Source of the DNA: Caballeronia arationis
GTDB lineage: Bacteria > Pseudomonadota > Gammaproteobacteria > Burkholderiales > Burkholderiaceae
DNA length: 64,000 nt
Reading direction: 5' to 3'
NCBI RefSeq assembly: GCF_001544975.2
Contig: NZ_FCOG02000017.1
Span: 1 to 64,000 of the forward strand
Of this stretch, positions 1-64,000 are shown piece by piece (positions within the stretch are counted from its first letter, which is position 1; the number at the start of each line of letters is the position of its first letter). Under the pieces are notes generated by a model that made no database searches, was not told the origin of the DNA, and saw nothing but the letters and a program-made list of their open reading frames with translations. Position numbers and translations under genes: made by a program.

Positions 1-265
1 GTTGCTGATACGAAGTTTTGTCGGGCATTGCGACACCTTATACGACATAGGTGTTGCACTTCGCTTTTGATAGCGCCCAGCCTTACGCACCTCGTGAAAC
101 GACGCGTAGTCCGTGCGCCTGGCTCGCGAAGCGCGCTTCATACGCCGCCTCAGTTGAGCCTCCGCTTCGGCCACCCTCTTTCACGCGAACTTTACTTTTT
201 CAACGGTGTGCGTTAATGGTGTCGCCGCCAGTGCCACAACTCCATGCCGGCGCCTATAGGTACTC

Positions 266-475
266 TTACCAGGTCCTCTGCTTCCGGGGCTTCGCTCGGG
301 ACAAGTCAGAGATGAGCCATTTGGCGACGGTTTCGGGTCTGTCCATCCCATAGTCGACGAACTTGATTCTGCCGTCGAAATAGACGACGACCGTTTTACC
401 CATGACGCGGTAGCTTCCTCTCACCCAGACTCCATCGAGTTCAATCTCGACGCGGTCAGGTCTTCGCAGCTTGTT
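266..475 (-). pseudogene. Small conserved protein, copy A, no intact start
   Basis: The minus strand reads 69 codons ending in TAA. The peptide shares a clear pattern with copy B at 1953-2186: V-x-I-x-x-DG, VRG-x-YRVM, VVVYFDG, then K-F-x-D-x-GM and VA-x-WL near the end. An in-frame TGA at 476-478 lies just upstream and leaves only a CTG (467-469) or internal codons as starts, so the N-terminal residues present in copy B are lost or frameshifted. I do not recognise the family. No gene can be supported in 1-265 or 476-625. It is either a remnant or a gene with an unusual start. Confidence 0.45.
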
Positions 476-625
476 TCAATCGTATTCGCGTTTCAGATAA
501 GGGGCGTGGCCGTTACCCGAAGCCACAAGTCAAACTTCGGGCCGCTCAATCAGTTGTTTTCTGCACGAGTTCCCGTCCACACGTGCGGTTCTGGTCACCC
601 GACAATATTCACCATCGCCGACCGC

Positions 626-814
626 CTATGCAAAATCGCCTTTTAGTTGCTCGCGAACCCGCTTCGCGACGAACAACGGAATGAAGTCGTGAATCCGCGC
701 GTCTTCTTCAAACTGCGCCAATACGTCTGAATATAACTTTGACACGGTCTCGAGCGACGCCTGCGTGTCCTCTGCTATAGCTCGTACGACTTCCTCGATG
801 TTCGGGTGAGCCAT
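626..814 (-). CDS. DUF3562 family small protein
   Basis: A 62-residue acidic, helical protein beginning MAHPNIEEVV, with the typical run of an amphipathic helix, a LYSDVLAQFE segment and a conserved tail (ARIHDF-x-PLF followed by a VRE helix). This matches my memory of DUF3562, a short uncharacterised family common in Burkholderiaceae. The ATG at 812-814 is chosen over an upstream in-frame start because AAGGGG lies a few bases before it on the minus strand. Function is unknown. It sits between degenerate ORFs and is one of the few intact genes in the first 3 kb. Confidence 0.7.
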   Translation of the reverse strand: MAHPNIEEVVRAIAEDTQASLETVSKLYSDVLAQFEEDARIHDFIPLFVAKRVREQLKGDFA

Positions 815-1038
815 TCGAATACCCCTTCTTGAGAGTGGACGACGTCCGAGAAAAGCGATTAAACATGCACAACCGTTCTGGTTCCAATTGAAATCATCTA
901 TCGAGATCAAGACCGTATTTCGTCAGGAATTGCGCTTATCAATACCTGCATACTTTAAAGTTGCAATCCGTCGATGATTTCTCTCTGTCACTCCGTCGAA
1001 ACGGTATATGCGGTTTTTCTGTTTAGGCGGAAATTTGC

Positions 1039-1474
1039 ATGTCGACGCCTCAAACCAAAGCCCCCACAAAAAAAGCCTTTCACTTTCCCAAAACGCCGCG
1101 CTCGGCCAAGGAAAAAAGCAAGAAGCCTACGCAGCCGTCGAAGTCGAACACTCGTAGCGACGAGCCGACAGACGTGACCGTCTTGGAGCAAACTGCGGAG
1201 GCAAGAGGTCTCCCGGCAAAATCATCGTCTGAAGCGAAAGCGAAACGGCCCAAGAAGGATAAATTGGTCCGCGAAAGCTTCGCCATGGCTTAAGTCGGAC
1301 CACGCAAGGATCGCGTTGCTCAAGCAGAAGTGCTTGGCAAACGGGCTACACGTAAAGAAGAGCGAACTGCTGCGCGCTGGCCTGCGGAAGCTCGATTGCG
1401 CAACCATCAAGAAACTGGTTGACACGATTGGGGGCATGGAATCCGGGAAAACGGGCAGACCGGCCAAATCCTGA
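1039..1474 (+). pseudogene. Lys/Ser-rich protein with C-terminal helical domain, frameshifted
   Basis: The first reading frame (1039-1293) gives a Lys/Pro/Ser-rich N-terminal region ending KLVRESFAMA-stop. The next frame continues without a break in sense (KSDHARIALLKQKCL, then VKKSELLRAGLRKL) to TGA at 1472-1474. The two parts join as one protein of about 145 residues if one base near 1290 is removed. Basic-tail proteins ending in a KKSELLRAG helix are a common hypothetical family in Burkholderiaceae, from memory. The frameshift makes this a probable pseudogene unless it is a sequencing error. The upstream region (850-1030) is AT-richer and could hold a promoter. Confidence 0.6.
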
Positions 1475-1555
1475 AAGACCGGGCTTGACGCGATTCAAGT
1501 AGAGGGTGATCGGGCACGACAGGTGCCTACGCAGGGGAAGACGTGCGCTCTGTAG

Positions 1556-1931
1556 GTGACGGCGACGCAATTTCGCAATCGAGCGAAGTATCTAATACCG
1601 CCTCGATATGGCGCCAAGTCGAAATCGAAGGAATCGACTGCGGACAAAAAGAGCAAGAAGGTATCGAAGCCTGCGAAGACGAAGGCCGAACCTGAGCTTG
1701 AGTCGATAGGGCAAAACCACAGGCAAACGAACGCTTGCAGCCAGGAGTCGTGAGGCATCAATAGACGCGGTGCAACCGACGACAAAGCGAGCGGCGAAGT
1801 CCGCGACCGCTGACCCTGCGAAATCAGCCTCCAAGAGCGCGAAGACATCCGGCAAGAAATCAAAAATCGCGAAGATGCAGATTGCCGGAAAGACGCGATG
1901 TGTTAGAACGCACCTTTGCTGCCTTCCTTGA
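1556..1931 (+). pseudogene. Lys/Ala/Ser-rich low-complexity ORF, frameshifted
   Basis: One frame (1556-1753) reads a Lys-rich stretch (KSKSKES, KKSKKVSKPAK). After its stop the neighbouring frame carries on with KRAAKSA, SASKSAKTSGKKSK and KIAKMQ up to TGA at 1929-1931. The shared composition on both sides of the stop says this was a single Lys/Ala-rich, possibly nucleic-acid-binding protein with a frameshift near 1740-1755. I find no convincing ribosome binding site or start. The composition resembles the preceding ORF, so the two may be remnants of related genes. Confidence 0.4.
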
Positions 1932-1952
1932 GCAAGCACATCTGCGCCCTGC

Positions 1953-2186
1953 CTAAGCTGTTTGCGGAAATCCCGCTTTCCGTCGCTGCTTCGAATCTCG
2001 TCGCGCAAGCGCTTTCAATAGCCATTGCGCCACCAATGCGGCGGGTGTCATGCCGTGGTCCGCGAATTTCAGACCGTCTTTATAGTAGACAATGACAGAG
2101 CCATTCATTACGCGATACCGGCCTCGAACCTGTTCGCCATCGCAAAAAATCTCGACATCTGTGACTGCCTCGTAATCAGCGGACAT
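1953..2186 (-). CDS. Small conserved protein, copy B
   Basis: A 77-residue protein (from ATG 2184-2186; a GTG nine codons upstream is also possible). It has the pattern V-x-I-x-CDG, VRGRYRVM, VIVYYKDGLKF, GMTP and VAQWLLKAL, shared with the broken copy A at 266-475. The predicted shape is a few beta strands followed by one amphipathic helix and a basic tail. No signal peptide or membrane segment is seen, and I do not recognise the family. The two copies flank the degenerate region 0.5-1.95 kb in the same orientation. Confidence 0.5.
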   Translation of the reverse strand: MSADYEAVTDVEIFCDGEQVRGRYRVMNGSVIVYYKDGLKFADHGMTPAALVAQWLLKALARRDSKQRRKAGFPQTA

Positions 2187-2373
2187 TTTTTCGCTCTGAC
2201 ACCTGGATATCACAAATTACTTGCCTAAATTTTCGCGGTCAATCTCCGTCGCAGACCGGCGTTGCTAAAAGACCACCGGTTTGCAATATCGTCGATTTAG
2301 AGCGCGAAGACCACGGTGACGTTGACCGCGCCCGCCACCAAGGCGCACGCGAGCCATCCGTTTAGGCGAGTCA

Positions 2374-3132
2374 TCATTGCGAGAGATCGACGGAATATTC
2401 GGCGAGATTTTCGCCCGATCCGTCGTCGGTCTGAAGCTGCGCGACGCTGCCGATGCAACGCGACTGCGCGAGCGCGACGAGGTTCGGCGCCGACTTGAAG
2501 GTAACGGGACCTTGTTTTGCGACCTTCGTAAAGCGCCAGCTTCGATCGCCGCCGTTGACCGTCGAAGAAATCGCCTTCACGCGCTTGATGTATGAGATCA
2601 ACACGTCGCGGTTCGCGTCCGGCGATGCGTAGATTGTCTTGCTGCCGTCGAGTCCGGGAAAGTTGCCACCGCCGCTCGCGCGGTAGTTGTTGGTCGCGAC
2701 GATGAACGGCTGACCCGCCGCCGGCGCCCCCTTGTACGACAGGTTCCGAATGCGATTGCCGACCGGCTGCGTGACATCGATCTCGTAACTGAAATCCGGC
2801 GACGTGATCATGTCGAAGTTGTAGCGGGGTAGCTGCTGACCAGCGCCTGAGCCGATGTCAGTGAGGGATCGATTCGATTGAAGCGCTGCGCCGCTGTTTC
2901 GAGCCATGCCATCAGATCGGATCCCGACACCTTCGATGCCGGGCACGGTCGACAGGTAATAACTGCCGTTTTCCATCGAAGGCGCATACGGCGATGCATC
3001 GAGCCCGCCGTGCGACAGCGCAACCACGATCTGAGCGCCTTCCGCACGCATCTGCGGGACGTATTTCTCGGCGCTCTCCCTGAGGCCGTCCGTATAGACA
3101 ATTGTTCGCGCGCACCGCGGATGGGACAGCAC
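2374..3132 (-). pseudogene. cpdB: cpdB remnant (2',3'-cyclic-nucleotide phosphodiesterase/3'-nucleotidase)
   Basis: The minus strand encodes pieces of the periplasmic CpdB enzyme. First comes a metallophosphatase-domain piece (YTDGLRESAEKYVPQMRAEG, then VALSHGGLDASPY, MENGSYYLS). Then the adjacent frame has SDLMAWLE and FNRIDPS from near the C-terminus. Then the first frame resumes with YNFDMITSPDFSYEIDVTQP, NYRASGGGNFPGLDGS and the true C-terminus. The N-terminal ~200 residues and roughly 300 internal residues of the usual ~650 are missing, and the frame changes twice. The gene is dead. It marks a deletion-prone margin beside the intact genes that start at 3.3 kb. Confidence 0.85.
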
Positions 3133-3276
3133 GACTCACGTTCTGATAGGTGAGAGAGACTACGAAAGCTATGTAACAGGATATTGACCGGTCTTCGTTA
3201 TGCAGGGCGGCTCAATTTTCGGGCACAGTCTCGATGTGGCGGGGAAACCGGCCTGTCGAAGATTCTCCGCACCCGC

Positions 3277-4236
3277 CTAGGCCCCGACTTCGTCCCCGGC
3301 GCGCGCCTCGCGCCGCACCTCCTGCGGCGGAAGTCCAAACCCGCGCATGAACGCTTCGCGCATATGCCGGCGATCGCGAAAACCCGTCTCCTTCGCGATC
3401 ACTTCGAGAGAATGCCGACTCTTTTCGATCATCAGCCGCGCGGCCTCAAGCCGCAGTCCTTCAATCGCCTTCGCTGGCGACTGCCCCGTCTCCACCGCGA
3501 AGACCCGGCTGAACTGCCGTGGGCTCAGATGCGCCGCACTCGCGAGTTCCTCCACGGGGAGCGGTCGGCTCAGGTTCTTGCGCGCGTAAATGAGCGCGTC
3601 CTGGATGCGGTCGGATTTCGGCGCGAGATCGAGCATTTCAGAATGCTGCGACTGACCGCCAGAGCGCCGCTGGTGCATCACGAGCTTGTGCGCAACCGAG
3701 CGCGCGACTTCCTCGCCGTGATCCTTCTCGACCATCCCGAGCGCGAGGTCGAGCCCGGCGGTCATGCCCGCCGAGGTCCAGATGGGTCCATCGACAATGT
3801 AGATCCGGTCTTCCTCCACGCGGATGTCCGGATACCGGCTCGTCATTTCGCGCGCGTAGGCCCAATGCGTCGTCGCGCGACGATTCGCGAGCAGCCCCGC
3901 TTCAGCTAGCACGAAGCCGCCCGTGCAGATGCCGGCAATCCGTCGCGCGCGCATCGCCGCCTTGCGCAGGAATACGAGCACTTCGGCGGGCGTCGGCGAG
4001 GTGAACGGCGTATTGACGCCCACTGCGATCCAAGTGTCGATTGATGCGCGCGCGCTGAGCGGCCGCGTGCTCACGGACATGCCAAGCGAGGAACACACTT
4101 CGCCGCCCGCCACCGAGTAGCTCTCGACCCGGTAGAACGACTCCTGCAATACGAGGTTCGCGTATTCGAAAACGGCCTGTGACGCGAGTGCCATCACCTG
4201 GAAGCCATCGCTCAACAAATATCCGACCCGGTGCAT
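3277..4236 (-). CDS. GlxA-type transcriptional regulator (DJ-1/PfpI domain + AraC HTH)
   Basis: 319 residues. Residues 1-170 form a DJ-1/PfpI-like domain with the elbow AGICTGGFVLAEAG (Cys104). Residues ~220-310 carry the two helix-turn-helix motifs of AraC regulators (VEELASAAHLSPRQFSR and VIAKETGFRDRRHMREAF, ending FGLPPQEVRR). Members of this family sense small amides or amines and activate or repress neighbouring genes. The gene is divergent from the SDR gene at 4366 across a 129-bp gap, which makes that SDR its most likely target. Length and domains are complete. Ligand unknown. Confidence 0.9.
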   Translation of the reverse strand: MHRVGYLLSDGFQVMALASQAVFEYANLVLQESFYRVESYSVAGGEVCSSLGMSVSTRPLSARASIDTWIAVGVNTPFTSPTPAEVLVFLRKAAMRARRIAGICTGGFVLAEAGLLANRRATTHWAYAREMTSRYPDIRVEEDRIYIVDGPIWTSAGMTAGLDLALGMVEKDHGEEVARSVAHKLVMHQRRSGGQSQHSEMLDLAPKSDRIQDALIYARKNLSRPLPVEELASAAHLSPRQFSRVFAVETGQSPAKAIEGLRLEAARLMIEKSRHSLEVIAKETGFRDRRHMREAFMRGFGLPPQEVRREARAGDEVGA

Positions 4237-4365
4237 GTCGGCCCCCTGTTCATCTGGTTACGATGCTATGTCCTGAATCACAACCATATTCGTCATTTGC
4301 GCCGTCGTCAATGTAGACCACACTTGCCTCACGCAATTACCGAAGAACTTCAACTGGAGCACTTC

Positions 4366-5187
4366 ATGAATCGACATCATCAAGGTACGGCGCTCATTAC
4401 GGGTGCATCGTCAGGCATTGGCGCGGTCTACGCCGAGCGGCTCGCCCGACGCGGTTACGATCTGATTTTAGTTGCCCGCAGCCACGACCGGCTCGCGAAT
4501 CTCGCCGAACGCATCACAAACGAAACGCGTCGTAGCGTCGAGATCATCGACGCCGATCTCACTGATCCCGCTTCCCTCGCCAAGGTCGAAGCGACGTTGC
4601 GCGAAGACGCCAGCATCGCGTTGCTCGTCAACAACGCGGGGGTCGGCACGCACACTCCGCTCGTCGACAGCGACGTCGACGCCATGTCGCGGATGATCGA
4701 TCTGAACGTCACTGCACTCACCCGTCTCACCTACGCCGCTGTTCCGGGCTTCGTCTCGCGCGGCAGGGGCGCTATCGTCAACATCTCGTCGATCGTCAGC
4801 ATTGCGCCGGAGATCCTGAACGGCGTCTACGGGGGCACCAAGGCTTTCGTGCTGGCATTCAGCCAGTCGCTACAACACGAACTCGCAAGCAAGGGCGTGA
4901 AGGTGCAGGCGGTACTGCCGGGCGCCACGGCCACCGATTTCTGGGAGACCGGCGGCTTGCCCCTGAAGAACCTGGATCCGGCCATCGTCATGACCGCTGG
5001 CGACATGGTCGACGCGGCGTTGAGCGGCTTCGATCGAGGCGAACTGGTCACGATTCCATCGCTGCACGACGGCGCGAAGTGGGACGCGTTCGAGGCCGCG
5101 CGTCAGGCGATGTCACCGGAATTGTCGGCCAGCACGCCCGCGGCACGCTACGTCGCCAACAACGTACAGGCCGGCGGGGACGCATAG
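4366..5187 (+). CDS. SDR family NAD(P)-dependent oxidoreductase
   Basis: 273 residues of classical short-chain dehydrogenase form: cofactor motif TGASSGIG (12-19), NNAG (89-92), catalytic Ser141/142 and YGGTK (Tyr155, Lys159). The N-terminal position of TGxxxGIG and the ADL segment fit the DltE/YqjQ-like branch acting on small carbonyl compounds. The ATG at 4366 is preferred over upstream in-frame starts because CTGGAGC precedes it by 9-10 bases. It is divergent from the GlxA-type regulator. Substrate cannot be read from sequence. Confidence 0.88.
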   Translation: MNRHHQGTALITGASSGIGAVYAERLARRGYDLILVARSHDRLANLAERITNETRRSVEIIDADLTDPASLAKVEATLREDASIALLVNNAGVGTHTPLVDSDVDAMSRMIDLNVTALTRLTYAAVPGFVSRGRGAIVNISSIVSIAPEILNGVYGGTKAFVLAFSQSLQHELASKGVKVQAVLPGATATDFWETGGLPLKNLDPAIVMTAGDMVDAALSGFDRGELVTIPSLHDGAKWDAFEAARQAMSPELSASTPAARYVANNVQAGGDA

Positions 5188-5276
5188 CAGCCGGCGCGCC
5201 GGATACGAAAGCGGAAGCGATCCACGCAAGGGTGTGCGCAGTGCATCGCTGAATTGATTCTTCAAGGAATACCAGC

Positions 5277-5612
5277 ATGTCAACAGTTTCGACACCGCAA
5301 ACCCGGCACAGCTTGTTAGTCAAATCAGCTACGGCGGCACTCGGCCTTGCGATGGCCGCCGACTTCAGTCCTGCCTTTGCGCGCACGGTGGAAGCCCAGC
5401 CATCGGCGACGGCGCGCGCAGCGGCCGAGGATGAATCAGTTCGTCCCTTCCACATCCATGTTCCGGACGAAATGCTCGCCGATCTGCGACGCCGCATCGC
5501 GGCAACCCTTTATGCACACCGGGACATTGGCGGCGGTATCGGACACAACCTGTCGCAGGAAGCGCCGAAAGCGTTCGCTGATGCGGTCATCGACGTCGCT
5601 CGCTTGGCGTGA
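5277..5612 (+). pseudogene. Chimeric remnant of an exported alpha/beta hydrolase
   Basis: 111 residues. A signal-like N-terminus (LLVKSATAALGLAMAADF...AFA) is followed by VRPFHIHVPDEMLADLRRRI. This is the start of the epoxide-hydrolase N-terminal domain and closely parallels RPLRVHVPEAKLIDLRRRI of the intact gene at 7184. It then jumps to IGHNLSQEAPKAFADAVIDV, which is the C-terminal end typical of alpha/beta hydrolases. The core with nucleophile, acid and cap is absent, so it is an internal-deletion product. A ribosome binding site (CAAGGAATACC) is retained, so a short exported peptide could still be made. Confidence 0.7.
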
Positions 5613-6021
5613 TCGCGACGAGCGCAATGTTCCTGAGAAGCCTCTGACGGCTTCGGGATCGGCGGCAGCGACCGCCAGCGACAGAATGAGCGCAGCGACC
5701 ATCGCGCCCTGCTCTACGACGAGCCGTGTCTGCTTGAACATATGACACTTGATTGATGCTTGGCTCGGTGTCTCTGTCGGCATCGACGCATTCCACCTCG
5801 TATCCCAACGTATCTGCTGCGCGCATGGATACGCGCGCTTACAAAAACCATCGTTTTCGACATGGGCGGGATACGTCCGTGCGCTCAAATATCACGATGC
5901 TCAAGCCTATCGTGGGCGAGTTGGCTTCCATTGGCTGATTCATTTCATCGGGCATTTCCCGCAGACATCGCGCATGTATTTGCGCGCATATACACATTTA
6001 GACTCCTGATGGATGATTGAC
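5613..6021. other. Gap, no supported gene
   Basis: About 400 bases between the hydrolase remnant and the NmrA-like gene. Short ORFs exist on both strands. The only one with some character is a minus-strand reading from ATG 5739-5741 that begins MFKQTRLVVEQGAMVAALIL, a hydrophobic signal-like start. It then runs antisense into the remnant gene, has no good ribosome binding site and matches nothing I know. The segment is probably debris of the same rearrangement that broke the 5277 gene. A promoter for the next gene must lie here, but I could not pick out convincing boxes. Confidence 0.4.
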
Positions 6022-6957
6022 ATGAACATCAACTCTGGACACGCCCGGCCTATCCTCGTCACAGGAGCGGCAGGCGCGATCGGTGGCATCGGCCGTACGC
6101 TGACGGCGATGCTCTTAGAGAAAGGGCATAACGTACGGGCGCTGGTTCGCACGCAGGATGCGCGCGCCGACGATCTGCGTCGGCTCGGGGCCGAGGTTGT
6201 GCAGGGTGACCTGACGGACCTCGCATCGATGCATCACGCAATCGAAGGCTGCTCGCGCATTTACTTTGGCATGTCCGTGTCGGCGTCTTATCTGGAGGCC
6301 ACGGTCAACGTCGCGGCGGTCGCGCGCCATCATGGCGTCGAAGCCATTGTGAACATGTCGCAGATGACAGTCACGCAGATGAGCATCACCGAGACCACCG
6401 GCAGCCCGCAGCACAAGCAGCACTGGCTTGCGGAGCAGGCATTGGAGTGGTCGGGACTACCCGTCGTCACGATGCGGCCCACCGTTTTCCTCGAAGGCTT
6501 CTTTCTGCTCCTCGCCTCGGCTGGCGTGCGTCGACAAGACGAGCTGGTCCTGCCACTCGGCACTGGCCGAACCTCGCCGATTTCCGCTGTCGATGTGGCG
6601 CGCGCCGTATCCGTGATACTCGATGATCCGGCGCCGCACATCGGCAAGATCTACAACCTGACGGGTTTCGAGTCGGCCGATCTAGAACACTATGCGCGGC
6701 TTTTTTCGGAAGCGCTCGGTCGCACGATCCGTTACCGTGACGTGCCCGTCTCGGCATGGACGGACAAGCTCCGGGCGGCAGGACTTCCGGCGCATCTTGT
6801 CAGCCATCTCGCAGTGATGGCCGAACTTCATGCGCAGGGAAGATATGACCGCATGACCGACGACCTGTTCAAACTCACGGGCACGACGCCGACAGGCGTG
6901 CGCGACTTCGTGAAGCTTCATGCTTCCGAATTCACCGGTAATGGTGCCACGTCTTGA
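6022..6957 (+). CDS. NmrA-like NAD(P)-binding protein
   Basis: 311 residues of the atypical SDR (NmrA/HSCARG-like) type. The dinucleotide motif is TGAAGAIGGIG near residues 14-24. A RALVRT strand end and VQGDLTD follow, with no YxxxK catalytic pair. These proteins act as NAD(P)H:quinone oxidoreductases or redox sensors. ATG 6022 is taken because GGATGA lies just upstream; an ATG at 6013 lacks any such signal. It lies between two hydrolase genes of the epoxide hydrolase family and points the same way, but the 226-bp gap to the next gene argues for separate promoters. Confidence 0.85.
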   Translation: MNINSGHARPILVTGAAGAIGGIGRTLTAMLLEKGHNVRALVRTQDARADDLRRLGAEVVQGDLTDLASMHHAIEGCSRIYFGMSVSASYLEATVNVAAVARHHGVEAIVNMSQMTVTQMSITETTGSPQHKQHWLAEQALEWSGLPVVTMRPTVFLEGFFLLLASAGVRRQDELVLPLGTGRTSPISAVDVARAVSVILDDPAPHIGKIYNLTGFESADLEHYARLFSEALGRTIRYRDVPVSAWTDKLRAAGLPAHLVSHLAVMAELHAQGRYDRMTDDLFKLTGTTPTGVRDFVKLHASEFTGNGATS

Positions 6958-7183
6958 GATAGCGAAGCACTTGCTTGCGGACACCGTACCTCTTTGTATA
7001 GAACGGTATCTACCGGTGCGTCCATACGAGCGCATTCAAAACCGCCGTTCCCTGAAGCAAGCGATACATGTACGCGCTTCAATATGCCCCAATGAGTGCA
7101 CGCTGTGTCGGATGCCTTGTTGGCTCGTGAGATCACGTTCCCACTAATTGGAAATGCTGCTCTATTGCCGATTGGATAACGCT

Positions 7184-8539
7184 ATGCCAGATAACGATTC
7201 CCGCCATTCCCCGTCTCGCCGTCGCTTCGTTGGCGTGGCGGCCGCGACCGTTGCTGCAGGCTCATTGAGCCAGCTCGCTTTTGCAGATACGAAGCAAGCG
7301 ATTACTGAAGTCGCCACGCCGACGGGCGGCGACAAGACCGCGATTCGTCCGCTTCGCGTGCATGTGCCTGAAGCGAAGCTTATCGACTTGCGGCGACGCA
7401 TCAAGGCGACCCGGTGGCCTGAGCGCGAGACCGTCAGCGATGATTCGCAAGGCGTCCCGCTCGCGATGATGCAAGAGCTAGCGAGTCACTGGTCGACCGA
7501 TTACGACTGGCGCAAGGTCGAGGCGAAACTCAACGCGCTGCCAAATTTCGTGACCGAGATCGACGGGCTGGATATCCACTTCATTCACGTTCGATCAAAG
7601 CACGAAAGTGCAATGCCGCTCATCGTCACGCATGGATGGCCCGGATCGGTCATCGAGCAGTTCAAGATCATCGATCCGCTAACCAATCCCACCGCGCACG
7701 GCGCAAGTGCATCGGACGCTTTTCATTTGGTGATTCCGTCATTGCCGGGCTATGGATTTTCAGGCAAACCGACCGGGACCGGTTGGGGTCCAGAGCGCAC
7801 CGCGCGCGCGTGGGTCACACTCATGAAGCGGCTTGGATACGAGAAGTTTTCGGCGCAAGGCGGCGATCTGGGTGGTGTGGTCTGCAACGTGATGGGCAAA
7901 CAGGCGCCACCCGAGCTGCTCGGCATTCACGTCAACTTTCCGGCTACCGTTCCTGCGGATATCGCCAAGGCGCTCCAGGCCGGCGATATGCCACCCGCAG
8001 GACTGTCCGACGATGAAAAGCACGCCTACGACCAGCTCAGCAGCGCGGCTAAAAAGCGACGCGCTTACGCGCTGGAAATGGGCACGCGTCCCCAAACGCT
8101 CTACGGGCTGGCGGACTCGCCAATTGGCCTGGCAGGCTGGCTTCTTGATCACGGCGACGGCTATACGCAGCCTGCTGCAGCACTGACCTCGGCCGCATAT
8201 GGACGCACGGTCAACGGAGAATCTTCGGGCGCGATGACACGCGACGACGTGCTCGACGACATCACGCTCTACTGGTTCACGAACACGGGCGTTTCGGCAT
8301 CGCGCTTCTATTGGGAGTCGCATTTCAACTTCCTCGCGGCCGCCGATGTATCGGTCCCGGCTGCCGTGAGCGTGTTTCCGCGCGAGAACTATCAGGCGCC
8401 GCGAAGCTGGACCGAACGTGCGTATCACAACCTCATCTACTACAACAGGCTCGATAAAGGCGGTCACTTCGCGGCGTGGGAGGAGCCGCAGCTATTTGCC
8501 GAAGAGGTTCGCGCGGGTCTGCGTCCGCTGCGCACATGA
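7184..8539 (+). CDS. Tat-exported epoxide hydrolase family protein
   Basis: 451 residues. Residues 10-35 look like a twin-arginine signal (SRRRFVGVAA, then an AFA cleavage site). Residues ~53-135 form the epoxide-hydrolase N-terminal domain. Then come HGWPGS (150-155, oxyanion region), nucleophile Asp228 in QGGDLGG, and the C-terminal His428 in KGGHFAAWEEP. This is the order of the EHN/alpha-beta hydrolase family, which opens epoxides through an ester on Asp. ATG 7184 is preferred to an ATG 12 codons earlier because it puts the twin arginines in the normal position. The remnant at 5277 is a broken relative. Substrate unknown. Confidence 0.88.
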   Translation: MPDNDSRHSPSRRRFVGVAAATVAAGSLSQLAFADTKQAITEVATPTGGDKTAIRPLRVHVPEAKLIDLRRRIKATRWPERETVSDDSQGVPLAMMQELASHWSTDYDWRKVEAKLNALPNFVTEIDGLDIHFIHVRSKHESAMPLIVTHGWPGSVIEQFKIIDPLTNPTAHGASASDAFHLVIPSLPGYGFSGKPTGTGWGPERTARAWVTLMKRLGYEKFSAQGGDLGGVVCNVMGKQAPPELLGIHVNFPATVPADIAKALQAGDMPPAGLSDDEKHAYDQLSSAAKKRRAYALEMGTRPQTLYGLADSPIGLAGWLLDHGDGYTQPAAALTSAAYGRTVNGESSGAMTRDDVLDDITLYWFTNTGVSASRFYWESHFNFLAAADVSVPAAVSVFPRENYQAPRSWTERAYHNLIYYNRLDKGGHFAAWEEPQLFAEEVRAGLRPLRT

Positions 8540-9035
8540 GGAAAGTGACGACGCGGTTTTGACATCCACAATTGACCTGGGACTTGCATTGCGTCGTCGC
8601 GTGACGCGCTGGTACACGGTCACGTGGCGATCGCTGCGTCCTGGCTATCCGCGTGAACCGTGGTCAATGATCGGGACCGCCTTCATCGACAGAATGCCCG
8701 TCTGCCCGTAGACCCCTCCGTGAACGCCAGCAGCGGTTTGGCGTCGTGTGCGGTGCGCTCCGCGGCCGTGAACGCTTCGGGTGCTCGATCGACAAGGTAG
8801 CGGCACGCTGCCGGTGCTGCTCGCGGCCATCGATCGAGCAGACTGCTCAGTGCCTGGCTACCTTGCCAAGGCTGCGGGCTCACACGTAGCAATCGTGGGC
8901 TGCCCGTACCACGGTGCCTTGATTCCCAAGGCAGCTTCAAAGAATTGATTCGTCATTGTTCGCTTTGTCTTGCATGGCTGATTGCACCGTTCTGCCGTAA
9001 CCCAACCATGCCCCAGCTTGTCGATTCAAGGCGCT
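8540..9035. other. Gap, no supported gene
   Basis: Nearly 500 bases between the epoxide hydrolase and the end of the MFS gene. No ORF here has a start, ribosome binding site and family match. The plus strand around 8805-8946 reads without stops (LLAAIDRADCSVPGYLAKAA) but is closed upstream by a stop, and I recognise nothing in it. It may be the tail of a lost gene. Confidence 0.4.
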
Positions 9036-10247
9036 TCAAGGGTGCGCTTCGCCAGGATCACGCCCGTCGTTGACCCGCGAAACCACCCACTGGGAGTTCA
9101 AGAGGCGCTTGTCTTTTAGCGATGGAATATGTCGCTTAATGACGAGCAGCGCTACTGTTACGCATAGCATGGCCGATCCCAATAGGCTAAGGAAGGCTGA
9201 AGCACCTCCTGCGGTAATCACCATCGCGCCGAGGAACGCACTCAGAATTGAACCGATCCGGCCAAACGCCAAAGCTGACGCGGTGCCTGTAGCACGAACG
9301 CTCGTCGTATACACGTGAGCGCAAACCGCATAGAGGGTGCACTGTATGGCGCTGACCAACATGCCATGAACACCCAGTCCGAAGATAAACAGGCCAGTGT
9401 ACTTCCCGACATTGACGCCATGAAGCAAGAAGGCGCTTGCAGCCGCGCCTCCCGCCGCGATGGCCATGGGCCAGCGCGATCCGAAGCGAGCGATTGCGAT
9501 GGCGCAGCAAAGTCCCCCGATCGCCGCACCAAAATTGTATGCAGTTAGCCCCGCCCCACCAACACCGCTTGGTAGTCCTTCCGCCGCCAGCATGGTCGGT
9601 AGCCAACTGAATGCGCTATAAACCGCGAGGAGGCACATGAAGAATGCAGTCCAGATCGCGAGTGTGTCCCGGATCAGTGTTACCTCGAACAACGCGCCGT
9701 AGCCCGCTCGCTTCTCCGCAATCTGTTCCCGGCTGTCCGAGAAGATTGTGCTCTCTTCGGTCGGTGTATCCATGCGTGACAGCAATTTTCTCAACTCGGG
9801 CCACCGATGAATCTTTCGTGCAAGAAAGCGCGGAGTTTCCGGCAACACCCTTAGCAGTAACAGACCGCACCCTAGAGGGAGCGTGCCACCGATGAAGAAC
9901 AGGCTTCGCCATCCGTAAAGCGGCAGGACGATACTGGCGAATACGCCCGCTAACATTCCGCCCAGTGGCACGCATATGCAAGTAGCTGTGATTGCAATCG
10001 TCCGACTTCGCGCCGGCGTGAACTCGGAGGTTATCGTGGTCGCTATCGGCATCGCTCCGCCGATTCCTAGTCCGGCGATGAAACGAAGCGCTGCGATACC
10101 CGAAAGGTTTGTAGCAAAGCCGATTGTGCATGTCGCAGCGCCGAAGAGGAGCACAGAAGCTATCAACGCCATCCGGCGACCGAACTTGTCCGCGAATAGT
10201 CCGGCGGCAGCGCTTCCGATAGCCATGCCTAAGTCATCCACCGTCAA
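9036..10247 (-). pseudogene. MFS transporter, aromatic acid:H+ symporter type, 5'-truncated
   Basis: The reading frame gives 403 residues with about 11 membrane helices. It includes the inter-helix motif ADKFGRR, the R-x-x-AGLGIGGA helix, the PETPRFLA segment and a complete C-terminus. This is the pattern of AAHS-family permeases such as PcaK/BenK. It begins within helix 2 (TVDDLGMAIGSAAAG), reachable only by a TTG at 10245-10247 with no ribosome binding site. The first helix and its periplasmic loop (about 50 residues), essential for transport in this family, are missing. The 5' end overlaps the TetR start at 10225, so a deletion has probably joined the two genes. Confidence 0.75.
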
Positions 10248-10935
10248 AAGCGCCGACTATCATCACGGCAATCTGCGCATTGCACTCGTTGAAGCGGGGC
10301 GCAGCGCGCTCATGGAGATATCGGCGCAGGACTTGAGCCTGCGCTCCCTCGCGCGCATGGTGGGCGTATCCGAGGCCGCGCCCTCGCGGCATTTTGCGGG
10401 CATCGACGAACTGCTGGCCACGATCGCGGCGAGCGGGTATCGTGACCTCGCCGCGCTGCGCGTCGCGATCCGTGACAGCGAAGATACAGCGCTCGCCAAA
10501 GCGTACAGGATGATGCGGGTTTATATTGAGTTCGCGCAGCGCCACGGTGGGCTGTTCGGTCTGATGATCGGGCCTCGCATCGTGGCGCATCAAGCGTATC
10601 CGGAACTCGCCGAAGAAAGTAACCGGTCCTTTGGGTTGTTTTCCGAGACGATCGAGGCGCTGGCTATCGAGAGTGGCTGGGCACAATCCGATCTCAAGCT
10701 CGTGACCCATGCCGCATGGAGTATGGAGCATGGTCTTGCCACGCTGATCCTGTCGAACCGCGCGCCGCGCGCAGACACCAAGGTGGCGATACCAAAGTTG
10801 ATCGATTTCGTCGTGATGACGTTGCTTAGCGCCATCACGGCGGGTCCGGATCATCTGCAAAGCGTGATGCAGCAATGCGCGCTGCTTCAAAAGCCAGTGG
10901 TTACACGCACAGCTCGAAAGCGTGCCAAGGCGTAG
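10225..10935 (+). CDS. TetR/AcrR family transcriptional regulator
   Basis: 236 residues. The DNA-binding helices are near the N-terminus (YHHGNLRIALVEAG, LSLRSLARMVGVSEAAPSRHF), followed by an all-helical ligand domain with a WHG-type C-terminal half. The YHHGNLR start is typical of a well-known TetR subgroup. ATG 10225 is the natural start, but no ribosome binding site precedes it: the bases before it belong to the truncated MFS gene on the other strand. The gene may have lost its own promoter, so expression is doubtful. It converges on livM, with only 39 bases between the two ends. Confidence 0.8.
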   Translation: MPKSSTVKSADYHHGNLRIALVEAGRSALMEISAQDLSLRSLARMVGVSEAAPSRHFAGIDELLATIAASGYRDLAALRVAIRDSEDTALAKAYRMMRVYIEFAQRHGGLFGLMIGPRIVAHQAYPELAEESNRSFGLFSETIEALAIESGWAQSDLKLVTHAAWSMEHGLATLILSNRAPRADTKVAIPKLIDFVVMTLLSAITAGPDHLQSVMQQCALLQKPVVTRTARKRAKA

Positions 10936-10974
10936 TCGTCGCATTGCCCTGCCCGCACGGCGCGCTCCAACCGC

Positions 10975-11991
10975 TCAGGCGGCGTCGTTCTGCATCATGC
11001 GCCCGGTCAGGTGCTCCGGCGTTTGCACCCGACGCTCCCGCAACCGCGCGATTTCCCCGACGATGCCGCGCCTGAACAGCAGCACGCAAGCGACAAACAT
11101 CACCCCGGTCACGATGCTGACCGATTCGCCCAGCCCCTGAAACCACGCGATATGCGTGACCTCCCCGAGCCACGTCCCGAACGAGGCGAGCTTCGTTTCG
11201 AGCCCGACGACGATCACTGCGCCGACCGCCGGCCCGTACCGCGTGCCGAGTCCGCCCAGCAAGGTCATGAGGATGACGGTGCCCGACATCGTCCAGTGCA
11301 CGTCGGATAGGGTGGCGAAGCCGAGCACGAGCGTCTTCATGGCGCCCGCGAGACCCGCGCACGCAGCCGATATGACGAACGCCAGCAGCTTGAGGCGATC
11401 GACGTCGTAGCCTAGCGAAACCGTGCGCGCCTCATTCTCCTTCAATGCGCCGAGGATCCGGCCGAACGGCGAATCGATTACGCGGCCAATGAACGCAAAT
11501 GCAACTGCGCTCACGGCCAGTACGACGTAATAGAGCGTGAGGTCGTCGTCGAGTGAAAGTGCGCCGAACAGCCGCCCGCGCGGCACGCCCTGCATGCCAT
11601 CCTCGCCACCCGTGAACGGCACCTGCACGCAGAAGAAGTAGATCATCTGTGCAAGCGCGAGCGTGACCATCGCGAAGTAGATGCCTTTGCGGCGGATCGC
11701 GAGCAATCCCATCACGAAGCCTAGGGCGGCGCCGACGCCCGCGCCGACCAGCAACGCGACTTCAGGCGGCAAGCCACGATCGCGCAACGCGCTGCCCGCG
11801 ACGTAGGCAGCCACCCCGAAGAACGCCGCATGCCCGAACGACAGCAGGCCGACATAGCCTAGCAGCAGGTTGAGCGATGTGGCGAAGAGCGCGAAGCACA
11901 TCAGCTTCATCAGGAAGACCGGATACGCGCCGAGCCACGGCGCGGCGGCGAGCACGGCAAATGCGACCAAGAGCGCAAAGCGGTTATGCAT
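10975..11991 (-). CDS. livM: LivM-type ABC transporter permease
   Basis: 338 residues, about 9-10 membrane helices. It carries the hallmark SLNLLLGYVGLLSFGHAAFF of LivM permeases and the EAA-like loop ALKENEARTVSLGYD. It forms the membrane channel with the LivH-type protein encoded just upstream (8-bp gap). A long N-terminal in-frame extension is rejected because it is antisense to livH. The ATG at 11989-11991 follows a GAGGTGTCTC ribosome site. The transporter sits in a transcription unit with a monooxygenase and an amidase, so its substrate is more likely an aromatic amide or acid than leucine. Confidence 0.92.
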   Translation of the reverse strand: MHNRFALLVAFAVLAAAPWLGAYPVFLMKLMCFALFATSLNLLLGYVGLLSFGHAAFFGVAAYVAGSALRDRGLPPEVALLVGAGVGAALGFVMGLLAIRRKGIYFAMVTLALAQMIYFFCVQVPFTGGEDGMQGVPRGRLFGALSLDDDLTLYYVVLAVSAVAFAFIGRVIDSPFGRILGALKENEARTVSLGYDVDRLKLLAFVISAACAGLAGAMKTLVLGFATLSDVHWTMSGTVILMTLLGGLGTRYGPAVGAVIVVGLETKLASFGTWLGEVTHIAWFQGLGESVSIVTGVMFVACVLLFRRGIVGEIARLRERRVQTPEHLTGRMMQNDAA

Positions 11992-11999
11992 GAGACACC

Positions 12000-12884
12000 T
12001 CACTTCGATTGACCGAAAAGCCCGGCGGGACGCACGAGCAGAACCAGCGCCATGACGGCGAACACGACCGTCGCGGATGCTTCCGGATAGAACAGCTTTG
12101 TCAGGCTTTCGAGCACGCCGAGCGCGAGGCTCGTCAACACCGATCCGGCGATCGAACCCATCCCGCCGATCACGACGATTGCGAACACGGTGATGATCAG
12201 GCTCTGCCCCATCAGCGGTGACACCTGCATGACCGGTGCTGCGAGCACGCCCGCGAACGCTGCGATCGCGACGCCGAAGCCGTAATTCAGCGAAACCATG
12301 CGTGGCACATCGACGCCGAACGCCGCGACGAGGCGTGGATTCTCGGTCGCCGCGCGCAGCAACGCGCCGAGTTGCGTACGCTCGATCGCCCACCACGCCG
12401 CGCCGCAAACCGCAAGCGATCCGACGACGACCCATGCGCGATACGCGGGCAGCATCATGAAGCCAAGATCGAGAACGCCCGTCAGGCTGTCGGGCGCCGC
12501 GTACGACAGGCCCGAGACACCATAGACGGACCGCGACAACCCCTCGAGGATCAGCGTGACGCCGAGGGTGAGCAACAGTCCATATAGATGATCGAGCTTG
12601 TAGAGCCGACGCAGCATTGAACGCTCGACCAGCACACCCACCGCCCCCACGGCAAGCGGCGCGATGACCAGCATCAGCCAGTAGTCCAGGCCGAAATAAT
12701 TCGTGCCCATCCACGCGAACAGCGCGCCAAGCATGAAGAATGCGCCGTGCGTGAAATTGATCACGTTCAACAGGCCGAAGATGAGCGACAGGCCCAGACT
12801 CAGCACGGCATAGAAGCAACCGTTCATCAGCCCGAGGACAAGCTGGCCCGATACCGCCTGCAGCGGCATACCGAAGATTTCCAT
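12000..12884 (-). CDS. livH: LivH-type ABC transporter permease
   Basis: 294 residues with about 8 membrane helices. It carries LSLGLSLIFGLLNVINFTHG (the LivH signature) near the N-terminus and ATENPRLVAAFGVD as the cytoplasmic coupling loop. It pairs with livM, which starts 8 bases after this stop. livF ends 14 bases before this start. The length is normal for the family. Confidence 0.93.
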   Translation of the reverse strand: MEIFGMPLQAVSGQLVLGLMNGCFYAVLSLGLSLIFGLLNVINFTHGAFFMLGALFAWMGTNYFGLDYWLMLVIAPLAVGAVGVLVERSMLRRLYKLDHLYGLLLTLGVTLILEGLSRSVYGVSGLSYAAPDSLTGVLDLGFMMLPAYRAWVVVGSLAVCGAAWWAIERTQLGALLRAATENPRLVAAFGVDVPRMVSLNYGFGVAIAAFAGVLAAPVMQVSPLMGQSLIITVFAIVVIGGMGSIAGSVLTSLALGVLESLTKLFYPEASATVVFAVMALVLLVRPAGLFGQSK

Positions 12885-12898
12885 GACGTTGGCTCCAG

Positions 12899-13663
12899 TC
12901 AGATGTTGAGCAGCGCTTGCAGCGTCGCCTTCTTTTCCGCGAGACGGGCCGACTCGAAGGCATCGACGATACGTCCGTGCTCCATCACGTAGAAGCGGTC
13001 GGCGAGCGGCGCGGCGAAGCGGAAGTTCTGCTCGACGAGCAGAATCGTGAAAGCGCGCGCTTTGAGCAGCCTGATGACACGCGCGAGCGTCTGCACGATC
13101 ACGGGCGCGAGCCCCTCGGAGATTTCATCGAGCAGAAGCATGTTTGCGCCGGTGCGAAGAATGCGCGCGATCGCCAGCATCTGCTGCTCACCGCCCGACA
13201 GGCGCGTACCCTGACTCGCGCGACGCTCGGCCAGATTCGGGAACATCGCGTAGATTTCTTCGAGCGACATGGGCGAACCCCTCGCATCCGGCAGACGCGG
13301 TGGCAGCATCAGGTTCTCCTCGCACGACAGCCCCGCGAAGATACCGCGTTCCTCCGGGCAATAGCCGACGCCGAGGCGAGCCACGCCCTGCGGTTCCATG
13401 CCAATCGTCTCTCGGCCATCGATTCGGATCGAGCCGCGACGCGTATCGGTGAGTCCCATGATCGCCTTCAGCGTCGTGCTGCGGCCCGAGCCATTGCGCC
13501 CGAGCAGCGTGACCACTTCGCCGCGCGCCGCTCGCAAGTCCACGCCGTGCAGGATGTGCGATTCGCCGTACCACGCTTCGAGGCCCGTGACGTGAAGTGC
13601 GTCTTCGCATGCCACGGCGTCGTTGCCGGTCTCATATGGCGCTTCAATGTGCAAGCGATTCAT
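12899..13663 (-). CDS. livF: LivF-type ABC transporter ATPase
   Basis: 254 residues. The Walker A is GRNGSGRST (55-63), the signature LSGGEQQMLAIARIL, the Walker B MLLLDEISEGLAP, and the switch His position is replaced by Gln/Asn in VEQNFRF, as usual in LivF. The Walker A lysine is arginine (Arg61), which is seen in some beta-proteobacterial LivF proteins but is non-canonical. The start lies inside the end of livG (20-bp overlap), which suggests translational coupling. It has an N-terminal extension of about 20 residues over typical LivF. Confidence 0.92.
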   Translation of the reverse strand: MNRLHIEAPYETGNDAVACEDALHVTGLEAWYGESHILHGVDLRAARGEVVTLLGRNGSGRSTTLKAIMGLTDTRRGSIRIDGRETIGMEPQGVARLGVGYCPEERGIFAGLSCEENLMLPPRLPDARGSPMSLEEIYAMFPNLAERRASQGTRLSGGEQQMLAIARILRTGANMLLLDEISEGLAPVIVQTLARVIRLLKARAFTILLVEQNFRFAAPLADRFYVMEHGRIVDAFESARLAEKKATLQALLNI

Positions 13664-14414
13664 CCTCGGTCCCCATGTACGCTTCCTTCACAAGCGGGTT
13701 CGCGGAGACGGACGCGTAATCTCCTTCCGCAAGAATCTCGCCGCGCTGAAGCACGGTGATCGTGTCCGCGATGCTCGACACCATCTTCATGTTGTGTTCG
13801 ACCATCAGGATCGTTCTTCCGTCCGATACCTTCCTGATGAGCGCCGTCACGCGATCGACGTCCTCGTGTCCCATGCCCTGCGTCGGTTCGTCGAGCAGCA
13901 TCAGCACGGGATCCATCGCGAGCGTCGTCGCGATTTCGAGCGCGCGCTTGTGACCGTATGACAACTCGACCGTCTTCACATCGGCGTACGCGCCGAGTCC
14001 GACCTCGTCGAGCAATTCGAGCGCTCGTTCGCGCAAACGCTCGAGCACCGCGTCGCTCTTCCAGAAGCTGAACGACACGCCGAGCGGCCGTTGCAAAGCG
14101 ATGGCCACGTTCTCGACGGGCGTCAGATGCGGAAATACCGCCGAGATCTGGAACGACCGGATCACGCCTCTTCGTGCGATCGCAGCGGGCTCCGCACGGG
14201 TGATCTCACGGCCGTCGAAGAAGATGTGTCCCGAAGTCGGCGTGAGGAACTTCGTCAACAGGTTGAAGCAGGTGGTCTTGCCGGCACCGTTCGGCCCGAT
14301 CAACGCGTGGATCGTGCCTCGCCGCACGCGCAAATCGATGCCATTGACGGCCGTGAAGCCGTTGAACTGCCTGGTTAAACCCTTTGACTCCAGAATCATG
14401 TCTGCATGCGTCAT
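13644..14414 (-). CDS. livG: LivG-type ABC transporter ATPase
   Basis: 256 residues. Walker A is GPNGAGKTT, followed by the LivG-specific insertion with the THLTPVENVAIAL-like segment (PHLTPVENVAIALQRP). The signature variant is LSYGHKRALEIA and Walker B is LMLLDEPTQGMGHED; the switch is VEHNMKMV. It forms a heterodimer with LivF to power the permeases. The 185-bp interval upstream separates it from the DUF2848 gene, but both point the same way, with no clear terminator. Confidence 0.93.
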   Translation of the reverse strand: MTHADMILESKGLTRQFNGFTAVNGIDLRVRRGTIHALIGPNGAGKTTCFNLLTKFLTPTSGHIFFDGREITRAEPAAIARRGVIRSFQISAVFPHLTPVENVAIALQRPLGVSFSFWKSDAVLERLRERALELLDEVGLGAYADVKTVELSYGHKRALEIATTLAMDPVLMLLDEPTQGMGHEDVDRVTALIRKVSDGRTILMVEHNMKMVSSIADTITVLQRGEILAEGDYASVSANPLVKEAYMGTEDESLAH

Positions 14415-14599
14415 CGCGGCTCTCCTTGCCAGATTCGATGCGTGATACGGCTATACGACTAGCATTTCTATTTGCATTGAGGATGTGATGGTTAGGCCGG
14501 CGGAACACGAACGACGCGGTATTCGTCCGTCCGATGATGACCGCGCCCGCCCTATGGCATCGCCCTGCGCTTCCTTGTTCGAATGGCGACTTGACTGCA

Positions 14600-15289
14600 T
14601 CAGCCGACCACCGGCAGCGTCTCGATCTCATACGCATGCCGCAGCGCACGCCCGAGCACCGGGTCTTCGAGCACCGTCTCGAAGCGCTGGGCCGGACGAA
14701 TCCCGCCGATGGCCGCAAGCGTCCCGCAAAGCATCGCGGTTCCGTCGACGAACTCGCCGCCGCGTTGCGCGAACTGGTCGAGCAAGTCCCGCGGCGAGCG
14801 CACCGCGGTCACCTTGCCTTCCTGATAGAGCACGCGCTCGCCGTCGATCGTCGCGTATGAACGCAACAGCAACTGGTCCCAGTGACCTGCTACGTCGCTC
14901 AAGCGCCATAGCGTGTTCGAGCAAGGCTTGTCGCACATCTGCTTCGACACGGTGATGCCGTAGGCCTCGACCTGCCGATCCGTGTGATCCGATGCAACGC
15001 CTACATACACTTCGCCGCCGTCTTTCACCAGCACGAATTCCGCTTCGCCGCTGCTCTCCTCGCCCGTGACCTGCATCATCGGCGCGGGACCGAGGCGATC
15101 CGCCGCGACACGGTAAAAGACCGGTGTATAAGCAGGCCGTTTGATGCCCAGTTCTTCGAGCTCGCGGATGTGCTTCTCCATCGCTTCGGTGTCGCGTCCG
15201 GTCCAGCCCGCGATGACGAGCGTGTCGATTGAAATAACGCGCTCGATACTTCCGTCGCTTTCTTCGATGTTGAATGTGATGGCTTTCAT
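14600..15289 (-). CDS. DUF2848 family protein
   Basis: 229 residues. It begins MKAITFNIEESDGS and contains the IAGWTGRD segment, the YRVAADRLG stretch and an EAEFVLV core, features I associate with DUF2848. This fold is related to FAH-type hydrolases/isomerases, but no activity is established. ATG 15289 has AAAGGAG upstream. The gene lies 11 bp after the binding-protein gene and before the ATPase genes. It therefore belongs to the same transcription unit as the ABC transporter, amidase and monooxygenase, and probably acts on the imported compound or its breakdown product. Confidence 0.8.
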   Translation of the reverse strand: MKAITFNIEESDGSIERVISIDTLVIAGWTGRDTEAMEKHIRELEELGIKRPAYTPVFYRVAADRLGPAPMMQVTGEESSGEAEFVLVKDGGEVYVGVASDHTDRQVEAYGITVSKQMCDKPCSNTLWRLSDVAGHWDQLLLRSYATIDGERVLYQEGKVTAVRSPRDLLDQFAQRGGEFVDGTAMLCGTLAAIGGIRPAQRFETVLEDPVLGRALRHAYEIETLPVVG

Positions 15290-15300
15290 GATTGGCTCCT

Positions 15301-16527
15301 TTATTTCCCGGCGACGACTTTCCCCGCGACGAGCGGGCAATGTCTCGCGCTGAGCGGCGCATAGGCATCTTGCGCGGAAATCGTCTGCTTGATCGTGTAG
15401 TAATCCCAGGGCTTCTTCGATTGCTCCGGGCTCTTGACCTCGGCGATGTACATGTCGTGCACCATCAGTCCATCGGCTCGAATCACGCCATTGGTCGCGA
15501 AGAAATCGTTGACGGGCGTCTTGCGCATTTGCGCGAGCACCGCGTCGGACGAATCGGTTCCGCTCGCCTGCACGGCGTTCAGGTAATGCAGCGTCGATGA
15601 ATGCACGCCCGCCTGAATGAACGTCGGCATGCGGCCGGTCTTCGCGTAAAAGCGCTGCGACCACGCGCGGCTCGCGTCGTCGCGGTCCCAGTAGAACGGC
15701 GTCGTCAGCATCATTCCCTGCGCGGACTTGAGGCCGAGACTATGGACATCGCTGATGAACATCTGCAGCCCGGCTATCTTCTGCTTGCCCGGTGCGTTGA
15801 TGCCGAACTCGCGCGCCGTCTTGATCGCGTTGACGGTACCCGCGCCCGCGTTGGCCAGACCGATCACCTTCGCGTGCGACGCCTGCGCCTGCAGCAGATT
15901 CGAGGACAGGTCTGCGGCATGCATCGGATGCTTCAATTCGCCGAGCACCTCGCCGCCTGCCGCGTTCAGTGCCGCCGCCGAATCGTTCTTCAGCGACGCA
16001 CCCAGCGCATAGTCGACGGTCAAGAAGTACCACGAGTTGTCGCCGGCTCGTGCCATCGCCTTGACGAGGCTCGTCGTCAGCGCATAGGTGTCGTACGAGT
16101 ACTGGATCGTGTACGGCGAGCATGCCTCGTTGCTGAGCTTGGTCGTGCCCGCGCCGCTCGCGATCGCGATGCGATGTTTCTCCTTCGCCACGTTCGACAC
16201 TGCGAGCGCAACCGATGACGGCAGCATGTCCTGCACCATGTCGACCTGCTGGTTGTCGAACCATTCGCGCGCGACTGTCGCGGCGACATCGGTCTTGTTC
16301 TGATGGTCCGCGCTCATCACCTTGATGGGCGCGCCGAGCACCTTGCCGCCGAAATCGTCGACGGCCATCTGCGCCGCGACGAGCGAGCCTTTCCCTCCGA
16401 TATCGGAAAAGATAGATGACATGTCGGTGAGCACGCCGATCTTCACCACGCCGTCGCTGATCTCGGCCGCGCTGGCCGTCATCGCGAGGGCGGCGGACGC
16501 CGCAGTGCACGCGAGTTGCCTGAACAT
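15301..16527 (-). CDS. Branched-chain-type ABC substrate-binding protein
   Basis: 408 residues, exported. The signal peptide is at residues 1-20 (ACTAASAALAMTASAA) and the mature start is EISDGVVKIGVLTDMSS, typical of the LivJ-like Peripla_BP_6 family. The full length covers both lobes, and DVHSLGLKSAQGMMLTTPFYWD is characteristic of a subgroup that binds aromatic or amide compounds rather than leucine (inference). AAGGAGA precedes the ATG at 16525-16527. It delivers ligand to LivGFHM encoded downstream. Confidence 0.9.
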   Translation of the reverse strand: MFRQLACTAASAALAMTASAAEISDGVVKIGVLTDMSSIFSDIGGKGSLVAAQMAVDDFGGKVLGAPIKVMSADHQNKTDVAATVAREWFDNQQVDMVQDMLPSSVALAVSNVAKEKHRIAIASGAGTTKLSNEACSPYTIQYSYDTYALTTSLVKAMARAGDNSWYFLTVDYALGASLKNDSAAALNAAGGEVLGELKHPMHAADLSSNLLQAQASHAKVIGLANAGAGTVNAIKTAREFGINAPGKQKIAGLQMFISDVHSLGLKSAQGMMLTTPFYWDRDDASRAWSQRFYAKTGRMPTFIQAGVHSSTLHYLNAVQASGTDSSDAVLAQMRKTPVNDFFATNGVIRADGLMVHDMYIAEVKSPEQSKKPWDYYTIKQTISAQDAYAPLSARHCPLVAGKVVAGK

Positions 16528-16564
16528 GGAAGTCTCCTTGATATGTATTTGGAAGCGCGCCGAA

Positions 16565-17908
16565 TCAATGCGGACGCACGACTGCTTCGACACCGACGCC
16601 CGCCGCGAGCAACTGACGGTCGCTCATGTGCCGGCCCATCAACATCAGTCCCACGGGTGCGCTGCCGTTCGCGTGACACGGGATCGATACCGAGCACAGA
16701 TCGAGCATGTTGGCGATCGACGGATTGCGCAGCAGCAAGCGATTCGTCGACGTGTACGCAGGCTCTTCTTCGAGATCGGCGATGCGCGGCGCGACGATCG
16801 GCACCGTCGGGCAGACGATGGCGTCGAAGGATCTCAACTCGTCGTCGGCTTGTCGGCACAACTGCGCACGCAGCGCGCGATTGCGCAGATACTCTGCGGT
16901 GCTGTGCTCGCTGCCGAGCCGGATGCGAGAAATCACGCGCGGGTCGTAATCATCGGCATGACGCTTGATCAGTCCGACGTGCCACGCCCACGCTTCCGCC
17001 GCGACGAGGCCACCATGCTGGCCGAGCGTGGCAAGGTGCTGCCAACTGTCGAACGAGACTTCACGCACGATGGTGCCTGCCGCAGTCAATCGTGCGATTG
17101 CACGCTCGAACGCCGCGGCCACGTGAGCATCCATGTCGTCGAGCACGATGCTCTTCGGTATGGCAAGCCGCAGTCCGCTCAACGACAGCGGCACGATAGC
17201 CGTCGGTTCCGTGTCACCCGCCATGATCGAATCGAGCGCTGCACAGCACGCGACGCTCGGCGCGATACAACCGATCGAGTCATAACTCGACGACAACGGC
17301 ACCGCGCCTTCCAGCGGGATGCGCGCGGATGTCGGCTTGAAACCCACGAGTCCGCACAACGCGGCGGGAATGCGGCACGAGCCGCCGGTATCCGATCCGA
17401 TAGCCGCAGCGGCCATGCCATCCGTCACCGACACGGCCGCACCCGACGACGAGCCGCCCGGAATGCGCGCCGCGCTTCTGTCGAACGGATTCGCGGGCGT
17501 GCCGTAATGCGGATTGATGCCGAGGCCCGAGTAAGCGAACTCCGTCATGTTGGTGCGGCCGACGAACACCGCGCCCGCCGCACGCAATCTGCCAATCGCG
17601 AGGGCGTCGCGCGTGGCAACCTGTTCCGGAAGAATCCGGCTGCCGGCGCGCGTGATTTCACCCTGCACGTCGAAGAGATCCTTCACAGAGATCGGAATGC
17701 CCGAGAGCGGACCGGCAACACCATGAAGACGCAGCGCATCGTTCGCCGCTGCCTGCGCTCTTGCTGCAGCACTCACGCCGTGCGGAAAGACGCGCTGACC
17801 TTCGCCCGAGTCATCACCGATTCGTTCGACGCACGACGCCAGAAGCGACGCGGCATCGAGGCGGCCATCGGCGAGTTGGGCACGCAATGTATTGAGAGCG
17901 GGCAGCAT
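16565..17908 (-). CDS. Amidase signature family enzyme
   Basis: 447 residues with the Ser-cisSer-Lys triad visible: Lys76 in ISVKDLFD, Ser153 in IPGGSSSG, and nucleophile Ser177 in GSDTGGSCRIPAA. It hydrolyses a carbon-nitrogen amide bond; the substrate is unknown. The ATG at 17906-17908 lies two bases after the cupin stop, so the two are coupled. Its place between the binding protein and the monooxygenase suggests that an imported amide is first cleaved, or that a ring product is de-amidated. Related subgroup members include aspartyl/glutamyl-tRNA amidotransferase A-like amidases, but no gatB or gatC is nearby. Confidence 0.9.
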   Translation of the reverse strand: MLPALNTLRAQLADGRLDAASLLASCVERIGDDSGEGQRVFPHGVSAAARAQAAANDALRLHGVAGPLSGIPISVKDLFDVQGEITRAGSRILPEQVATRDALAIGRLRAAGAVFVGRTNMTEFAYSGLGINPHYGTPANPFDRSAARIPGGSSSGAAVSVTDGMAAAAIGSDTGGSCRIPAALCGLVGFKPTSARIPLEGAVPLSSSYDSIGCIAPSVACCAALDSIMAGDTEPTAIVPLSLSGLRLAIPKSIVLDDMDAHVAAAFERAIARLTAAGTIVREVSFDSWQHLATLGQHGGLVAAEAWAWHVGLIKRHADDYDPRVISRIRLGSEHSTAEYLRNRALRAQLCRQADDELRSFDAIVCPTVPIVAPRIADLEEEPAYTSTNRLLLRNPSIANMLDLCSVSIPCHANGSAPVGLMLMGRHMSDRQLLAAGVGVEAVVRPH

Positions 17909-17910
17909 GA

Positions 17911-18296
17911 TCAGGCCGGATCGTAGTAATGCACTTCGAGAAGCACGCAGCCGCCGTTCGACTTGAAGGGACCATGCCACGCGCCTGGCGGACGCACCGC
18001 ATAGGTGTAGCCTTCGAAAGGCTTGCCGCCCTCGCCTTGCTCGTCATTGCCGACCGTCAGATCGCCCTCGACAAGAAACACTTCTTCCCAGTAGTCGTGG
18101 ACGAACGGCTTCGTCGTGTGCATGCCTGCGGAAGGCGCAACAATCGCGTGCGGCTGCCGCGCTTGTTATCGGTATCGAGCGCGCCAGACAGAATCAGCTC
18201 CTGTGCGCCGGAACCGGGCGCGTAACCTTCTGGCAATTGCCAGCCGTCGGCCATGTCGAGTCCATGAAACTCGTCGTGAAGTTTGTTGATAGCCAT
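17911..18296 (-). pseudogene. Cupin-domain protein, single frameshift
   Basis: The N-terminal half (MAINKLHDEFHGLD...LDTDNKRGSRTRLLR) and the C-terminal half (GMHTTKPFVHDYWEEVFLVEG...VHYYDPA) are in different frames and join perfectly if one base is added near 18128. Together they make a 128-residue single-cupin protein with HTTKPFVHDYWEEVF as the first cupin motif (His, Glu ligands) and a weaker second motif around PPGAWHGPF. Small cupins of this kind are dioxygenases, isomerases or storage-fold proteins. The apparent one-base loss (CCGC where CCGGC is expected) could be a sequencing error. Confidence 0.75.
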
Positions 18297-18338
18297 GTGT
18301 TTCTCCTGTGTGGAATCGTGGATTGCGTTGAATCGATC

Positions 18339-19819
18339 TCAGGCGGCCTGCCGCGTCTTCGCCGGCTCGGCATCGAGCGAATGGCTGGACAGCATGTTGT
18401 CGACGAGGCCCGTGGCGCGGCGCCAGTCATAGCTGCGATACGCGTGACCCTTGGTCACGAATGACGCACCCGCATAGAACAACTCGTATTGGTTGTGACG
18501 CGATGCAAACTCCGAGCCGACCGCGTCCCACGCGAGCTTGAAGAACTTCACGCGTTCCTCGGCGCTGCAGACGGGCGACCTCTGCGTCTTCTCGATGATG
18601 CGAGCGAGATCAGGGTTCTCGAAGTCGTGCACGCTTGACGGCAGCATGATCATTCCGCCGCCCGCGAGTTCGCGCAGCGTCGTGAGGATCTTCGAATAGA
18701 GCTGCTGCGTGAGCACCTGCGAGCTGTAGAGCATGTTGCGGTCGGGCACGTAGTAACCGTTGACAACGCTGCCCTTGGCTTCCATGCCGTATACATAGGC
18801 TTCGACCATCGATGCTTCCGATGCGAGCTGGCCCAGCGTCTCGCGCACCTGCGGGAACGCGTTGGTGCCGTTGACTTCCGAAATCCTGAGCCCGAGGCCG
18901 ACGAGGAAGCGTAGCTTCGTCATCAGCCGCACCTGACACTGATAGTTCTGGTAGACGTGCGCCGGTGTCGCATGAAACTGCTTCGCGCACATCGAGACAT
19001 CGCCGGCGACGAAGATCCGTTCCCACGGCACCTTGACGTCGTCGAAGTACAACACTGCGTCGTTCTCGTCGTAGCGGCTCGACAGCGGGTTGTCGAACAC
19101 CGATTGCGCATGCTCCTCGTACGATTTGCGCGACATCACCTTCATGCCCTTCGCGTTCATCGGAATTGCGAACGACAGCGCGTACATCTCGTCGCCTTCA
19201 CGCAGCGGCTGAATGCAACTGCAGAAGACTTCGTTCGCCATGATGCCGCTCGTCGCAAGCATCTTCGCGCCGCGCACCGTGATGCCTTCCGCATCCTGAT
19301 CGACGATGCCGACCGCCAGATACTTGTCCTCCTGCTCGTGCGCCGACTTCGACTGATTCGCCTGCGGATTGACGATCACGTAGGTCAGGAAGAGATCGTT
19401 GTCGCGGGCGTACTTGTAGTAGTCGCGCAGCGCGCCGGCGCGGGCCGGATCGTACTGCTCGAACAGATCGATGCCCATGACCATCCCCGAGATGCACGAC
19501 GCGACGTGATCCGGCGAGCGGCCCATGAAGCCGAAGTGCAACTCTGTCCACGCTTCGAGTGCGGAGCGCCGCTCGACGAGTTGCTCATAGGACGTCGGCA
19601 GTTCCCAGATGCGGCTCACGCGATTGCCCGATCGGGCGAAACGAAGGTCATCTTCTCGACATTTTCCGGATGTGCCTGGTAGTCGTAGAGACTCGCGTAG
19701 CTGCGAATCGAGTTGCGGAACGCGGGATGCGCAGTGACGTCGCCGACCGCCTTTCCGTCGAGATAGACCTGACGTCCGTCGCGCAATGACGCAATGTGTT
19801 GAGTACCGTTCTTGATCAT
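18339..19819 (-). pseudogene. HpaB-type flavin-dependent monooxygenase, large component, single frameshift
   Basis: From ATG 19817-19819 (GGAG upstream), 66 codons (MIKNGTQHIASLRDGRQVYL...MTFVSPDRAIA) run to a TGA. The rest continues in the next frame from NRVSRIWELP to RQAA, giving about 493 residues, the family's usual length. The join needs one base added in a run of G near 19620-19630 (GGG where GGGG is expected). The family hydroxylates phenols (4-hydroxyphenylacetate, chlorophenols) with FADH2 from a partner. That partner is encoded just upstream at 19852. The gene is either recently broken or mis-sequenced. Confidence 0.82.
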
Positions 19820-19851
19820 GATGTTCTCCAGGAATGAGTTCGTCCGCCGTT

Positions 19852-20382
19852 TCAGGCCGACGCTGCGTGAACGCCGTTGAGCGTGTGATAACCGCCGCCA
19901 AAAAAAATGAGCGGACGTCCTTGCGAGCGCGTTCGATAACAAGTCACACGGCCGACGAAGATCACGTGATCGCCGCCGTCGTATTGCGCATAGGGCTCGC
20001 ATACGAAGGTCGCGAGCGCGTCGGGGAGCAGGACCGGTTCGTCGCACGGGTCCGTCGCGGCGTCGCGCCAGCCCCACTTGTCGCCGTTGGCCCTTGCGAA
20101 GCGGTTCGACATGTCCTTCTGAGACTCTTCCAGCACGTTGACCGCGTAGGCGCCGGCCACGCACAGATCAGCGAGGCTCAGACTGCGCCGGTCCACCGAG
20201 AACAAAATCAGCGGCGGATCGAGCGACACCGAATTGAACGACGCGACCGTCATGCCGATCGGCGTCCCTTCGCGCCTCGGCGCCGTGATGACCGCGACAC
20301 CCGTCGCAAACATGGACAACGCGGACCGGAACTGACGTTGCACTTCCGGATCACCGCTCTGCCGTACGATGCTGTCTTTCAT
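19852..20382 (-). CDS. Flavin reductase (HpaC-like small component)
   Basis: 176 residues of the FMN-binding split-barrel flavin reductase family. The N-terminal FRSALSMFATGVAVITA, then GMTVASFNSVSLDPPLILFSV (flavin site), NVLEESQKDMSNRFA and the C-terminal FFGGGYHTL are all typical. It reduces FAD/FMN with NAD(P)H for the HpaB-type partner encoded 32 bp downstream. ATG 20382 is chosen because AAGGAGA lies 5-6 bases before it; an upstream GTG would put that signal inside the gene. It is the first gene of the 10-gene minus-strand unit. Confidence 0.9.
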   Translation of the reverse strand: MKDSIVRQSGDPEVQRQFRSALSMFATGVAVITAPRREGTPIGMTVASFNSVSLDPPLILFSVDRRSLSLADLCVAGAYAVNVLEESQKDMSNRFARANGDKWGWRDAATDPCDEPVLLPDALATFVCEPYAQYDGGDHVIFVGRVTCYRTRSQGRPLIFFGGGYHTLNGVHAASA

Positions 20383-20430
20383 CTCGCTCTCCTTCACGCC
20401 GCACTACCAGCGACGCCTTCAATAGAACAT

Positions 20431-20455
20431 ACAAAGCCTTGTTCTTTAGCTTTGT
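20431..20455. promoter_or_regulatory. Inverted repeat ACAAAGC-N11-GCTTTGT
   Basis: Perfect 7-bp arms spaced by 11 bases, 49 bp upstream of the flavin reductase start and on the other side of the divergent region from the cysteine desulfurase. It is a likely regulator site for the minus-strand operon. The spacing resembles a LysR-type or dimeric HTH site, but no such regulator gene is adjacent. MarR at 21884 is the nearest regulator and has a different palindrome in front of it. Confidence 0.4.
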
Positions 20456-20611
20456 TGAATAGCTGTTATTACGTGACAACGGATCGTGTCATTCGAGCTA
20501 TCGTTTACCATCGTTAAAAAGCTTTGGATTAAAGACAACCATACTCGACGAATGGGTGTTGGCAAGAAGAGGCAAGTGCTCGGGCTACACTGCGGCCAAC
20601 TTCCGTTATTC

Positions 20612-20633
20612 GGCTTCTCGCATTGGAGAAGCC
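20612..20633 (+). promoter_or_regulatory. Inverted repeat GGCTTCTC-N6-GAGAAGCC in desulfurase leader
   Basis: Perfect 8-bp arms with a 6-base loop, ending 7 bases before the GGAG ribosome site of the cysteine desulfurase gene (start 20654). In RNA it would be a stable hairpin in the 5' leader; in DNA it could be an operator. No run of T follows, so it is not a simple terminator. Confidence 0.45.
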
Positions 20634-20653
20634 ACTGCACTGGAGCACGTTCA

Positions 20654-21863
20654 ATGACCTCACGCCCCATCTACATGGACTACAGCGCGACGACGCCCGT
20701 CGATCCGCGCGCGGTCGAAAAAATGGTTCCGTATCTTTACGAGCGGTTCGGCAATCCCGCATCGCGCAGCCACAGTTACGGCTGGGAAGCGGAGGAAGCG
20801 GTGGAGACAGCGCGCCGCCATGTCGCCGATCTGCTGCATGCGGATCCGTGCGAAATCATCTGGACTTCGGGCGCGACCGAAGGCAACAATCTCGCGATCA
20901 AGGGCGCGGCCAACCTCTACAAGGGACGGGGCCGTCACATTGTGACGGTGAAAACCGAGCACAAAGCGGTGCTGGATACGTGCCGCGAGTTGGAGCGGCA
21001 AGGGTTCAACGTCTCATATCTGGACGTCGGGAAAGACGGGTTGCTCGACGTCGCCGCGGTATGTGCGGCACTACGCGCCGATACGGTTCTCGTGCCGGTC
21101 ATGATGGTCAACAACGAGACAGGCGTGATTCAGCCGGTCGCTGAAATCGGCGCGATGTGCCGGGAGAAAGGCATCGTGTCATTGCGATGCGGTGCAGGCG
21201 GCGGGCAAGATCGCCATCGATGTCGGTGCGCTCAACGTCGATCTGCTGACAGTCACCGCGCACAAGGTCTATGGCCCGAAAGGCATCGGCGCGCTGTACG
21301 TGCGGCGCAAGCCGCGCGTGCGTATCGAAGCGCAGATGCACGGCGGCGGACACGAACGCGGCATGCGCTCGGGCACGCTGGCGACGCATCAGATCGTCGG
21401 CATGGGCGAAGCGTTTCGGCTCGCGAAGGAAGAGATGGAAGTGGAAAGCCGGCGAGTCGGTGCGTTGCGCGACCGGTTGCTCGCGGGCCTTCTCGAACTG
21501 GACGAGGTCTATGTCAACGGCCACCTGACACAGCGCATCCCGCACAACCTGAACGTCAGCTTCAACTTCGTCGAAGGCGAATCGCTCATCATGGGCATCA
21601 AGGGTGTGGCGGTGTCGTCGGGGTCGGCATGCACGTCGGCGTCGTTGGAACCGTCATACGTGTTGCGCGCGCTTGGCCGTAGCGACGAACTGGCGCACAG
21701 TTCGATCCGCTTCACGCTCGGCCGCTTCACCACCGAGGCGGAAGTCGACGAAGTGATCCGGCAGGTTCAGGAGACCGTGATCAAATTGCGCGCGCTGAGC
21801 CCGCTATGGGACATGCATCTGGAAGGTATCGATCTGAACACGATCCAGTGGGCCGCGCACTGA
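20654..21863 (+). pseudogene. Cysteine desulfurase (IscS/NifS family), single frameshift
   Basis: Residues from [20 protein letters not shown] to [12 protein letters not shown] (about 176) are in one frame. The rest, from [20 protein letters not shown] to the end, is in the next frame. The join is near 21180, where two bases seem missing (GTG T CAT against an expected GTG TTy CAT). Both halves keep family residues: PLP lysine in [12 protein letters not shown], catalytic Cys in [20 protein letters not shown] (class I IscS loop), and the SATEGNN-type segment ([13 protein letters not shown]). The enzyme takes sulfur from cysteine for Fe-S or sulfur transfer. It stands alone, without iscU or iscA. 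Confidence 0.82.
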
Positions 21864-21883
21864 TCATGCAGGTCGCAGCGCGC

Positions 21884-22426
21884 TCACGACTTTTCCTGAC
21901 GTGCGATGAGATGCGAGAGATCGAGCGTCGCGTGATCGCCGTTGGCGACAAGCCTGTCGACGACCGAGCACAGCGCTTTGAACTCGGTCTTCGTTACGCC
22001 TTCGAACAACACGTTGTTGATGCGCTGCTGCGTCGCGGCCAGTTCGCGAAGCAGCTTCACCCCGTTCGACGTCACGGTAAGGCGCATCTTGCGCTTGTCG
22101 TCGGGGTCCGAGCGTTTGTCGATGACGCCGAGCTTCTTGAGCTTGCCGGTTTCGATGGTGACGAACGCGCCGCTCAGATGCAGATGGTCTGCGAGCCGGT
22201 TCACGGTCACCGCCTCGCCGTGCGAAAGATGCGCGACGGAAACGAGCAGCGAATACTGGATGCCCGTCAGGCCGATGAGCGTCCCGAAGCCGTCGCGCAC
22301 AGACAGGAGCCGCGCCGCGAAGGGCAGAAGACCGTTGATGAGATGGCGGAATTCCGTGTCCGTCCCGTCGACGAGGCACGCTGGATTGGTAATCGTCAGA
22401 GCGGATTCGTCGATCTGCTTCGGCAT
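21884..22426 (-). CDS. MarR family transcriptional regulator
   Basis: 180 residues. The winged helix-turn-helix is at about residues 60-130 (VTVNRLADHLHLSGAFVTIETGKLKKLGVIDKRSDPDDKRKMRLTVT gives the recognition helix and the DxRD-like wing, here DPDDKRK). ATG 22426 is preferred; an upstream TTG is rejected. It is divergent from the SnoaL-like gene, and the 82-bp gap holds a perfect palindrome that is its likely operator. It may also control the neighbouring catabolic unit. Members respond to phenolic ligands. Confidence 0.88.
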   Translation of the reverse strand: MPKQIDESALTITNPACLVDGTDTEFRHLINGLLPFAARLLSVRDGFGTLIGLTGIQYSLLVSVAHLSHGEAVTVNRLADHLHLSGAFVTIETGKLKKLGVIDKRSDPDDKRKMRLTVTSNGVKLLRELAATQQRINNVLFEGVTKTEFKALCSVVDRLVANGDHATLDLSHLIARQEKS

Positions 22427-22455
22427 GACACTCAAACTCCCGGTTGCTTGTTTAG

Positions 22456-22472
22456 TTACCTTTTAAAGGTAA
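22456..22472. promoter_or_regulatory. MarR operator candidate, TTACCTTT-T-AAAGGTAA
   Basis: A perfect 8-bp inverted repeat with one central base, lying in the divergent gap between the marR-type gene (start 22426) and the SnoaL-like gene (start 22509). Size and symmetry are those of MarR-dimer sites. TTGTTT a little upstream and TAATTA/TTATAC just downstream could serve as -35 and -10 for the plus-strand gene, which would place the operator in the promoter spacer. This placement fits repression. Confidence 0.6.
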
Positions 22473-22508
22473 TTATACGGCAAAGCTTGACACAACAAGA
22501 TTCCAGTC

Positions 22509-23090
22509 ATGAACCCTGTAACCTCGACCTCTTCCGTCCGTTCGCTTCTCGAATGTTACATCCGCGCAAAGGACCAGAACCAGCCCGAACTGATCTTCGA
22601 TTGCTTCGCCGCCGCTGCCGAACTGACTTTTGAAATCGCGACCGACGCAATCGACTTTCCCCGCAGCGTGACTGGCGCGCCGGCGATCGCCAAAACGCTG
22701 GTCACGGACTTCGGCGAGCGGTTCGATCGTTGCCGCACCTATTACGTGTGCACCGGGCCGGAAATGCACGCGGCTGGCGTCTGCACGATGCCGTGGCTCG
22801 TCGCGATGCGACAGAAGGACAACGAGGCGCTGCGGCTCGGGAAAGGCACCTATCGGTGGCGTATCGCGCGGATGCCCGATGGGCCCGACAGAATCGTCGG
22901 CTTGCACATCGCCATCGAGCGCATGGACGTGATCGATGACCCGGGCGCCGTAATGCTTCAGACATTGCAGGAGTTGCTGACTTACCCGTGGCTGCCGGTT
23001 CCGGAACTGGCGCAGCGTATTGATTCGTTTCTGTCAATGTATCCGGAACCGGCCTTCACAACTGCGTTTCGACATCCTTCCCGACATTAA
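22509..23090 (+). CDS. SnoaL/NTF2-like protein
   Basis: 193 residues with the cone-fold pattern of SnoaL-like proteins: an N-terminal helix pair (VRSLLECYIRAKDQNQPELIFDCFA), then strands around ELTFEIA, and GTYRWRIARMPDGPDRIVGLHIAIE. The family includes small-ring isomerases, dehydratases and non-catalytic binders; nothing here fixes which. It is divergent from MarR and probably the direct target of it. The following 480 bases contain no gene. Confidence 0.75.
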   Translation: MNPVTSTSSVRSLLECYIRAKDQNQPELIFDCFAAAAELTFEIATDAIDFPRSVTGAPAIAKTLVTDFGERFDRCRTYYVCTGPEMHAAGVCTMPWLVAMRQKDNEALRLGKGTYRWRIARMPDGPDRIVGLHIAIERMDVIDDPGAVMLQTLQELLTYPWLPVPELAQRIDSFLSMYPEPAFTTAFRHPSRH

Positions 23091-23574
23091 ACGGCAGGCA
23101 AGAGCACGAGCGTCGCCTGACTCCCACCAGCAGCGCACGTCAGACCCGCAGTCTGCGTGCGTGGGGACGTGATCCCTTCCAAATCGGGGCTTCGAGCGCG
23201 AGCCGTTTAGTCGATAGTGTCGACATAGCGACACGCCTCAAATTCCACTACCAACATTCTTTGGCCACGGCTGGCTACAGCTCGCGCGCTTTCGTCTCCC
23301 GCTCCCTTTCTTCGGCCTTCGTCACGGTTCGGCCACGCCAGACGGTAGACGGCTTCTCCTCACCACTTTGAGGCAGCGCTCAAGAACTAATTCGACCATT
23401 CCGAGCGCTTTGTGCGGTCGCGGAAATACACGCGACCGGATGGACCATTGAACTGTGTCGGAGGCGTACATGACCCGTTCTTAATGATGCAACCAACGAA
23501 ACTTGCTGTACGGACACGCGCGCCGCCACAAGATGCGGGGCGCACTCACCTGACAACAACAGGAGGGAACTGAA
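23091..23574. other. Gap with inverted repeats, no supported gene
   Basis: No ORF here is convincing. A hairpin-like pair (CACGTCAGAC and GTCTGCGTG, about 23133-23160) follows the SnoaL-like gene and may end its transcript, though no T run is present. GTGTCG-N6-CGACAC (23217-23234) is a second small inverted repeat. The right end holds AACAGGAGGGAAC, the ribosome site of the next gene. Confidence 0.4.
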
Positions 23575-24024
23575 ATGAAATACTCGACCCGATTCGAGCG
23601 TTTTTTCATGATGGCGACGGCCGCGCTGACGCTCGCCTTTTTCACGCAAACTGGCGTGGCGGCTGACAGCTTCGATTGCGCGCAGAGTATCCAAACGGCA
23701 GGCGCCACCGCTCCCAACGCGGCCATGCGACGCGAACCGCCATCCGTTGCGGCCGCTTCGCCGTTGACACTGGTCGTTCAGAACGCCTCGGGCGGTACAT
23801 CCCGTCTCACCTATGTCGAGAACGACGGCTGGCGACTTGACGCCCCTGAAGCCACCCGCAAGCCCGGCGAAGTACGCTTGACGCCCGTCGTGGCACAATC
23901 GGAAGACCCGAGCGCGAAACAGCCCATGACGGTGTTCATCGACGGTCCGACCGGCTTCACCTACATCTGGGTGCGCGACGAAGGCTGGAAGTTCGTCGGC
24001 CGCGTCGGCGAGCGCAGCCGATGA
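23575..24024 (+). CDS. Exported hypothetical protein
   Basis: 149 residues. The signal peptide is at about 1-30 (FFMMATAALTLAFFTQTGVAA) and is followed by a Pro/Ala-rich linker. Then come two matching strand-turn units: LTYVENDGWRLD, and FTYIWVRDEGWKFVGRVGE near the end. The repeat of (T/Y)-x-x-x-(E/R)(N/D)-x-GW suggests an internal duplication. AGGAGGGAAC precedes the ATG. I do not recognise the family. It lies 39 bp upstream of a cytochrome c gene, so both may act in the periplasm. Confidence 0.7.
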   Translation: MKYSTRFERFFMMATAALTLAFFTQTGVAADSFDCAQSIQTAGATAPNAAMRREPPSVAAASPLTLVVQNASGGTSRLTYVENDGWRLDAPEATRKPGEVRLTPVVAQSEDPSAKQPMTVFIDGPTGFTYIWVRDEGWKFVGRVGERSR

Positions 24025-24063
24025 TTCTGCGGCACGCGCCGGTTACCGCGAGTATCGTCGATC

Positions 24064-24477
24064 ATGGTGCAGCATTTGCCGCGGCCGTTCACCACGCGAC
24101 GCAGCCGTAATTGGCTGTCGCGCGTGTCCTGCGCGATGCTGGCCGCAGTGGTCAGCCTTGCGCTCGCCACTGCGGCGCACGCTGCGCAAGACGATGAAGC
24201 GCTCGCTGAAACATGGCGCACGTTGCGCGCCGTCGATTGCGCCCGCTGTCACGGCAAGGACTATGACGGCCTGGCGGCGCCGTCCATCGTCGACTATGCT
24301 CGCCAGGTCAGCCGCGACAGGTTCGTCGCCGCGATCCTCGACGGTAATCCGTCCCGTGGCATGCCCGCCTATCGCGACAATCCGCGCATCGCCGATCACA
24401 TCGACGACGTCTACCGATACTTCATCGGGCGCGCCGAGGGCACCATTCCCTCAGGCCCGCCACCGCAAAGCCGATGA
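24064..24477 (+). CDS. Monohaem c-type cytochrome
   Basis: 137 residues. A basic N-region and hydrophobic signal (to AHA, about residue 40) precede a single haem site CARCH (59-63). Met100 in PSRGMPAY is the probable sixth ligand. The fold is that of small class I cytochromes found beside oxidoreductases (cytochrome_CBB3-like). It would carry electrons in the periplasm. It is 39 bp from the upstream exported protein and about 110 bp from the catalase-like gene. No partner dehydrogenase is adjacent, so its donor is unknown. Confidence 0.88.
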   Translation: MVQHLPRPFTTRRSRNWLSRVSCAMLAAVVSLALATAAHAAQDDEALAETWRTLRAVDCARCHGKDYDGLAAPSIVDYARQVSRDRFVAAILDGNPSRGMPAYRDNPRIADHIDDVYRYFIGRAEGTIPSGPPPQSR

Positions 24478-24589
24478 CATTCAAGCGCTCGACGGGCCTT
24501 GCAACTAGCCTCTTAAAAGAGCGCCTCAACTTGACTACACTTCAACCATCGTTTTTTATCGCGAGCAACAGCCGCGAAGGAGCGACAAC

Positions 24590-25660
24590 ATGAACACCCC
24601 ACATGCCGACGACGGCACTGGCTGGACCGACCGGGCCGACGATACAAACACGATCGACATGCTCGTCGAGCGAGTTCTCACCCAGCAACAAGCGATCGCT
24701 TCGAGTGCTCTTACGAACCTTGGTGGCCGGATCGACCGGGCGCAACATCAGAAGCAACTGCTCGGCGCATTCGGCATACTTCGCCTCGCCGAGACGATCC
24801 CTACCGCCGTTAGAGCTGGTCCGTTCATGGAGCGCGATGCGACCGGGCACCCGGTGGCGTATCGCGTGGCGTGCCGCTTCTCGAACGGGCAGCCGTGCCC
24901 CTTCGCCGACACCGCCCCGGACGTGCGCGGCGTCGCCCTGAAGTTCTTCACCGCCGATGGCATCGAAACGGATCTGCTCATGACGAACGAGGGCGGCCGC
25001 TCGCATGCGCGCAACGCAACACAGTTCATGGCAGTCGCCGACATCCTTGTGGCGAAGCTCGCCCACGGCCTGGCCGATGCGTCCGGCAAGACGTTGCACG
25101 AATTATCATCAGGCGAACTCGGAGCAGGCGACGCGGCGCGCGCGCTCGCGATCCTAGTCAAAGAAACAACGCTTCACAAGGCGGCGAGCCTCGCAACCGA
25201 GCATTACTGGGGCTCGGTCGTGCAACTGGGCGATGCGGCCATCAAGTACGTGCTTACTCCGCACGACTCGAGCGTGGCAGGGACAGTGGGGAACAGACAC
25301 GAGGACGACTATCTTCGCGAGGACGTCATCGCCCGGCTTGAGCGCGGCCCGGTCAGGTGGCAACTCGGCGTGCAGCTCTTCATCGACGAAGAGCGGACTC
25401 CGGTGAACGATGCTTCGGTAGCCTGGCAAGCGCCGCTCGTTCAGGTTGGCGTGCTCGAAATACCGTCGCCGCCGTCGAACGCCGACGAGACGATCATCAA
25501 TCAGTTAGCCTTCAATCCGGCCAACGGCTTTCGTCCGCTGGGCATAACGCATGCACGAAAGGACGTCTACGCGGCGAGCGCCGCAAACCGCAAGGATCGC
25601 GGGTTGCTTTCCAGTGAAGCGGCTCGCGAAGCTCTTCGCAGCAGGCCGATCCCCGACTGA
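24590..25660 (+). CDS. Catalase-like haem protein
   Basis: 356 residues, shorter than normal catalases (about 480+) and close to the SrpA/catalase-related peroxidase group. The core blocks are present: VAYRVACRFSNGQPC, DVRGVALKFF (strand with bound-haem contacts), the NPANGFRPLG segment and R-x-x-x-Y (Arg323, Tyr327 in HARKDVYAAS) for the proximal haem ligand. I see no distal-His motif like VVHARG in the N-terminal 110 residues, so the reaction may not be simple catalase. There is no signal peptide. AAGGAGCGACAAC precedes the ATG. Confidence 0.8.
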   Translation: MNTPHADDGTGWTDRADDTNTIDMLVERVLTQQQAIASSALTNLGGRIDRAQHQKQLLGAFGILRLAETIPTAVRAGPFMERDATGHPVAYRVACRFSNGQPCPFADTAPDVRGVALKFFTADGIETDLLMTNEGGRSHARNATQFMAVADILVAKLAHGLADASGKTLHELSSGELGAGDAARALAILVKETTLHKAASLATEHYWGSVVQLGDAAIKYVLTPHDSSVAGTVGNRHEDDYLREDVIARLERGPVRWQLGVQLFIDEERTPVNDASVAWQAPLVQVGVLEIPSPPSNADETIINQLAFNPANGFRPLGITHARKDVYAASAANRKDRGLLSSEAAREALRSRPIPD

Positions 25661-25902
25661 GCGTTATGTTCGCGTGACCCGCGCATACTCTCGGGCATCC
25701 ACTCAACGGAAGATAGCCTCAACCGTCCGAAAGCTCGCCGCACTGGTTTGTGGTGTGGTCGATCTTGATGTACCGTTTAACGGCACGCAACCACGAATGT
25801 TGCGTTGCGGCCGAAGCCGCACAAATGGCTTCCGCACGAGCCGCTATTCCGGCGCTGGTTTCGTTGGGCATACTGCGTTGCTTCACTAAAGGGAGGCGTG
25901 GC

Positions 25903-26196
25903 ATGAAGAACTCGCCGAAGATCTGGTCGATGGTCTCCGCATTGACGTTCTCGCTCGCAGGTTGTGCCGCAGGCGGCGCGCCGGAAGGCACGGCGCATCT
26001 GAGCGCAACGCAATGCCGCGATCTCACCGCTCTCAAGAACAACGCTCCCAGCACCCCCGAGCGCAACCGGAGTGAACTGGCAGCGCTGAAAATGGCGGGG
26101 TATGACCCGTCACGGTTCGACAATCCGCACTATCCGGATGATCTGCATGCGGCGCAGCGTCAGGTCGATAGTTGGTATCAGGTGGATTGCCACTAG
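25903..26196 (+). CDS. DUF4148-like lipoprotein
   Basis: 97 residues. A lipobox LAGC places the acylated Cys at residue 21. The mature part has the DUF4148-like block SELAALKMAGYDPSRFDN, then YPDDLHAAQRQVD, followed by a final Cys that could pair with the Cys in TQCRDL. DUF4148 proteins are small periplasmic proteins abundant in Burkholderiaceae, without known function. GGGAGG lies seven bases before ATG 25903; longer in-frame extensions lack a signal peptide and are rejected. Confidence 0.78.
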   Translation: MKNSPKIWSMVSALTFSLAGCAAGGAPEGTAHLSATQCRDLTALKNNAPSTPERNRSELAALKMAGYDPSRFDNPHYPDDLHAAQRQVDSWYQVDCH

Positions 26197-26382
26197 GCAC
26201 GACCGGTTGAGGCGCACAACGCCACGTCGGTTCGCCGCCTTGTTCGCGGCTGATCTTTATCCGATCGCGGACGTGCGGCATGCTGACGCGAGGTGTGCGA
26301 ATGCTCTTCGGTCACAGCTGGGTTGCATCAACTCTACTCGACGCTGAGAAAGCGCCCTCCTCTCTCAGCGCCGGCAACCAAT

Positions 26383-28074
26383 CTACTCGGCAAACACCTT
26401 TCGCGTCGGCGTATGCGTACGTTGCCGCGTCTCCCAACCCTCGGCCAGGCCCACATCCGCTTCTGACGCTGGCAACATGGGGACCGCGCGGAGCAGGTCG
26501 GACGCACGTTCTGCGAGCATGATCGTGGGCGCGTTCAGATTGCCATTGGGTTCGGTCGGGAATACGGATGAGTCGATGACTCGCAAGCCTTCCATGCCAC
26601 GAACCCGCAACTCGGAATCGACGACGGCCATGTCATCTTCCCCCATGCGGCACGAACCACACGGATGCATCGTGCTTTCCAGGTTCGCCCTGACAAAGGC
26701 GTCGATTTGCTCGTCCGTCTGCACGTGCGGCCCAGGAGCGAGTTCGGCACCGCGAAAGCGGTCCATTGCAGGCTGACCGATGATTTCTCTCGTCAACCGG
26801 ACGCAGCGTCGAAAGCCCTCGCGGTCCTCTTCCCGGTCCAGATAGTTGAAGCGGAGTTCCGGGTGCATATAGGGATCAGCCGACGTCGCCCTGACGTAGC
26901 CCCGGCTCTTTGGCTTGTTCGGTCCGGTCAATACCATGAACCCGTGTCCCTTGAACGGCTTGTCGCCGTCGTAGCGCATGGCGGCGGGCAAGAAATGGAA
27001 TTGAATGTCAGGCCAGCGCAGACCCGCTTCGGACCGGATGAATCCACCGGCCTCAAAATGGTTGCTCGCGCCCAGACCATCCTTGAACAAGAGCCATCGC
27101 AGCCCGATCATGAACTTGCTGAACGGGTCCATTTTCGCGTTGAGTGTAACGGGCTCCTTGCAGGCATACTGAATATAGATCTCCGCATGATCCTGTAGGT
27201 TCTCGCCCACGCCGGGCAAATCATGCCTGACCTCGATCCCCGCTTTGCGCAGCACTTCTGCGGGGCCGATCCCGGAGCGTTGCAACAGATGAGGCGAACC
27301 GATAGGGCCGGAGGCGATCAATACTTCGGCACGGCATCGCACGACGTGCGTTTTTCCGCCCTGATCGTACTCGACCCCAACCGCGCGCTTGCCCTCGATA
27401 AGCACGCGGCGTGTCATTGCATTCGTTACCACGGTCAGATTGGGCCGTTTCATCGCGGGGCGCAGGTAGGCATTAGCGGTAGACCAGCGCACACCATCCT
27501 TGACGGTCATATGCATGGCGCCAAAACCTTCCTGCATATGACCGTTGCAGTCTTCCGTCTTGATGTATCCGGCCTCTGCACCTGCCTCGACCCACGCGCC
27601 GTACAGCGGATTCGCCATGTTGTTGCCGTTGTTTGTGCACAGCGGGCCGGCCGCGCCCCGGTACTCGTCGCCTCCGAACTTGTAGGTCTCCGCGCGTCGG
27701 AAATACGGCAGACAGTTGCGATAGCCCCAGCCTCGCGCACCCAATTCCTCCCATTCGTCGAAATCGCAAGCGTGGCCGCGAATATAAACCAGGCCATTGA
27801 TCGACGACGACCCGCCCAGCACCTTGCCGCGCGGGCAGTGCAACTGGCGGCCATTCAGATGCGCCTCGGGGGCGGTCTTATAGCGCCAGTTGTACTTGGA
27901 CGTATTCATCGGCATCGAAAACGCGCTCGGCATCTGAATGATGACGCTGCGATCGCTTCCGCCGTATTCCAGCACCAGAACGCGGACCGCCGGGTCCTCG
28001 GTAAGCCGGTTAGCCAATACACACCCGGCCGATCCAGCGCCCACTATGATGTAATCGAATTGCTCGGTAGCCAT
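26383..28074 (-). CDS. GMC family FAD-dependent alcohol dehydrogenase (choline dehydrogenase-like)
   Basis: 563 residues. FAD motif [13 protein letters not shown] (12-24), GMC signature 1 ([21 protein letters not shown]), signature 2 around [18 protein letters not shown], catalytic His in [11 protein letters not shown], and the Asn pair position in [11 protein letters not shown] (His/Asn as in choline oxidase/BetA). It oxidises a primary alcohol to an aldehyde, for which the ALDH at 29774 is the natural follow-on enzyme. The C-terminal tail is about 15 residues longer than usual. ATG 28074 has AGGAAA upstream. Choline is possible, but no betI or betB-type context is present. Confidence 0.85.
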
Positions 28075-28117
28075 GATATTTTCCTGCATGGTAGACCTTG
28101 ACTGGGTCGTCTGTGGA

Positions 28118-29644
28118 TCAGTAGCGACCTTTGTCGCCGGTGGTGTATTGCGGTGATGTCTTTTCGATAGCGGTGATGACAGACTCTTCGTACTTCAGAT
28201 CGAGCGAACGCGACAATGCGTAGTAAGCCAGGCCCGAGACGAACAAACCGACCAGCCACGCCAGATCAACGCTGCCCATCGCACGGGAAAGCGGCCCGAC
28301 ATACACCTCGTTAGTGCCGTCGAGCACGCAGAAGAACGGAATCATCGAGACGAAACCGATCACGTACGCAATTAGGCCGCGCGCGCCCCACTTTCCGTAC
28401 AGGTTGTTGTCAGGCAGGAAGAAGTGCGGAATGGCATAGCGACCCTTGCGAACGAAAAAGTAGTCCGTCAGATTGACGGCGGTCCACGGCACCAGGAAAT
28501 ACAGCATGACGACCAGGTAAATGTTCAGAACGGAGAGACCTTTACCCGAGCTATAGATGCTGAGGGCCACGCCGAGCTGAAGGATCACCACAAAAACAAT
28601 CGCCAGAATGCGAGTCCTGGGAGTCGGTCGTACCTTCCGGAATGAGTCAACCGCCGTGATGGTCGTCAGCTTTGCGCTATAGATGTTCATCGCGATGACC
28701 GGTAGAAACGCCAGAATCGTGACGCCAACCACAACGCTACCCATCCCGGGTGCGAGATCGCTACCCACCTGATTCAATGCGACCAGCACATCGGTCGCAT
28801 GAAGATGGTCCGCCAGCCAGCCACCAATCGCGATCATCCATGCCCCCGACAGCGATGCACCGAGGAACACGGCCGCAATCAGTTTGCCGCTCGGCGTGTT
28901 TTTCGGCAGGTAGCGCGAATAGTCGGATACATAGGGTGCGTAGGCGATGTTGTAGCTGGCGGCTGCGGCGAACTGCGCAATGAAAGCGATCCAGCCGAAG
29001 CCCAGCGGTGGCGTCGGCGCGGCCCCGGGCGAGACAGCGGCGAGCGGCACATCATGCACCCAATGCATCAGTACGGCCAGCGTGACGATTCCATAAAGGG
29101 GCAGCGAGAGATACAACGCCCATTTGAAGCTGCGGTGCATCCAGTCGTGCCCGAGAATCGCCAGAATCGAAGCCGGCAAGGTCACAGCCAGCGCCACCTT
29201 GAAGGGATCCCAGTTGAACAGTGCTTTGAGGCCCTGCATCATGAGCACGAGGTTGACGATGTTGAATCCGGCAAACACGAATAATGTCGCCAACAGGACG
29301 ATGATGACCCCGCGATAACCGAACTGCGCTCTCGACTGAATCATCTGCGGCAAGCCAAGGTGCGGTCCTTGCGATCCGTGAAAGGCCATGAACAAGGTGC
29401 CGAACATGATGCCCAGCGTGCCCGCTACAGTGGTCCACAGCGCGCTCAGTCCAATGCTGGGACCGACAAAGCCAATGGTCATGGTAAAGAACGTGAAGTT
29501 CCCCAAAAACCAGAACGGCCCTTGCCTCGACAATCTGTCTGTTCGCTCGTTATCCGGAATAAAGTCTATTGAATGTCCTTCGATGGCGCCGTGCTCAACC
29601 CCGGCTACGGTGCCCTTCACTGTTTCGTCTGCTGCTTGCATCAT
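28118..29644 (-). CDS. NCS1 family permease (purine/cytosine permease-like)
   Basis: 508 residues with about 12 membrane helices. The start [30 protein letters not shown] is typical of the NCS1 N-terminus (dozen residues before helix 1). It continues [20 protein letters not shown], then [17 protein letters not shown] for the helix-6 region. The family imports nucleobases, hydantoins, allantoin, cytosine and some guanidino compounds with H+ or Na+. It is 43 bp from the GMC gene and co-directional with the ALDH gene, which makes it the likely importer for that pathway. CAGGGGTAC precedes ATG 29644. Confidence 0.88.
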
Positions 29645-29773
29645 GTACCCCTGACTCGAATGAGAGGTTGACGGAATGAGGATAGACCGATCACGCATGC
29701 CAGCTGCGTCGCCCGCTCGCTACGCAGCACCAGGCTCACGTTCGATTCGGACGCCGTCACCGGATTGGCTGCC

Positions 29774-31285
29774 TCAGTGCAGCGTGATCCAGACCGCCTT
29801 GCTTTCCATCAGATGATCGAGCTGTTCGGGACCCAGGTCTTTACCGAAGCCGGATTCCTTGAATCCACCGAATGGCATCGACGGGTCGATCGTGCTGTGC
29901 GCATTGACGTAGACCGTGCCGGCGCGCAATGCTGGAATCAGCCTGTGCACGCGGTTCAGGTCGTTGGAGTAAACCGCGGCCGCAAGTCCGTATGGCGAAT
30001 CATTCGCCAGCGAAAGCGCATCATTTATATCGTCAAACGGCGCAGTCACCAGTACCGGACCGAAGATCTCTTCGCGGACGATCTTCATTTCGCTGCGGCA
30101 ATGCGCAAAGATGGTCGGCTCCACGAAGTAGCCCAGCCGGTCCAGTACATGACCACCATGCACAACTTCTGCGCCTTCGCGCCGCCCAGCTTCAATATAG
30201 GATTCGACACGATCCTTCTGTAGCGCGGAAACAAGCGGGCTGATGAAACAATCCCGGTCGAGGCCGGGCGCGATCTTCATCGTGCGCGTGTGTTCGATCA
30301 ACGCGCCGATAAACTTGTCGTGTATGCCACGCTGGATATAGACGCGAGCGCCTGCATCGCACACCTGGCCGGAATTGAAGAAGATGCCGTTTGCTACGGC
30401 CTGGGCAGCCGCCTCGATGTCGGCGTCCTCCAGCACCAGCACCGGCGATTTTCCGCCCAGTTCGAGCGTGAGGCGTTTGATGCCGCCCACGGCCGCGTGC
30501 CCGACCGTGCGGCCCACTTCGGTGGAACCGGTGAACGTGATCTTGTCGATACCTGGATGGGCGGCCATTGCCGCGCCAATGTCGCGCCCTCGCCCCGTGA
30601 TGACGTTGACGACGCCGTCCGGGATCCCCGCCTCTTGCACCAGCTCCGCGAAGCGAAGCGTGGACAGCGACGTCAGCTCGGCCGGCTTGATGACGGTAGT
30701 GCAACCCGCGGCGAGCGCGGCCGCTACCTTCCACGCCATCGTTTGCAGCGGGAAGTTCCAGGGAACGATGACGCCGACGACACCGATCGGTTCCTTGCGC
30801 GTATAGGCAACATAATCGCCAGGCAGCGAGGGTTCTACCGTACGGCCGTGAAGCTTGGACGCCCATCCGGCAAAATAACGGAACGTGTCGATCGTGCCTT
30901 GAATGTCGACGTCACGCGCATTGACGACAGACTTGCCTACATCGATCGATTCGATCTCGGCCAATTCCGCTGCGTTCGCTTCGAGCAGGTCAGCCAGACG
31001 ATGGAGCAGCCGTTCGCGCTCAAGGGGCTTGAGTTTGCGCCACGGTCCCCCATCGAACTGTTTGCGGGCCGCTTCGACCGCGCGATCCAGATCGGCGGTG
31101 GTGCCGAGAGGAATGTGTGTGATTACGCCCGCGGTGGACGGTTCGAGCACCGCGCAGGACTCCCGGTCTCCTTGTGCAACCCAGGCACCGCCAATAAACA
31201 TCCTCTGCGGCCTGGTGAGAAAACGTTGCGTCTCTTCCCGGACACCGAATTTCTCCAGGTAGTTCTGTACGACCTTATCCATCAT
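29774..31285 (-). CDS. Aldehyde dehydrogenase
   Basis: 503 residues, complete. NAD-site PWNFPLQTM and FTGSTEVG, general base Glu275 in LELGGKSP and catalytic Cys309 in FFNSGQVCDAG are in the standard positions. The N-terminal YLEKFGVREETQ is longer than in BetB. It oxidises the aldehyde made by the GMC enzyme, or a gamma-aminobutyraldehyde-type compound if the pathway runs through the ureohydrolase at 32552. It is divergent from the LysR gene. Confidence 0.9.
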   Translation of the reverse strand: MMDKVVQNYLEKFGVREETQRFLTRPQRMFIGGAWVAQGDRESCAVLEPSTAGVITHIPLGTTADLDRAVEAARKQFDGGPWRKLKPLERERLLHRLADLLEANAAELAEIESIDVGKSVVNARDVDIQGTIDTFRYFAGWASKLHGRTVEPSLPGDYVAYTRKEPIGVVGVIVPWNFPLQTMAWKVAAALAAGCTTVIKPAELTSLSTLRFAELVQEAGIPDGVVNVITGRGRDIGAAMAAHPGIDKITFTGSTEVGRTVGHAAVGGIKRLTLELGGKSPVLVLEDADIEAAAQAVANGIFFNSGQVCDAGARVYIQRGIHDKFIGALIEHTRTMKIAPGLDRDCFISPLVSALQKDRVESYIEAGRREGAEVVHGGHVLDRLGYFVEPTIFAHCRSEMKIVREEIFGPVLVTAPFDDINDALSLANDSPYGLAAAVYSNDLNRVHRLIPALRAGTVYVNAHSTIDPSMPFGGFKESGFGKDLGPEQLDHLMESKAVWITLH

Positions 31286-31464
31286 TGTCTCCTGTGTTAC
31301 GGATTAACTGCTACATGGCCTCTGGTGAGCCAGTTTGAATCGGCGGAAGTCCGGTAGCTCACAAACCATCGGGCGCCACCGATATAAAGGCGCCTTGTGT
31401 CGGTGCAGCCTTTTGAGAGACTATGGACGACACGGCCGCGCGTAAAAATCACGTGGATCAGATG

Positions 31465-31484
31465 TTCATATCGGAAATATCGAA
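31465..31484. promoter_or_regulatory. LysR-type binding site candidate
   Basis: The sequence TTCATATCGGAAATATCGAA is an imperfect palindrome (TTC-ATAT ... ATAT-C-GAA) in the gap between the aldehyde dehydrogenase and the divergent LysR gene. It lies 28 bp upstream of the LysR start. LysR regulators usually bind such sites between themselves and a divergent target. The alternative is chance in an AT-richer leader. Confidence 0.35.
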
Positions 31485-31511
31485 GCAAATGGCGCAAAGG
31501 GAGGGACGACG

Positions 31512-32438
31512 GTGATTCAGTTGCAGGACGTGGACCTCAAGCTACTAAGGGTTTTCATGACGGTGGTGCGGTGCGGCGGTTTTTCCGCCGCCCAGGCGAC
31601 CCTGAACGTCAGTCAGTCGACCATCAGCGAGCAAATGACGACGCTCGAAACGCGCCTGGGGCTCAAGCTTTGCGAGCGGGGGCGCAGCGGCTTCCGTCTC
31701 ACAGAGCACGGCGTTGCGACTTACGAAGCGGCGCAGCGGTTGCAACTGGCGGTAGAGAACTTCTGTGTGGATACGGATGCGCTCAAGAAGTACATCTCAG
31801 GGAGGCTGTACCTCGGCATCATCGACAACACGGTGACCGACTCGGCTTCTCCCCTGCCGCAGGCACTGCGAGCTTTCGTGTCGAGGGGGCATGACGTGCA
31901 TCTGGATGTCTACGTCGGCACGCCTGCCGAGCTGGAAGAACGTGTGCTCGATGGCCGTCTGCACATCGCAGTCGGACATTTTCCGCTGCATGTACCAGGG
32001 CTCACCTACACCGACCTCTATCGCGAACCGGATGGTCTGTACTGCGGGAGCAGTCATGCGCTCGCAGGCATGTCGCCTGACGAGCCGGCGCTCGAACAGG
32101 CCATTGCCTCGAGCCGGGTCGTCGCGCGCGGCTATCTGCAGCAGCACGACCTGCGAATGCTCAGAGTCAGTAAGGCCGCAGCGACCGTGGACAACATCGA
32201 AGCGCAGGCCATTCTCATTCTGTCGGGCGCGTACATCGGGTTTCTGCCGATTCACTATGCTGCCCGATGGGTCGCGCGCGGCGAGATGCATCAGATATGC
32301 CCCGCTGAGTTCGGCTCCCAGTCGCCATTTTGCGCAGTCACGAGGCGCGCCGCTGTGCCCCCTACCATCCTGCAGGTATTCATGATGGACTTGATGGAAA
32401 GCTACCGTCTGGTCCAGAAGACAGCACACGCGGAGTAA
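31512..32438 (+). CDS. LysR family transcriptional regulator
   Basis: 308 residues. The N-terminal helix-turn-helix (LLRVFMTVVRCGGFSAAQATLNVSQSTISEQMTTLETRLG) is followed by a two-lobe effector domain. GTG at 31512 with GGGAGGG seven to eight bases upstream is the start. It is flanked by the divergent ALDH/NCS1/GMC genes and the convergent ureohydrolase gene, so it probably controls one or both. The effector would be a substrate of that pathway. Confidence 0.9.
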   Translation: MIQLQDVDLKLLRVFMTVVRCGGFSAAQATLNVSQSTISEQMTTLETRLGLKLCERGRSGFRLTEHGVATYEAAQRLQLAVENFCVDTDALKKYISGRLYLGIIDNTVTDSASPLPQALRAFVSRGHDVHLDVYVGTPAELEERVLDGRLHIAVGHFPLHVPGLTYTDLYREPDGLYCGSSHALAGMSPDEPALEQAIASSRVVARGYLQQHDLRMLRVSKAAATVDNIEAQAILILSGAYIGFLPIHYAARWVARGEMHQICPAEFGSQSPFCAVTRRAAVPPTILQVFMMDLMESYRLVQKTAHAE

Positions 32439-32502
32439 GGCAGATCATTGCGCGCAGAGGCGCCTGATCGACGGGGGTCGTGCAGGCCTTTTGCCACCAG
32501 TT

Positions 32503-32530
32503 GCGACTGGCGTCAAAGGAAGCCAGTCGC
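32503..32530. terminator. Inverted repeat between convergent genes, possible bidirectional terminator
   Basis: GCGACTGGC and GCCAGTCGC form a perfect 9-bp stem with a 10-base loop, between the end of the LysR gene (32438) and the end of the ureohydrolase gene (32552). No strong T run follows on either strand, so termination is inferred from position and stem strength. Confidence 0.5.
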
Positions 32531-32551
32531 GCTGCGCGAAGCGCCAGATAA

Positions 32552-33529
32552 CTAACGAGAGAGATGTCGTTTGACCTTACGTTGATGCATCACGCGGCCA
32601 ATCGTGTTCAGCAGCAATTGCGCCGCCAGGATCGAAGTTGAACCCGAATGGTCGTAGTCGGGCGCGACTTCCACGAGGTCGATGCCGATCACGTCACCCT
32701 GTTCCGCAAGGCCAGCGAACAGTTCGAGTCCTTCGTAATACAGCAGGCCGCCGTGGCTTGGCGTGCCGGTGCCGGGCGCAATCGACGGATCAAAGCCATC
32801 GATATCGATGGTCAGGTAATAGCGCACACCCTTCGGAATACGGTCCAGCACGCCCTGGATGCCGAGGCGCCGAAGGTCGCGCACCGAGATAATGTCCGAG
32901 CCCATCTCGCGTGCCTGTGCATAGCCTTCGCGTGCGGTAGACGACACGTTGCGGATACCGATTTGCGTCATGCCCGATACCACGCTTTTTTCCGCTGCGC
33001 GCCGCAGCGGATTGCCGTGGCCATGACGCACGCCATGGCGCTCGTCGACGAAATCAAGGTGGGCGTCGATATGGACGATATGAAACGGCTCCTGACCTTC
33101 GAACGCATTGATGCACGGGATGTTGATCGAGTGGTCGCCTCCCATCACCACCGGCAACGCGCCCGCCGCCAGGATCTTGCGCACGCCGTACTCGATATTG
33201 GCGTGACTCTTCTCCGTGTTGGTATGCACCATGTCCGCATCGCCGATATCGACCATGCGCACTTCGTCGCTGGGAAGATAAACGACGTCGTCTTCGAAAT
33301 CGTATGCACCACCGTGTCCGAAGGAGAACAGCGTCGACGCATCCCGAATCGAACGCGGACCAAACCGTGCGCCCGCTCGCCACTGCGTACCGCAGTCGAA
33401 AGGGGCGCCCATTACCGCGACGTCCGCGTCGATCTTGTCCCAGTCAAGACACAGCGGAGACTTCGCGAAGGTGCAGATTCCAACAAACGGCAAATTGAGC
33501 CGGCCGGTTTCGTAGCTGTTTTCAGACAT
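32552..33529 (-). CDS. Agmatinase/guanidinobutyrase-family ureohydrolase
   Basis: 325 residues, complete. All binuclear metal ligands of the arginase fold are visible: His133 in GGDHS, Asp155, His157 and Asp159 in IDAHLD, and Asp242/Asp244 in DIDGFDPSIAPGTGTP. It hydrolyses a guanidino group to urea and an amine. Substrates known in the family are agmatine, 4-guanidinobutyrate, 3-guanidinopropionate, proclavaminate and guanidine itself; sequence alone does not decide. The nearby NCS1 permease, ALDH and LysR support a guanidino-compound pathway. No urease or nickel hydrolase accessory genes are in the window. Confidence 0.88.
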   Translation of the reverse strand: MSENSYETGRLNLPFVGICTFAKSPLCLDWDKIDADVAVMGAPFDCGTQWRAGARFGPRSIRDASTLFSFGHGGAYDFEDDVVYLPSDEVRMVDIGDADMVHTNTEKSHANIEYGVRKILAAGALPVVMGGDHSINIPCINAFEGQEPFHIVHIDAHLDFVDERHGVRHGHGNPLRRAAEKSVVSGMTQIGIRNVSSTAREGYAQAREMGSDIISVRDLRRLGIQGVLDRIPKGVRYYLTIDIDGFDPSIAPGTGTPSHGGLLYYEGLELFAGLAEQGDVIGIDLVEVAPDYDHSGSTSILAAQLLLNTIGRVMHQRKVKRHLSR

Positions 33530-33954
33530 GATTGCCTTTAGTCCTGTTGCTGATTCAAATATGCGCGGCGCACAGTGCGCCCGCTTCTCTACTGCAAGCG
33601 TCGTCCGTTTTGACGGGCCAGCGCTGCATCTGGACAGAGTCTAGGCAAACAAATCCGGTGGAAAAATGCCAATGGTCCGATATACACATCGGGATAGTCC
33701 GAAGCGATTCCGGACGTCGGCCAGGGCACCGGGGCCGGCGGACGGAACCACTCCTTTCATCACAATACGAATAAGCAGAAACGATAGGATCATCACAAAT
33801 AGCGCTGCGATTGTCGCAATTCTCCCGTCAATCGCAGGCAGAATAGGGGTAAATGTTATTGACGCATCATTTGCCTGATGCGAAGATCACAAAACAGCGC
33901 GCGACCCGATCGCGAAGCATAAGAATTCGTCACGTCGACGAAGGAGACATCAGG
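33530..33954. promoter_or_regulatory. Divergent intergenic region with operator-like repeat at 33863-33882
   Basis: The 425-bp region separates the ureohydrolase from the sugar ABC operon. CGCATCA-N6-TGATGCG (33863-33882) is a perfect 7-bp inverted repeat that overlaps TTGACG (33859-33864), a possible -35 box, about 75 bp before the ATPase start. It fits a LacI- or GntR-type operator for the ABC operon. No regulator gene for it is adjacent. Nothing else in the region reads as a gene. Confidence 0.45.
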
Positions 33955-35562
33955 ATGAGTGAGCCGGTTGCGGTTGCGGCCTCTTCATCGCCCCGAGTGC
34001 CATTGATCCGCGTTACTGGCGTCACCAAGAAGTTCGGTGGCGTACAGGCGCTGCGAGGCGTGAATCTGGAAGTTCTGCCGGGCGAAGTGCATGCACTGCT
34101 CGGCGAAAACGGCGCGGGCAAATCCACCCTTATCAAGATACTGAGCGGCGTCCACGCGTATGACGAAGGCTCGATCGAAATCGCCGGCCAGAAGGTCGCG
34201 TTCGAATCGCCGGCGAAGTCGCGCGAGGCGGGCGTCGCTGTCGTCTATCAGGACCTGAGTCTCGTCGAATCGCTGTCGGTCGGCGCCAATCTGATGCTCG
34301 GGCGCGAGCCGCGCACGCGGCTTGGCTTCGTCAGACAGCGCGAACTGATGGCGCAGGTCAGCGCCTTTCTGCGCGAACATAATATTCCGCTCGATCCGCG
34401 CGTGCCCGTCGATTCGCTGCCGTTTGCGTACCGGCAGATGACGGAGATCTGCAAGGCGTTGATGGGCGACGTACGCGTGCTGATCCTCGACGAACCTACT
34501 TCCGCGCTAACGGGCGGCGAAGAACAGATTCTCTTCGACGCGATTCGCACAGTGACGGCGCGCGGCGTCGGTGTGATCTACGTGACGCACCGCCTGAACG
34601 AGGTGTTTCGCATTTCGCAGCGCGTGACCGTGTTTCGCGACGGGGCGAACGCCGGCCATTTCGCCACAGCCGAGACCGACATGAAGCAGCTCGTCGCGGC
34701 GATCGTCGGCCCGCGTCATGCGGCGATGCAGGCCAGACAGGAAACGGCGACCGGCACCGCAGCACAAACTGCGCTAAGCGCAGACGAAAAAACGGGCGCG
34801 CCTGTTGCACACAACGCGCCTGTGCTGAAGCTATCGAACGTGAGTAACGCACGTCTCTCCGGCGTGAGTTTCTCACTGCGCCACGGCGAAGTGCACGGCC
34901 TCGCAGGCCTGATCGGGAGCGGCCGCACGGAAATCCTGCTGACCATCTTCGGCCTGCTGCCGATTCACGAAGGCACGATCGATCTCGAGGGCCAGCCGCT
35001 CGCCGCGCGCCGTCCCGCAGACGCGATCCAGCGCGGCGTTGCGCTCGTGCCGGAAGACCGGCATCTGCAAGGGCTGGTGCTCGATCATTCGATCGAACGC
35101 AATCTGACCTTGCCGCGCCTGCCGCAGTTTTCGCGCGGAGGCTGGCTGCGTGCGCAAGCCGCCGCACAGCAGGCACGCATCGCGATGAAGCAGCTTTCCG
35201 TCAAGGCACCCGATGCGTCGACGCATGTGAAGTTTCTCTCCGGCGGCAACCAGCAGAAAGTCGTGTTCGCCAAATGGAATTATCCGCGGCCGAAGGTGTT
35301 GCTGCTCGATGAGCCGACGGTCGGCGTCGATGTCGGCGCGCGAGAAGAAATCTACGGCGTGGTGCACGACGCAGCGCGCGCGGGCACGGGCGTCGTTGTG
35401 GTGTCGTCGGATCTGGACGAACTGTTGCGGCTATGCGATCGCATTTCCATCGTGGTGACCGGCTCGATCGAACGAACCGTCGAGCGCGCGCAGCTTCGCC
35501 ACGCGGAAGAACTGCACCATCTCATTCAACTACCCCGGCCTATCGAAGAGTCTGCAACATGA
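33955..35562 (+). CDS. Sugar ABC transporter ATP-binding protein (RbsA/MglA type)
   Basis: 535 residues with two nucleotide-binding domains. Domain 1 has Walker A GENGAGKST and Walker B VLILDEPTSAL, with the unusual signature LPFAYRQMTEICKAL. Domain 2 has the degenerate Walker A GLIGSGRTE, typical of the sugar type, with signature LSGGNQQKVVFAKW and Walker B VLLLDEPTVGVDVG. It drives import through the permease whose ATG overlaps its stop (ATGA). AAGGAG precedes ATG 33955. A 25-residue Ala/Thr-rich linker region sits between the domains. Confidence 0.93.
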   Translation: MSEPVAVAASSSPRVPLIRVTGVTKKFGGVQALRGVNLEVLPGEVHALLGENGAGKSTLIKILSGVHAYDEGSIEIAGQKVAFESPAKSREAGVAVVYQDLSLVESLSVGANLMLGREPRTRLGFVRQRELMAQVSAFLREHNIPLDPRVPVDSLPFAYRQMTEICKALMGDVRVLILDEPTSALTGGEEQILFDAIRTVTARGVGVIYVTHRLNEVFRISQRVTVFRDGANAGHFATAETDMKQLVAAIVGPRHAAMQARQETATGTAAQTALSADEKTGAPVAHNAPVLKLSNVSNARLSGVSFSLRHGEVHGLAGLIGSGRTEILLTIFGLLPIHEGTIDLEGQPLAARRPADAIQRGVALVPEDRHLQGLVLDHSIERNLTLPRLPQFSRGGWLRAQAAAQQARIAMKQLSVKAPDASTHVKFLSGGNQQKVVFAKWNYPRPKVLLLDEPTVGVDVGAREEIYGVVHDAARAGTGVVVVSSDLDELLRLCDRISIVVTGSIERTVERAQLRHAEELHHLIQLPRPIEESAT

Positions 35563-36557
35563 ACGAGTCTGTTTCGCCATTGCCCGTCGAGCAACAGACC
35601 GCCCAGCGTCACGGACGCATGCGGCGCATTGCGCAGCTTCTGCTGCAGGGCGATCGCCCCTACATGCTGTATATCGCGTTTGCGATTCTGCTGGTGGTGT
35701 TCAGCTTTGCGTCGCCGTGGTTCCTGTCGATCGACAACTTCCTCAATATCGGGCGGCAAACGGCGCTTGTGTCGATCATCGCGACCGGCATGACCTTCGT
35801 GATCATTGCGCGGCAGATCGACCTTTCCGTGGGATCGACGCTGGCGCTGTCGGGCATGTCGGCGGCGCTCGCGATGTCGCACATCAACGATAGCTGGATC
35901 GTCGGCGCGATTGCGGGCATCGGAACGGGTGCGATCGTTGGCGCGATCAACGGCTTCGTCACGACGCGCCTAAACATTCCGTCGTTTCTCGTCACGCTCG
36001 GAAGTCTGAGCGCGGCGCGCGGTCTCGCGCTGATGGTCACGACGACGCGCCCCGAGATCATCACTAACGACAGGCTCATTGCGATTTTCGGGGAAGGCAA
36101 TATCGCGGGCGTGCCGGTGCCGATCCTGTGGACGCTGCTCGCCGTGATCGGCGGTATTCTGCTCTTGCACTATAGCGTGTTCGGACGGCAGATCTATGCG
36201 GCGGGCGGCAACCCGACGGCCGCGCTTTATTCGGGCATCAACATTCGCCGCGTGACGACGCTCGCTTTCGTGCTGACGGGCGTGCTTGCCGGTATCGCCG
36301 CGCTAGTGCTGTCCGCGCGTTCGCATGCGGCGCGCCCGGACGTCGTCCAGGGCATGGAACTCGACGTGATCGCGTCCGTCACGCTTGGCGGCTGCAGTCT
36401 GTTCGGGGGACGCGGCTTCATTCTTGGCACGCTGCTCGGCAGTCTCATCATCGGCACGCTGAACAACGGCCTCGTGCTGCTCGGTGTGAGTTCCTCGCTG
36501 CAACTCGTCATCAAGGGCGTCATCATCGTCGCGGCAGTCGCGTTCACCCGCAAGTAA
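35559..36557 (+). CDS. Sugar ABC transporter permease (RbsC type)
   Basis: 332 residues and about 8-10 membrane helices. NFLNIGRQTALVSIIATGMTFVIIARQIDLSVGS and YAAGGNPTAALYSGI with VTLGGCSLFGG are the standard RbsC/AraH motifs. It is translationally coupled to the ATPase by a 4-bp ATGA overlap, and an upstream in-frame extension is antisense-like and rejected. It forms the channel for a monosaccharide or polyol. Confidence 0.93.
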   Translation: MNESVSPLPVEQQTAQRHGRMRRIAQLLLQGDRPYMLYIAFAILLVVFSFASPWFLSIDNFLNIGRQTALVSIIATGMTFVIIARQIDLSVGSTLALSGMSAALAMSHINDSWIVGAIAGIGTGAIVGAINGFVTTRLNIPSFLVTLGSLSAARGLALMVTTTRPEIITNDRLIAIFGEGNIAGVPVPILWTLLAVIGGILLLHYSVFGRQIYAAGGNPTAALYSGINIRRVTTLAFVLTGVLAGIAALVLSARSHAARPDVVQGMELDVIASVTLGGCSLFGGRGFILGTLLGSLIIGTLNNGLVLLGVSSSLQLVIKGVIIVAAVAFTRK

Positions 36558-36675
36558 GCAGTTGGCGGTCAGAGTAAATGGGTCTCTCGCGCATGCGACG
36601 TTGCGCGGCAGGCCATGAAGGGCAATTCAAAAAACGGCAGGAGACGCAGTACATCACGACCAACGGAGGAAAATC

Positions 36676-37818
36676 ATGAACTATCGTCGTGGATCAGGAG
36701 TGAGACTGGCGGGTGTCGCGACGGCGACGGCCATGGCCCTATGCTGTTCGCAGGCGTTTGCGCAGGCATGCGAGAAGCTGCCGGTGACGTCGATTGGACC
36801 GACGGGCATCGTCGGACAGGGACCGAATGGCGAGAAGGCAGCGTCCGTCGATGCCGTCAAGCTGACGGATGCCGAGGCCGCGAAGGTCAAGGCTGGCAAG
36901 TTCAAGGTCGGCATTTCGATGCAGACGATGAACCTCGACTGGTCGCAACTGCAGGTGCAGGGCATCACCGACACGCTGAAGAAATACGACGTGGAAGTGA
37001 TCGGCACGGCGTCGGCCGAGTATCAGGTCGACAAGCAGATTGCCGACATCGAAAACACAATCCAGCGTCATCCGAACGGCATCATCTCGATTCCCGTCGA
37101 CGGCACGGCAACGGCTGCGACCTACAAGAAAGTCTCGCAGGCTGGTATCAAGCTCGTGTTCATGGACAACGTGCCGACGGGCCTGAAGCACCCGGACCAG
37201 TATTCGGCGATGGTCTCCGCGGACAGCGAGGGCAATGGCCAGATCGCGGCGAAGGTGCTTGCCTCGTGTGTGCCGAAGGGCGGCACGGTCGGTCTCGTGA
37301 ACTTCGGCGTCGATTATTTCAGCACGACGGAGCGCACGAAGGCCGTCAACGACTGGATGAAGAAAAATCGCCCCGACATCAAGATCAAGCAGGTCGCCTT
37401 CACGGACCCGTCGAAGGTCGGCCAGATCGCGGGTGACTTCCTCACCGCCAATCCGGACGTCAAGGGCGTGTTTGCCGTGTGGGACCAGCCTGCGCTCGAC
37501 ACGCTGACGTCGATGCGCGCGCAAGGCGTCAACACGCCCATGACAACGGTCGATCTTGGGCTCGAATCGGCAATCGAAATTGCGAAGGGCGGGCCGCTCA
37601 AGGCAACAGGTTCGCAGCGTCCGTACGATCAGGGTGTGGCTGAGGCGATGGCGATGATGAAGGCGCTGATCGGCCAGACGCCGCCGGCGTGGATCGGGGT
37701 GCAATCGCTGCCCGTGGTGCAGTCCAACGTGCTCGAATCGTACAAGACGGTATTCAAGAAGGATCCGCCGCCTCAACTGGCGGATGCCTGCAAGAAGGCA
37801 GCGCCGGCTTGCGGTTGA
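36676..37818 (+). CDS. Periplasmic sugar-binding protein (RbsB-like)
   Basis: 380 residues. A signal peptide to about residue 30 (ATATAMALCCSQAFAQ) precedes the periplasmic-binding fold, starting FKVGISMQTMNLDWS. Segments such as DIENTIQRHPNGIISIPVD and GVFAVWDQPALDTL are typical of Peripla_BP_4. The N-terminal 60 residues after the signal are an extra linker. GGAGG lies seven bases before the ATG. Ligand unknown; a rare pentose, tetritol or inositol is as likely as ribose. Confidence 0.9.
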   Translation: MNYRRGSGVRLAGVATATAMALCCSQAFAQACEKLPVTSIGPTGIVGQGPNGEKAASVDAVKLTDAEAAKVKAGKFKVGISMQTMNLDWSQLQVQGITDTLKKYDVEVIGTASAEYQVDKQIADIENTIQRHPNGIISIPVDGTATAATYKKVSQAGIKLVFMDNVPTGLKHPDQYSAMVSADSEGNGQIAAKVLASCVPKGGTVGLVNFGVDYFSTTERTKAVNDWMKKNRPDIKIKQVAFTDPSKVGQIAGDFLTANPDVKGVFAVWDQPALDTLTSMRAQGVNTPMTTVDLGLESAIEIAKGGPLKATGSQRPYDQGVAEAMAMMKALIGQTPPAWIGVQSLPVVQSNVLESYKTVFKKDPPPQLADACKKAAPACG

Positions 37819-37850
37819 TGACCTGAAAACGCTTTAGCACGTTAGCTTGA

Positions 37851-37884
37851 GAGCGAAGCCTTAGCGGGTTTCGCTCATTTTTAC
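37851..37884 (+). terminator. Rho-independent terminator of the sugar ABC operon
   Basis: GAGCGAA and TTCGCTC form a 7-bp stem (37851-37857/37870-37876), extendable by GCC/GGG, followed by ATTTTTAC. It lies 33 bases after the binding-protein stop and closes the three-gene operon. Confidence 0.75.
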
Positions 37885-37894
37885 TGCGCGCGCT

Positions 37895-38269
37895 TTGCGA
37901 TTTTTTTCGCGTCGCGATGTGCTCCTGACCGCAGCCGACGCCGGTTCGCAGTCCGCTATGCTCCAACGCAGCTTCTCGATCACGACGCCGTTCCCTTGGC
38001 GCGCCCCCCCGCGCGATCGGGACCTGCTGCACGTGCCGGGCGCCGGGCTGGATCGCCTCGCCTTCGACGCACTGCGCGCTGGAACGGTCGTGTGCAATGC
38101 GTTCGAACATGAGATCCCGATTGCGGAATACGTCGCGCTGTCGATGCTGACGCACGAGATCCGCCTGGGCGAGCTGCAGGTGTCAAGTACCCGCGTGCGC
38201 CTCCGGCTCTCCCCGACCGTATTCTCTCTCCAGGTCCGTCGGCACCGCGACCCCGTCATGCACTTCTAG
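37895..38269 (+). pseudogene. 2-hydroxyacid dehydrogenase fragment
   Basis: The middle of this reading frame (LLHVPGAGLDRLAFDALRAG, VVCNAFEHEIPIAEYVALSM, LTHEIRLGE) is the catalytic-domain/hinge part of a D-2-hydroxyacid dehydrogenase. The N-terminal lobe, the NAD-binding GxGxxG domain and the catalytic Arg-Glu-His are all missing, and the tail after LGELQ is unrelated. About 60 residues of a ~320-residue enzyme remain, so it is a remnant. It lies between the sugar operon terminator and the MaoC-like gene, whose end it overlaps by 14 bases. Confidence 0.75.
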
Positions 38270-38750
38270 CCGCAAACGGCTCCAGGGCACGCGAGGACCA
38301 CATGAACCGATACACGACTTCAGCCTCGAGAACCAGCCCCTTCGAGGCATCGCATTCCATCGTGCATTGCAGCGTCAGGCGGCCGCCCTCCTCGGTCGCG
38401 TCGAACGATATCAGCCTGGCGTCCAGCCGAATGCTGGAACTCGCCGGCACCGGAGCCAGGAAGCGAAGCCGGTTAATGCCGCAGACCCGCGCCGGCTCGG
38501 TAGCTTCCAGCAGATAGATGTCGCGAAGCATCGAGTTCATCAGCCCGATGAGAAGGTAGCCGTTCGCGACGCTTCCCGCGCACGCGCCGTGTCTGTTCCG
38601 TTCGTCGTCGGCGAAGATGCGATCCCGGTCATCGGTCACGGACGCGAAGGCGTGGATCATCTCCGGACTGACCTCCACCCAGGTGCTCCTGCCCAGTTCG
38701 AAGCCCGCGTAAGCCTGGATTCCCTCGATACCTCTCAGCATGATCGGCAC
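38256..38750 (-). CDS. MaoC-like hot-dog protein with altered active site
   Basis: 164 residues. The N-terminal half fits the MaoC/NodN fold, with VSPEMIHAFASVTDDRDRIFADDE in place of the usual T-G-D-x-x-x-I-H-V-D, and VANGYLLIGL in place of I-A-H-G-x-L-T-L. The catalytic Asp is kept (Asp41), but the catalytic His is Phe46 and the second conserved His is Asn63. GTG 38750 is preceded by AGGGAGAAG. The gene is the last of a PanE-like/CoA-transferase/MaoC unit (46 bp from the CoA-transferase). It may bind acyl-CoA without hydrating it, or use another residue. Confidence 0.75.
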   Translation of the reverse strand: MPIMLRGIEGIQAYAGFELGRSTWVEVSPEMIHAFASVTDDRDRIFADDERNRHGACAGSVANGYLLIGLMNSMLRDIYLLEATEPARVCGINRLRFLAPVPASSSIRLDARLISFDATEEGGRLTLQCTMECDASKGLVLEAEVVYRFMWSSRALEPFAARSA

Positions 38751-38796
38751 GTCGACTTCTCCCTTCGTTCATCGCCTGAGCCAGCAGCGCATACCT

Positions 38797-39924
38797 TCAG
38801 TCTTCGAACAGCTCGCCGTTGCTCGCACCGAGCGTCGGCGCCGGCTGACGCGGCTTCAGCAAGTGGCCGTTGAACCGGGCCGGATAGCGGATCGCCCGAA
38901 CCGTTCCAGCGGGCGTCTGCAACTGCGAATAGAGCTCGTTGTGGACCACTTGCGGGTCGTCAAGATGCGCGCTTGGTTCGTTCACCGGGCCAGCCGGAAC
39001 GTCCAGCTCGCGAAAGCGTGCGAGCCATTCGACGGTGGTCCGCTCCTTGAGCGGTCCGGCGACTCGCTCGAAGAACGCATGCGTCATCTCCTTGCGATTC
39101 GCAATTCGCTTGATCTCGTCCTTCCACTCGGGATGGCCGATCGCATCCAGCGTCCTGCTAAGCTGCTTGCCCGTCACGGGAGAGAGCACCAGATAGCCGT
39201 CCTTTGTCGCGAGCACCGGCTGCGGAGCGAGCGTCACCGCAGCATCGTCATCGACAAAGGTCCGGTTATGGAACATGTCCGGGAAGTTGTAGTAGGACAT
39301 GATGTCGAGCATCGATGTCTCGAGATGAATCGCCTTCTGCGACTTGTCGCGGGCGATGACGCCGGACAGCGCCATCTGTGCTGCAAAGACCGCCGCAACT
39401 TTGTCGGCGAGAAAGGTGTTCGTCGCGCGCGGCGTGCCGCCTGCAGCCTCGTAGCTCAGCAAGCCGGTGCGGCCCTGGATCAGCGCATCGAATGCCGGCT
39501 CCGTGGCAAGATCGCCGTCCGGCCCGTAGCCGGTGATCGAAAGCTGCACGATGCGAGGATTCAACTCGCTCAGCTGCTCGAAACTCAGGCCGAGCGAAGC
39601 CGAGACGTGTGGTCGCCAGTTCTCGATGTAGATATCGGCGTCGCTCAGAAGCGCCTTGAACCGCGCCAAATCCTCCGGTGACTTGAGATCCAGCACGACG
39701 CTTCGCTTACCGCGGTTCGAATTGGTCCATACGGTGCCGACCCCTTCCCAGCCATGCCCGAAGTTGCGATAAGGATCGCCCGATGGCGGCTCGACCTTGA
39801 TCACGTCCGCGCCCAGATCCGAGAGCATCTGCGCGCAGAACGGCCCTGAAATATAGCTGCAGGCTTCCACGACTTTGTAGCCTTCAAGCGGACGCCGGAA
39901 AGATTCGGACGAACGGGTTGTCAT
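38797..39924 (-). CDS. CaiB/BaiF family (class III) CoA-transferase
   Basis: 375 residues. SYISGPFCAQMLSDLGADVIKVE at the N-terminus, NRGKRSVVLDLKS and ENWRPHVSASLG are the standard class III blocks. The Asp in ETSMLDIMSYY aligns with the catalytic Asp that carries the acyl-anhydride. It moves CoA between a donor thioester and a carboxylic acid. It is clearly related to the protein at 57682-58869 (FDALIQGRTG, NFPDMF-x-x-RTF and EWK(D/E)E are shared), so the two pathways in this window may have a common ancestor. Confidence 0.9.
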   Translation of the reverse strand: MTTRSSESFRRPLEGYKVVEACSYISGPFCAQMLSDLGADVIKVEPPSGDPYRNFGHGWEGVGTVWTNSNRGKRSVVLDLKSPEDLARFKALLSDADIYIENWRPHVSASLGLSFEQLSELNPRIVQLSITGYGPDGDLATEPAFDALIQGRTGLLSYEAAGGTPRATNTFLADKVAAVFAAQMALSGVIARDKSQKAIHLETSMLDIMSYYNFPDMFHNRTFVDDDAAVTLAPQPVLATKDGYLVLSPVTGKQLSRTLDAIGHPEWKDEIKRIANRKEMTHAFFERVAGPLKERTTVEWLARFRELDVPAGPVNEPSAHLDDPQVVHNELYSQLQTPAGTVRAIRYPARFNGHLLKPRQPAPTLGASNGELFED

Positions 39925-39981
39925 CGATACTGCTCCTTCGATCGGTTGGATGTGATGCGCCTAGAGACACCGCTATGCGTT

Positions 39982-40983
39982 TCAGGCGTGAGTGGCAGCT
40001 CCGTTACGCCCCGCCGTTTGTGCGCGAAGCCGCGCCATCGCGAGAATGGAATCGAGTACCGGCGTGCGCATCTCGGCAAGCTCGCGCACGGCGTACAGCG
40101 ATTCGGTGAGCGCGTCTAGTTCGAGGGCACGCCCAGCTTCGAGATCCTGCAACATGGACATCTTGTGATGTGTGGCGCTCAGAGTCATCGCGATGCGCTT
40201 GTCGGGATCGGGACCAATGGCGATATCCAGACGCTGTGCGAGTGCATCCGCTTCGAGCATCATCGCCTTGACGATTGCAACGATATCGCCTGCGTCGCGC
40301 ATCTCGCCGAGGGTCGCCTGCGTCAGCACGGCGACCGGATTCCAGCACAGGCTGTTGACGAACTTGATCCAGATCGCCGAGCGGATGTCGTCGTTGACCT
40401 TCGATGCGATGCCGCTTGCGCTCAGCAGTTCGCTCAGGCGATCCACGCGCGCTGACCGGCTTCCGTCGAGTTCGCCGATCGGACAACCCGCCTTCGCGCC
40501 GTCTTGCGCGATCACGCCCGGCTCGACCGGATGCGCGCCGATCCAATACACGCAGCCCAGCACCTGTTGCGGCGGAAGCGCAAGCCACTGACGACCCGCA
40601 GGATCAATACGCTGCATCTGCCGATCCTTCAGCGCGCCCCGTGCTGCGTGAAAGAAGTAATACGGAATGCCCGTCGTCGGCGGCAACACGACGGTGTTAC
40701 GGTCCATCAGATGTCCGATCTGATCGAGCGCCCCGCCGACCTGATGCGCCTTGAGCGTGATGAACACGTAGTCCTGCACGCCCAGTTCGCGCGAATCGGA
40801 CCGCGCATTGACGCGGACCGTGAAATCCTCGGCTGGCGTGACGACCCGGATGCCGTTCGAGCGGATCGCATCGAGCGTCGCGCCTCGCGCCACCACGCTG
40901 ACTTCGCACAGTCCCGAGCGCGCGAGATGACCCGCGATGTATCCGCCAATTGCGCCGCCGCCGAAAATGCATACCTTGAGCAT
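39982..40983 (-). CDS. 2-dehydropantoate 2-reductase family protein
   Basis: 333 residues. The NADP motif GGGAIGGYIAGHLA (9-22), the ITLKAHQV segment and the C-terminal helical domain with Lys in WIKFVNSLCWNPV are the ApbA/PanE pattern. The housekeeping panE function is unlikely here. Members in such clusters reduce other 2-oxo or beta-oxo acids. It is 57 bp upstream of the CoA-transferase and co-directional with it. Confidence 0.85.
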   Translation of the reverse strand: MLKVCIFGGGAIGGYIAGHLARSGLCEVSVVARGATLDAIRSNGIRVVTPAEDFTVRVNARSDSRELGVQDYVFITLKAHQVGGALDQIGHLMDRNTVVLPPTTGIPYYFFHAARGALKDRQMQRIDPAGRQWLALPPQQVLGCVYWIGAHPVEPGVIAQDGAKAGCPIGELDGSRSARVDRLSELLSASGIASKVNDDIRSAIWIKFVNSLCWNPVAVLTQATLGEMRDAGDIVAIVKAMMLEADALAQRLDIAIGPDPDKRIAMTLSATHHKMSMLQDLEAGRALELDALTESLYAVRELAEMRTPVLDSILAMARLRAQTAGRNGAATHA

Positions 40984-41144
40984 CGTGCGTTTTTCCGCTG
41001 ACCGTCAATGAAGGTCCTGCGCGTTTCGAAGCTCGACGCAGGACGTCGTGTTGATGGGCAGACGATAAGGCGTGCGGGCAGGAAGGGAAAATACTAAAAA
41101 ACGATGGGTCGAGCGGATCCGCTTATGGCTGCTTCGGGCGTCCT

Positions 41145-42128
41145 TCAGATTGTGGCGGCGTCGCTGCCCTTGCGGCCCGCTCGCCGGTACGACGCAGGCG
41201 CGCGCCCTACGATCCTGCTGAATGCGGTGCTGAACGCGCTGTCGGAGAGATAACCGATCGACAGCGCAATATCGCTGATCGACTGCTCGCTGTTGAGCAG
41301 TGCATCCTTGGCAAGCGCGATCCGCCAGTTCGAAAGATATGTTGCGGGTGCCACGCCCACGCGTTCGGCGAACCTTCGCGCGAACACGGCACGCGACATA
41401 CCGACCTGCTTTGCCAGCGAAGCGACGGTCCAGTGCCGCGCGACGTCCGCGTGCATTTTTTGCAGCGCCGTCGCGATGGGCGGATCGGCCATGCCGCTCA
41501 GCCATCCCGCGCGTTGCCCCTGCATGTGCTGCATCGGGCGGCGCAGCACTTCGACGAGCATCACTTCCACGAGCCGGCTCATCACGAGATCGCGGCCGGG
41601 CCGCTCGCCCAGCGCTTCTTCGCCGATGAGTTCGAGCACGCGAGTCAGGCGGCCCGCTTCTTCGTCAGAGGAGCGGATGAAGATCAGTTCGGGCAACAAG
41701 CCGGAAAGCAGTGCCGCATGCTCCGCTTCGACCTGAAAGTAGCCGCCGACGAGCCGGGTCGGCTCTCCCCTGCTGCCATCGTTCCAGCGAACGTAATCGC
41801 CTTCGCGCGACTTGTCTGCGAGCGCGGCGAGCTGCGGGCTGACCTCGGGATCGCTCGCGAGGCAGTAGCGCGGCTTCGCGGCCAGCAGGAGATAGTCGCC
41901 TTGCTGCATGAGGAGCGCGGGACCGGCTTCCGGAAGGAACCAGCAGTGTCCGGCGACGACGAGGCAGAAGCGCGGCGCGTCGCGATGCGGCACGGTCATG
42001 CCCCATCGCCCCTGTGCGTCGACGGTCTTCCAGAGGACCGCCTGCGGCCTCATCAGTCTGACGATATCGTTCAGAACATCCAATTGAGACGATCCGTAAT
42101 CTTTTAGAGATACTCGATTATGGATCAT
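41145..42128 (-). CDS. AraC family regulator with N-terminal cupin
   Basis: 327 residues. An N-terminal cupin-like ligand domain (residues ~15-190, with HRDAPRFCLVVAGHCWF and LQQGDYLLLAA-like LMQQGDYLLLAAKPR) is followed by the two AraC helix-turn-helix motifs (WTVASLAKQVGMSRAVFARRF and SISDIALSIGYLSDSAFSTAFSRIVG). It is divergent from the SDR at 42249 and lies upstream of the PanE-like unit, so either could be its target. Confidence 0.9.
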   Translation of the reverse strand: MIHNRVSLKDYGSSQLDVLNDIVRLMRPQAVLWKTVDAQGRWGMTVPHRDAPRFCLVVAGHCWFLPEAGPALLMQQGDYLLLAAKPRYCLASDPEVSPQLAALADKSREGDYVRWNDGSRGEPTRLVGGYFQVEAEHAALLSGLLPELIFIRSSDEEAGRLTRVLELIGEEALGERPGRDLVMSRLVEVMLVEVLRRPMQHMQGQRAGWLSGMADPPIATALQKMHADVARHWTVASLAKQVGMSRAVFARRFAERVGVAPATYLSNWRIALAKDALLNSEQSISDIALSIGYLSDSAFSTAFSRIVGRAPASYRRAGRKGSDAATI

Positions 42129-42248
42129 CTTTCTGCATTTCTATAACGTCTCTCATTAACGGCCCGTTTTTCGCGCAACCCATCGATTCAGTCTGCGCGA
42201 ACGACCCGGGCCCGACACCGCGTATGGCCCGGCAGAGGCCCATGAAGC

Positions 42249-43064
42249 ATGGTGGAGACAGACGTGAGCAAACTAAAAGACAGGCTCGTCATCGTGACAG
42301 GAGCTGCCCAGGGCATGGGCCGTGCGATCGCCGTCGAGGCCGCACGACAGGGCGCGGCCTGGGTGACGCTCGCAGACATCCAGGACGACGAGGGCCGCGC
42401 CGCCGCGGCGGAAGTCGAAGCAGCCGGCGCCAAAGCCCTTTTCATCCGGACCGACCTCTCGGTCACCGACTCGATTCGTCACATGATCGAAGAGACCGCG
42501 CGCCGCGCCGGGGGCATCGACGTGCTGGTGAACAACGCCGGCATCACCGACGACGGCCTGACCGGCCGCGCCCCGACGGTCGAAGACCTTCCCGAGGAAG
42601 TCTGGGACAAGGTGATGAACATCAACCTCAAGGCGATGTGGCTCGCCACCAAATTCGCCGCACCTTACCTCCGGCAGTCGAAGCGCAGCCCTGCGATCGT
42701 CAACGGCGCGTCGGTCGCGAGCAGCGTCGCGTATCCCGGGCTGCCGTCCTATGCGACGAGCAAGGGCGGCGTCGTGATGCTGACGAAGGCGACCGCCGTC
42801 GATCTCGCCGATGCGGGAATCCGCTGCAACGCGTACGCGCCCGGCGCCATCGATACACCGATGCTGAGCAGGAGCGTGCAGCACGCGGCCGATGTCGAGC
42901 ACGCGCGAAAGCGGCTGTGGGGCACGCATCTCATCAGGCGGCTGGGGCTCCCGGAGGAAGTCGCGCGGCTCGTGTGCTTTCTCGCATCCGATGAGGCTTC
43001 GTTCTCGACCGGCAGCATCTTCGGCATCGATGCCGGCACGCTCGCCTGGCGCGGCGCCCACTGA
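42249..43064 (+). CDS. SDR family oxidoreductase
   Basis: 271 residues, classical SDR. TGAAQGMG for cofactor, NNAG, Ser in NGASVASSVA, and YATSK for the Tyr-Lys pair. The C-terminal FSTGSIFGIDAG is the FabG-like end. It is divergent from AraC and upstream of a 73-residue protein and LysR. Likely a hydroxy-to-oxo step in the catabolic block; substrate unknown. ATG 42249 sits next to a weak ribosome site (AAGCATGGTGG). Confidence 0.87.
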   Translation: MVETDVSKLKDRLVIVTGAAQGMGRAIAVEAARQGAAWVTLADIQDDEGRAAAAEVEAAGAKALFIRTDLSVTDSIRHMIEETARRAGGIDVLVNNAGITDDGLTGRAPTVEDLPEEVWDKVMNINLKAMWLATKFAAPYLRQSKRSPAIVNGASVASSVAYPGLPSYATSKGGVVMLTKATAVDLADAGIRCNAYAPGAIDTPMLSRSVQHAADVEHARKRLWGTHLIRRLGLPEEVARLVCFLASDEASFSTGSIFGIDAGTLAWRGAH

Positions 43065-43131
43065 ACCATTGGCACCGCGCCGATGGTCGCGCTGTGACAG
43101 GCACTCATGCTCACCGGCAAGAGGAGACACG

Positions 43132-43353
43132 ATGAAAAACAGCATCTACTCGGGCCGCCTCGACCCGGACGCCGCGCGTTCGGCCGTCGTGGTGCAGTTG
43201 GCGCGTATCGCGCGCTACGTCGGCCTCGCGCTTTATATGGTCGATCCCGTGCACGGCGCGGCCGAAGCCCTGCTGGTCGCCGAATATTCAAATGGCGCTG
43301 CGCCAATGCCTGAACGCGAGCCGCGCGAATCCGAAGATGGAGCGTGGACATGA
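43132..43353 (+). CDS. Small protein coupled to LysR
   Basis: 73 residues from ATG 43132 with GAGGAGACACG immediately before it. The middle is hydrophobic and helical (AVVVQLARIARYVGLALYMVDP) and the tail acidic. It could be a single membrane-associated helix, though Arg residues make a full membrane span doubtful. Its TGA overlaps the LysR ATG (ATGA), so translation is coupled. I do not recognise the family. Confidence 0.65.
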   Translation: MKNSIYSGRLDPDAARSAVVVQLARIARYVGLALYMVDPVHGAAEALLVAEYSNGAAPMPEREPRESEDGAWT

Positions 43354-44330
43354 ACATCCGCCAGCTTCAGTACTTCCTTGCGGTGGCTGCCGAACTGAAC
43401 TTCACGCGCGCATCCGAACGCGTGAACATCGCGCAGCCCGCCCTGAGCGCGCAGATCATCTCGCTCGAAGAGGAACTCGGCACGCCGCTGTTTACCCGCG
43501 AGAAGCGCAAAGTCCTGCTCACGCCTGCCGGTGAGATTCTCGTGGAGCATGCGCAGCGCGTGCTGAACACGGCATCGGCGGCGATAGCGGCGGTCCGTGC
43601 ATCGGGTCGCGGCGCGCGGGCGCAATTGGTGGTCGGCGCGATCTACACCGCGATCTATTGCTTCCTGCCCAACACCTTGCGCGTGTTCAAGGCGCTCGCG
43701 CCCAATTCCGATGTGAGCCTCCAGGAGATGACCATCGCACAGCAGATCGCCGGCCTGAAGGAAGGCGCGATCGAAGTCGGGCTCGTGCGCGGACACATCT
43801 ACGATCACAACATCGTCACCGAGTTGCTCTATCGCGAGCTGCTCGTGGTCGCGGTGCCCGCAGGCAGCGAATACGACGTGCCCGGCCCGGTCGGTCTCGG
43901 CGAGCTCGCGACATGGCCGCTGATCGCGGTCGCGCGCGGCACCGCGACAGAACGCGGCTATGGCGACCGGGTCCTCGACATCTTCGAGGACGAAAGCCGC
44001 AAGCCCACCATCGCGCGAGAGGCGTACGACATGCACACGTCGGCGTGTCTCGTGGCGGCGGGGATGGGCGTCGCGGTGGTGCCGGCGATCATGCAGTTGA
44101 TGAAGCCGCTCGGAATCAGCTACAGGCCGCTCGATGCAGACGCGCCGGGCGTATCGCTGTCTCTCGCCTGGCACAAGGACCGGGTACCGCCGCTTCTCGG
44201 AGTCTGGCGCGAGGCGGCCCGTGCGAATGCCGCGACGTTGATCGCGCAGCATCCGGAACTGTTCCTGCACAATGCCCGGCAACCAGCCGCCGAGCCTCCC
44301 GCCGCCGTCGACACCCCCGTCACCACGTAA
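43350..44330 (+). CDS. LysR family transcriptional regulator
   Basis: 326 residues. The helix-turn-helix is MNIRQLQYFLAVAAELNFTRASERVNIAQPALSAQI (residues 1-36), with a full effector domain after it and an Ala/Pro-rich tail. ATG 43350 is preferred to GTG 43344 because GATGGAG lies upstream at the correct spacing and it overlaps the preceding stop. It converges with the P450 gene (11-bp overlap of the 3' ends). Candidate activator of the P450 operon or of the MFS at 50296. AatC/CatM-like subgroup. Confidence 0.9.
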   Translation: MNIRQLQYFLAVAAELNFTRASERVNIAQPALSAQIISLEEELGTPLFTREKRKVLLTPAGEILVEHAQRVLNTASAAIAAVRASGRGARAQLVVGAIYTAIYCFLPNTLRVFKALAPNSDVSLQEMTIAQQIAGLKEGAIEVGLVRGHIYDHNIVTELLYRELLVVAVPAGSEYDVPGPVGLGELATWPLIAVARGTATERGYGDRVLDIFEDESRKPTIAREAYDMHTSACLVAAGMGVAVVPAIMQLMKPLGISYRPLDADAPGVSLSLAWHKDRVPPLLGVWREAARANAATLIAQHPELFLHNARQPAAEPPAAVDTPVTT

Positions 44331-45531
44331 CGGGCAGCGTCTGCAAGCCCTGCACAAAGTGATCGCCCTTGCCCTTGATCTCTTCTTGTGGGACCGCGAA
44401 TTTCAGTGTGGGAATCCGCTCGAATAACGAGCCGAAGACGGTCTGCAATTCGAGCCGCGCGAGCGGCTGCCCGAGGCACTGGTGATTACCGTAGCTGAAC
44501 GCAACGTGATGCCCGGCCTTGCGCGTGATATCGAACTTCTCCGGATTCTCGAACGCGACCTCGTCGTGATTCGCACCGGAAATCAGCGCGACGACGCCCT
44601 CTCCCTTGCGGATCGTGTGACCGGCGATCTCGACATCCTCCAGCGCGACGCGAAACGCGTTGTAGTGCACGATCGTATGAAAGCGCAGCATTTCCTCGAC
44701 CGCACCGCGCAACAGCGAAGGATCGGCGCGCAGCAGTACAAGCTGGTCCGGATTGGTGAGGAAGCTGTACACGCCGAGCGCCATCTGGTTCGCAGTCGTT
44801 TCGTGACCGGCCATGAGCAGCAGTTCCGCCATGATGACCAGTTCCCGATGCGACAGATTCCCCGGGCGCACCTGCTCGACGATCAGCCGGCTCAGAAGAT
44901 CCTCCCTGTTTTCAGCGTCCTTCTCGCGCGCGGTGATGAGCGTGTCGAGATAGCTCAGCATGCGCTCGGACGCGCCTCTGGGAATCTCAGGATCGACATC
45001 GAGCAGCACTTTCAGCCGGCTTTGCTCCTGAAAGAAGCCGTGATCCTCGCGCGGGACATCGAGTATGCCGGCGATCACCTCCGAGGTGAACGGCAGGAAC
45101 AGGTCTTCGACGAGGTTCGCAGGCGGCCCCTTGCTCAGCAGTTCATCGAGCAGCCGACCGAAGATGCCCTCGATGCGCGGACGCATCGCTTCGACGCGCT
45201 TGATCATGAACTCCTTCGTCAGCATGCGGCGAAAGTGTCCGTGCTCGGGCGGGTCCATGCGAATGAACGCAGGTTCCAGGTCGAGGACCGCGTTGCGCGC
45301 CGCCGAAAGACTCGGAAAGCCCGGCACGCCCGGATTGCCGCTGAAGCGGTTGTCGCCGAGCACGGCGCGAACGTCGTCATAGCGCGTAAAGAGCCAGGCG
45401 TTCGTGCCGTCCCACATGCGAATCTGGACCGGACCGGGTTGCTGCTGGAACGCCTTGTATTCCTGTGGCGGAACAAACGGGCATTGCCTCGGCATCGGAA
45501 ACGACGGCGCGCTGTAAGGACATCCGGACAT
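44320..45531 (-). CDS. Cytochrome P450
   Basis: 403 residues, soluble bacterial type. The I-helix oxygen motif is AGHETTANQ, the K-helix EEMLRFH, and the haem loop FSYGNHQCLGQPLAR with Cys352. ATG 45531 is used because AGGGAGAAGC sits just before it. It is the last gene of the ALDH/ECH/CoA-transferase/SDR/P450 unit. No ferredoxin or reductase gene lies nearby, so it must borrow electron partners. It would hydroxylate an unactivated carbon as an early pathway step. Confidence 0.93.
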   Translation of the reverse strand: MSGCPYSAPSFPMPRQCPFVPPQEYKAFQQQPGPVQIRMWDGTNAWLFTRYDDVRAVLGDNRFSGNPGVPGFPSLSAARNAVLDLEPAFIRMDPPEHGHFRRMLTKEFMIKRVEAMRPRIEGIFGRLLDELLSKGPPANLVEDLFLPFTSEVIAGILDVPREDHGFFQEQSRLKVLLDVDPEIPRGASERMLSYLDTLITAREKDAENREDLLSRLIVEQVRPGNLSHRELVIMAELLLMAGHETTANQMALGVYSFLTNPDQLVLLRADPSLLRGAVEEMLRFHTIVHYNAFRVALEDVEIAGHTIRKGEGVVALISGANHDEVAFENPEKFDITRKAGHHVAFSYGNHQCLGQPLARLELQTVFGSLFERIPTLKFAVPQEEIKGKGDHFVQGLQTLPVTW

Positions 45532-45581
45532 TGCTTCTCCCTTCATCGTCTAGGCTCGCGGGCGACGCCCGGAACAGGTTT

Positions 45582-46277
45582 TCAGAGACCGCCGTTGACG
45601 TCGACCGTCGCGCCGGTGATGTAGCGTGCGTCGTCGCTGACAAGAAAGCCGATGACCGACGCGATCTCCTCCGGCTCGGCCGCGCGTTGCAGGCCCGAGC
45701 CGGCGATCAGCTTGTCGCGGATTTCTTTGGGCACTTTTTCGCCCATCGCCGTGTTGATCGTGCCCGGCGACACCGCAGCGACGCGGATCCCATGCGGCCC
45801 GAGCGGCTTCGCGAGACTCTTGGTCAGGTTGACGATGGCCGCTTTCGAGCCGCCGTAATCGGTGACGCCGCTGCCGAGCGTCGCGACGATCGACGCGAGA
45901 TTGACAATCACACCGCCGCCGCCCGCCGCGACCAGACGCCTCGCGACCTCCTGGCTCAGGAAGAACGGCGCTCGCGTGTTCACGCCGTAAGTGAAGTCAT
46001 AGTCGGACGGTGAGATGTCGAAGAACGACTTGCCGTGCCACACGCCGGCGTTGTTGACGAGCACGCGGATCGTGCCGTATTCCGCGTCGATGAATTCGAT
46101 TGACGCCCTGATCTGTTCGTAGTCGGTCACGTCGCACTTGCGATACGCGAACTCGCCCTTGCCGGTATCAGCGACATCCATGCCGACCACCGTATAGCCG
46201 CGCTCACTCAGGTTCTTGCAAATGGCTTGCCCGGTCAGTCCGTTGGACCCCGTCACGACTGCGATTTTCCTGCTCAT
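45582..46277 (-). CDS. SDR family oxidoreductase
   Basis: 231 residues. TGSNGLTG is the cofactor motif (a slight variant of TGxxxGIG), NNAG and the Ser in LASIVATL, and YGGSK for the catalytic Tyr/Lys. The end ITGATVDVNGGL is FabG-like. It lies 32 bp from the upstream CoA-transferase and 50 bp from the P450. A likely role is to oxidise the alcohol formed by the P450, with the ALDH completing the oxidation. Confidence 0.9.
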   Translation of the reverse strand: MSRKIAVVTGSNGLTGQAICKNLSERGYTVVGMDVADTGKGEFAYRKCDVTDYEQIRASIEFIDAEYGTIRVLVNNAGVWHGKSFFDISPSDYDFTYGVNTRAPFFLSQEVARRLVAAGGGGVIVNLASIVATLGSGVTDYGGSKAAIVNLTKSLAKPLGPHGIRVAAVSPGTINTAMGEKVPKEIRDKLIAGSGLQRAAEPEEIASVIGFLVSDDARYITGATVDVNGGL

Positions 46278-46309
46278 GCCTCACCTCTTCGTCATGTGAT
46301 GTTGATGAA

Positions 46310-47482
46310 CTAGCGCGAGCGCGTCGGCATCGAAGGCCACGCCGCCCCGCTTGACGTCAGCACTTCCGCGTTGTGCTCGCCGAGCATCGGCGGAGAACGC
46401 GTGATGTGCGTCGGCGTTCCCGAGAACTGGAGCGGGTTGTTGATGACCCTGAACTCCCCGCCCTTCGGGTGATGCAGGGTCCTGAGCAATGTCTCGGCGA
46501 CGTGCGGGTCGCTGAACACTTCCGGCCAGGTCCTGATCGCGCCGTAGATGGCGCCCGCCGACGACAGCACCGTTTCCCAGTGAGCCAGATCGCGCGCAGC
46601 AAAGATCTCCGCGAGCCGCGCATCGACCGCCTCGCGGTTCGCGAGGCGCGCATCCTTTGTCGCGAACCGCGGATCGGTCTTCAGCTCGCTCGCACCGAGT
46701 GCGTCGCAAAGGATCTGCCAGAACTTGTCGTTGATCGTGATGATCATGATGTCCCGGCCATCGGCGCTCGCGTAGGTGTTGTTGGGCACGATGTCCCAAT
46801 GCTGGTTGCCCATGCGTACTGGCGTCTTGCCGGTGAGGTCGAAGTACACATCGCGCGGGACCTGGCTGAAGATGCTCGCGTCGAGCATCGAGAGGTCCAC
46901 GCGCTGCCCCTCGCCCGTCCGTTCGCGCGCCTGCAACGCGGTGAGGATGCCGATCGTCGCAATGAGCGCGGTCACGAGGTCCGAGAACGGAAACCCGGTC
47001 TTGAGCGGTCCTGATTCCTCGGTGCCCGTCACCTGCATCACGCCCGAGACGGCCTGGATCACCATGTCGAGCGCCGGGCGGTTCCTGTCAGGCCCGGTGC
47101 GCCCGAACCCTGAAATCGAGCAGTAGACAAGACGCGGATTGATCTTGCGCAGGTCCTCGTAACCGAGGCCCGCGCGCTCGGTCAGGCCCGGCCGGAAGTT
47201 TTCGACCAGCACGTCGGCTTCGGCAGCGAGGGCGAGAGCGGCGGCGCGGCCCTCTTCGCTTTTGAGATCGAGCACGATGCCGCGCTTGTTCCGGTTCACG
47301 CCGAGGAAGAACGCGCCGTCCCCGCCCAGCGTCGTTTCTCCGGAGCGGCGAAACGGATCGCCTTCCGGCTGCTCGACCTTGATCACGTCGGCGCCCGAAT
47401 CACCGAGCATCATCGTGGCGAACGGCCCGGTCATCATCTGCGTGAAGTCGAGGATCTTCAGTCCCGCAAGCGCCGCGTTCAT
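46310..47482 (-). CDS. CaiB/BaiF family CoA-transferase
   Basis: 390 residues. FTQMMTGPFATMMLGDSGADVIKVE, NRNKRGIVLDLKSEEG, and the Asp in DLSMLDASIFSQV are class III CoA-transferase features. Its start overlaps the ECH stop by 4 bases (ATGA). It would activate the acid made by the ALDH as a CoA thioester. It is less close to the proteins at 38797 and 57682 than those two are to each other. Confidence 0.9.
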   Translation of the reverse strand: MNAALAGLKILDFTQMMTGPFATMMLGDSGADVIKVEQPEGDPFRRSGETTLGGDGAFFLGVNRNKRGIVLDLKSEEGRAAALALAAEADVLVENFRPGLTERAGLGYEDLRKINPRLVYCSISGFGRTGPDRNRPALDMVIQAVSGVMQVTGTEESGPLKTGFPFSDLVTALIATIGILTALQARERTGEGQRVDLSMLDASIFSQVPRDVYFDLTGKTPVRMGNQHWDIVPNNTYASADGRDIMIITINDKFWQILCDALGASELKTDPRFATKDARLANREAVDARLAEIFAARDLAHWETVLSSAGAIYGAIRTWPEVFSDPHVAETLLRTLHHPKGGEFRVINNPLQFSGTPTHITRSPPMLGEHNAEVLTSSGAAWPSMPTRSR

Positions 47483-48345
47483 GCTTCGTCCTTCTTGACG
47501 TAGAACGCCTCGCGATCATGATTCGACGCGCGCACGCCCTTGTCCCGGCGCTGCTTCATGAAGTTGTATTCGTCGCCCTCGTAGCGGACGTTGGTCGCGA
47601 GCGTGTGCAGGATGTGGCCATAGGAAAACTGACTCGATATGCCGAGCGATTCCATCGCAAGATTGGTGGCGGCCTTGCCCATGACGATGCCGTCGCGCGG
47701 CAGGCGAACGATGCGTTCGGCCCACTCCTCGCCTGCGTCTGCTAGCGAAGCGAGCGGCACCACCCGGTTGAGCAGACCATTCGCAAGGCACGTTTGCGCG
47801 TCCCACACGTCGGCCATCAGCAGCAGTTCGCGCGCCTTGCGCGGACCCATCGCCATCATTTCCCACGCGGCAAAATATGCGGCGCCGGAGAGTCCCAGCT
47901 TCTGCTCCGGGTGCCCCATCTTCGCGGTATCGGCCGCGATCACGAGATCCGATGCTTCCGCCAGATACAGCCCGCCGCCCAGGCAGTAGCCCTTGACGAG
48001 CGACAGCGTCGGCTTGAGGCACTTGAACACGCGCTCGAAGCGTGCGAGGTAATCCTTGTCGTGCAAGAGGCGCGCGCGCTGGCTCGGCTTGCGCGGACGG
48101 CCCTTGTCGTCGAACGTGGTCTCGCCGTATTCGGTGCCGACTTCGGCAAGGTCGTGCCCGGTCGTGAAATCGTCGCCCGCGCCTTGCAGCACGATCACGC
48201 GCACGTCGTCGTCGTCCTCGGCGCGATCGTAGCCGTCCATTAACTGTTCGAGCATCGCGTTGGTCATCGCGTTTTTCTTCTCGGGACGATTGATGGTGAT
48301 GTATGCGCGGCCGTCTTTCGCGAGGTAATCGATGCTGCCTGTCAT
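47479..48345 (-). CDS. Enoyl-CoA hydratase/isomerase family protein
   Basis: 288 residues of the crotonase fold. The oxyanion segment DDFTTGHDLAEV and GYCLGGGLYLAEASDLVIAADTAKMGHPEQKLG are recognisable, including the Glu at the E144 position. It is longer than typical and has an inserted loop (YGETTFDDKGRPRKPSQRAR), which suggests a bulky substrate. It follows the ALDH gene by 64 bp and is coupled to the CoA-transferase by an ATGA overlap. Confidence 0.88.
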   Translation of the reverse strand: MTGSIDYLAKDGRAYITINRPEKKNAMTNAMLEQLMDGYDRAEDDDDVRVIVLQGAGDDFTTGHDLAEVGTEYGETTFDDKGRPRKPSQRARLLHDKDYLARFERVFKCLKPTLSLVKGYCLGGGLYLAEASDLVIAADTAKMGHPEQKLGLSGAAYFAAWEMMAMGPRKARELLLMADVWDAQTCLANGLLNRVVPLASLADAGEEWAERIVRLPRDGIVMGKAATNLAMESLGISSQFSYGHILHTLATNVRYEGDEYNFMKQRRDKGVRASNHDREAFYVKKDEA

Positions 48346-48409
48346 GCTGCGTCTCCTTTCGCGCCCGTGCGAGCGCCTTTTCGATGAGTGAAATGCAGTG
48401 GGGAAATGT

Positions 48410-49909
48410 TCAGACGTTCAGGTTGATGGCCACTGCCTTCACCTCGGTGTACATCTCGATCGCGTCGTAGCCGCGCTCGCGTCCCCAGCCCGACTGCTTG
48501 TAGCCGCCGTACGGCAGCGCTGAATCCGGAGACGAGAGCGCATTGACGTTGACGATGCCCGCCTGCATCCGACGCGCCATCTTGTGCGCCGTGCCGAGAT
48601 CGCTCGTCCAGATGCTGGCGGCGAGGCCGTAGGTCGTCGCGTTGGCCGTGGCGCTTATGCGGTCTAGGTCGTCATCGTCGAAGGACATCGCGCACAGCAC
48701 CGGCCCGAAGATCTCTTCATCGTGCACGGCCATACCGGGCTTCACGCCGGTCAGCACGGTCGGCTGCACGAAGAAGCCGCGCTCGCCCGTCGTGCCGCCG
48801 CCGGCCAGAAGCGTTGCGCCCTGCTCCTGTCCGCTGTGGATGTAACCCATCACGCGGTCGAGCTGGCGTCGCGAGATCACGGGGCCCATCTCCGTACCGA
48901 CGTCGAGACCGTGGCCCAGCCTGATGCTGTTCGCCCGACGGGCGACGGCGTCGAGCACCTGATCGTAGGCACGTTCATGCACGTAAAGCCGTGAACCCGC
49001 CGCGCAAATCTGGCCGGCGTGAAAGAAGATCGACGAGCACACGCCCGCTGCGGCCGCTTCGAGGTTCGCATCGGGGAAAACGATGACGGGAGACTTCCCG
49101 CCGAGTTCGAGCGACACTCGCTTGAGGTTGCCGCTCGCCCCCTGCAGGATGCGTCGACCGGTTTCGCCAGAGCCAGTGAACGCGACCTTGTCGACCCCGG
49201 GGTGCGCGGCGATCGCGGCGCCGGCCGGATTGCCGAAGCCCGTAACGACATTGAGGACGCCCGGCGGAATGCCCGCTTCAAGCGCGAGTTCGCCGAGCCG
49301 CAGCGCGGTGAGCGGTGTCTGCTCGGACGGCTTGAGCACGATGGTGCAGCCGGTCGCGAGCGCGGGCGCGATCTTCCACATCGCCATATTCAACGGGAAA
49401 TTCCACGGGATGATCTGACCGACGACGCCCACCGGTTCGCGCAACGTGTACGCGTGCCATTCGCCCGGCAGCGAAACGTTTGGCGTCTGACCGCCCATCT
49501 TGGTCGTCCACCCCGCCATGTAGCGCAGCATTTCGGCGATGCCCACGACGTCGCCATTGCGGCAGAACACGCGCGGCTTGCCGCTGTTGATGCACTCGAG
49601 ATCGGCGAGTTCCTCGGCATGCGCTTCGATCAGTTCGGCGAAGCGCAACATGAGCCGCGTGCGTTCCGCCGGCGTCGTCTTGCGCCACGGGCCTTCGAAC
49701 GCCCGGCGGGCCGCATCGACGGCACGGTCGACATCGGTTGCGGACGCTTCGGCCGCCGTCGCGATGACTTCGCCCGTGGCCGGATCGAGGATGTCGGTGC
49801 GACGACCCGAATCGGCCTCGACCATGCAGCCGTCGATCAGAAGCCCATGTTCTCGCTGAAGAAAGTTTCGCGATGCTTCACCCAGTGCGGGATGCAAGCT
49901 CGTGGTCAT
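48410..49909 (-). CDS. Aldehyde dehydrogenase
   Basis: 499 residues. PWNFPLNMAMW and FTGSGETG for NAD, LELGGKSP for the general base, and FHAGQICAAG for the nucleophilic Cys. ATG 49909 is chosen over one ten codons earlier because AAAGGAC lies at the right distance. It is the first gene of the five-gene minus operon ending with P450, and is divergent from the MFS at 50296, with a long inverted repeat between them. Confidence 0.9.
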   Translation of the reverse strand: MTTSLHPALGEASRNFLQREHGLLIDGCMVEADSGRRTDILDPATGEVIATAAEASATDVDRAVDAARRAFEGPWRKTTPAERTRLMLRFAELIEAHAEELADLECINSGKPRVFCRNGDVVGIAEMLRYMAGWTTKMGGQTPNVSLPGEWHAYTLREPVGVVGQIIPWNFPLNMAMWKIAPALATGCTIVLKPSEQTPLTALRLGELALEAGIPPGVLNVVTGFGNPAGAAIAAHPGVDKVAFTGSGETGRRILQGASGNLKRVSLELGGKSPVIVFPDANLEAAAAGVCSSIFFHAGQICAAGSRLYVHERAYDQVLDAVARRANSIRLGHGLDVGTEMGPVISRRQLDRVMGYIHSGQEQGATLLAGGGTTGERGFFVQPTVLTGVKPGMAVHDEEIFGPVLCAMSFDDDDLDRISATANATTYGLAASIWTSDLGTAHKMARRMQAGIVNVNALSSPDSALPYGGYKQSGWGRERGYDAIEMYTEVKAVAINLNV

Positions 49910-50011
49910 GTCTGTGTCCTTTTGATCGGTATGCGCCATTGCGATCAGCGCCGTTCCATTACGCGTCGTCCGACGCGATCTGGAGCCACTCTACCGAGCA
50001 ACCCGCCGACA

Positions 50012-50106
50012 GGACCAATACTGTTTGCGGAGGTTTTCAAAGGATATTCCTCTGGAGGCGCTCCCAATGATCTTCGTCTGACTGCATCGAAAAAACGTAT
50101 TGGTCC
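50012..50106. promoter_or_regulatory. Paired operator-like inverted repeat GGACCAATAC ... GTATTGGTCC
   Basis: Two 10-bp arms, 50012-50021 and 50097-50106, are perfect inverted copies spaced 75 bp apart (85 bp centre to centre, about eight helical turns) in the 386-bp gap between ALDH and MFS. Bases beyond the arms partly match too (T/G then TTT). This layout is that of two binding sites for one regulator in a divergent promoter region. The remainder of the gap shows no gene. Confidence 0.5.
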
Positions 50107-50295
50107 GCACAGCAGCGCGGCGGATATCCTGAGTAAAGTCGTCGGCACGGCGAAGGCCGGCGCAGAAACTACAAGCTGACTGGAGACAACCCGATGCGAA
50201 TCCATTCCCGCTCGTGCGTCCTGCGCGAGTGAACGCGGCCGCGTGCGCGGTTCCTACACCCAAGCCTCGTCCACTCTGACCACAGGACCATCAAG

Positions 50296-51951
50296 ATGAC
50301 CCCCGAACGCCCCTGGTATCGTTGGTACGTGCTGTTCATCCTGACGCTGATCTACGCATTCAGTTACGTCGATCGCCAGATCGTCACTATCCTCGCGCCG
50401 TATCTGAAGAAGGACATGGGCATCTCCGACGCGCAACTGGGCCTGCTGTACGGCACCTCGTTCGCGCTCTTCTACTGTGTCTTCGGCATTCCGCTCGCGC
50501 GCCTCGCGGATGGCTGGAGCCGCGTGCGCACGCTCGCGCTCGGCCTCTCGTTCTGGTCGCTGATGACCGCGCTCTCGGGCTTGTCGCGCAACTTCGCCCA
50601 ATTGGGCGTCGCGCGGATAGGGGTAGGAGTCGGTGAAGCGAGCGCGACACCGGCTGCCGTGTCGCTGCTCGGCGACTACTTCGAACGCGCCCGCCGCGGC
50701 ACGGTGCTCGCGCTCTATTCGGTCGGCGTCTATGTCGGGGCGGGGGCGTCGCTCGCGGTCGGCGGCTCGATCGTGTCGGCATGGGAGCATGCTTATAGAA
50801 ACGCTCCCGCGCCATTCGGCCTGACGGGCTGGCAGGCGTCGTTCATCGGCGTCGGCGTGCCCGGGCTTGTCTTCGCGCTCGTGGTGCTCTTCACCATCAA
50901 GGAACCGGTACGTGGCCGCCTCGATGCGGTAGCGCCCAGGAAAGACCCGCATCCGTTCGCCCATGCGATGCGCGATCTCGGCGCGATGGTGCCGCCGTGG
51001 AGCTGGATGCACCTGCGGGCGGCCGGTGCGCCGCGTCGCGAGTACCTGAAGAACGTTGGATACCTGTTGTTCGCGATCGCGCTTGTCGTGTTCGCGACCT
51101 GGGGCACGAACCACGTGTTGTCGGCGAAGCACAAGGCCGAAATCGGATCGATCTTCGGCATGTCGATCACCAGCAACCTGGTTCAGTGGCTCGCCATCGC
51201 GATCGCCGTCTATGTCTGCTCGAACTGGTTCCAGGCCACGCGTCTGGGCGATCCGTCGGCGCACCGCCTCATCACCGGTTCGAGGAGCTTCGCAGCGGTC
51301 ACCATCGCGGGCGCCTTCCTGGCCTTCGCGATGAATGCGGTGAACGGTTTCGTGTTCGTCTACGCGAGCCGCAGCCTTGGCCTGACCGCTGAGGCCGGCT
51401 TGCGTCTCGGCATCATCGCAATCGTTGCCGGAGGCCTTGGCATCACCATAAGCGGCTATCTTTGCGACTACGCGAAACGCAGGCATCCGCTCGGCCGCCT
51501 CTATTTCGTCTGCTGCACGGCGACGATCTTCACCGCCGCGAGCGTGGTCCAGTATCTGACGCATAGCGTCGCGGTTTTCTACGGTGCCTATGCGGTCGCC
51601 ACCTTCTTCGTGCCGATGTGGTTCGGTCCGCTGCAGGCGACCACGCAGGATCTAGTCATTCCGCGTCTGCGCGGCACGGCGTTCGCGGCGTTCTCGCTCG
51701 GACCGAACATCTTCGGCCTGGGTCTCGGACCCTACTGCGTCGGGCTGATCAGCGATGCGACCGGCGACCTTCGCATGGCGATTCTTTGCGCGCTCGGCGT
51801 GCTCCCCATCTCGGTCTTCTTTCTGCTCGCGGCAAGCCGGTCGCTGCTGAAGGGCGAGGCGACGGCCCTTGCCGAACTGGAAGAGGTCAATTCCCAGTTC
51901 GTCGATGCAGAGACGCTCGCCATTTCCGAACCCCGCCTCACCCATCCATGA
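50296..51951 (+). CDS. MFS transporter (spinster/organic anion type)
   Basis: 551 residues, about 12 helices with an enlarged central loop. YAFSYVDRQIVTILAPYLKKDMGIS at the N-terminus is the conserved start of spinster-like MFS proteins, and RIGVGVGEASATPAA follows. The insert at residues ~215-330 is long for the family. The stop is 7 bases before the next gene, so it is co-transcribed with MmgE/PrpD. It probably imports the substrate of the P450 operon or of the PrpD-type enzyme. Confidence 0.88.
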   Translation: MTPERPWYRWYVLFILTLIYAFSYVDRQIVTILAPYLKKDMGISDAQLGLLYGTSFALFYCVFGIPLARLADGWSRVRTLALGLSFWSLMTALSGLSRNFAQLGVARIGVGVGEASATPAAVSLLGDYFERARRGTVLALYSVGVYVGAGASLAVGGSIVSAWEHAYRNAPAPFGLTGWQASFIGVGVPGLVFALVVLFTIKEPVRGRLDAVAPRKDPHPFAHAMRDLGAMVPPWSWMHLRAAGAPRREYLKNVGYLLFAIALVVFATWGTNHVLSAKHKAEIGSIFGMSITSNLVQWLAIAIAVYVCSNWFQATRLGDPSAHRLITGSRSFAAVTIAGAFLAFAMNAVNGFVFVYASRSLGLTAEAGLRLGIIAIVAGGLGITISGYLCDYAKRRHPLGRLYFVCCTATIFTAASVVQYLTHSVAVFYGAYAVATFFVPMWFGPLQATTQDLVIPRLRGTAFAAFSLGPNIFGLGLGPYCVGLISDATGDLRMAILCALGVLPISVFFLLAASRSLLKGEATALAELEEVNSQFVDAETLAISEPRLTHP

Positions 51952-51958
51952 GGAACGC

Positions 51959-53431
51959 ATGACCACGCTCACCCAAAGACTCGCCGATTTCGCAACGAGC
52001 ACGCGCTTCGAAGACCTCCCGCCGCCCGTGGTGGCCGAATGCAAGCGGCTCCTGCTCGACACGATCGGCTGCGCGCTCGGCGCGGTCGGCACCGAGAGCG
52101 GGCGAATCGCGCTAGGCTACGTCGGCGTGCTTGGCGGCAAGCCTGACGCGACCGTCATCGGCACGACGCAGCGCAGTTCGGTGACCGCAGCCGCGTACGC
52201 GAACGCGCGCCTCGCGAACGTGCTCGATGCGGACGACACGTTTCCCACCTCGACGCACTTCGGCAACGCAACCGTGTTCTCCGCGCTCTCGCTCGCCGAG
52301 CTTTACGGCAGCAGCGGCCGCGACCTGCTGACGGCGATCGCGGCGGGCTTCGATGTCGGCGCGCGGGTCGGAAGCTGGATGGGCGCGCCGATGCAGGTCG
52401 AGAACGGTCGCGTGATCGGCTGGAACGAACTGGGCGGACCGGCCGCGACGATCACGTGGGCGGCGATCGGCGCCTCGGTAAACATCGCGAAGCTCGACGC
52501 GCGGCAGGCCAACCATGCGTTTGGCATCGGCGGCAGCAACTCTCCGCAGCCGACCTTGCGCAAATGGGCGGAGTCCGTCGAGCAGCCGATGTACAAATAC
52601 GCCGATGCCGGCTGGTGCGCGGAGATCGGCGTCTCGTCGGCGCTGCTGGCAAAGCTGGGCAGCACGGGCTTCCGCGACATACTGGACGGTCCGAATGCGT
52701 TCTGGAAGTTCTACGGCTCGCCCGGCCACGACGACGACGCGCTGATGGCCGGTCTCGGCGCCGACTGGCAGATCCTCAACACGACGTACAAGCCCTGGCC
52801 GTGCTGCCGCTGGATCCATCATCCGCTGACGGCCTTCACGCGTCTGCGAGAGCGGCACGAGCTGGAGGCGTCCGAGATCGAGCGTGTCGTCGTGCGTGCA
52901 AATCCGTTCGCGCTGACACCGATCTTTCGCGAGCAGCAACCGCACGACGCGCTGAACGCGGAATTCAGCCACGCCCATGCGCTCGCGGCCGTTGCGCACG
53001 ACGTGCCCGCAGGTCCGCTCTGGTACGAACCGAAGACGATGAACGACCCGCACATTGCGGCGTTCCGTGAACGCGTCACCGTCGTCGCGGAGCCGACGTC
53101 GTCGAACATCGCGGAGTGGATGACGGGCGGGCAATGGCGCGGCGTGCCGGGCGGCGTCGACGTTCATGCGCGCGGACAGGTTTTCAGCGCGACTGCCGAT
53201 CATTCCCTTGGCGATCCGTGGACCCCATCAACGCACTTCTCCGATGCGCAGCTAATCGCCAAGTTCAACGTGATGGTCGGGCTCGATGCGAACGGCCTGG
53301 GCAGCGTGGCGTTGCAGCGCGCTGCGACGCAAGTGATCGACGCCGTCATGACGCTCGATGCCAGTCCGGTCGAGCACCTCGCCGGTAGCCTTGCGGCGCT
53401 TGCCCGATCGATGGGCGAAGCGGCGCGCTAG
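51959..53431 (+). CDS. MmgE/PrpD family protein
   Basis: 490 residues. LLLDTIGCALGAVG near the N-terminus, NVLDADDTFPTSTHFGNATVF (active-site helix region) and ATITWAAIGASVN match the 2-methylcitrate dehydratase/cis-aconitate decarboxylase fold. Catabolic members decarboxylate or dehydrate tricarboxylic or dicarboxylic acids. AGGA precedes ATG 51959, 7 bp after the MFS stop. No other 2-methylcitrate-cycle genes are nearby, so the housekeeping prpD role is unlikely. It converges on the MFS at 53428 with a 4-bp overlap. Confidence 0.88.
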   Translation: MTTLTQRLADFATSTRFEDLPPPVVAECKRLLLDTIGCALGAVGTESGRIALGYVGVLGGKPDATVIGTTQRSSVTAAAYANARLANVLDADDTFPTSTHFGNATVFSALSLAELYGSSGRDLLTAIAAGFDVGARVGSWMGAPMQVENGRVIGWNELGGPAATITWAAIGASVNIAKLDARQANHAFGIGGSNSPQPTLRKWAESVEQPMYKYADAGWCAEIGVSSALLAKLGSTGFRDILDGPNAFWKFYGSPGHDDDALMAGLGADWQILNTTYKPWPCCRWIHHPLTAFTRLRERHELEASEIERVVVRANPFALTPIFREQQPHDALNAEFSHAHALAAVAHDVPAGPLWYEPKTMNDPHIAAFRERVTVVAEPTSSNIAEWMTGGQWRGVPGGVDVHARGQVFSATADHSLGDPWTPSTHFSDAQLIAKFNVMVGLDANGLGSVALQRAATQVIDAVMTLDASPVEHLAGSLAALARSMGEAAR

Positions 53432-54672
53432 GACACCCGCACGTCCGGCGACGACCGGACGCAACACAGGAATATGGCGCCCGCAAGCGGGCCGGCGGCA
53501 ATCACGCCGAGCGTCATATCGAGCGATCGTCCATGCGCGAACACATAGCCGGCGAGGATCGGCGAAATGAAGCTTCCCACCGACCATATCGTGTTGACGA
53601 AGCCCGCGGCGGCACCGGCCAGCCGCGGTCCCGAAGCCTGCGTGTAGAGTCCGATCAGCAGCGGCGTGTACCCGTATGCAGCAGCGCCGAGGAACGGCGC
53701 GATGAAAAAATATCCGGACGTCGACGAGCACTTGCCGAACGCCACGAGCAGCACGATGAATAGCGCGAGGTCCACGACCGCTACGAGCCTCGCATAGCGA
53801 TGCAGGACGTCGTAGAGCCAGCCGAAGAGCGGCTTCGACAGGAACGCGCCGACGCCGAACCACATCAGCACCGAACCCGCGACCACCGGCGACAGGCCGT
53901 GCGCAACCGTCAGCAGCGCGCTCGCCCACGCGACGAAACCGAGCGTGCCATAAAGCGCCCCCGCACCGCCGAGCGCGACGAAGACAATGTTGCGGTTTCT
54001 CAGCAGCGCGGCAACCCGCGCGCCGCTGATACGCGGCACGGAGAGTCCCGCCGGCGCATCCCGCACGACGAGCACACAGATTGTCGTGAAGACGAGCGTT
54101 GCGATGCCAAGGATCTGATACGCGGACTGCCATCCGTACGCGAGAGCGAACCGCGGCACGATGGCGTTCGCCAATACGACCGATACCGATGTCCCGGTCG
54201 CCCAGATTCCGAAGGCCCTGCCCTTGTCCTTGCCAAACCAGACCGTCAGTATCTTGATGGTCGCCCCATATTCCGCGCCGGCCGCGAAGCCCATCAGCAA
54301 GTGCAGCGCGATGCCTGCCCAGAAGGTGTGGACGAAGCTGAAGCAGAACGTGAGCGCCGCGAGCGGGAACATCGAAATCGCCAGCGTCGCGCGGCTGCCC
54401 AGCTTGTCCGCCAGGATCCCGCCGATCGGGCACGACACCGTATAGCCGACATAGAAGGCGGTGGTCAGCGCGCCGAGCAATGCCAGATCGAAGCCCAGCG
54501 CGCGTCCGGCCGGCGCCGCAATACTCGCCCACGCGAAGCGATCGACGCAGCTCACCGTGAACGCCGCCCAGACCACCAGCAGAATGACCCAGCGAAAGCC
54601 GCTGTTCGCTGCATCCGGAGTCGTTGCCGACAGCAGGTGCCCGGTCGCTGCGAGTTGATCGTTGGATTTCAT
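53428..54672 (-). CDS. MFS transporter (ACS-like)
   Basis: 414 residues, about 12 helices. RWVILLVVWAAFTVSCVDRFAWASIAAPAG and the cytoplasmic ADKLGSRATLA loop fit the anion:cation symporter-type MFS family. ATG 54672 with GGGAG upstream is used; a 36-codon upstream extension covers the operator and is rejected. It is divergent from the second MFS at 54877. A copy of the shared operator motif lies 29-58 bp upstream. Confidence 0.87.
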   Translation of the reverse strand: MKSNDQLAATGHLLSATTPDAANSGFRWVILLVVWAAFTVSCVDRFAWASIAAPAGRALGFDLALLGALTTAFYVGYTVSCPIGGILADKLGSRATLAISMFPLAALTFCFSFVHTFWAGIALHLLMGFAAGAEYGATIKILTVWFGKDKGRAFGIWATGTSVSVVLANAIVPRFALAYGWQSAYQILGIATLVFTTICVLVVRDAPAGLSVPRISGARVAALLRNRNIVFVALGGAGALYGTLGFVAWASALLTVAHGLSPVVAGSVLMWFGVGAFLSKPLFGWLYDVLHRYARLVAVVDLALFIVLLVAFGKCSSTSGYFFIAPFLGAAAYGYTPLLIGLYTQASGPRLAGAAAGFVNTIWSVGSFISPILAGYVFAHGRSLDMTLGVIAAGPLAGAIFLCCVRSSPDVRVS

Positions 54673-54700
54673 TCGACCGCGTCTCCCATTGTTGTTGCAC

Positions 54701-54730
54701 ACATCCAATAATGGTTCATCCATTGGATGT
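54701..54730 (-). promoter_or_regulatory. Shared operator motif, site 1
   Basis: ACATCCAAT-N12-ATTGGATGT is a perfect 9-bp inverted repeat (54701-54709/54722-54730). Inside it is the motif TGGTTCATCCATTGGAT (54712-54728), also found upstream of three other genes. It lies just downstream of a GTATAC (54745-54750) that can serve as -10 for the minus-strand MFS. This puts the site at the transcription start. Confidence 0.6.
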
Positions 54731-54779
54731 AGCACGCAATTAGCGTATACCTTGGCGCCCGGGACGCGGCCGTTTGGCA

Positions 54780-54827
54780 TTGACAGCAGCCGTCGTCCTG
54801 TCTAAATTATTGGTTCATCCATTGGAT
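54780..54827 (+). promoter_or_regulatory. Promoter with shared operator motif, site 2
   Basis: TTGACA (54780-54785), a 17-base spacer and TAAATT (54803-54808) form a sigma-70-type promoter for the MFS at 54877. TGGTTCATCCATTGGAT at 54811-54827 is identical to the core of site 1 and covers the predicted start of transcription. Confidence 0.65.
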
Positions 54828-54876
54828 CACGGTCAGTAAAACGACTGCGTTTCCTCTCCATGCGAGCCATGCCGCC

Positions 54877-56100
54877 ATGAGCGAACCCGCCGCTCCATTT
54901 CGAAGCATCGTCCAGTCACCATCGCTGTTCATCCTCGTCTGCATCACGCTCTCAGGGACCTTTCCGCTGCACGTATTCGTGCCCGCGCTGCCCTCCGCGG
55001 CCAGCGACCTGCATGCATCCACCGCAGGCATCGGGCTGACAATCACGCTCTATGTCGTCGGGCTATCGGTCGGACAGCTCGTCTACGGACCGTTGTCGGA
55101 TCGTTACGGGCGGCGGCCGGTGCTTCTGGCCGGACTGTCGCTGTTTGCGGTTGCGAGCGTAGCGGCGGCCTTCGCGCCGTCGCTTGCGGGGCTCGAATGC
55201 GCGCGGCTAGCGCAGGCGCTCGGCGGCTGCTCGGGGCTCGTGCTCGGACGCGCGATCGCCCGCGACAGTTCGGGATCGACCACGCTGATCCGCCGCCTCG
55301 CGACGCTCAGTATCGCGATGGCGGTGGCGACCGCCGTGGCGCCGATCATCGGCGCGCAGATCGTCGAGCATCTGGGGTGGCGGTCGATCTTCTCCGCACT
55401 GAGTGTCGTCAATGTGCTGGTGCTTTTCGCCGTATGGCTCGTGGTTCCGGAAACGCACTCGGCCTCTCGCGACTTCAGGATGAGCCGCTATCTGAAAAGC
55501 TACCTCGCGCTGCTTCGATCGCCCGCTTTCGTCACGCACAGTCTTGGCGGAGCAAGCGCGACCACCGGCATCTATGCGTTCCTTTCGGCCTCGCCGTTCA
55601 TCCTCGAATCGCGACTCGGCTTGTCCACGCGCGCGTTCGGCTTTGCCTACTTCTCGCTGGTAGTCGGACTCGCGAGCGGCCAGTCGACGGCAAAGCGACT
55701 CGCCGGCCGGGTGTCCGCACGCAGCGCCCTCATCGTCGCGAGCCTGATCATGGGCGCGGCTTCGATCAGCTTGCTGGTTTCGTATTGGTGCGATTCGCTC
55801 TCGGTGACATCGGTAGTGGCGCCGATGATCGTGATGTTCTTCGCGACCGGACTGTCGAGCCCATTCGCGATCAGCAGCGCGCTCGATGTGGACCAGTCTG
55901 TTGTCGGCGCGGCGGCGGGGCTTTATGGCTGTCTGCAGATGGGCTACGGTGCCCTTTGCACGGCTGCCGTGGGCCTGTCCTCCAGCGATCCGACCGCCTC
56001 GATGATCGGCGCATTGCTCGTATCGAGCGCCATCGCCGGATTTGCGTTCAAGGCCGCGCCGCGCGCACATGTCCGAGCAAACCAGGAGCCTGTCGCGTAG
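54877..56100 (+). CDS. MFS transporter (Bcr/CflA, DHA1 type)
   Basis: 407 residues, about 12 helices. TFPLHVFVPALPSAASDLHAS, then YGPLSDRYGRRPVLLAGL (motif A) and RLAQALGGCSGLVLGRAIARD are the Bcr/CflA pattern. The family includes efflux and sulfonamide/bicyclomycin export proteins. In a catabolic regulon it may relieve toxicity of an aromatic compound. The ribosome site is weak (GCGAG). Confidence 0.88.
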   Translation: MSEPAAPFRSIVQSPSLFILVCITLSGTFPLHVFVPALPSAASDLHASTAGIGLTITLYVVGLSVGQLVYGPLSDRYGRRPVLLAGLSLFAVASVAAAFAPSLAGLECARLAQALGGCSGLVLGRAIARDSSGSTTLIRRLATLSIAMAVATAVAPIIGAQIVEHLGWRSIFSALSVVNVLVLFAVWLVVPETHSASRDFRMSRYLKSYLALLRSPAFVTHSLGGASATTGIYAFLSASPFILESRLGLSTRAFGFAYFSLVVGLASGQSTAKRLAGRVSARSALIVASLIMGAASISLLVSYWCDSLSVTSVVAPMIVMFFATGLSSPFAISSALDVDQSVVGAAAGLYGCLQMGYGALCTAAVGLSSSDPTASMIGALLVSSAIAGFAFKAAPRAHVRANQEPVA

Positions 56101-56131
56101 CCGTCTGACCGCGAATTAGGGTTTGCTCTGT

Positions 56132-56184
56132 TTGACACCCGGCACCAGTTCTTTATGCTTCACTCAATGGTTCATCCAATGAAA
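56132..56184 (+). promoter_or_regulatory. Porin promoter with shared operator motif, site 3
   Basis: TTGACA (56132-56137), 16 bases and TATGCT (56154-56159) make a promoter. ATGGTTCATCCAATGAA (56167-56183) begins at the expected transcription start. The motif differs from sites 1 and 2 only after the CCA. It is 72 bp before the porin ATG. Confidence 0.65.
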
Positions 56185-56254
56185 CGAGCCAGGATCCGAC
56201 ACACATAAGAACGCTTTCATCGTTCCCTGCGGGGCGCGATAACAGGAGACAGCC

Positions 56255-57484
56255 GTGAAGCTTCGGAACACCTTGGTTGGAGCGCTGACACTTGCCGCAG
56301 GAGGGCCAGTCTTCGCGCAGAGCAGCGTGACGCTGTACGGATTGCTCGACGAAGGCATCAACTACGTCAACAACGTGCAGACGGCGCAGGCGGGAGCACC
56401 GAACGGCCGGACCGGCGCGAGCCAGATCTCGATGACGAGCGGCGTCATGCAGGCCTCACGCTGGGGACTGCGCGGCACCGAAGACCTTGGTGGCGGCTAC
56501 AAGGCCATTTTCGTGATCGAAAGCGGCTTCGACGTGGGCACCGGGCGGTTTCAGCAAGGCGGTACGTTCTTTGGCCGCCAGTCGTATGTAGGTGTGACGA
56601 GCCCCTGGGGCAGCGTCACGGCGGGCCGGCAATACGATTCAATCGTCGATTCCATTGGCGCCATGCAGGCGGGCAGTTTCGCTGGCGGCGCTTTCGCCGA
56701 TCACCCGGGCGATATCGACAACGTCGCCGACACCCAGCGCATCAACAACTCGATCAAGTACACGAGTCCGACATACGCCGGGTTGACGCTCACGGGCCTG
56801 TACGGCTTCGGCGGCGTACCCGGCTCGTTCGGGAAGAACAGCATCTGGTCCGTCGGGGCACGATATGCCGCGGGACCGTTCGCGCTCGCCGGCGGCTACA
56901 TGCACATCAACAACCCGAATCAGTCGTTCTACGGGAACAATGCGGTCGGTTCGCCCACTGCCAACAACCTTGGAGCGGTTACCGGCGTACAGGTGAACCC
57001 GATCTACGGCGGATTCGCATCGGCGCACCGCATGCAGATCTACTCCGGCGTCGCGCAATACACAGTCGGCTTTCTCACGGCGGGTGTCGCCTACTCCAAC
57101 ATCCGTTTCCAGGAGCTGAACGACCCCGCCTCGGGCACGCTGGCCCTCACCAATCCGTTCGGATACACGGGCAATGCGGCCTTCAACAATTACAACGTGT
57201 ACGCCGGCTACTACATCACGCCGGCGCTGCAAGTCGGCGGGTCGTACAACTACCTGAGGGGCGGCGCGATCAACGGCAAAGACAGCGCCGCGTATCAGAC
57301 GTTCAACGCCGTCATCGACTATTTCCTGTCGAAACGTACCGATGTCTATCTCGCCGCCGCGTATATGAAGGCCTCAGGCGTCGATTCGACCAAGCAGGCC
57401 GCCGTTCCGTACATCGTAACGTTGACGCCGGCGAACACGTCCAATCAGGTTGTCGCGCGCGTCGCTATCCGCCACAAGTTCTGA
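56255..57484 (+). CDS. Burkholderia-type general porin
   Basis: 409 residues. A signal peptide (MKLRNTLVGALTLAAGGPVFAQ) is followed by SSVTLYGLLDEGINYVNN, the start of trimeric Gram-negative porins of Burkholderiales. SRWGLRGTEDLGGGYKAIFVIESGF, the GRQSYVGVTSPWG strand pair and the C-terminal VVARVAIRHKF (terminal Phe for outer-membrane insertion) are all in place. It passes small solutes into the periplasm. The shared operator indicates it is induced with the MFS and CoA-transferase genes, which is unusual for a general porin. Confidence 0.95.
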   Translation: MKLRNTLVGALTLAAGGPVFAQSSVTLYGLLDEGINYVNNVQTAQAGAPNGRTGASQISMTSGVMQASRWGLRGTEDLGGGYKAIFVIESGFDVGTGRFQQGGTFFGRQSYVGVTSPWGSVTAGRQYDSIVDSIGAMQAGSFAGGAFADHPGDIDNVADTQRINNSIKYTSPTYAGLTLTGLYGFGGVPGSFGKNSIWSVGARYAAGPFALAGGYMHINNPNQSFYGNNAVGSPTANNLGAVTGVQVNPIYGGFASAHRMQIYSGVAQYTVGFLTAGVAYSNIRFQELNDPASGTLALTNPFGYTGNAAFNNYNVYAGYYITPALQVGGSYNYLRGGAINGKDSAAYQTFNAVIDYFLSKRTDVYLAAAYMKASGVDSTKQAAVPYIVTLTPANTSNQVVARVAIRHKF

Positions 57485-57503
57485 CCGGCATCGACGATGT
57501 CTG

Positions 57504-57544
57504 ACGGGCAGGCAGGCTACGGCTTTCCTGCCCGTTTTCATTTG
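57504..57544 (+). terminator. Rho-independent terminator after porin
   Basis: ACGGGCAGG (57504-57512) and CCTGCCCGT (57527-57535) form a perfect 9-bp stem followed by TTTTCATTT. It lies 19 bases after the porin stop. Confidence 0.88.
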
Positions 57545-57598
57545 AAAGCAGCACGACCATCAGCACGACGCGACCCCATGAAATCCCCGCGCACCGTC

Positions 57599-57651
57599 TT
57601 GACACCGGCAAAACGCCGGCTCATTATCGTTCATAGGTTGATCCATTGAAT
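57599..57651 (+). promoter_or_regulatory. CoA-transferase promoter with shared operator motif, site 4
   Basis: TTGACA (57599-57604), 17 bases and CATTAT (57622-57627) are a sigma-70-type promoter. TAGGTTGATCCATTGAAT (57634-57651) starts at the predicted transcription start and matches sites 1-3 at GGTT-ATCCA-TG. It ends 30 bases before the ATG of the CoA-transferase gene. Confidence 0.62.
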
Positions 57652-57681
57652 TTATCGCACCACATTCAGGAGACGCTTGAG

Positions 57682-58869
57682 ATGTCCGACGTTCAAACCG
57701 GCCTGCCGCCCGAGCGGCAGCACATTTCCGACGCGGCGCACAAGCGCCCGCTCGATGGCATCGTCGTCGTGGAGACGTCGAGTTTTCTCACTGGTCCATT
57801 CACGGCGATGATGCTCGCCGATCTCGGTGCCGACGTGATCAAGGTCGAGCCGCCTGGCGGCGATGGCTTTCGCAAGTTCGGCCACAACCGCGACGGCTTC
57901 GGCGCTTCGTGGACGAACGCGAACCGCGGCAAACGCAGCGTCGTGATTGACCTGAAAACGGAGGAAGGCACGCAGCGCCTGAAGAACCTGCTTGCGAGCG
58001 CCGACATCCTCGTCGAGAACTGGCGGCCGCGCGTAGCTGCGTCGCTAGGTCTCGGCCATGACGTGCTGCAGGCGCTGTATCCGCGGCTGATCCGCCTGTC
58101 GATCAACGGCTTTGGCGACACCGGCGCGCTCGCCAACGCACCCGCGTTCGATTCGCTGATTCAGGGCCGCACGGGCATCGTCGCGTCCGAAGGGCGCAAC
58201 GGCAAGCCGGCGGTGACGCCGTTCAACATGGTCGACAAGGTGACGGGCGCATTCGGTACTCAGGCGATCCTCGCCGCTCTCTACGAACGTGAGAAGACCG
58301 GCAAGGCGAGCCACATCAAGCTGCCGATGCTCGACGTCATGGGCTATTTCAACTTCCCCGATATGTTTCAGCACCGCACCTTCGACGGCGACACGTCCGC
58401 GTGGAAGCCGCCCGCGTCGCAAGTGCTGGAGACGTCAGACGGCTTCGTTGTCATCTCGCCGGCCAACGGCGCGCAGATGTCGAAGACGCTCAACGCGATC
58501 GATCGCCCGGAGTGGAAGGAAGAGTTCAAGCAGATGCGCGATCCGGTCGCGATGGCCGATGAGTTCTTCCGGCGCGTGGGCGCCGTGGTCAAGGAAAAGG
58601 AAACCGAGTACTGGCTTGCACGCTTCGCCGAACTCGACGTGCCCGCTGCGCCGGTCTTCTCGCTCGATGAATTCCTCAATGACGCGCAGGTCGCCAACAA
58701 CCGCGTGTTCGATTTCGTCGACTCCCCGGTCGGGCCGATTCGTACCGCGCGCTATCCAGCGACCTTCGACGACCGCAGGTTCACCGCGCGTTCCGGTCCG
58801 CCCGCGATAGGCGAGCACGACGACGAAATCGGCGGCCATTCAGACACTCAACCCAGGAAAACAGCATGA
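57682..58869 (+). CDS. CaiB/BaiF family CoA-transferase
   Basis: 395 residues from ATG 57682 (AGGAGACG upstream); an earlier TTG is rejected because it lies in the operator. SSFLTGPFTAMMLADLGADVIKVE, NRGKRSVVIDLK, ENWRPRVAASLG and the Asp in LPMLDVMGYF are present. It shares long blocks with the protein at 38797 and is its paralogue. The last 4 bases overlap the FAH-family gene (ATGA). It probably transfers CoA to the acid formed in this aromatic/alicyclic pathway. Confidence 0.92.
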   Translation: MSDVQTGLPPERQHISDAAHKRPLDGIVVVETSSFLTGPFTAMMLADLGADVIKVEPPGGDGFRKFGHNRDGFGASWTNANRGKRSVVIDLKTEEGTQRLKNLLASADILVENWRPRVAASLGLGHDVLQALYPRLIRLSINGFGDTGALANAPAFDSLIQGRTGIVASEGRNGKPAVTPFNMVDKVTGAFGTQAILAALYEREKTGKASHIKLPMLDVMGYFNFPDMFQHRTFDGDTSAWKPPASQVLETSDGFVVISPANGAQMSKTLNAIDRPEWKEEFKQMRDPVAMADEFFRRVGAVVKEKETEYWLARFAELDVPAAPVFSLDEFLNDAQVANNRVFDFVDSPVGPIRTARYPATFDDRRFTARSGPPAIGEHDDEIGGHSDTQPRKTA

Positions 58870-59753
58870 AACTCGCAAGCTTCAATGGAGGGCGGATCGG
58901 GGTCGTCATCGAGGACGACATCGTCGACGTATCGGAACTCGTGAACGTGACGCCCGGCACGTGGCCGCCGGTCGGCATGTTGCATGTGATCGATCGATTC
59001 GCATCGCTGCGCGGCAAACTCGACGATTTCGCTCAGACCGCGCCGCGCATCAGACTGGCGGACGTCAGACTGGAAACGCCGGTCGCATGGCCTAACAAGG
59101 TGATCGCCTTCCCGGCCAACTATCACGCACACGTCGAGGAAATGAAGCGTGGCACAGGTCTGATCTCGCCGTTCAAGGCCGACGGCCAGGGCTTCTTCCT
59201 GAAGGCGAATTCGAGCCTGAGCGGCCCGGCCGATCCGATCGTGTTGCCGCAGATTCCGAATCGCCAGATCCATCACGAGTGCGAGCTTGCCATCATCATC
59301 GGCAAGGGCGGCCGCGAGATCAGTCGCGACGACGCGCTCACGCATGTGTTCGGCTACGCGTGCCTGATCGACGTCGTGGTGCGCGGCAAGGAAGAGCGCG
59401 TGATGCGCAAGTCCTACGACACGTTCTGCCCGGTAGGCCCGTACATCGTCACCGCCGACGAAGTGCCCGATTACGACGCCATTGACCTGAAGCTCTCGGT
59501 CAACGGCGAAGTGCGTCAGCACGCGAGCACGCGCGATCTCATAGTCGATATTCCCGAGATGATCCGGATGGCGTCCGCGGTCATGACGCTCTATCCCGGC
59601 GATATCATCGCGACGGGTACGCCTGCGGGCGTCGGTCCGATCAATGGCGGCGACAAGGTCGTGATCGAGATCGCAAAGGTCGGTTCGATGTCGATCGATG
59701 TCGTGCAAAGCGAAGGCGGCGGTCATCCCGTCTGGGACAAGCCGCTCAACTGA
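58866..59753 (+). CDS. Fumarylacetoacetate hydrolase family protein
   Basis: 295 residues. FAH-fold motifs: PANYHAHVEEM, HHECELAIIIGKGGREI (metal Glu residues), YACLIDVVVRG and TLYPGDIIATGTPAGVG. Members hydrolyse C-C bonds of acylpyruvates, such as fumarylpyruvate in the gentisate pathway. With a gentisate-type dioxygenase on the other strand at 62549 this is its natural role, but isomerase or decarboxylase functions also exist in the family. It is coupled to the CoA-transferase and followed after 12 bp by a hydrolase. Confidence 0.9.
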   Translation: MKLASFNGGRIGVVIEDDIVDVSELVNVTPGTWPPVGMLHVIDRFASLRGKLDDFAQTAPRIRLADVRLETPVAWPNKVIAFPANYHAHVEEMKRGTGLISPFKADGQGFFLKANSSLSGPADPIVLPQIPNRQIHHECELAIIIGKGGREISRDDALTHVFGYACLIDVVVRGKEERVMRKSYDTFCPVGPYIVTADEVPDYDAIDLKLSVNGEVRQHASTRDLIVDIPEMIRMASAVMTLYPGDIIATGTPAGVGPINGGDKVVIEIAKVGSMSIDVVQSEGGGHPVWDKPLN

Positions 59754-59765
59754 CGGAGGTCGAAA

Positions 59766-60656
59766 GTGCGCATTGAGTCCGGTCACCCGAATGGCTTGCA
59801 TACTGAACGCATCGCCACCGGCGACGGCCTGACGCTGGCCGCCACCGTCAGCGGAGAACACGGGCGACCTGCCGTGATCCTGCTGCACGGTGGCGGCCAG
59901 ACGCGACATTCGTGGCGCGGCACCGTTCGCACCCTGGGCGCTCTCGGCTATCATGCGCTCGCGTTCGATGCCCGCGGCCACGGCGACAGCGACTGGTCAG
60001 CAAGGTCCGACTATTCGTACGACCGCCTCGCTGACGACCTTCTAACCGTCGCGTCTACCATGGCGCCGAGCCCGCTTGTCATCGGCGCGTCGATGGGCGG
60101 CATGACGGCGTTTCACGCGGTCGGCCGCAATCAAGCCTCGTTCGCGCGTGCGATGGTCCTCGTGGACATAGCGCCGCGCATCGATCCAGAAGGCCTCAAG
60201 CGTGTGAGCGACTTCCTGAATGGTTACCGCGACGGCTTCGCGAACATCGAGGAAGCCGCCGATGCAGTGGCCGCGTACAACCCGCATCGTCCGCGGCCGC
60301 GCGATCCGCGCGGCCTGATGAAGAACCTCCGCCTTCGTGACGACGGCCGGCTGCACTGGCACTGGGACCCGAGCTTCTTTCGTGAGCGCAGCGATGAAAG
60401 GCGTGAAAAGCACGCGCAGAGTCTGCTCGACATGTGCAGCAACATCACGATACCGGCTTTGCTCGTGCGTGGCGCTCAGAGCGACGTCGTGACAACGAAG
60501 GGGATCGACGAGCTGCGCGCGCGTCTGCCTCAACTCGAAGTCGGTACGGTGCCGGGCGCCGGCCACATGATCGCGGGAGATCGCAATGAAGCCTTCAATG
60601 GCGCGATCATGCCGTTCATCGAGCGCCATGCACCGCTGCCGCGCATAAGCCCATGA
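59766..60656 (+). CDS. Alpha/beta hydrolase
   Basis: 296 residues. LLHGGGQTRHSW (oxyanion loop), FDARGHGDSDW, nucleophile Ser in IGASMGGMTA, and the C-terminal GAGHMIAGDR (His). GTG 59766 is the start, with GGAGG at good distance. It converges on the 35-codon ORF at 60671. Related proteins are ester, enol-lactone or C-C bond hydrolases; the substrate is not readable. Confidence 0.88.
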   Translation: MRIESGHPNGLHTERIATGDGLTLAATVSGEHGRPAVILLHGGGQTRHSWRGTVRTLGALGYHALAFDARGHGDSDWSARSDYSYDRLADDLLTVASTMAPSPLVIGASMGGMTAFHAVGRNQASFARAMVLVDIAPRIDPEGLKRVSDFLNGYRDGFANIEEAADAVAAYNPHRPRPRDPRGLMKNLRLRDDGRLHWHWDPSFFRERSDERREKHAQSLLDMCSNITIPALLVRGAQSDVVTTKGIDELRARLPQLEVGTVPGAGHMIAGDRNEAFNGAIMPFIERHAPLPRISP

Positions 60657-60670
60657 GGCAGGCGCGAGCC

Positions 60671-60778
60671 TTACCGTCGATCATCGATCATCGCAGGAAC
60701 ACTACCCGCGTAAGCCAGTGCGCATAGCATCATCGCGCAGACGATGTGCACCCAACAGTCCTTCGCAATCGCGTTCAT
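60671..60778 (-). CDS. 35-residue putative membrane peptide
   Basis: The minus strand reads MNAIAKDCWVHIVCAMMLCA...MIDDRR, 35 residues with one hydrophobic helix. GGAGGAGCCCGAG gives a strong ribosome site just before the ATG at 60776-60778. It follows the flavin monooxygenase stop (60838) by 59 bases and the plus-strand hydrolase ends 15 bases away. It could be a real small membrane protein of the operon, or chance. Confidence 0.45.
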   Translation of the reverse strand: MNAIAKDCWVHIVCAMMLCALAYAGSVPAMIDDRR

Positions 60779-60837
60779 CTCGGGCTCCTCCGGAACAAAG
60801 AGGGCGCGGCATCTGCACCGCGCCCCCACTTTTCGAC

Positions 60838-62493
60838 TCAAGCCTCGCTCTGCTCCACCGATTTCGTCTCCAGGCGGCTGCATTGCGCGCCCCGAACCGT
60901 ATCGATGAGCACGAGCGGATCGTCCGGCAACGCATCGCCGCGCCACGCCACCTGCCCGTCGGGACGCACGAGTACAAAACGGCGCTCATACAACTGACGA
61001 GCGTCGTCGTTGTCGATCACCACCGATTTGAACGGCACTTTGCGCGCCGCTGCTGCTTCTTCCAGCGCGTTCGCGCCGGACGCGTCATTGTCGAAGCACA
61101 TCAGCACGAATTCCTTGCCGAACAAGTCGAGCGTCGACTGCCCCTCAGCCAGCCACACGTGCGGCGCGCGCGAACCGGGCCGCGCGGTCTGCACGTAGCT
61201 CGACACTTCATCGGGCGGTTGCGGCGTGCCATCGGGCACGATGATCGGCGAGCCTTCGTACATGTAGCCGAGGTGAATGCCGATCGAAAACCACTCGCGC
61301 TTCATCAACTCGGTGTACTGGTTGCCGAATTCAATGCGCGCCGCTTCGGAGCCCGGGCCGTCCTCGAAAATCTCCTTCGACGGCGATAGCACGCGCGGCG
61401 ACAGCATGCGCTTCAGATTGCCGGTCGCCTCCGACACGTTGCGGATCGCCACAGGCCGCATCTCCGTTTCGTACGTCTCCAGCAAATGCGCGCCGCCCCA
61501 GCCTTGCAAGCTCGCCGCGAGCTTCCACGAAAGATTCACCGCGTCCTGAATGCCCGTGTTCATGCCGAAACCGCCCGTCGGCGACGTGAGATGCGCGGCG
61601 TCTCCCGCGACGAACACGCGTTTCGTGCCATAGCTATCGGCGACGAGCTGACGCCGGACCCACGGCAGCATCGAAAGAATCTCGAAGTCGAACTCGCGGC
61701 CGACCGCGCGCACGATCGCTTCACGCATCGTTTCCTCGCTGTGCGTCTGGCGGCTGTTGTCGCCGACGAGCGAGAAGCGCCACTGGTCGCTTCCATTGAT
61801 TGCAACGAGGGTAGCCCAGGTGCCTTCCGGCCCGATAAAGATGTAACGATAGGCGCGTTTCTTGTCGTGCAGGGCTTCGAGGTCCTTGCATCGGAACACG
61901 ACGTTGGTCGTATAAGTGAGGGTCGGCTCACCGGTCATGCCGATGCCGAGCCCCTGGCGAACGACACTCGCACCGCCGTCCGATCCGACGAGATAACCCG
62001 CCTCTATGACCTTCTCCTCGCCGCTCAGCGTGTCGCGCACTTTCGCGATGACACCGTCCGGCGTCTCACTGAACTCGACGAGTTCAGTGTTGTAGCTGAT
62101 CGTTACGTTGGGCGTCTGTTGAGCAAAGCGGCGCAACACCGGATCGAAGAAATTCTGCGGACACCGCTCGCGCTTCTGCGGACTTTGCGGCGGGCACTTT
62201 TCGTCCTTCGGGCTCGGAAAGACTTCACGTCCGAACTCGTAGCCGTTCAGGCCCGTGACCCATGCACAATCCTGCGGATAGTCGCGGTTGTAGCCGGCGT
62301 CGTGAACCCACGGCACAATGCCCCAGCGGCGGCAATATTCCATGGTCCGCACGCCGACCATGTCCATCTTCGGCTGAATCACCTGCCCATCGCTTCGTTC
62401 GATGAGCATGCATGACACGCCGCGAAAGCCCAGGTCACCGGCGAGTGCCAGTCCGATCGGGCCCGCGCCTACGATCAATACGGGTGTTTGCAT
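60838..62493 (-). CDS. FAD-dependent aromatic monooxygenase (phenol hydroxylase/TfdB type)
   Basis: 551 residues. N-terminal GAGPIGLALAGDLGFRG (FAD), DG motif in YLVGSDGGASVVRQGLG, and GDAAHLTSPTGGFGMNTGIQDAVNLSWKL for the second FAD site are all as in PheA/TfdB/MhpA. A C-terminal thioredoxin-like domain of about 150 residues follows. It hydroxylates an aromatic ring using NAD(P)H and O2. It is 55 bp after the bicupin dioxygenase in the same unit, so hydroxylation to a gentisate-type diol and ring cleavage are linked. Confidence 0.92.
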   Translation of the reverse strand: MQTPVLIVGAGPIGLALAGDLGFRGVSCMLIERSDGQVIQPKMDMVGVRTMEYCRRWGIVPWVHDAGYNRDYPQDCAWVTGLNGYEFGREVFPSPKDEKCPPQSPQKRERCPQNFFDPVLRRFAQQTPNVTISYNTELVEFSETPDGVIAKVRDTLSGEEKVIEAGYLVGSDGGASVVRQGLGIGMTGEPTLTYTTNVVFRCKDLEALHDKKRAYRYIFIGPEGTWATLVAINGSDQWRFSLVGDNSRQTHSEETMREAIVRAVGREFDFEILSMLPWVRRQLVADSYGTKRVFVAGDAAHLTSPTGGFGMNTGIQDAVNLSWKLAASLQGWGGAHLLETYETEMRPVAIRNVSEATGNLKRMLSPRVLSPSKEIFEDGPGSEAARIEFGNQYTELMKREWFSIGIHLGYMYEGSPIIVPDGTPQPPDEVSSYVQTARPGSRAPHVWLAEGQSTLDLFGKEFVLMCFDNDASGANALEEAAAARKVPFKSVVIDNDDARQLYERRFVLVRPDGQVAWRGDALPDDPLVLIDTVRGAQCSRLETKSVEQSEA

Positions 62494-62548
62494 CTGGAGT
62501 CTCCAAGAGTTTGAGTTCGTGCTGCGCGGCGTTGCCTGGAAGCTCCGG

Positions 62549-63595
62549 CTACACCGCCTCTTCGCGATACAGTCCGAGCTTCTTCAGGGCCGGAAAGTCG
62601 TTGACCTGGAATAGCATCGCGGGCGTGTCGTCCGAGCGGTTGATGTGCTCGTGCAGAGCCCACGGCGGAATCGCCATGAAATCGCCCGGGCCCCACTCGA
62701 AGGTCGTTCCATCCACGATCGTCGCACCCTTCCCGCGCATCACGTAGTAGACGACACTGCCCGTATGACGATGCGCCTTCGTATGCATGCCCGGACGCAA
62801 CGACTGAAGCACGGTGCCGATCGTGGGCAGCGCCGAGTCGCCCGTCAGCGGGTTGAGGTATTCGAGCGCGGTGTCGTCGAACGGATCGGGGGGCAATTCG
62901 GCGGCGAGACGCAGCGCTTCCTGCGACCGTTCCGCGCTATAGACGAGCAGCGGATTGAGCGCCGGCGTGCTCGCGTCGTTAAGCGGTCGCATGAGGCCGC
63001 TGCCGTAGCGCCGGTATGAGCGATCCGGTATCTCCGATACGGCTTGCCGTGGCTTTTCCGAGCCTTCGAAAAAAGTCGCGTGCATCGAGCGCACGAGCGA
63101 TATGTCGAGCACATCGAGCCAGATCATCGGTTCGTCGCCCTTGTGCTCGTGGTCGTGCCATGTCCACGCCGGCGTCAGCACGAGATCGCCTTCGTTCATC
63201 TCGTAGCGCTCGCCATCGACGATCGTATCGGCCCCATGCCCCTTCATGATGAAGCGCAGCGCACTCGCCGTATGCCGGTGTGCAGTCGCAATCTCACCGG
63301 GAAGGATGTACTGGATCGATGCCCAGATGGTCGGCGTCGTGCCGAACGGCAGTCCGCGATTCGCGAGACGTAGCGTTCTGCGCTGGCCGCCCGCTTCCAG
63401 CTTGAGCTTCGCGCCGATCTTTTCGAGCAGCCGTTCGAGATCGCTGGCTTTCCAGTGCGCCGCTTTCATCGCGGATTGCGGCGTGCGCGTGAAGAGCGGT
63501 CCGTCGGTCGGTTGTGCGACGCGGCAGTTGAAGCTGTCGAGTTCTTCGGCCAGCGCCTGGCGTTGCACGGTGTCGGACATCACGGCTTCACTCAT
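62549..63595 (-). CDS. Gentisate 1,2-dioxygenase-like bicupin dioxygenase
   Basis: 348 residues with two cupin domains. Metal-site motifs: PGEIATAHRHTASALRFIMKGHG with LTPAWTWHDH in domain 1, and GMHTKAHRHTGSVVYYVMRGKG in domain 2. This is the gentisate/1-hydroxy-2-naphthoate/salicylate dioxygenase family, which opens rings between the carboxyl and hydroxyl carbons. ATG 63595 follows CGGGAGCGACC. Fumarylpyruvate-type hydrolase is on the opposite strand at 58866. Confidence 0.92.
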   Translation of the reverse strand: MSEAVMSDTVQRQALAEELDSFNCRVAQPTDGPLFTRTPQSAMKAAHWKASDLERLLEKIGAKLKLEAGGQRRTLRLANRGLPFGTTPTIWASIQYILPGEIATAHRHTASALRFIMKGHGADTIVDGERYEMNEGDLVLTPAWTWHDHEHKGDEPMIWLDVLDISLVRSMHATFFEGSEKPRQAVSEIPDRSYRRYGSGLMRPLNDASTPALNPLLVYSAERSQEALRLAAELPPDPFDDTALEYLNPLTGDSALPTIGTVLQSLRPGMHTKAHRHTGSVVYYVMRGKGATIVDGTTFEWGPGDFMAIPPWALHEHINRSDDTPAMLFQVNDFPALKKLGLYREEAV

Positions 63596-63632
63596 GGTCG
63601 CTCCCGTCGAGGTTGGTTAGGTTCGAATGCAT

Positions 63633-64000
63633 TTACAGGCCCTCCACCATGTCAGGCACGATCTGGAACAGATCGCCGACGAGCCCGTAATCGGCGACGG
63701 AGAATATCGGCGCCTCGCTGTCCTTGTTGATCGCGACGATCACCTTTGAATCCTTCATGCCCGCGAGGTGCTGGATCGCGCCCGAGATGCCGACAGCCAC
63801 GTAGAGTTGCGGCGCGACGATCTTGCCGGTCTGCCCGACTTGCGCATCGTTCGGGGCAAAGCCCGCGTCGACCGCTGCGCGCGACGCGCCGAGCGCCGCA
63901 TTCAGCTTGTCCGCGAGCGGCACGAGCACGGTGTGGTAGTTTTCTCCGCTACCGAGTCCGCGTCCGCCGGATACCACGGTCGAGGCCTGTCCGAGGTCCG
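63633..64000 (-). CDS. etfA: Electron transfer flavoprotein alpha subunit, C-terminal part
   Basis: About 122 residues run off the window edge. [65 protein letters not shown] and [22 protein letters not shown] are the FAD-binding C-terminal domain of EtfA. The upstream part and the etfB partner lie outside. It precedes the dioxygenase gene by 37 bases, so the ETF may be in the same transcription unit as the aromatic enzymes, accepting electrons from an acyl-CoA dehydrogenase coded beyond the window. Confidence 0.95.

Follow-up and report, generated by a model that had tools for sequence, protein, structure and literature searches.

Candidate operators of a FadR-subfamily GntR repressor across a catabolic gene cluster of Caballeronia arationis

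What controls the two MFS transporter genes, the porin gene and the CoA-transferase operon that carry one short motif at their starts in Caballeronia arationis? We analysed a window of 64,000 bases (bases 1-64000 of contig C314, which is 137,730 bases long), together with the rest of the contig and related genomes. A sequence-only reading of the window had listed four motif copies. All four are confirmed by exact match, the first three lying one base further right than it had placed them: GGTTSATCCAWTG occurs without mismatch at 54713, 54812, 56169 and 57636, always on the + strand.

Candidate operators and promoters in the window

Loose matches to GGTTSATCCAWTG are meaningless, since six occur in the window at two mismatches where 3.79 are expected. 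The exact 14-mer WGGTTSATCCAWTG, however, has four copies in the window, whereas not one of 300 dinucleotide shuffles contains it (in shuffles of 54-58 kb, the mean was 0.0005 and the maximum 1), and chance is excluded for it. We preferred this 14-mer to the 10-mer GGTTSATCCA because the 40 genome matches of the latter are not far from a rough base-composition estimate of ~27. By comparison, WGGTTSATCCAWTG has nine matches in the whole genome, seven of them inside 31 kb on C314 and the other two on contigs C324 and C357.

The four exact matches in the window define operators 1 (AATGGTTCATCCATT, 54710..54724), 2 (ATTGGTTCATCCATT, 54809..54823), 3 (AATGGTTCATCCAAT, 56166..56180) and 4 (ATAGGTTGATCCATT, 57633..57647), all on the + strand. 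A sigma-70-type scan of 54600-57720 returned three promoters, against 0.8 expected from shuffles, and these are the same TTGACA promoters that the sequence-only reading had described, each directly before an operator. TTGACA-17-TAAATT (54780..54808, +) precedes operator 2, which lies directly 3' of its -10 box, and a Bcr/CflA family MFS transporter gene of 407 aa (54877..56100, +; TIGR00710, 246.9 bits against a cut-off of 200.9). TTGACA-16-TATGCT (56132..56159, +) precedes operator 3 and a porin gene of 409 aa with a GTG start (56255..57484, +; trimeric porin PorB match below cut-off). TTGACA-17-CATTAT (57599..57627, +) precedes operator 4 and the CoA-transferase operon: a Family III CoA-transferase gene of 395 aa (57682..58869, +; NCBIfam matches below cut-off, with PDB sequence matches), a fumarylacetoacetate-hydrolase-family gene (58866..59753, +) and an alpha/beta hydrolase gene (59766..60656, +), the last two with NCBIfam matches below cut-off.

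Operator 1 lies in the divergon whose leftward half is an MFS transporter gene of 414 aa (53428..54672, -; NCBIfam MFS matches, all below cut-off). We set its start at 54672 because ATGAAA-CCAACGATCAACT is common to C. humi; a longer mechanical ORF reaches 54780. Gene starts here are our own choices; the mechanical ORFs that begin at 54780 and 75635 would run across operators. Genes other than those named were called by a custom ORF script, without a gene finder. Operator 1 most likely belongs to this leftward MFS gene, since the operator and an adjacent conserved block precede it even where it has moved: in genomes G061 and G054, the MFS gene adjoins gntR and has both before it. On the strand of this gene, operator 1 comes with no recognisable -35. 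The block itself, resembling GGTATACNNNAATTGC (54736-54752, - strand), keeps a constant spacing ahead of operator 1 in 9/9 genomes compared, with a few changes between genomes and no -35 box; perhaps it serves as the -10 element of an activated promoter, or as the site of a second regulator. Around operator 1, the outer 9-bp inverted repeat of the sequence-only reading is indeed present (ACATCCAAT at 54701-54709, ATTGGATGT at 54722-54730), although it is peculiar to this genome, and the orthologues keep the operator core alone. As it is absent from the eight other genomes compared, we rejected it as a working part of the operator.

A GntR-family gene and further operators on the contig

The window holds no GntR or IclR gene, just as the sequence-only reading had stated: none of the genome's 66 GntR matches (best 150 of 207 candidates scored) or 34 IclR matches (best 150 of 461 candidates scored) falls within it. 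That reading had also proposed looking for a regulator beyond 64 kb, and one is found 4.5 kb past the window edge. C314:68520-69329 encodes a GntR-family, FadR-subfamily protein of 269 aa, with an N-terminal GntR winged HTH (PF00392, residues 43-99; 69.8 bits against a cut-off of 27) and a C-terminal FCD domain (PF07729, residues 131-252; 68.7 bits against 24.3). Its NCBIfam matches are NanR, PdhR and LldR, all below cut-off, and it is the only one of the 66 GntR matches on this contig, again among the best 150 of 207 candidates.

Regulators of either the GntR or the IclR kind had been proposed, and the nearby gene favours the former. The IclR HTH (PF09339) has no match on C314 among the 34 in the genome (best 150 of 461 candidates scored). 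The IclR-family consensuses given in an excerpt of PMC8222616, GKTYCRYW3-4RYGRAMC and TGRAACAN1-2TGTTYCA, are unlike the operator site matrix when compared by eye, with no score. On these two grounds, we favoured GntR and rejected IclR.

Three further exact operators lie past the window, all on the - strand and each after a TTGACA: C314:68360-68374 before a hydratase run, C314:75585-75599 before an ABC transporter run, and C314:85392-85406 before a CoA-transferase/P450 run. The regulator gene is divergent from the hydratase run, with the first of these operators in between. By family matches and gene order, from which operon borders were also inferred, the hydratase run comprises enoyl-CoA hydratase, SDR, acyl-CoA dehydrogenase and electron-transfer-flavoprotein genes, the run from the 75.6 kb operator encodes a branched-chain-type ABC transporter, and the 85.4 kb run holds CoA-transferase, P450, ferredoxin reductase, aldehyde dehydrogenase and GMC oxidoreductase genes. 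Gene order also extends the hydratase run into the window, to a gentisate 1,2-dioxygenase-like cupin gene (62549..63595, -; TIGR02272 below cut-off) and, in the same leftward run, an FAD-dependent monooxygenase gene (60838..62493, -; NF004780 (PRK06126), 670.5 bits against a cut-off of 445), which is perhaps the end of the run served by the operator at 68360-68374.

An exact TTGACA lies 31-38 nt before six of the seven exact motif copies on C314, and all seven precede gene starts, as chosen by us. The porin, the two MFS genes and the CoA-transferase operon do share operators, as the claim of one regulon had it; the set is nonetheless larger than was noted, counting seven exact operators plus one at gntR that is weaker. 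The latter is a palindrome, TCAATGGCTAATCCATTCA, on the - strand at the start of the regulator gene. It or a one-mismatch form of it is kept at gntR in all seven genomes of the genus that hold the regulator, which suggests autoregulation.

These seven were found among 58 genus genomes (E <= 1e-60; up to 44 candidates scored per genome). The 14-mer occurs in 17/58, and the genomes with at least three copies on one contig are the same seven, with no others. In the seven holders, 41 of 45 motif copies lie on the cluster contigs; among the other 51 the total is 13 copies, spread over 10 genomes and never three to a contig. The CoA-transferase was matched in 6/58 genomes (E <= 1e-130), the seventh regulator holder, G072, having no match at that limit. 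A stricter form, AATGGTTCATCCAATGA with one mismatch, was found in one of 41 genomes, the window's own; the other six holders are outside that set.

The nearby gene, its co-occurrence with the motif cluster in the genus and the presence of sites at orthologous promoters (see below) support a GntR interpretation. We consider the motif copies to be candidate operators of the FadR-subfamily repressor at C314:68520-69329, controlling a substrate-induced catabolic regulon, with a probability of about 0.88. Alternatively, a different regulator encoded elsewhere might bind the sites, and the neighbouring GntR gene control something else. The window does contain a LysR gene (43344-44330) and an AraC gene (41145-42128); however, their orthologues are found only in C. 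humi among the compared motif-bearing stretches, which are of limited length. The GntR orthologue and the motif cluster go together across 58 genomes, the half-sites are FadR-like, and no IclR match lies on C314 (best 150 of 461 candidates scored); these points also make another regulator decidedly improbable. The LysR and AraC genes adjoin a second cluster (P450, SDR, CoA-transferase, hydratase and aldehyde dehydrogenase; 44320-49939), akin in content to the regulated one and with no operator of the GGTTSATCCA kind.

Conservation, spacing and form of the operator

The search for the motif in relatives, which the sequence-only reading had called for, found the operator at orthologous promoters in Caballeronia, Paraburkholderia, Pseudomonas and Paracoccus, with some misses. 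The first scan covered loci L047-L070 and left out L071-L100. There, the CoA-transferase promoter has no exact site in P. nodosa (L061) and P. typographi (L057), the Paracoccus loci have one site each, and L066-L068 have none. Across these genomes, the operator core is kept while the flanks diverge.

For counting sites and promoter spacing, L062-L067 (Variovorax and paralogue loci) and the G064 and G072 stretches were omitted, and for L048, L050 and L052 longer stretches from the same genomes were used instead. TTGACA lies 20-50 nt upstream on the same strand in 55 of the resulting 68 asymmetric sites, on the other side in 0/68 and on neither side in 13/68; as the genomes are related, these sites are not independent of one another. 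Only 0.25% of random C314 positions have TTGACA at 20-50 nt. Nine of the 13 remaining sites are leftward-MFS operators, two follow TTGACG and two, in Paracoccus, follow TTTACA. The chance-level frequency of the loose motif in the window would suit a dispersed repeat or chance sequence without regulatory role, but a core kept at the orthologous promoters of other genera amid differing flanks, and at a fixed distance to TTGACA, leaves us giving that reading next to no credence. Placement also bears on the direction of control. Some FadR-subfamily members activate some promoters, and the GntR regulator might likewise be an activator here; the sites, however, lie at or 3' of the -10 box rather than upstream of the -35 box, which is perfect in most cases, making activation very improbable and leaving repression as the preferred reading.

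The sites are also polar. Each of the 55 sites linked to a TTGACA has its GGTT half towards the promoter and its ATCC half on the downstream side, and this holds across genera whose flanks have diverged. This polarity could be selected, with different roles for the dimer halves, for a heterodimer of regulator paralogues, or for the first transcribed bases. We regard this as rather unlikely: relative to their genes, the nine leftward-MFS operators and the sites beside gntR are oriented the opposite way, and shared ancestry of the promoters could also have produced the polarity. Variant sites occur near related regulators. A second paralogue of the GntR gene is present in Paraburkholderia PREW-6R (L047), at 63% identity across the matched region (15659-16339). 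It is accompanied by two variant sites, AGGTTGAACCA at 15443 and TGGTTGATCCA at 17759, and a parallel catabolic cluster is nearby. In Variovorax (L062-L064, ~9960-10005), two adjacent variant sites, TGGGTCATCCA with TGGGTCACCCA or TGGGTGACCCA, lie between the CoA-transferase gene and a 50-53% identical GntR gene.

We also searched 399 genomes of the order with the regulator protein alone (six candidates scored per genome), finding matches in nine genomes and 12 hits outside the genus. All four hits at 55-58% identity (L118-L121) have a site ~1.2 kb upstream of the matched stretch, a count made without a shuffle control. In L118, L119 and L121 this is the symmetric core TGGTTCAACCA, exact to the pattern, and in L120 it is TGGTAGAACCA, with one mismatch. 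L123 and L128, adjacent genes at 45% identity, have one TGGTTCAACCA in common, while the six loci at 39-50% identity (L122, L124-L127 and L129) have no site within 1.5-kb flanks.

The boxes of FadR-subfamily sites are TKGT and ACMA, and the usual spacing from GT to AC is three bases (PMC4494728, in excerpt). The symmetric core agrees with these boxes. Exact TGGT-N3-ACCA is found at L051 (5550), L056 (8736), L118, L119, L121 and L123. In the window sites, one side is TGGT or AGGT and the other TCCA, one or two bases off that consensus as excerpted: TCCA replaces ACMA in the window sites, and AGGT replaces TKGT in 25/68 sites. The system resembles the FadR subfamily (PdhR, LldR, FadR) in its GntR HTH and FCD domain, its TGG...CCA operator with an odd-numbered centre, and its several dispersed operators plus a site at its own gene. 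It is unlike the subfamily in that most sites of the window's lineage are asymmetric, WGGT-TSA-TCCA rather than TKGT-N3-ACMA, in contrast to the symmetric core near distant regulators. The excerpt of PMC4494728 further ties Asn at HTH position 39 to A/T pairs beside the operator centre. SRN occurs in all 16 regulator rows (two being the same gene; position 39 by our own counting), and under a looser pattern T and A also stand beside the centre in the Variovorax and Pseudomonas gntR-side sites, although L120 breaks the rule. The link is consistent but weak, because the site patterns used fix T and A there.

None of the terms porin, P450, aromatic, gentisate, terpen or Burkholderia appears in the main text of PMC4494728, which therefore does not describe a regulon in those terms. 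AlkR, from n-alkane degradation in Pseudomonas aeruginosa, is similar in its GntR-family negative control of a monooxygenase gene; it differs in being called GntR/VanR and in its other target genes (PMC12042122, in excerpt, with operators outside the comparison). Among the matches listed in literature searches, no title or abstract start concerned this cluster, and by operator letters no title named a bacterial operator.

A predicted substrate-induced regulon

We infer that the regulator binds these sites, represses its targets and yields to substrate. Its dimer would recognise (T)CAAWGGTTSATCCAATGA by the GG and CC half-sites; this sequence would sit roughly between -7 and +15 of the TTGACA promoters, so that the bound dimer would overlie the start of these strong promoters and block initiation. 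A pathway ligand, either an organic acid or a CoA thioester, would bind the FCD domain and release the repressor. The porin, two MFS transporters, ABC transporter and the oxidation and CoA-thioester genes of the ~32 kb cluster would then be induced together.

As a weak guess, the substrate would be an alicyclic/terpenoid or aromatic ring compound on which the P450 acts first. This guess draws on the combination of P450, alcohol/aldehyde oxidation, CoA transfer, acyl-CoA dehydrogenase and flavin monooxygenase. The acyl-CoA dehydrogenase resembles the cyclohexane-1-carbonyl-CoA enzyme, by a match below cut-off; no single substrate emerges from the NCBIfam and PDB matches of the hydratase, the CoA-transferase, the monooxygenase and the binding protein.

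The principle of regulation is well known; the motif copies are real and conserved, and the predicted regulon is of an ordinary kind. Its prediction joins ~32 kb of catabolic and transport genes under a named regulator with a portable operator, and the substrate can therefore be sought with a simple reporter. For studies of GntR specificity, it offers an example of drift in an operator whose form is symmetric close to distant regulators but asymmetric in this lineage.
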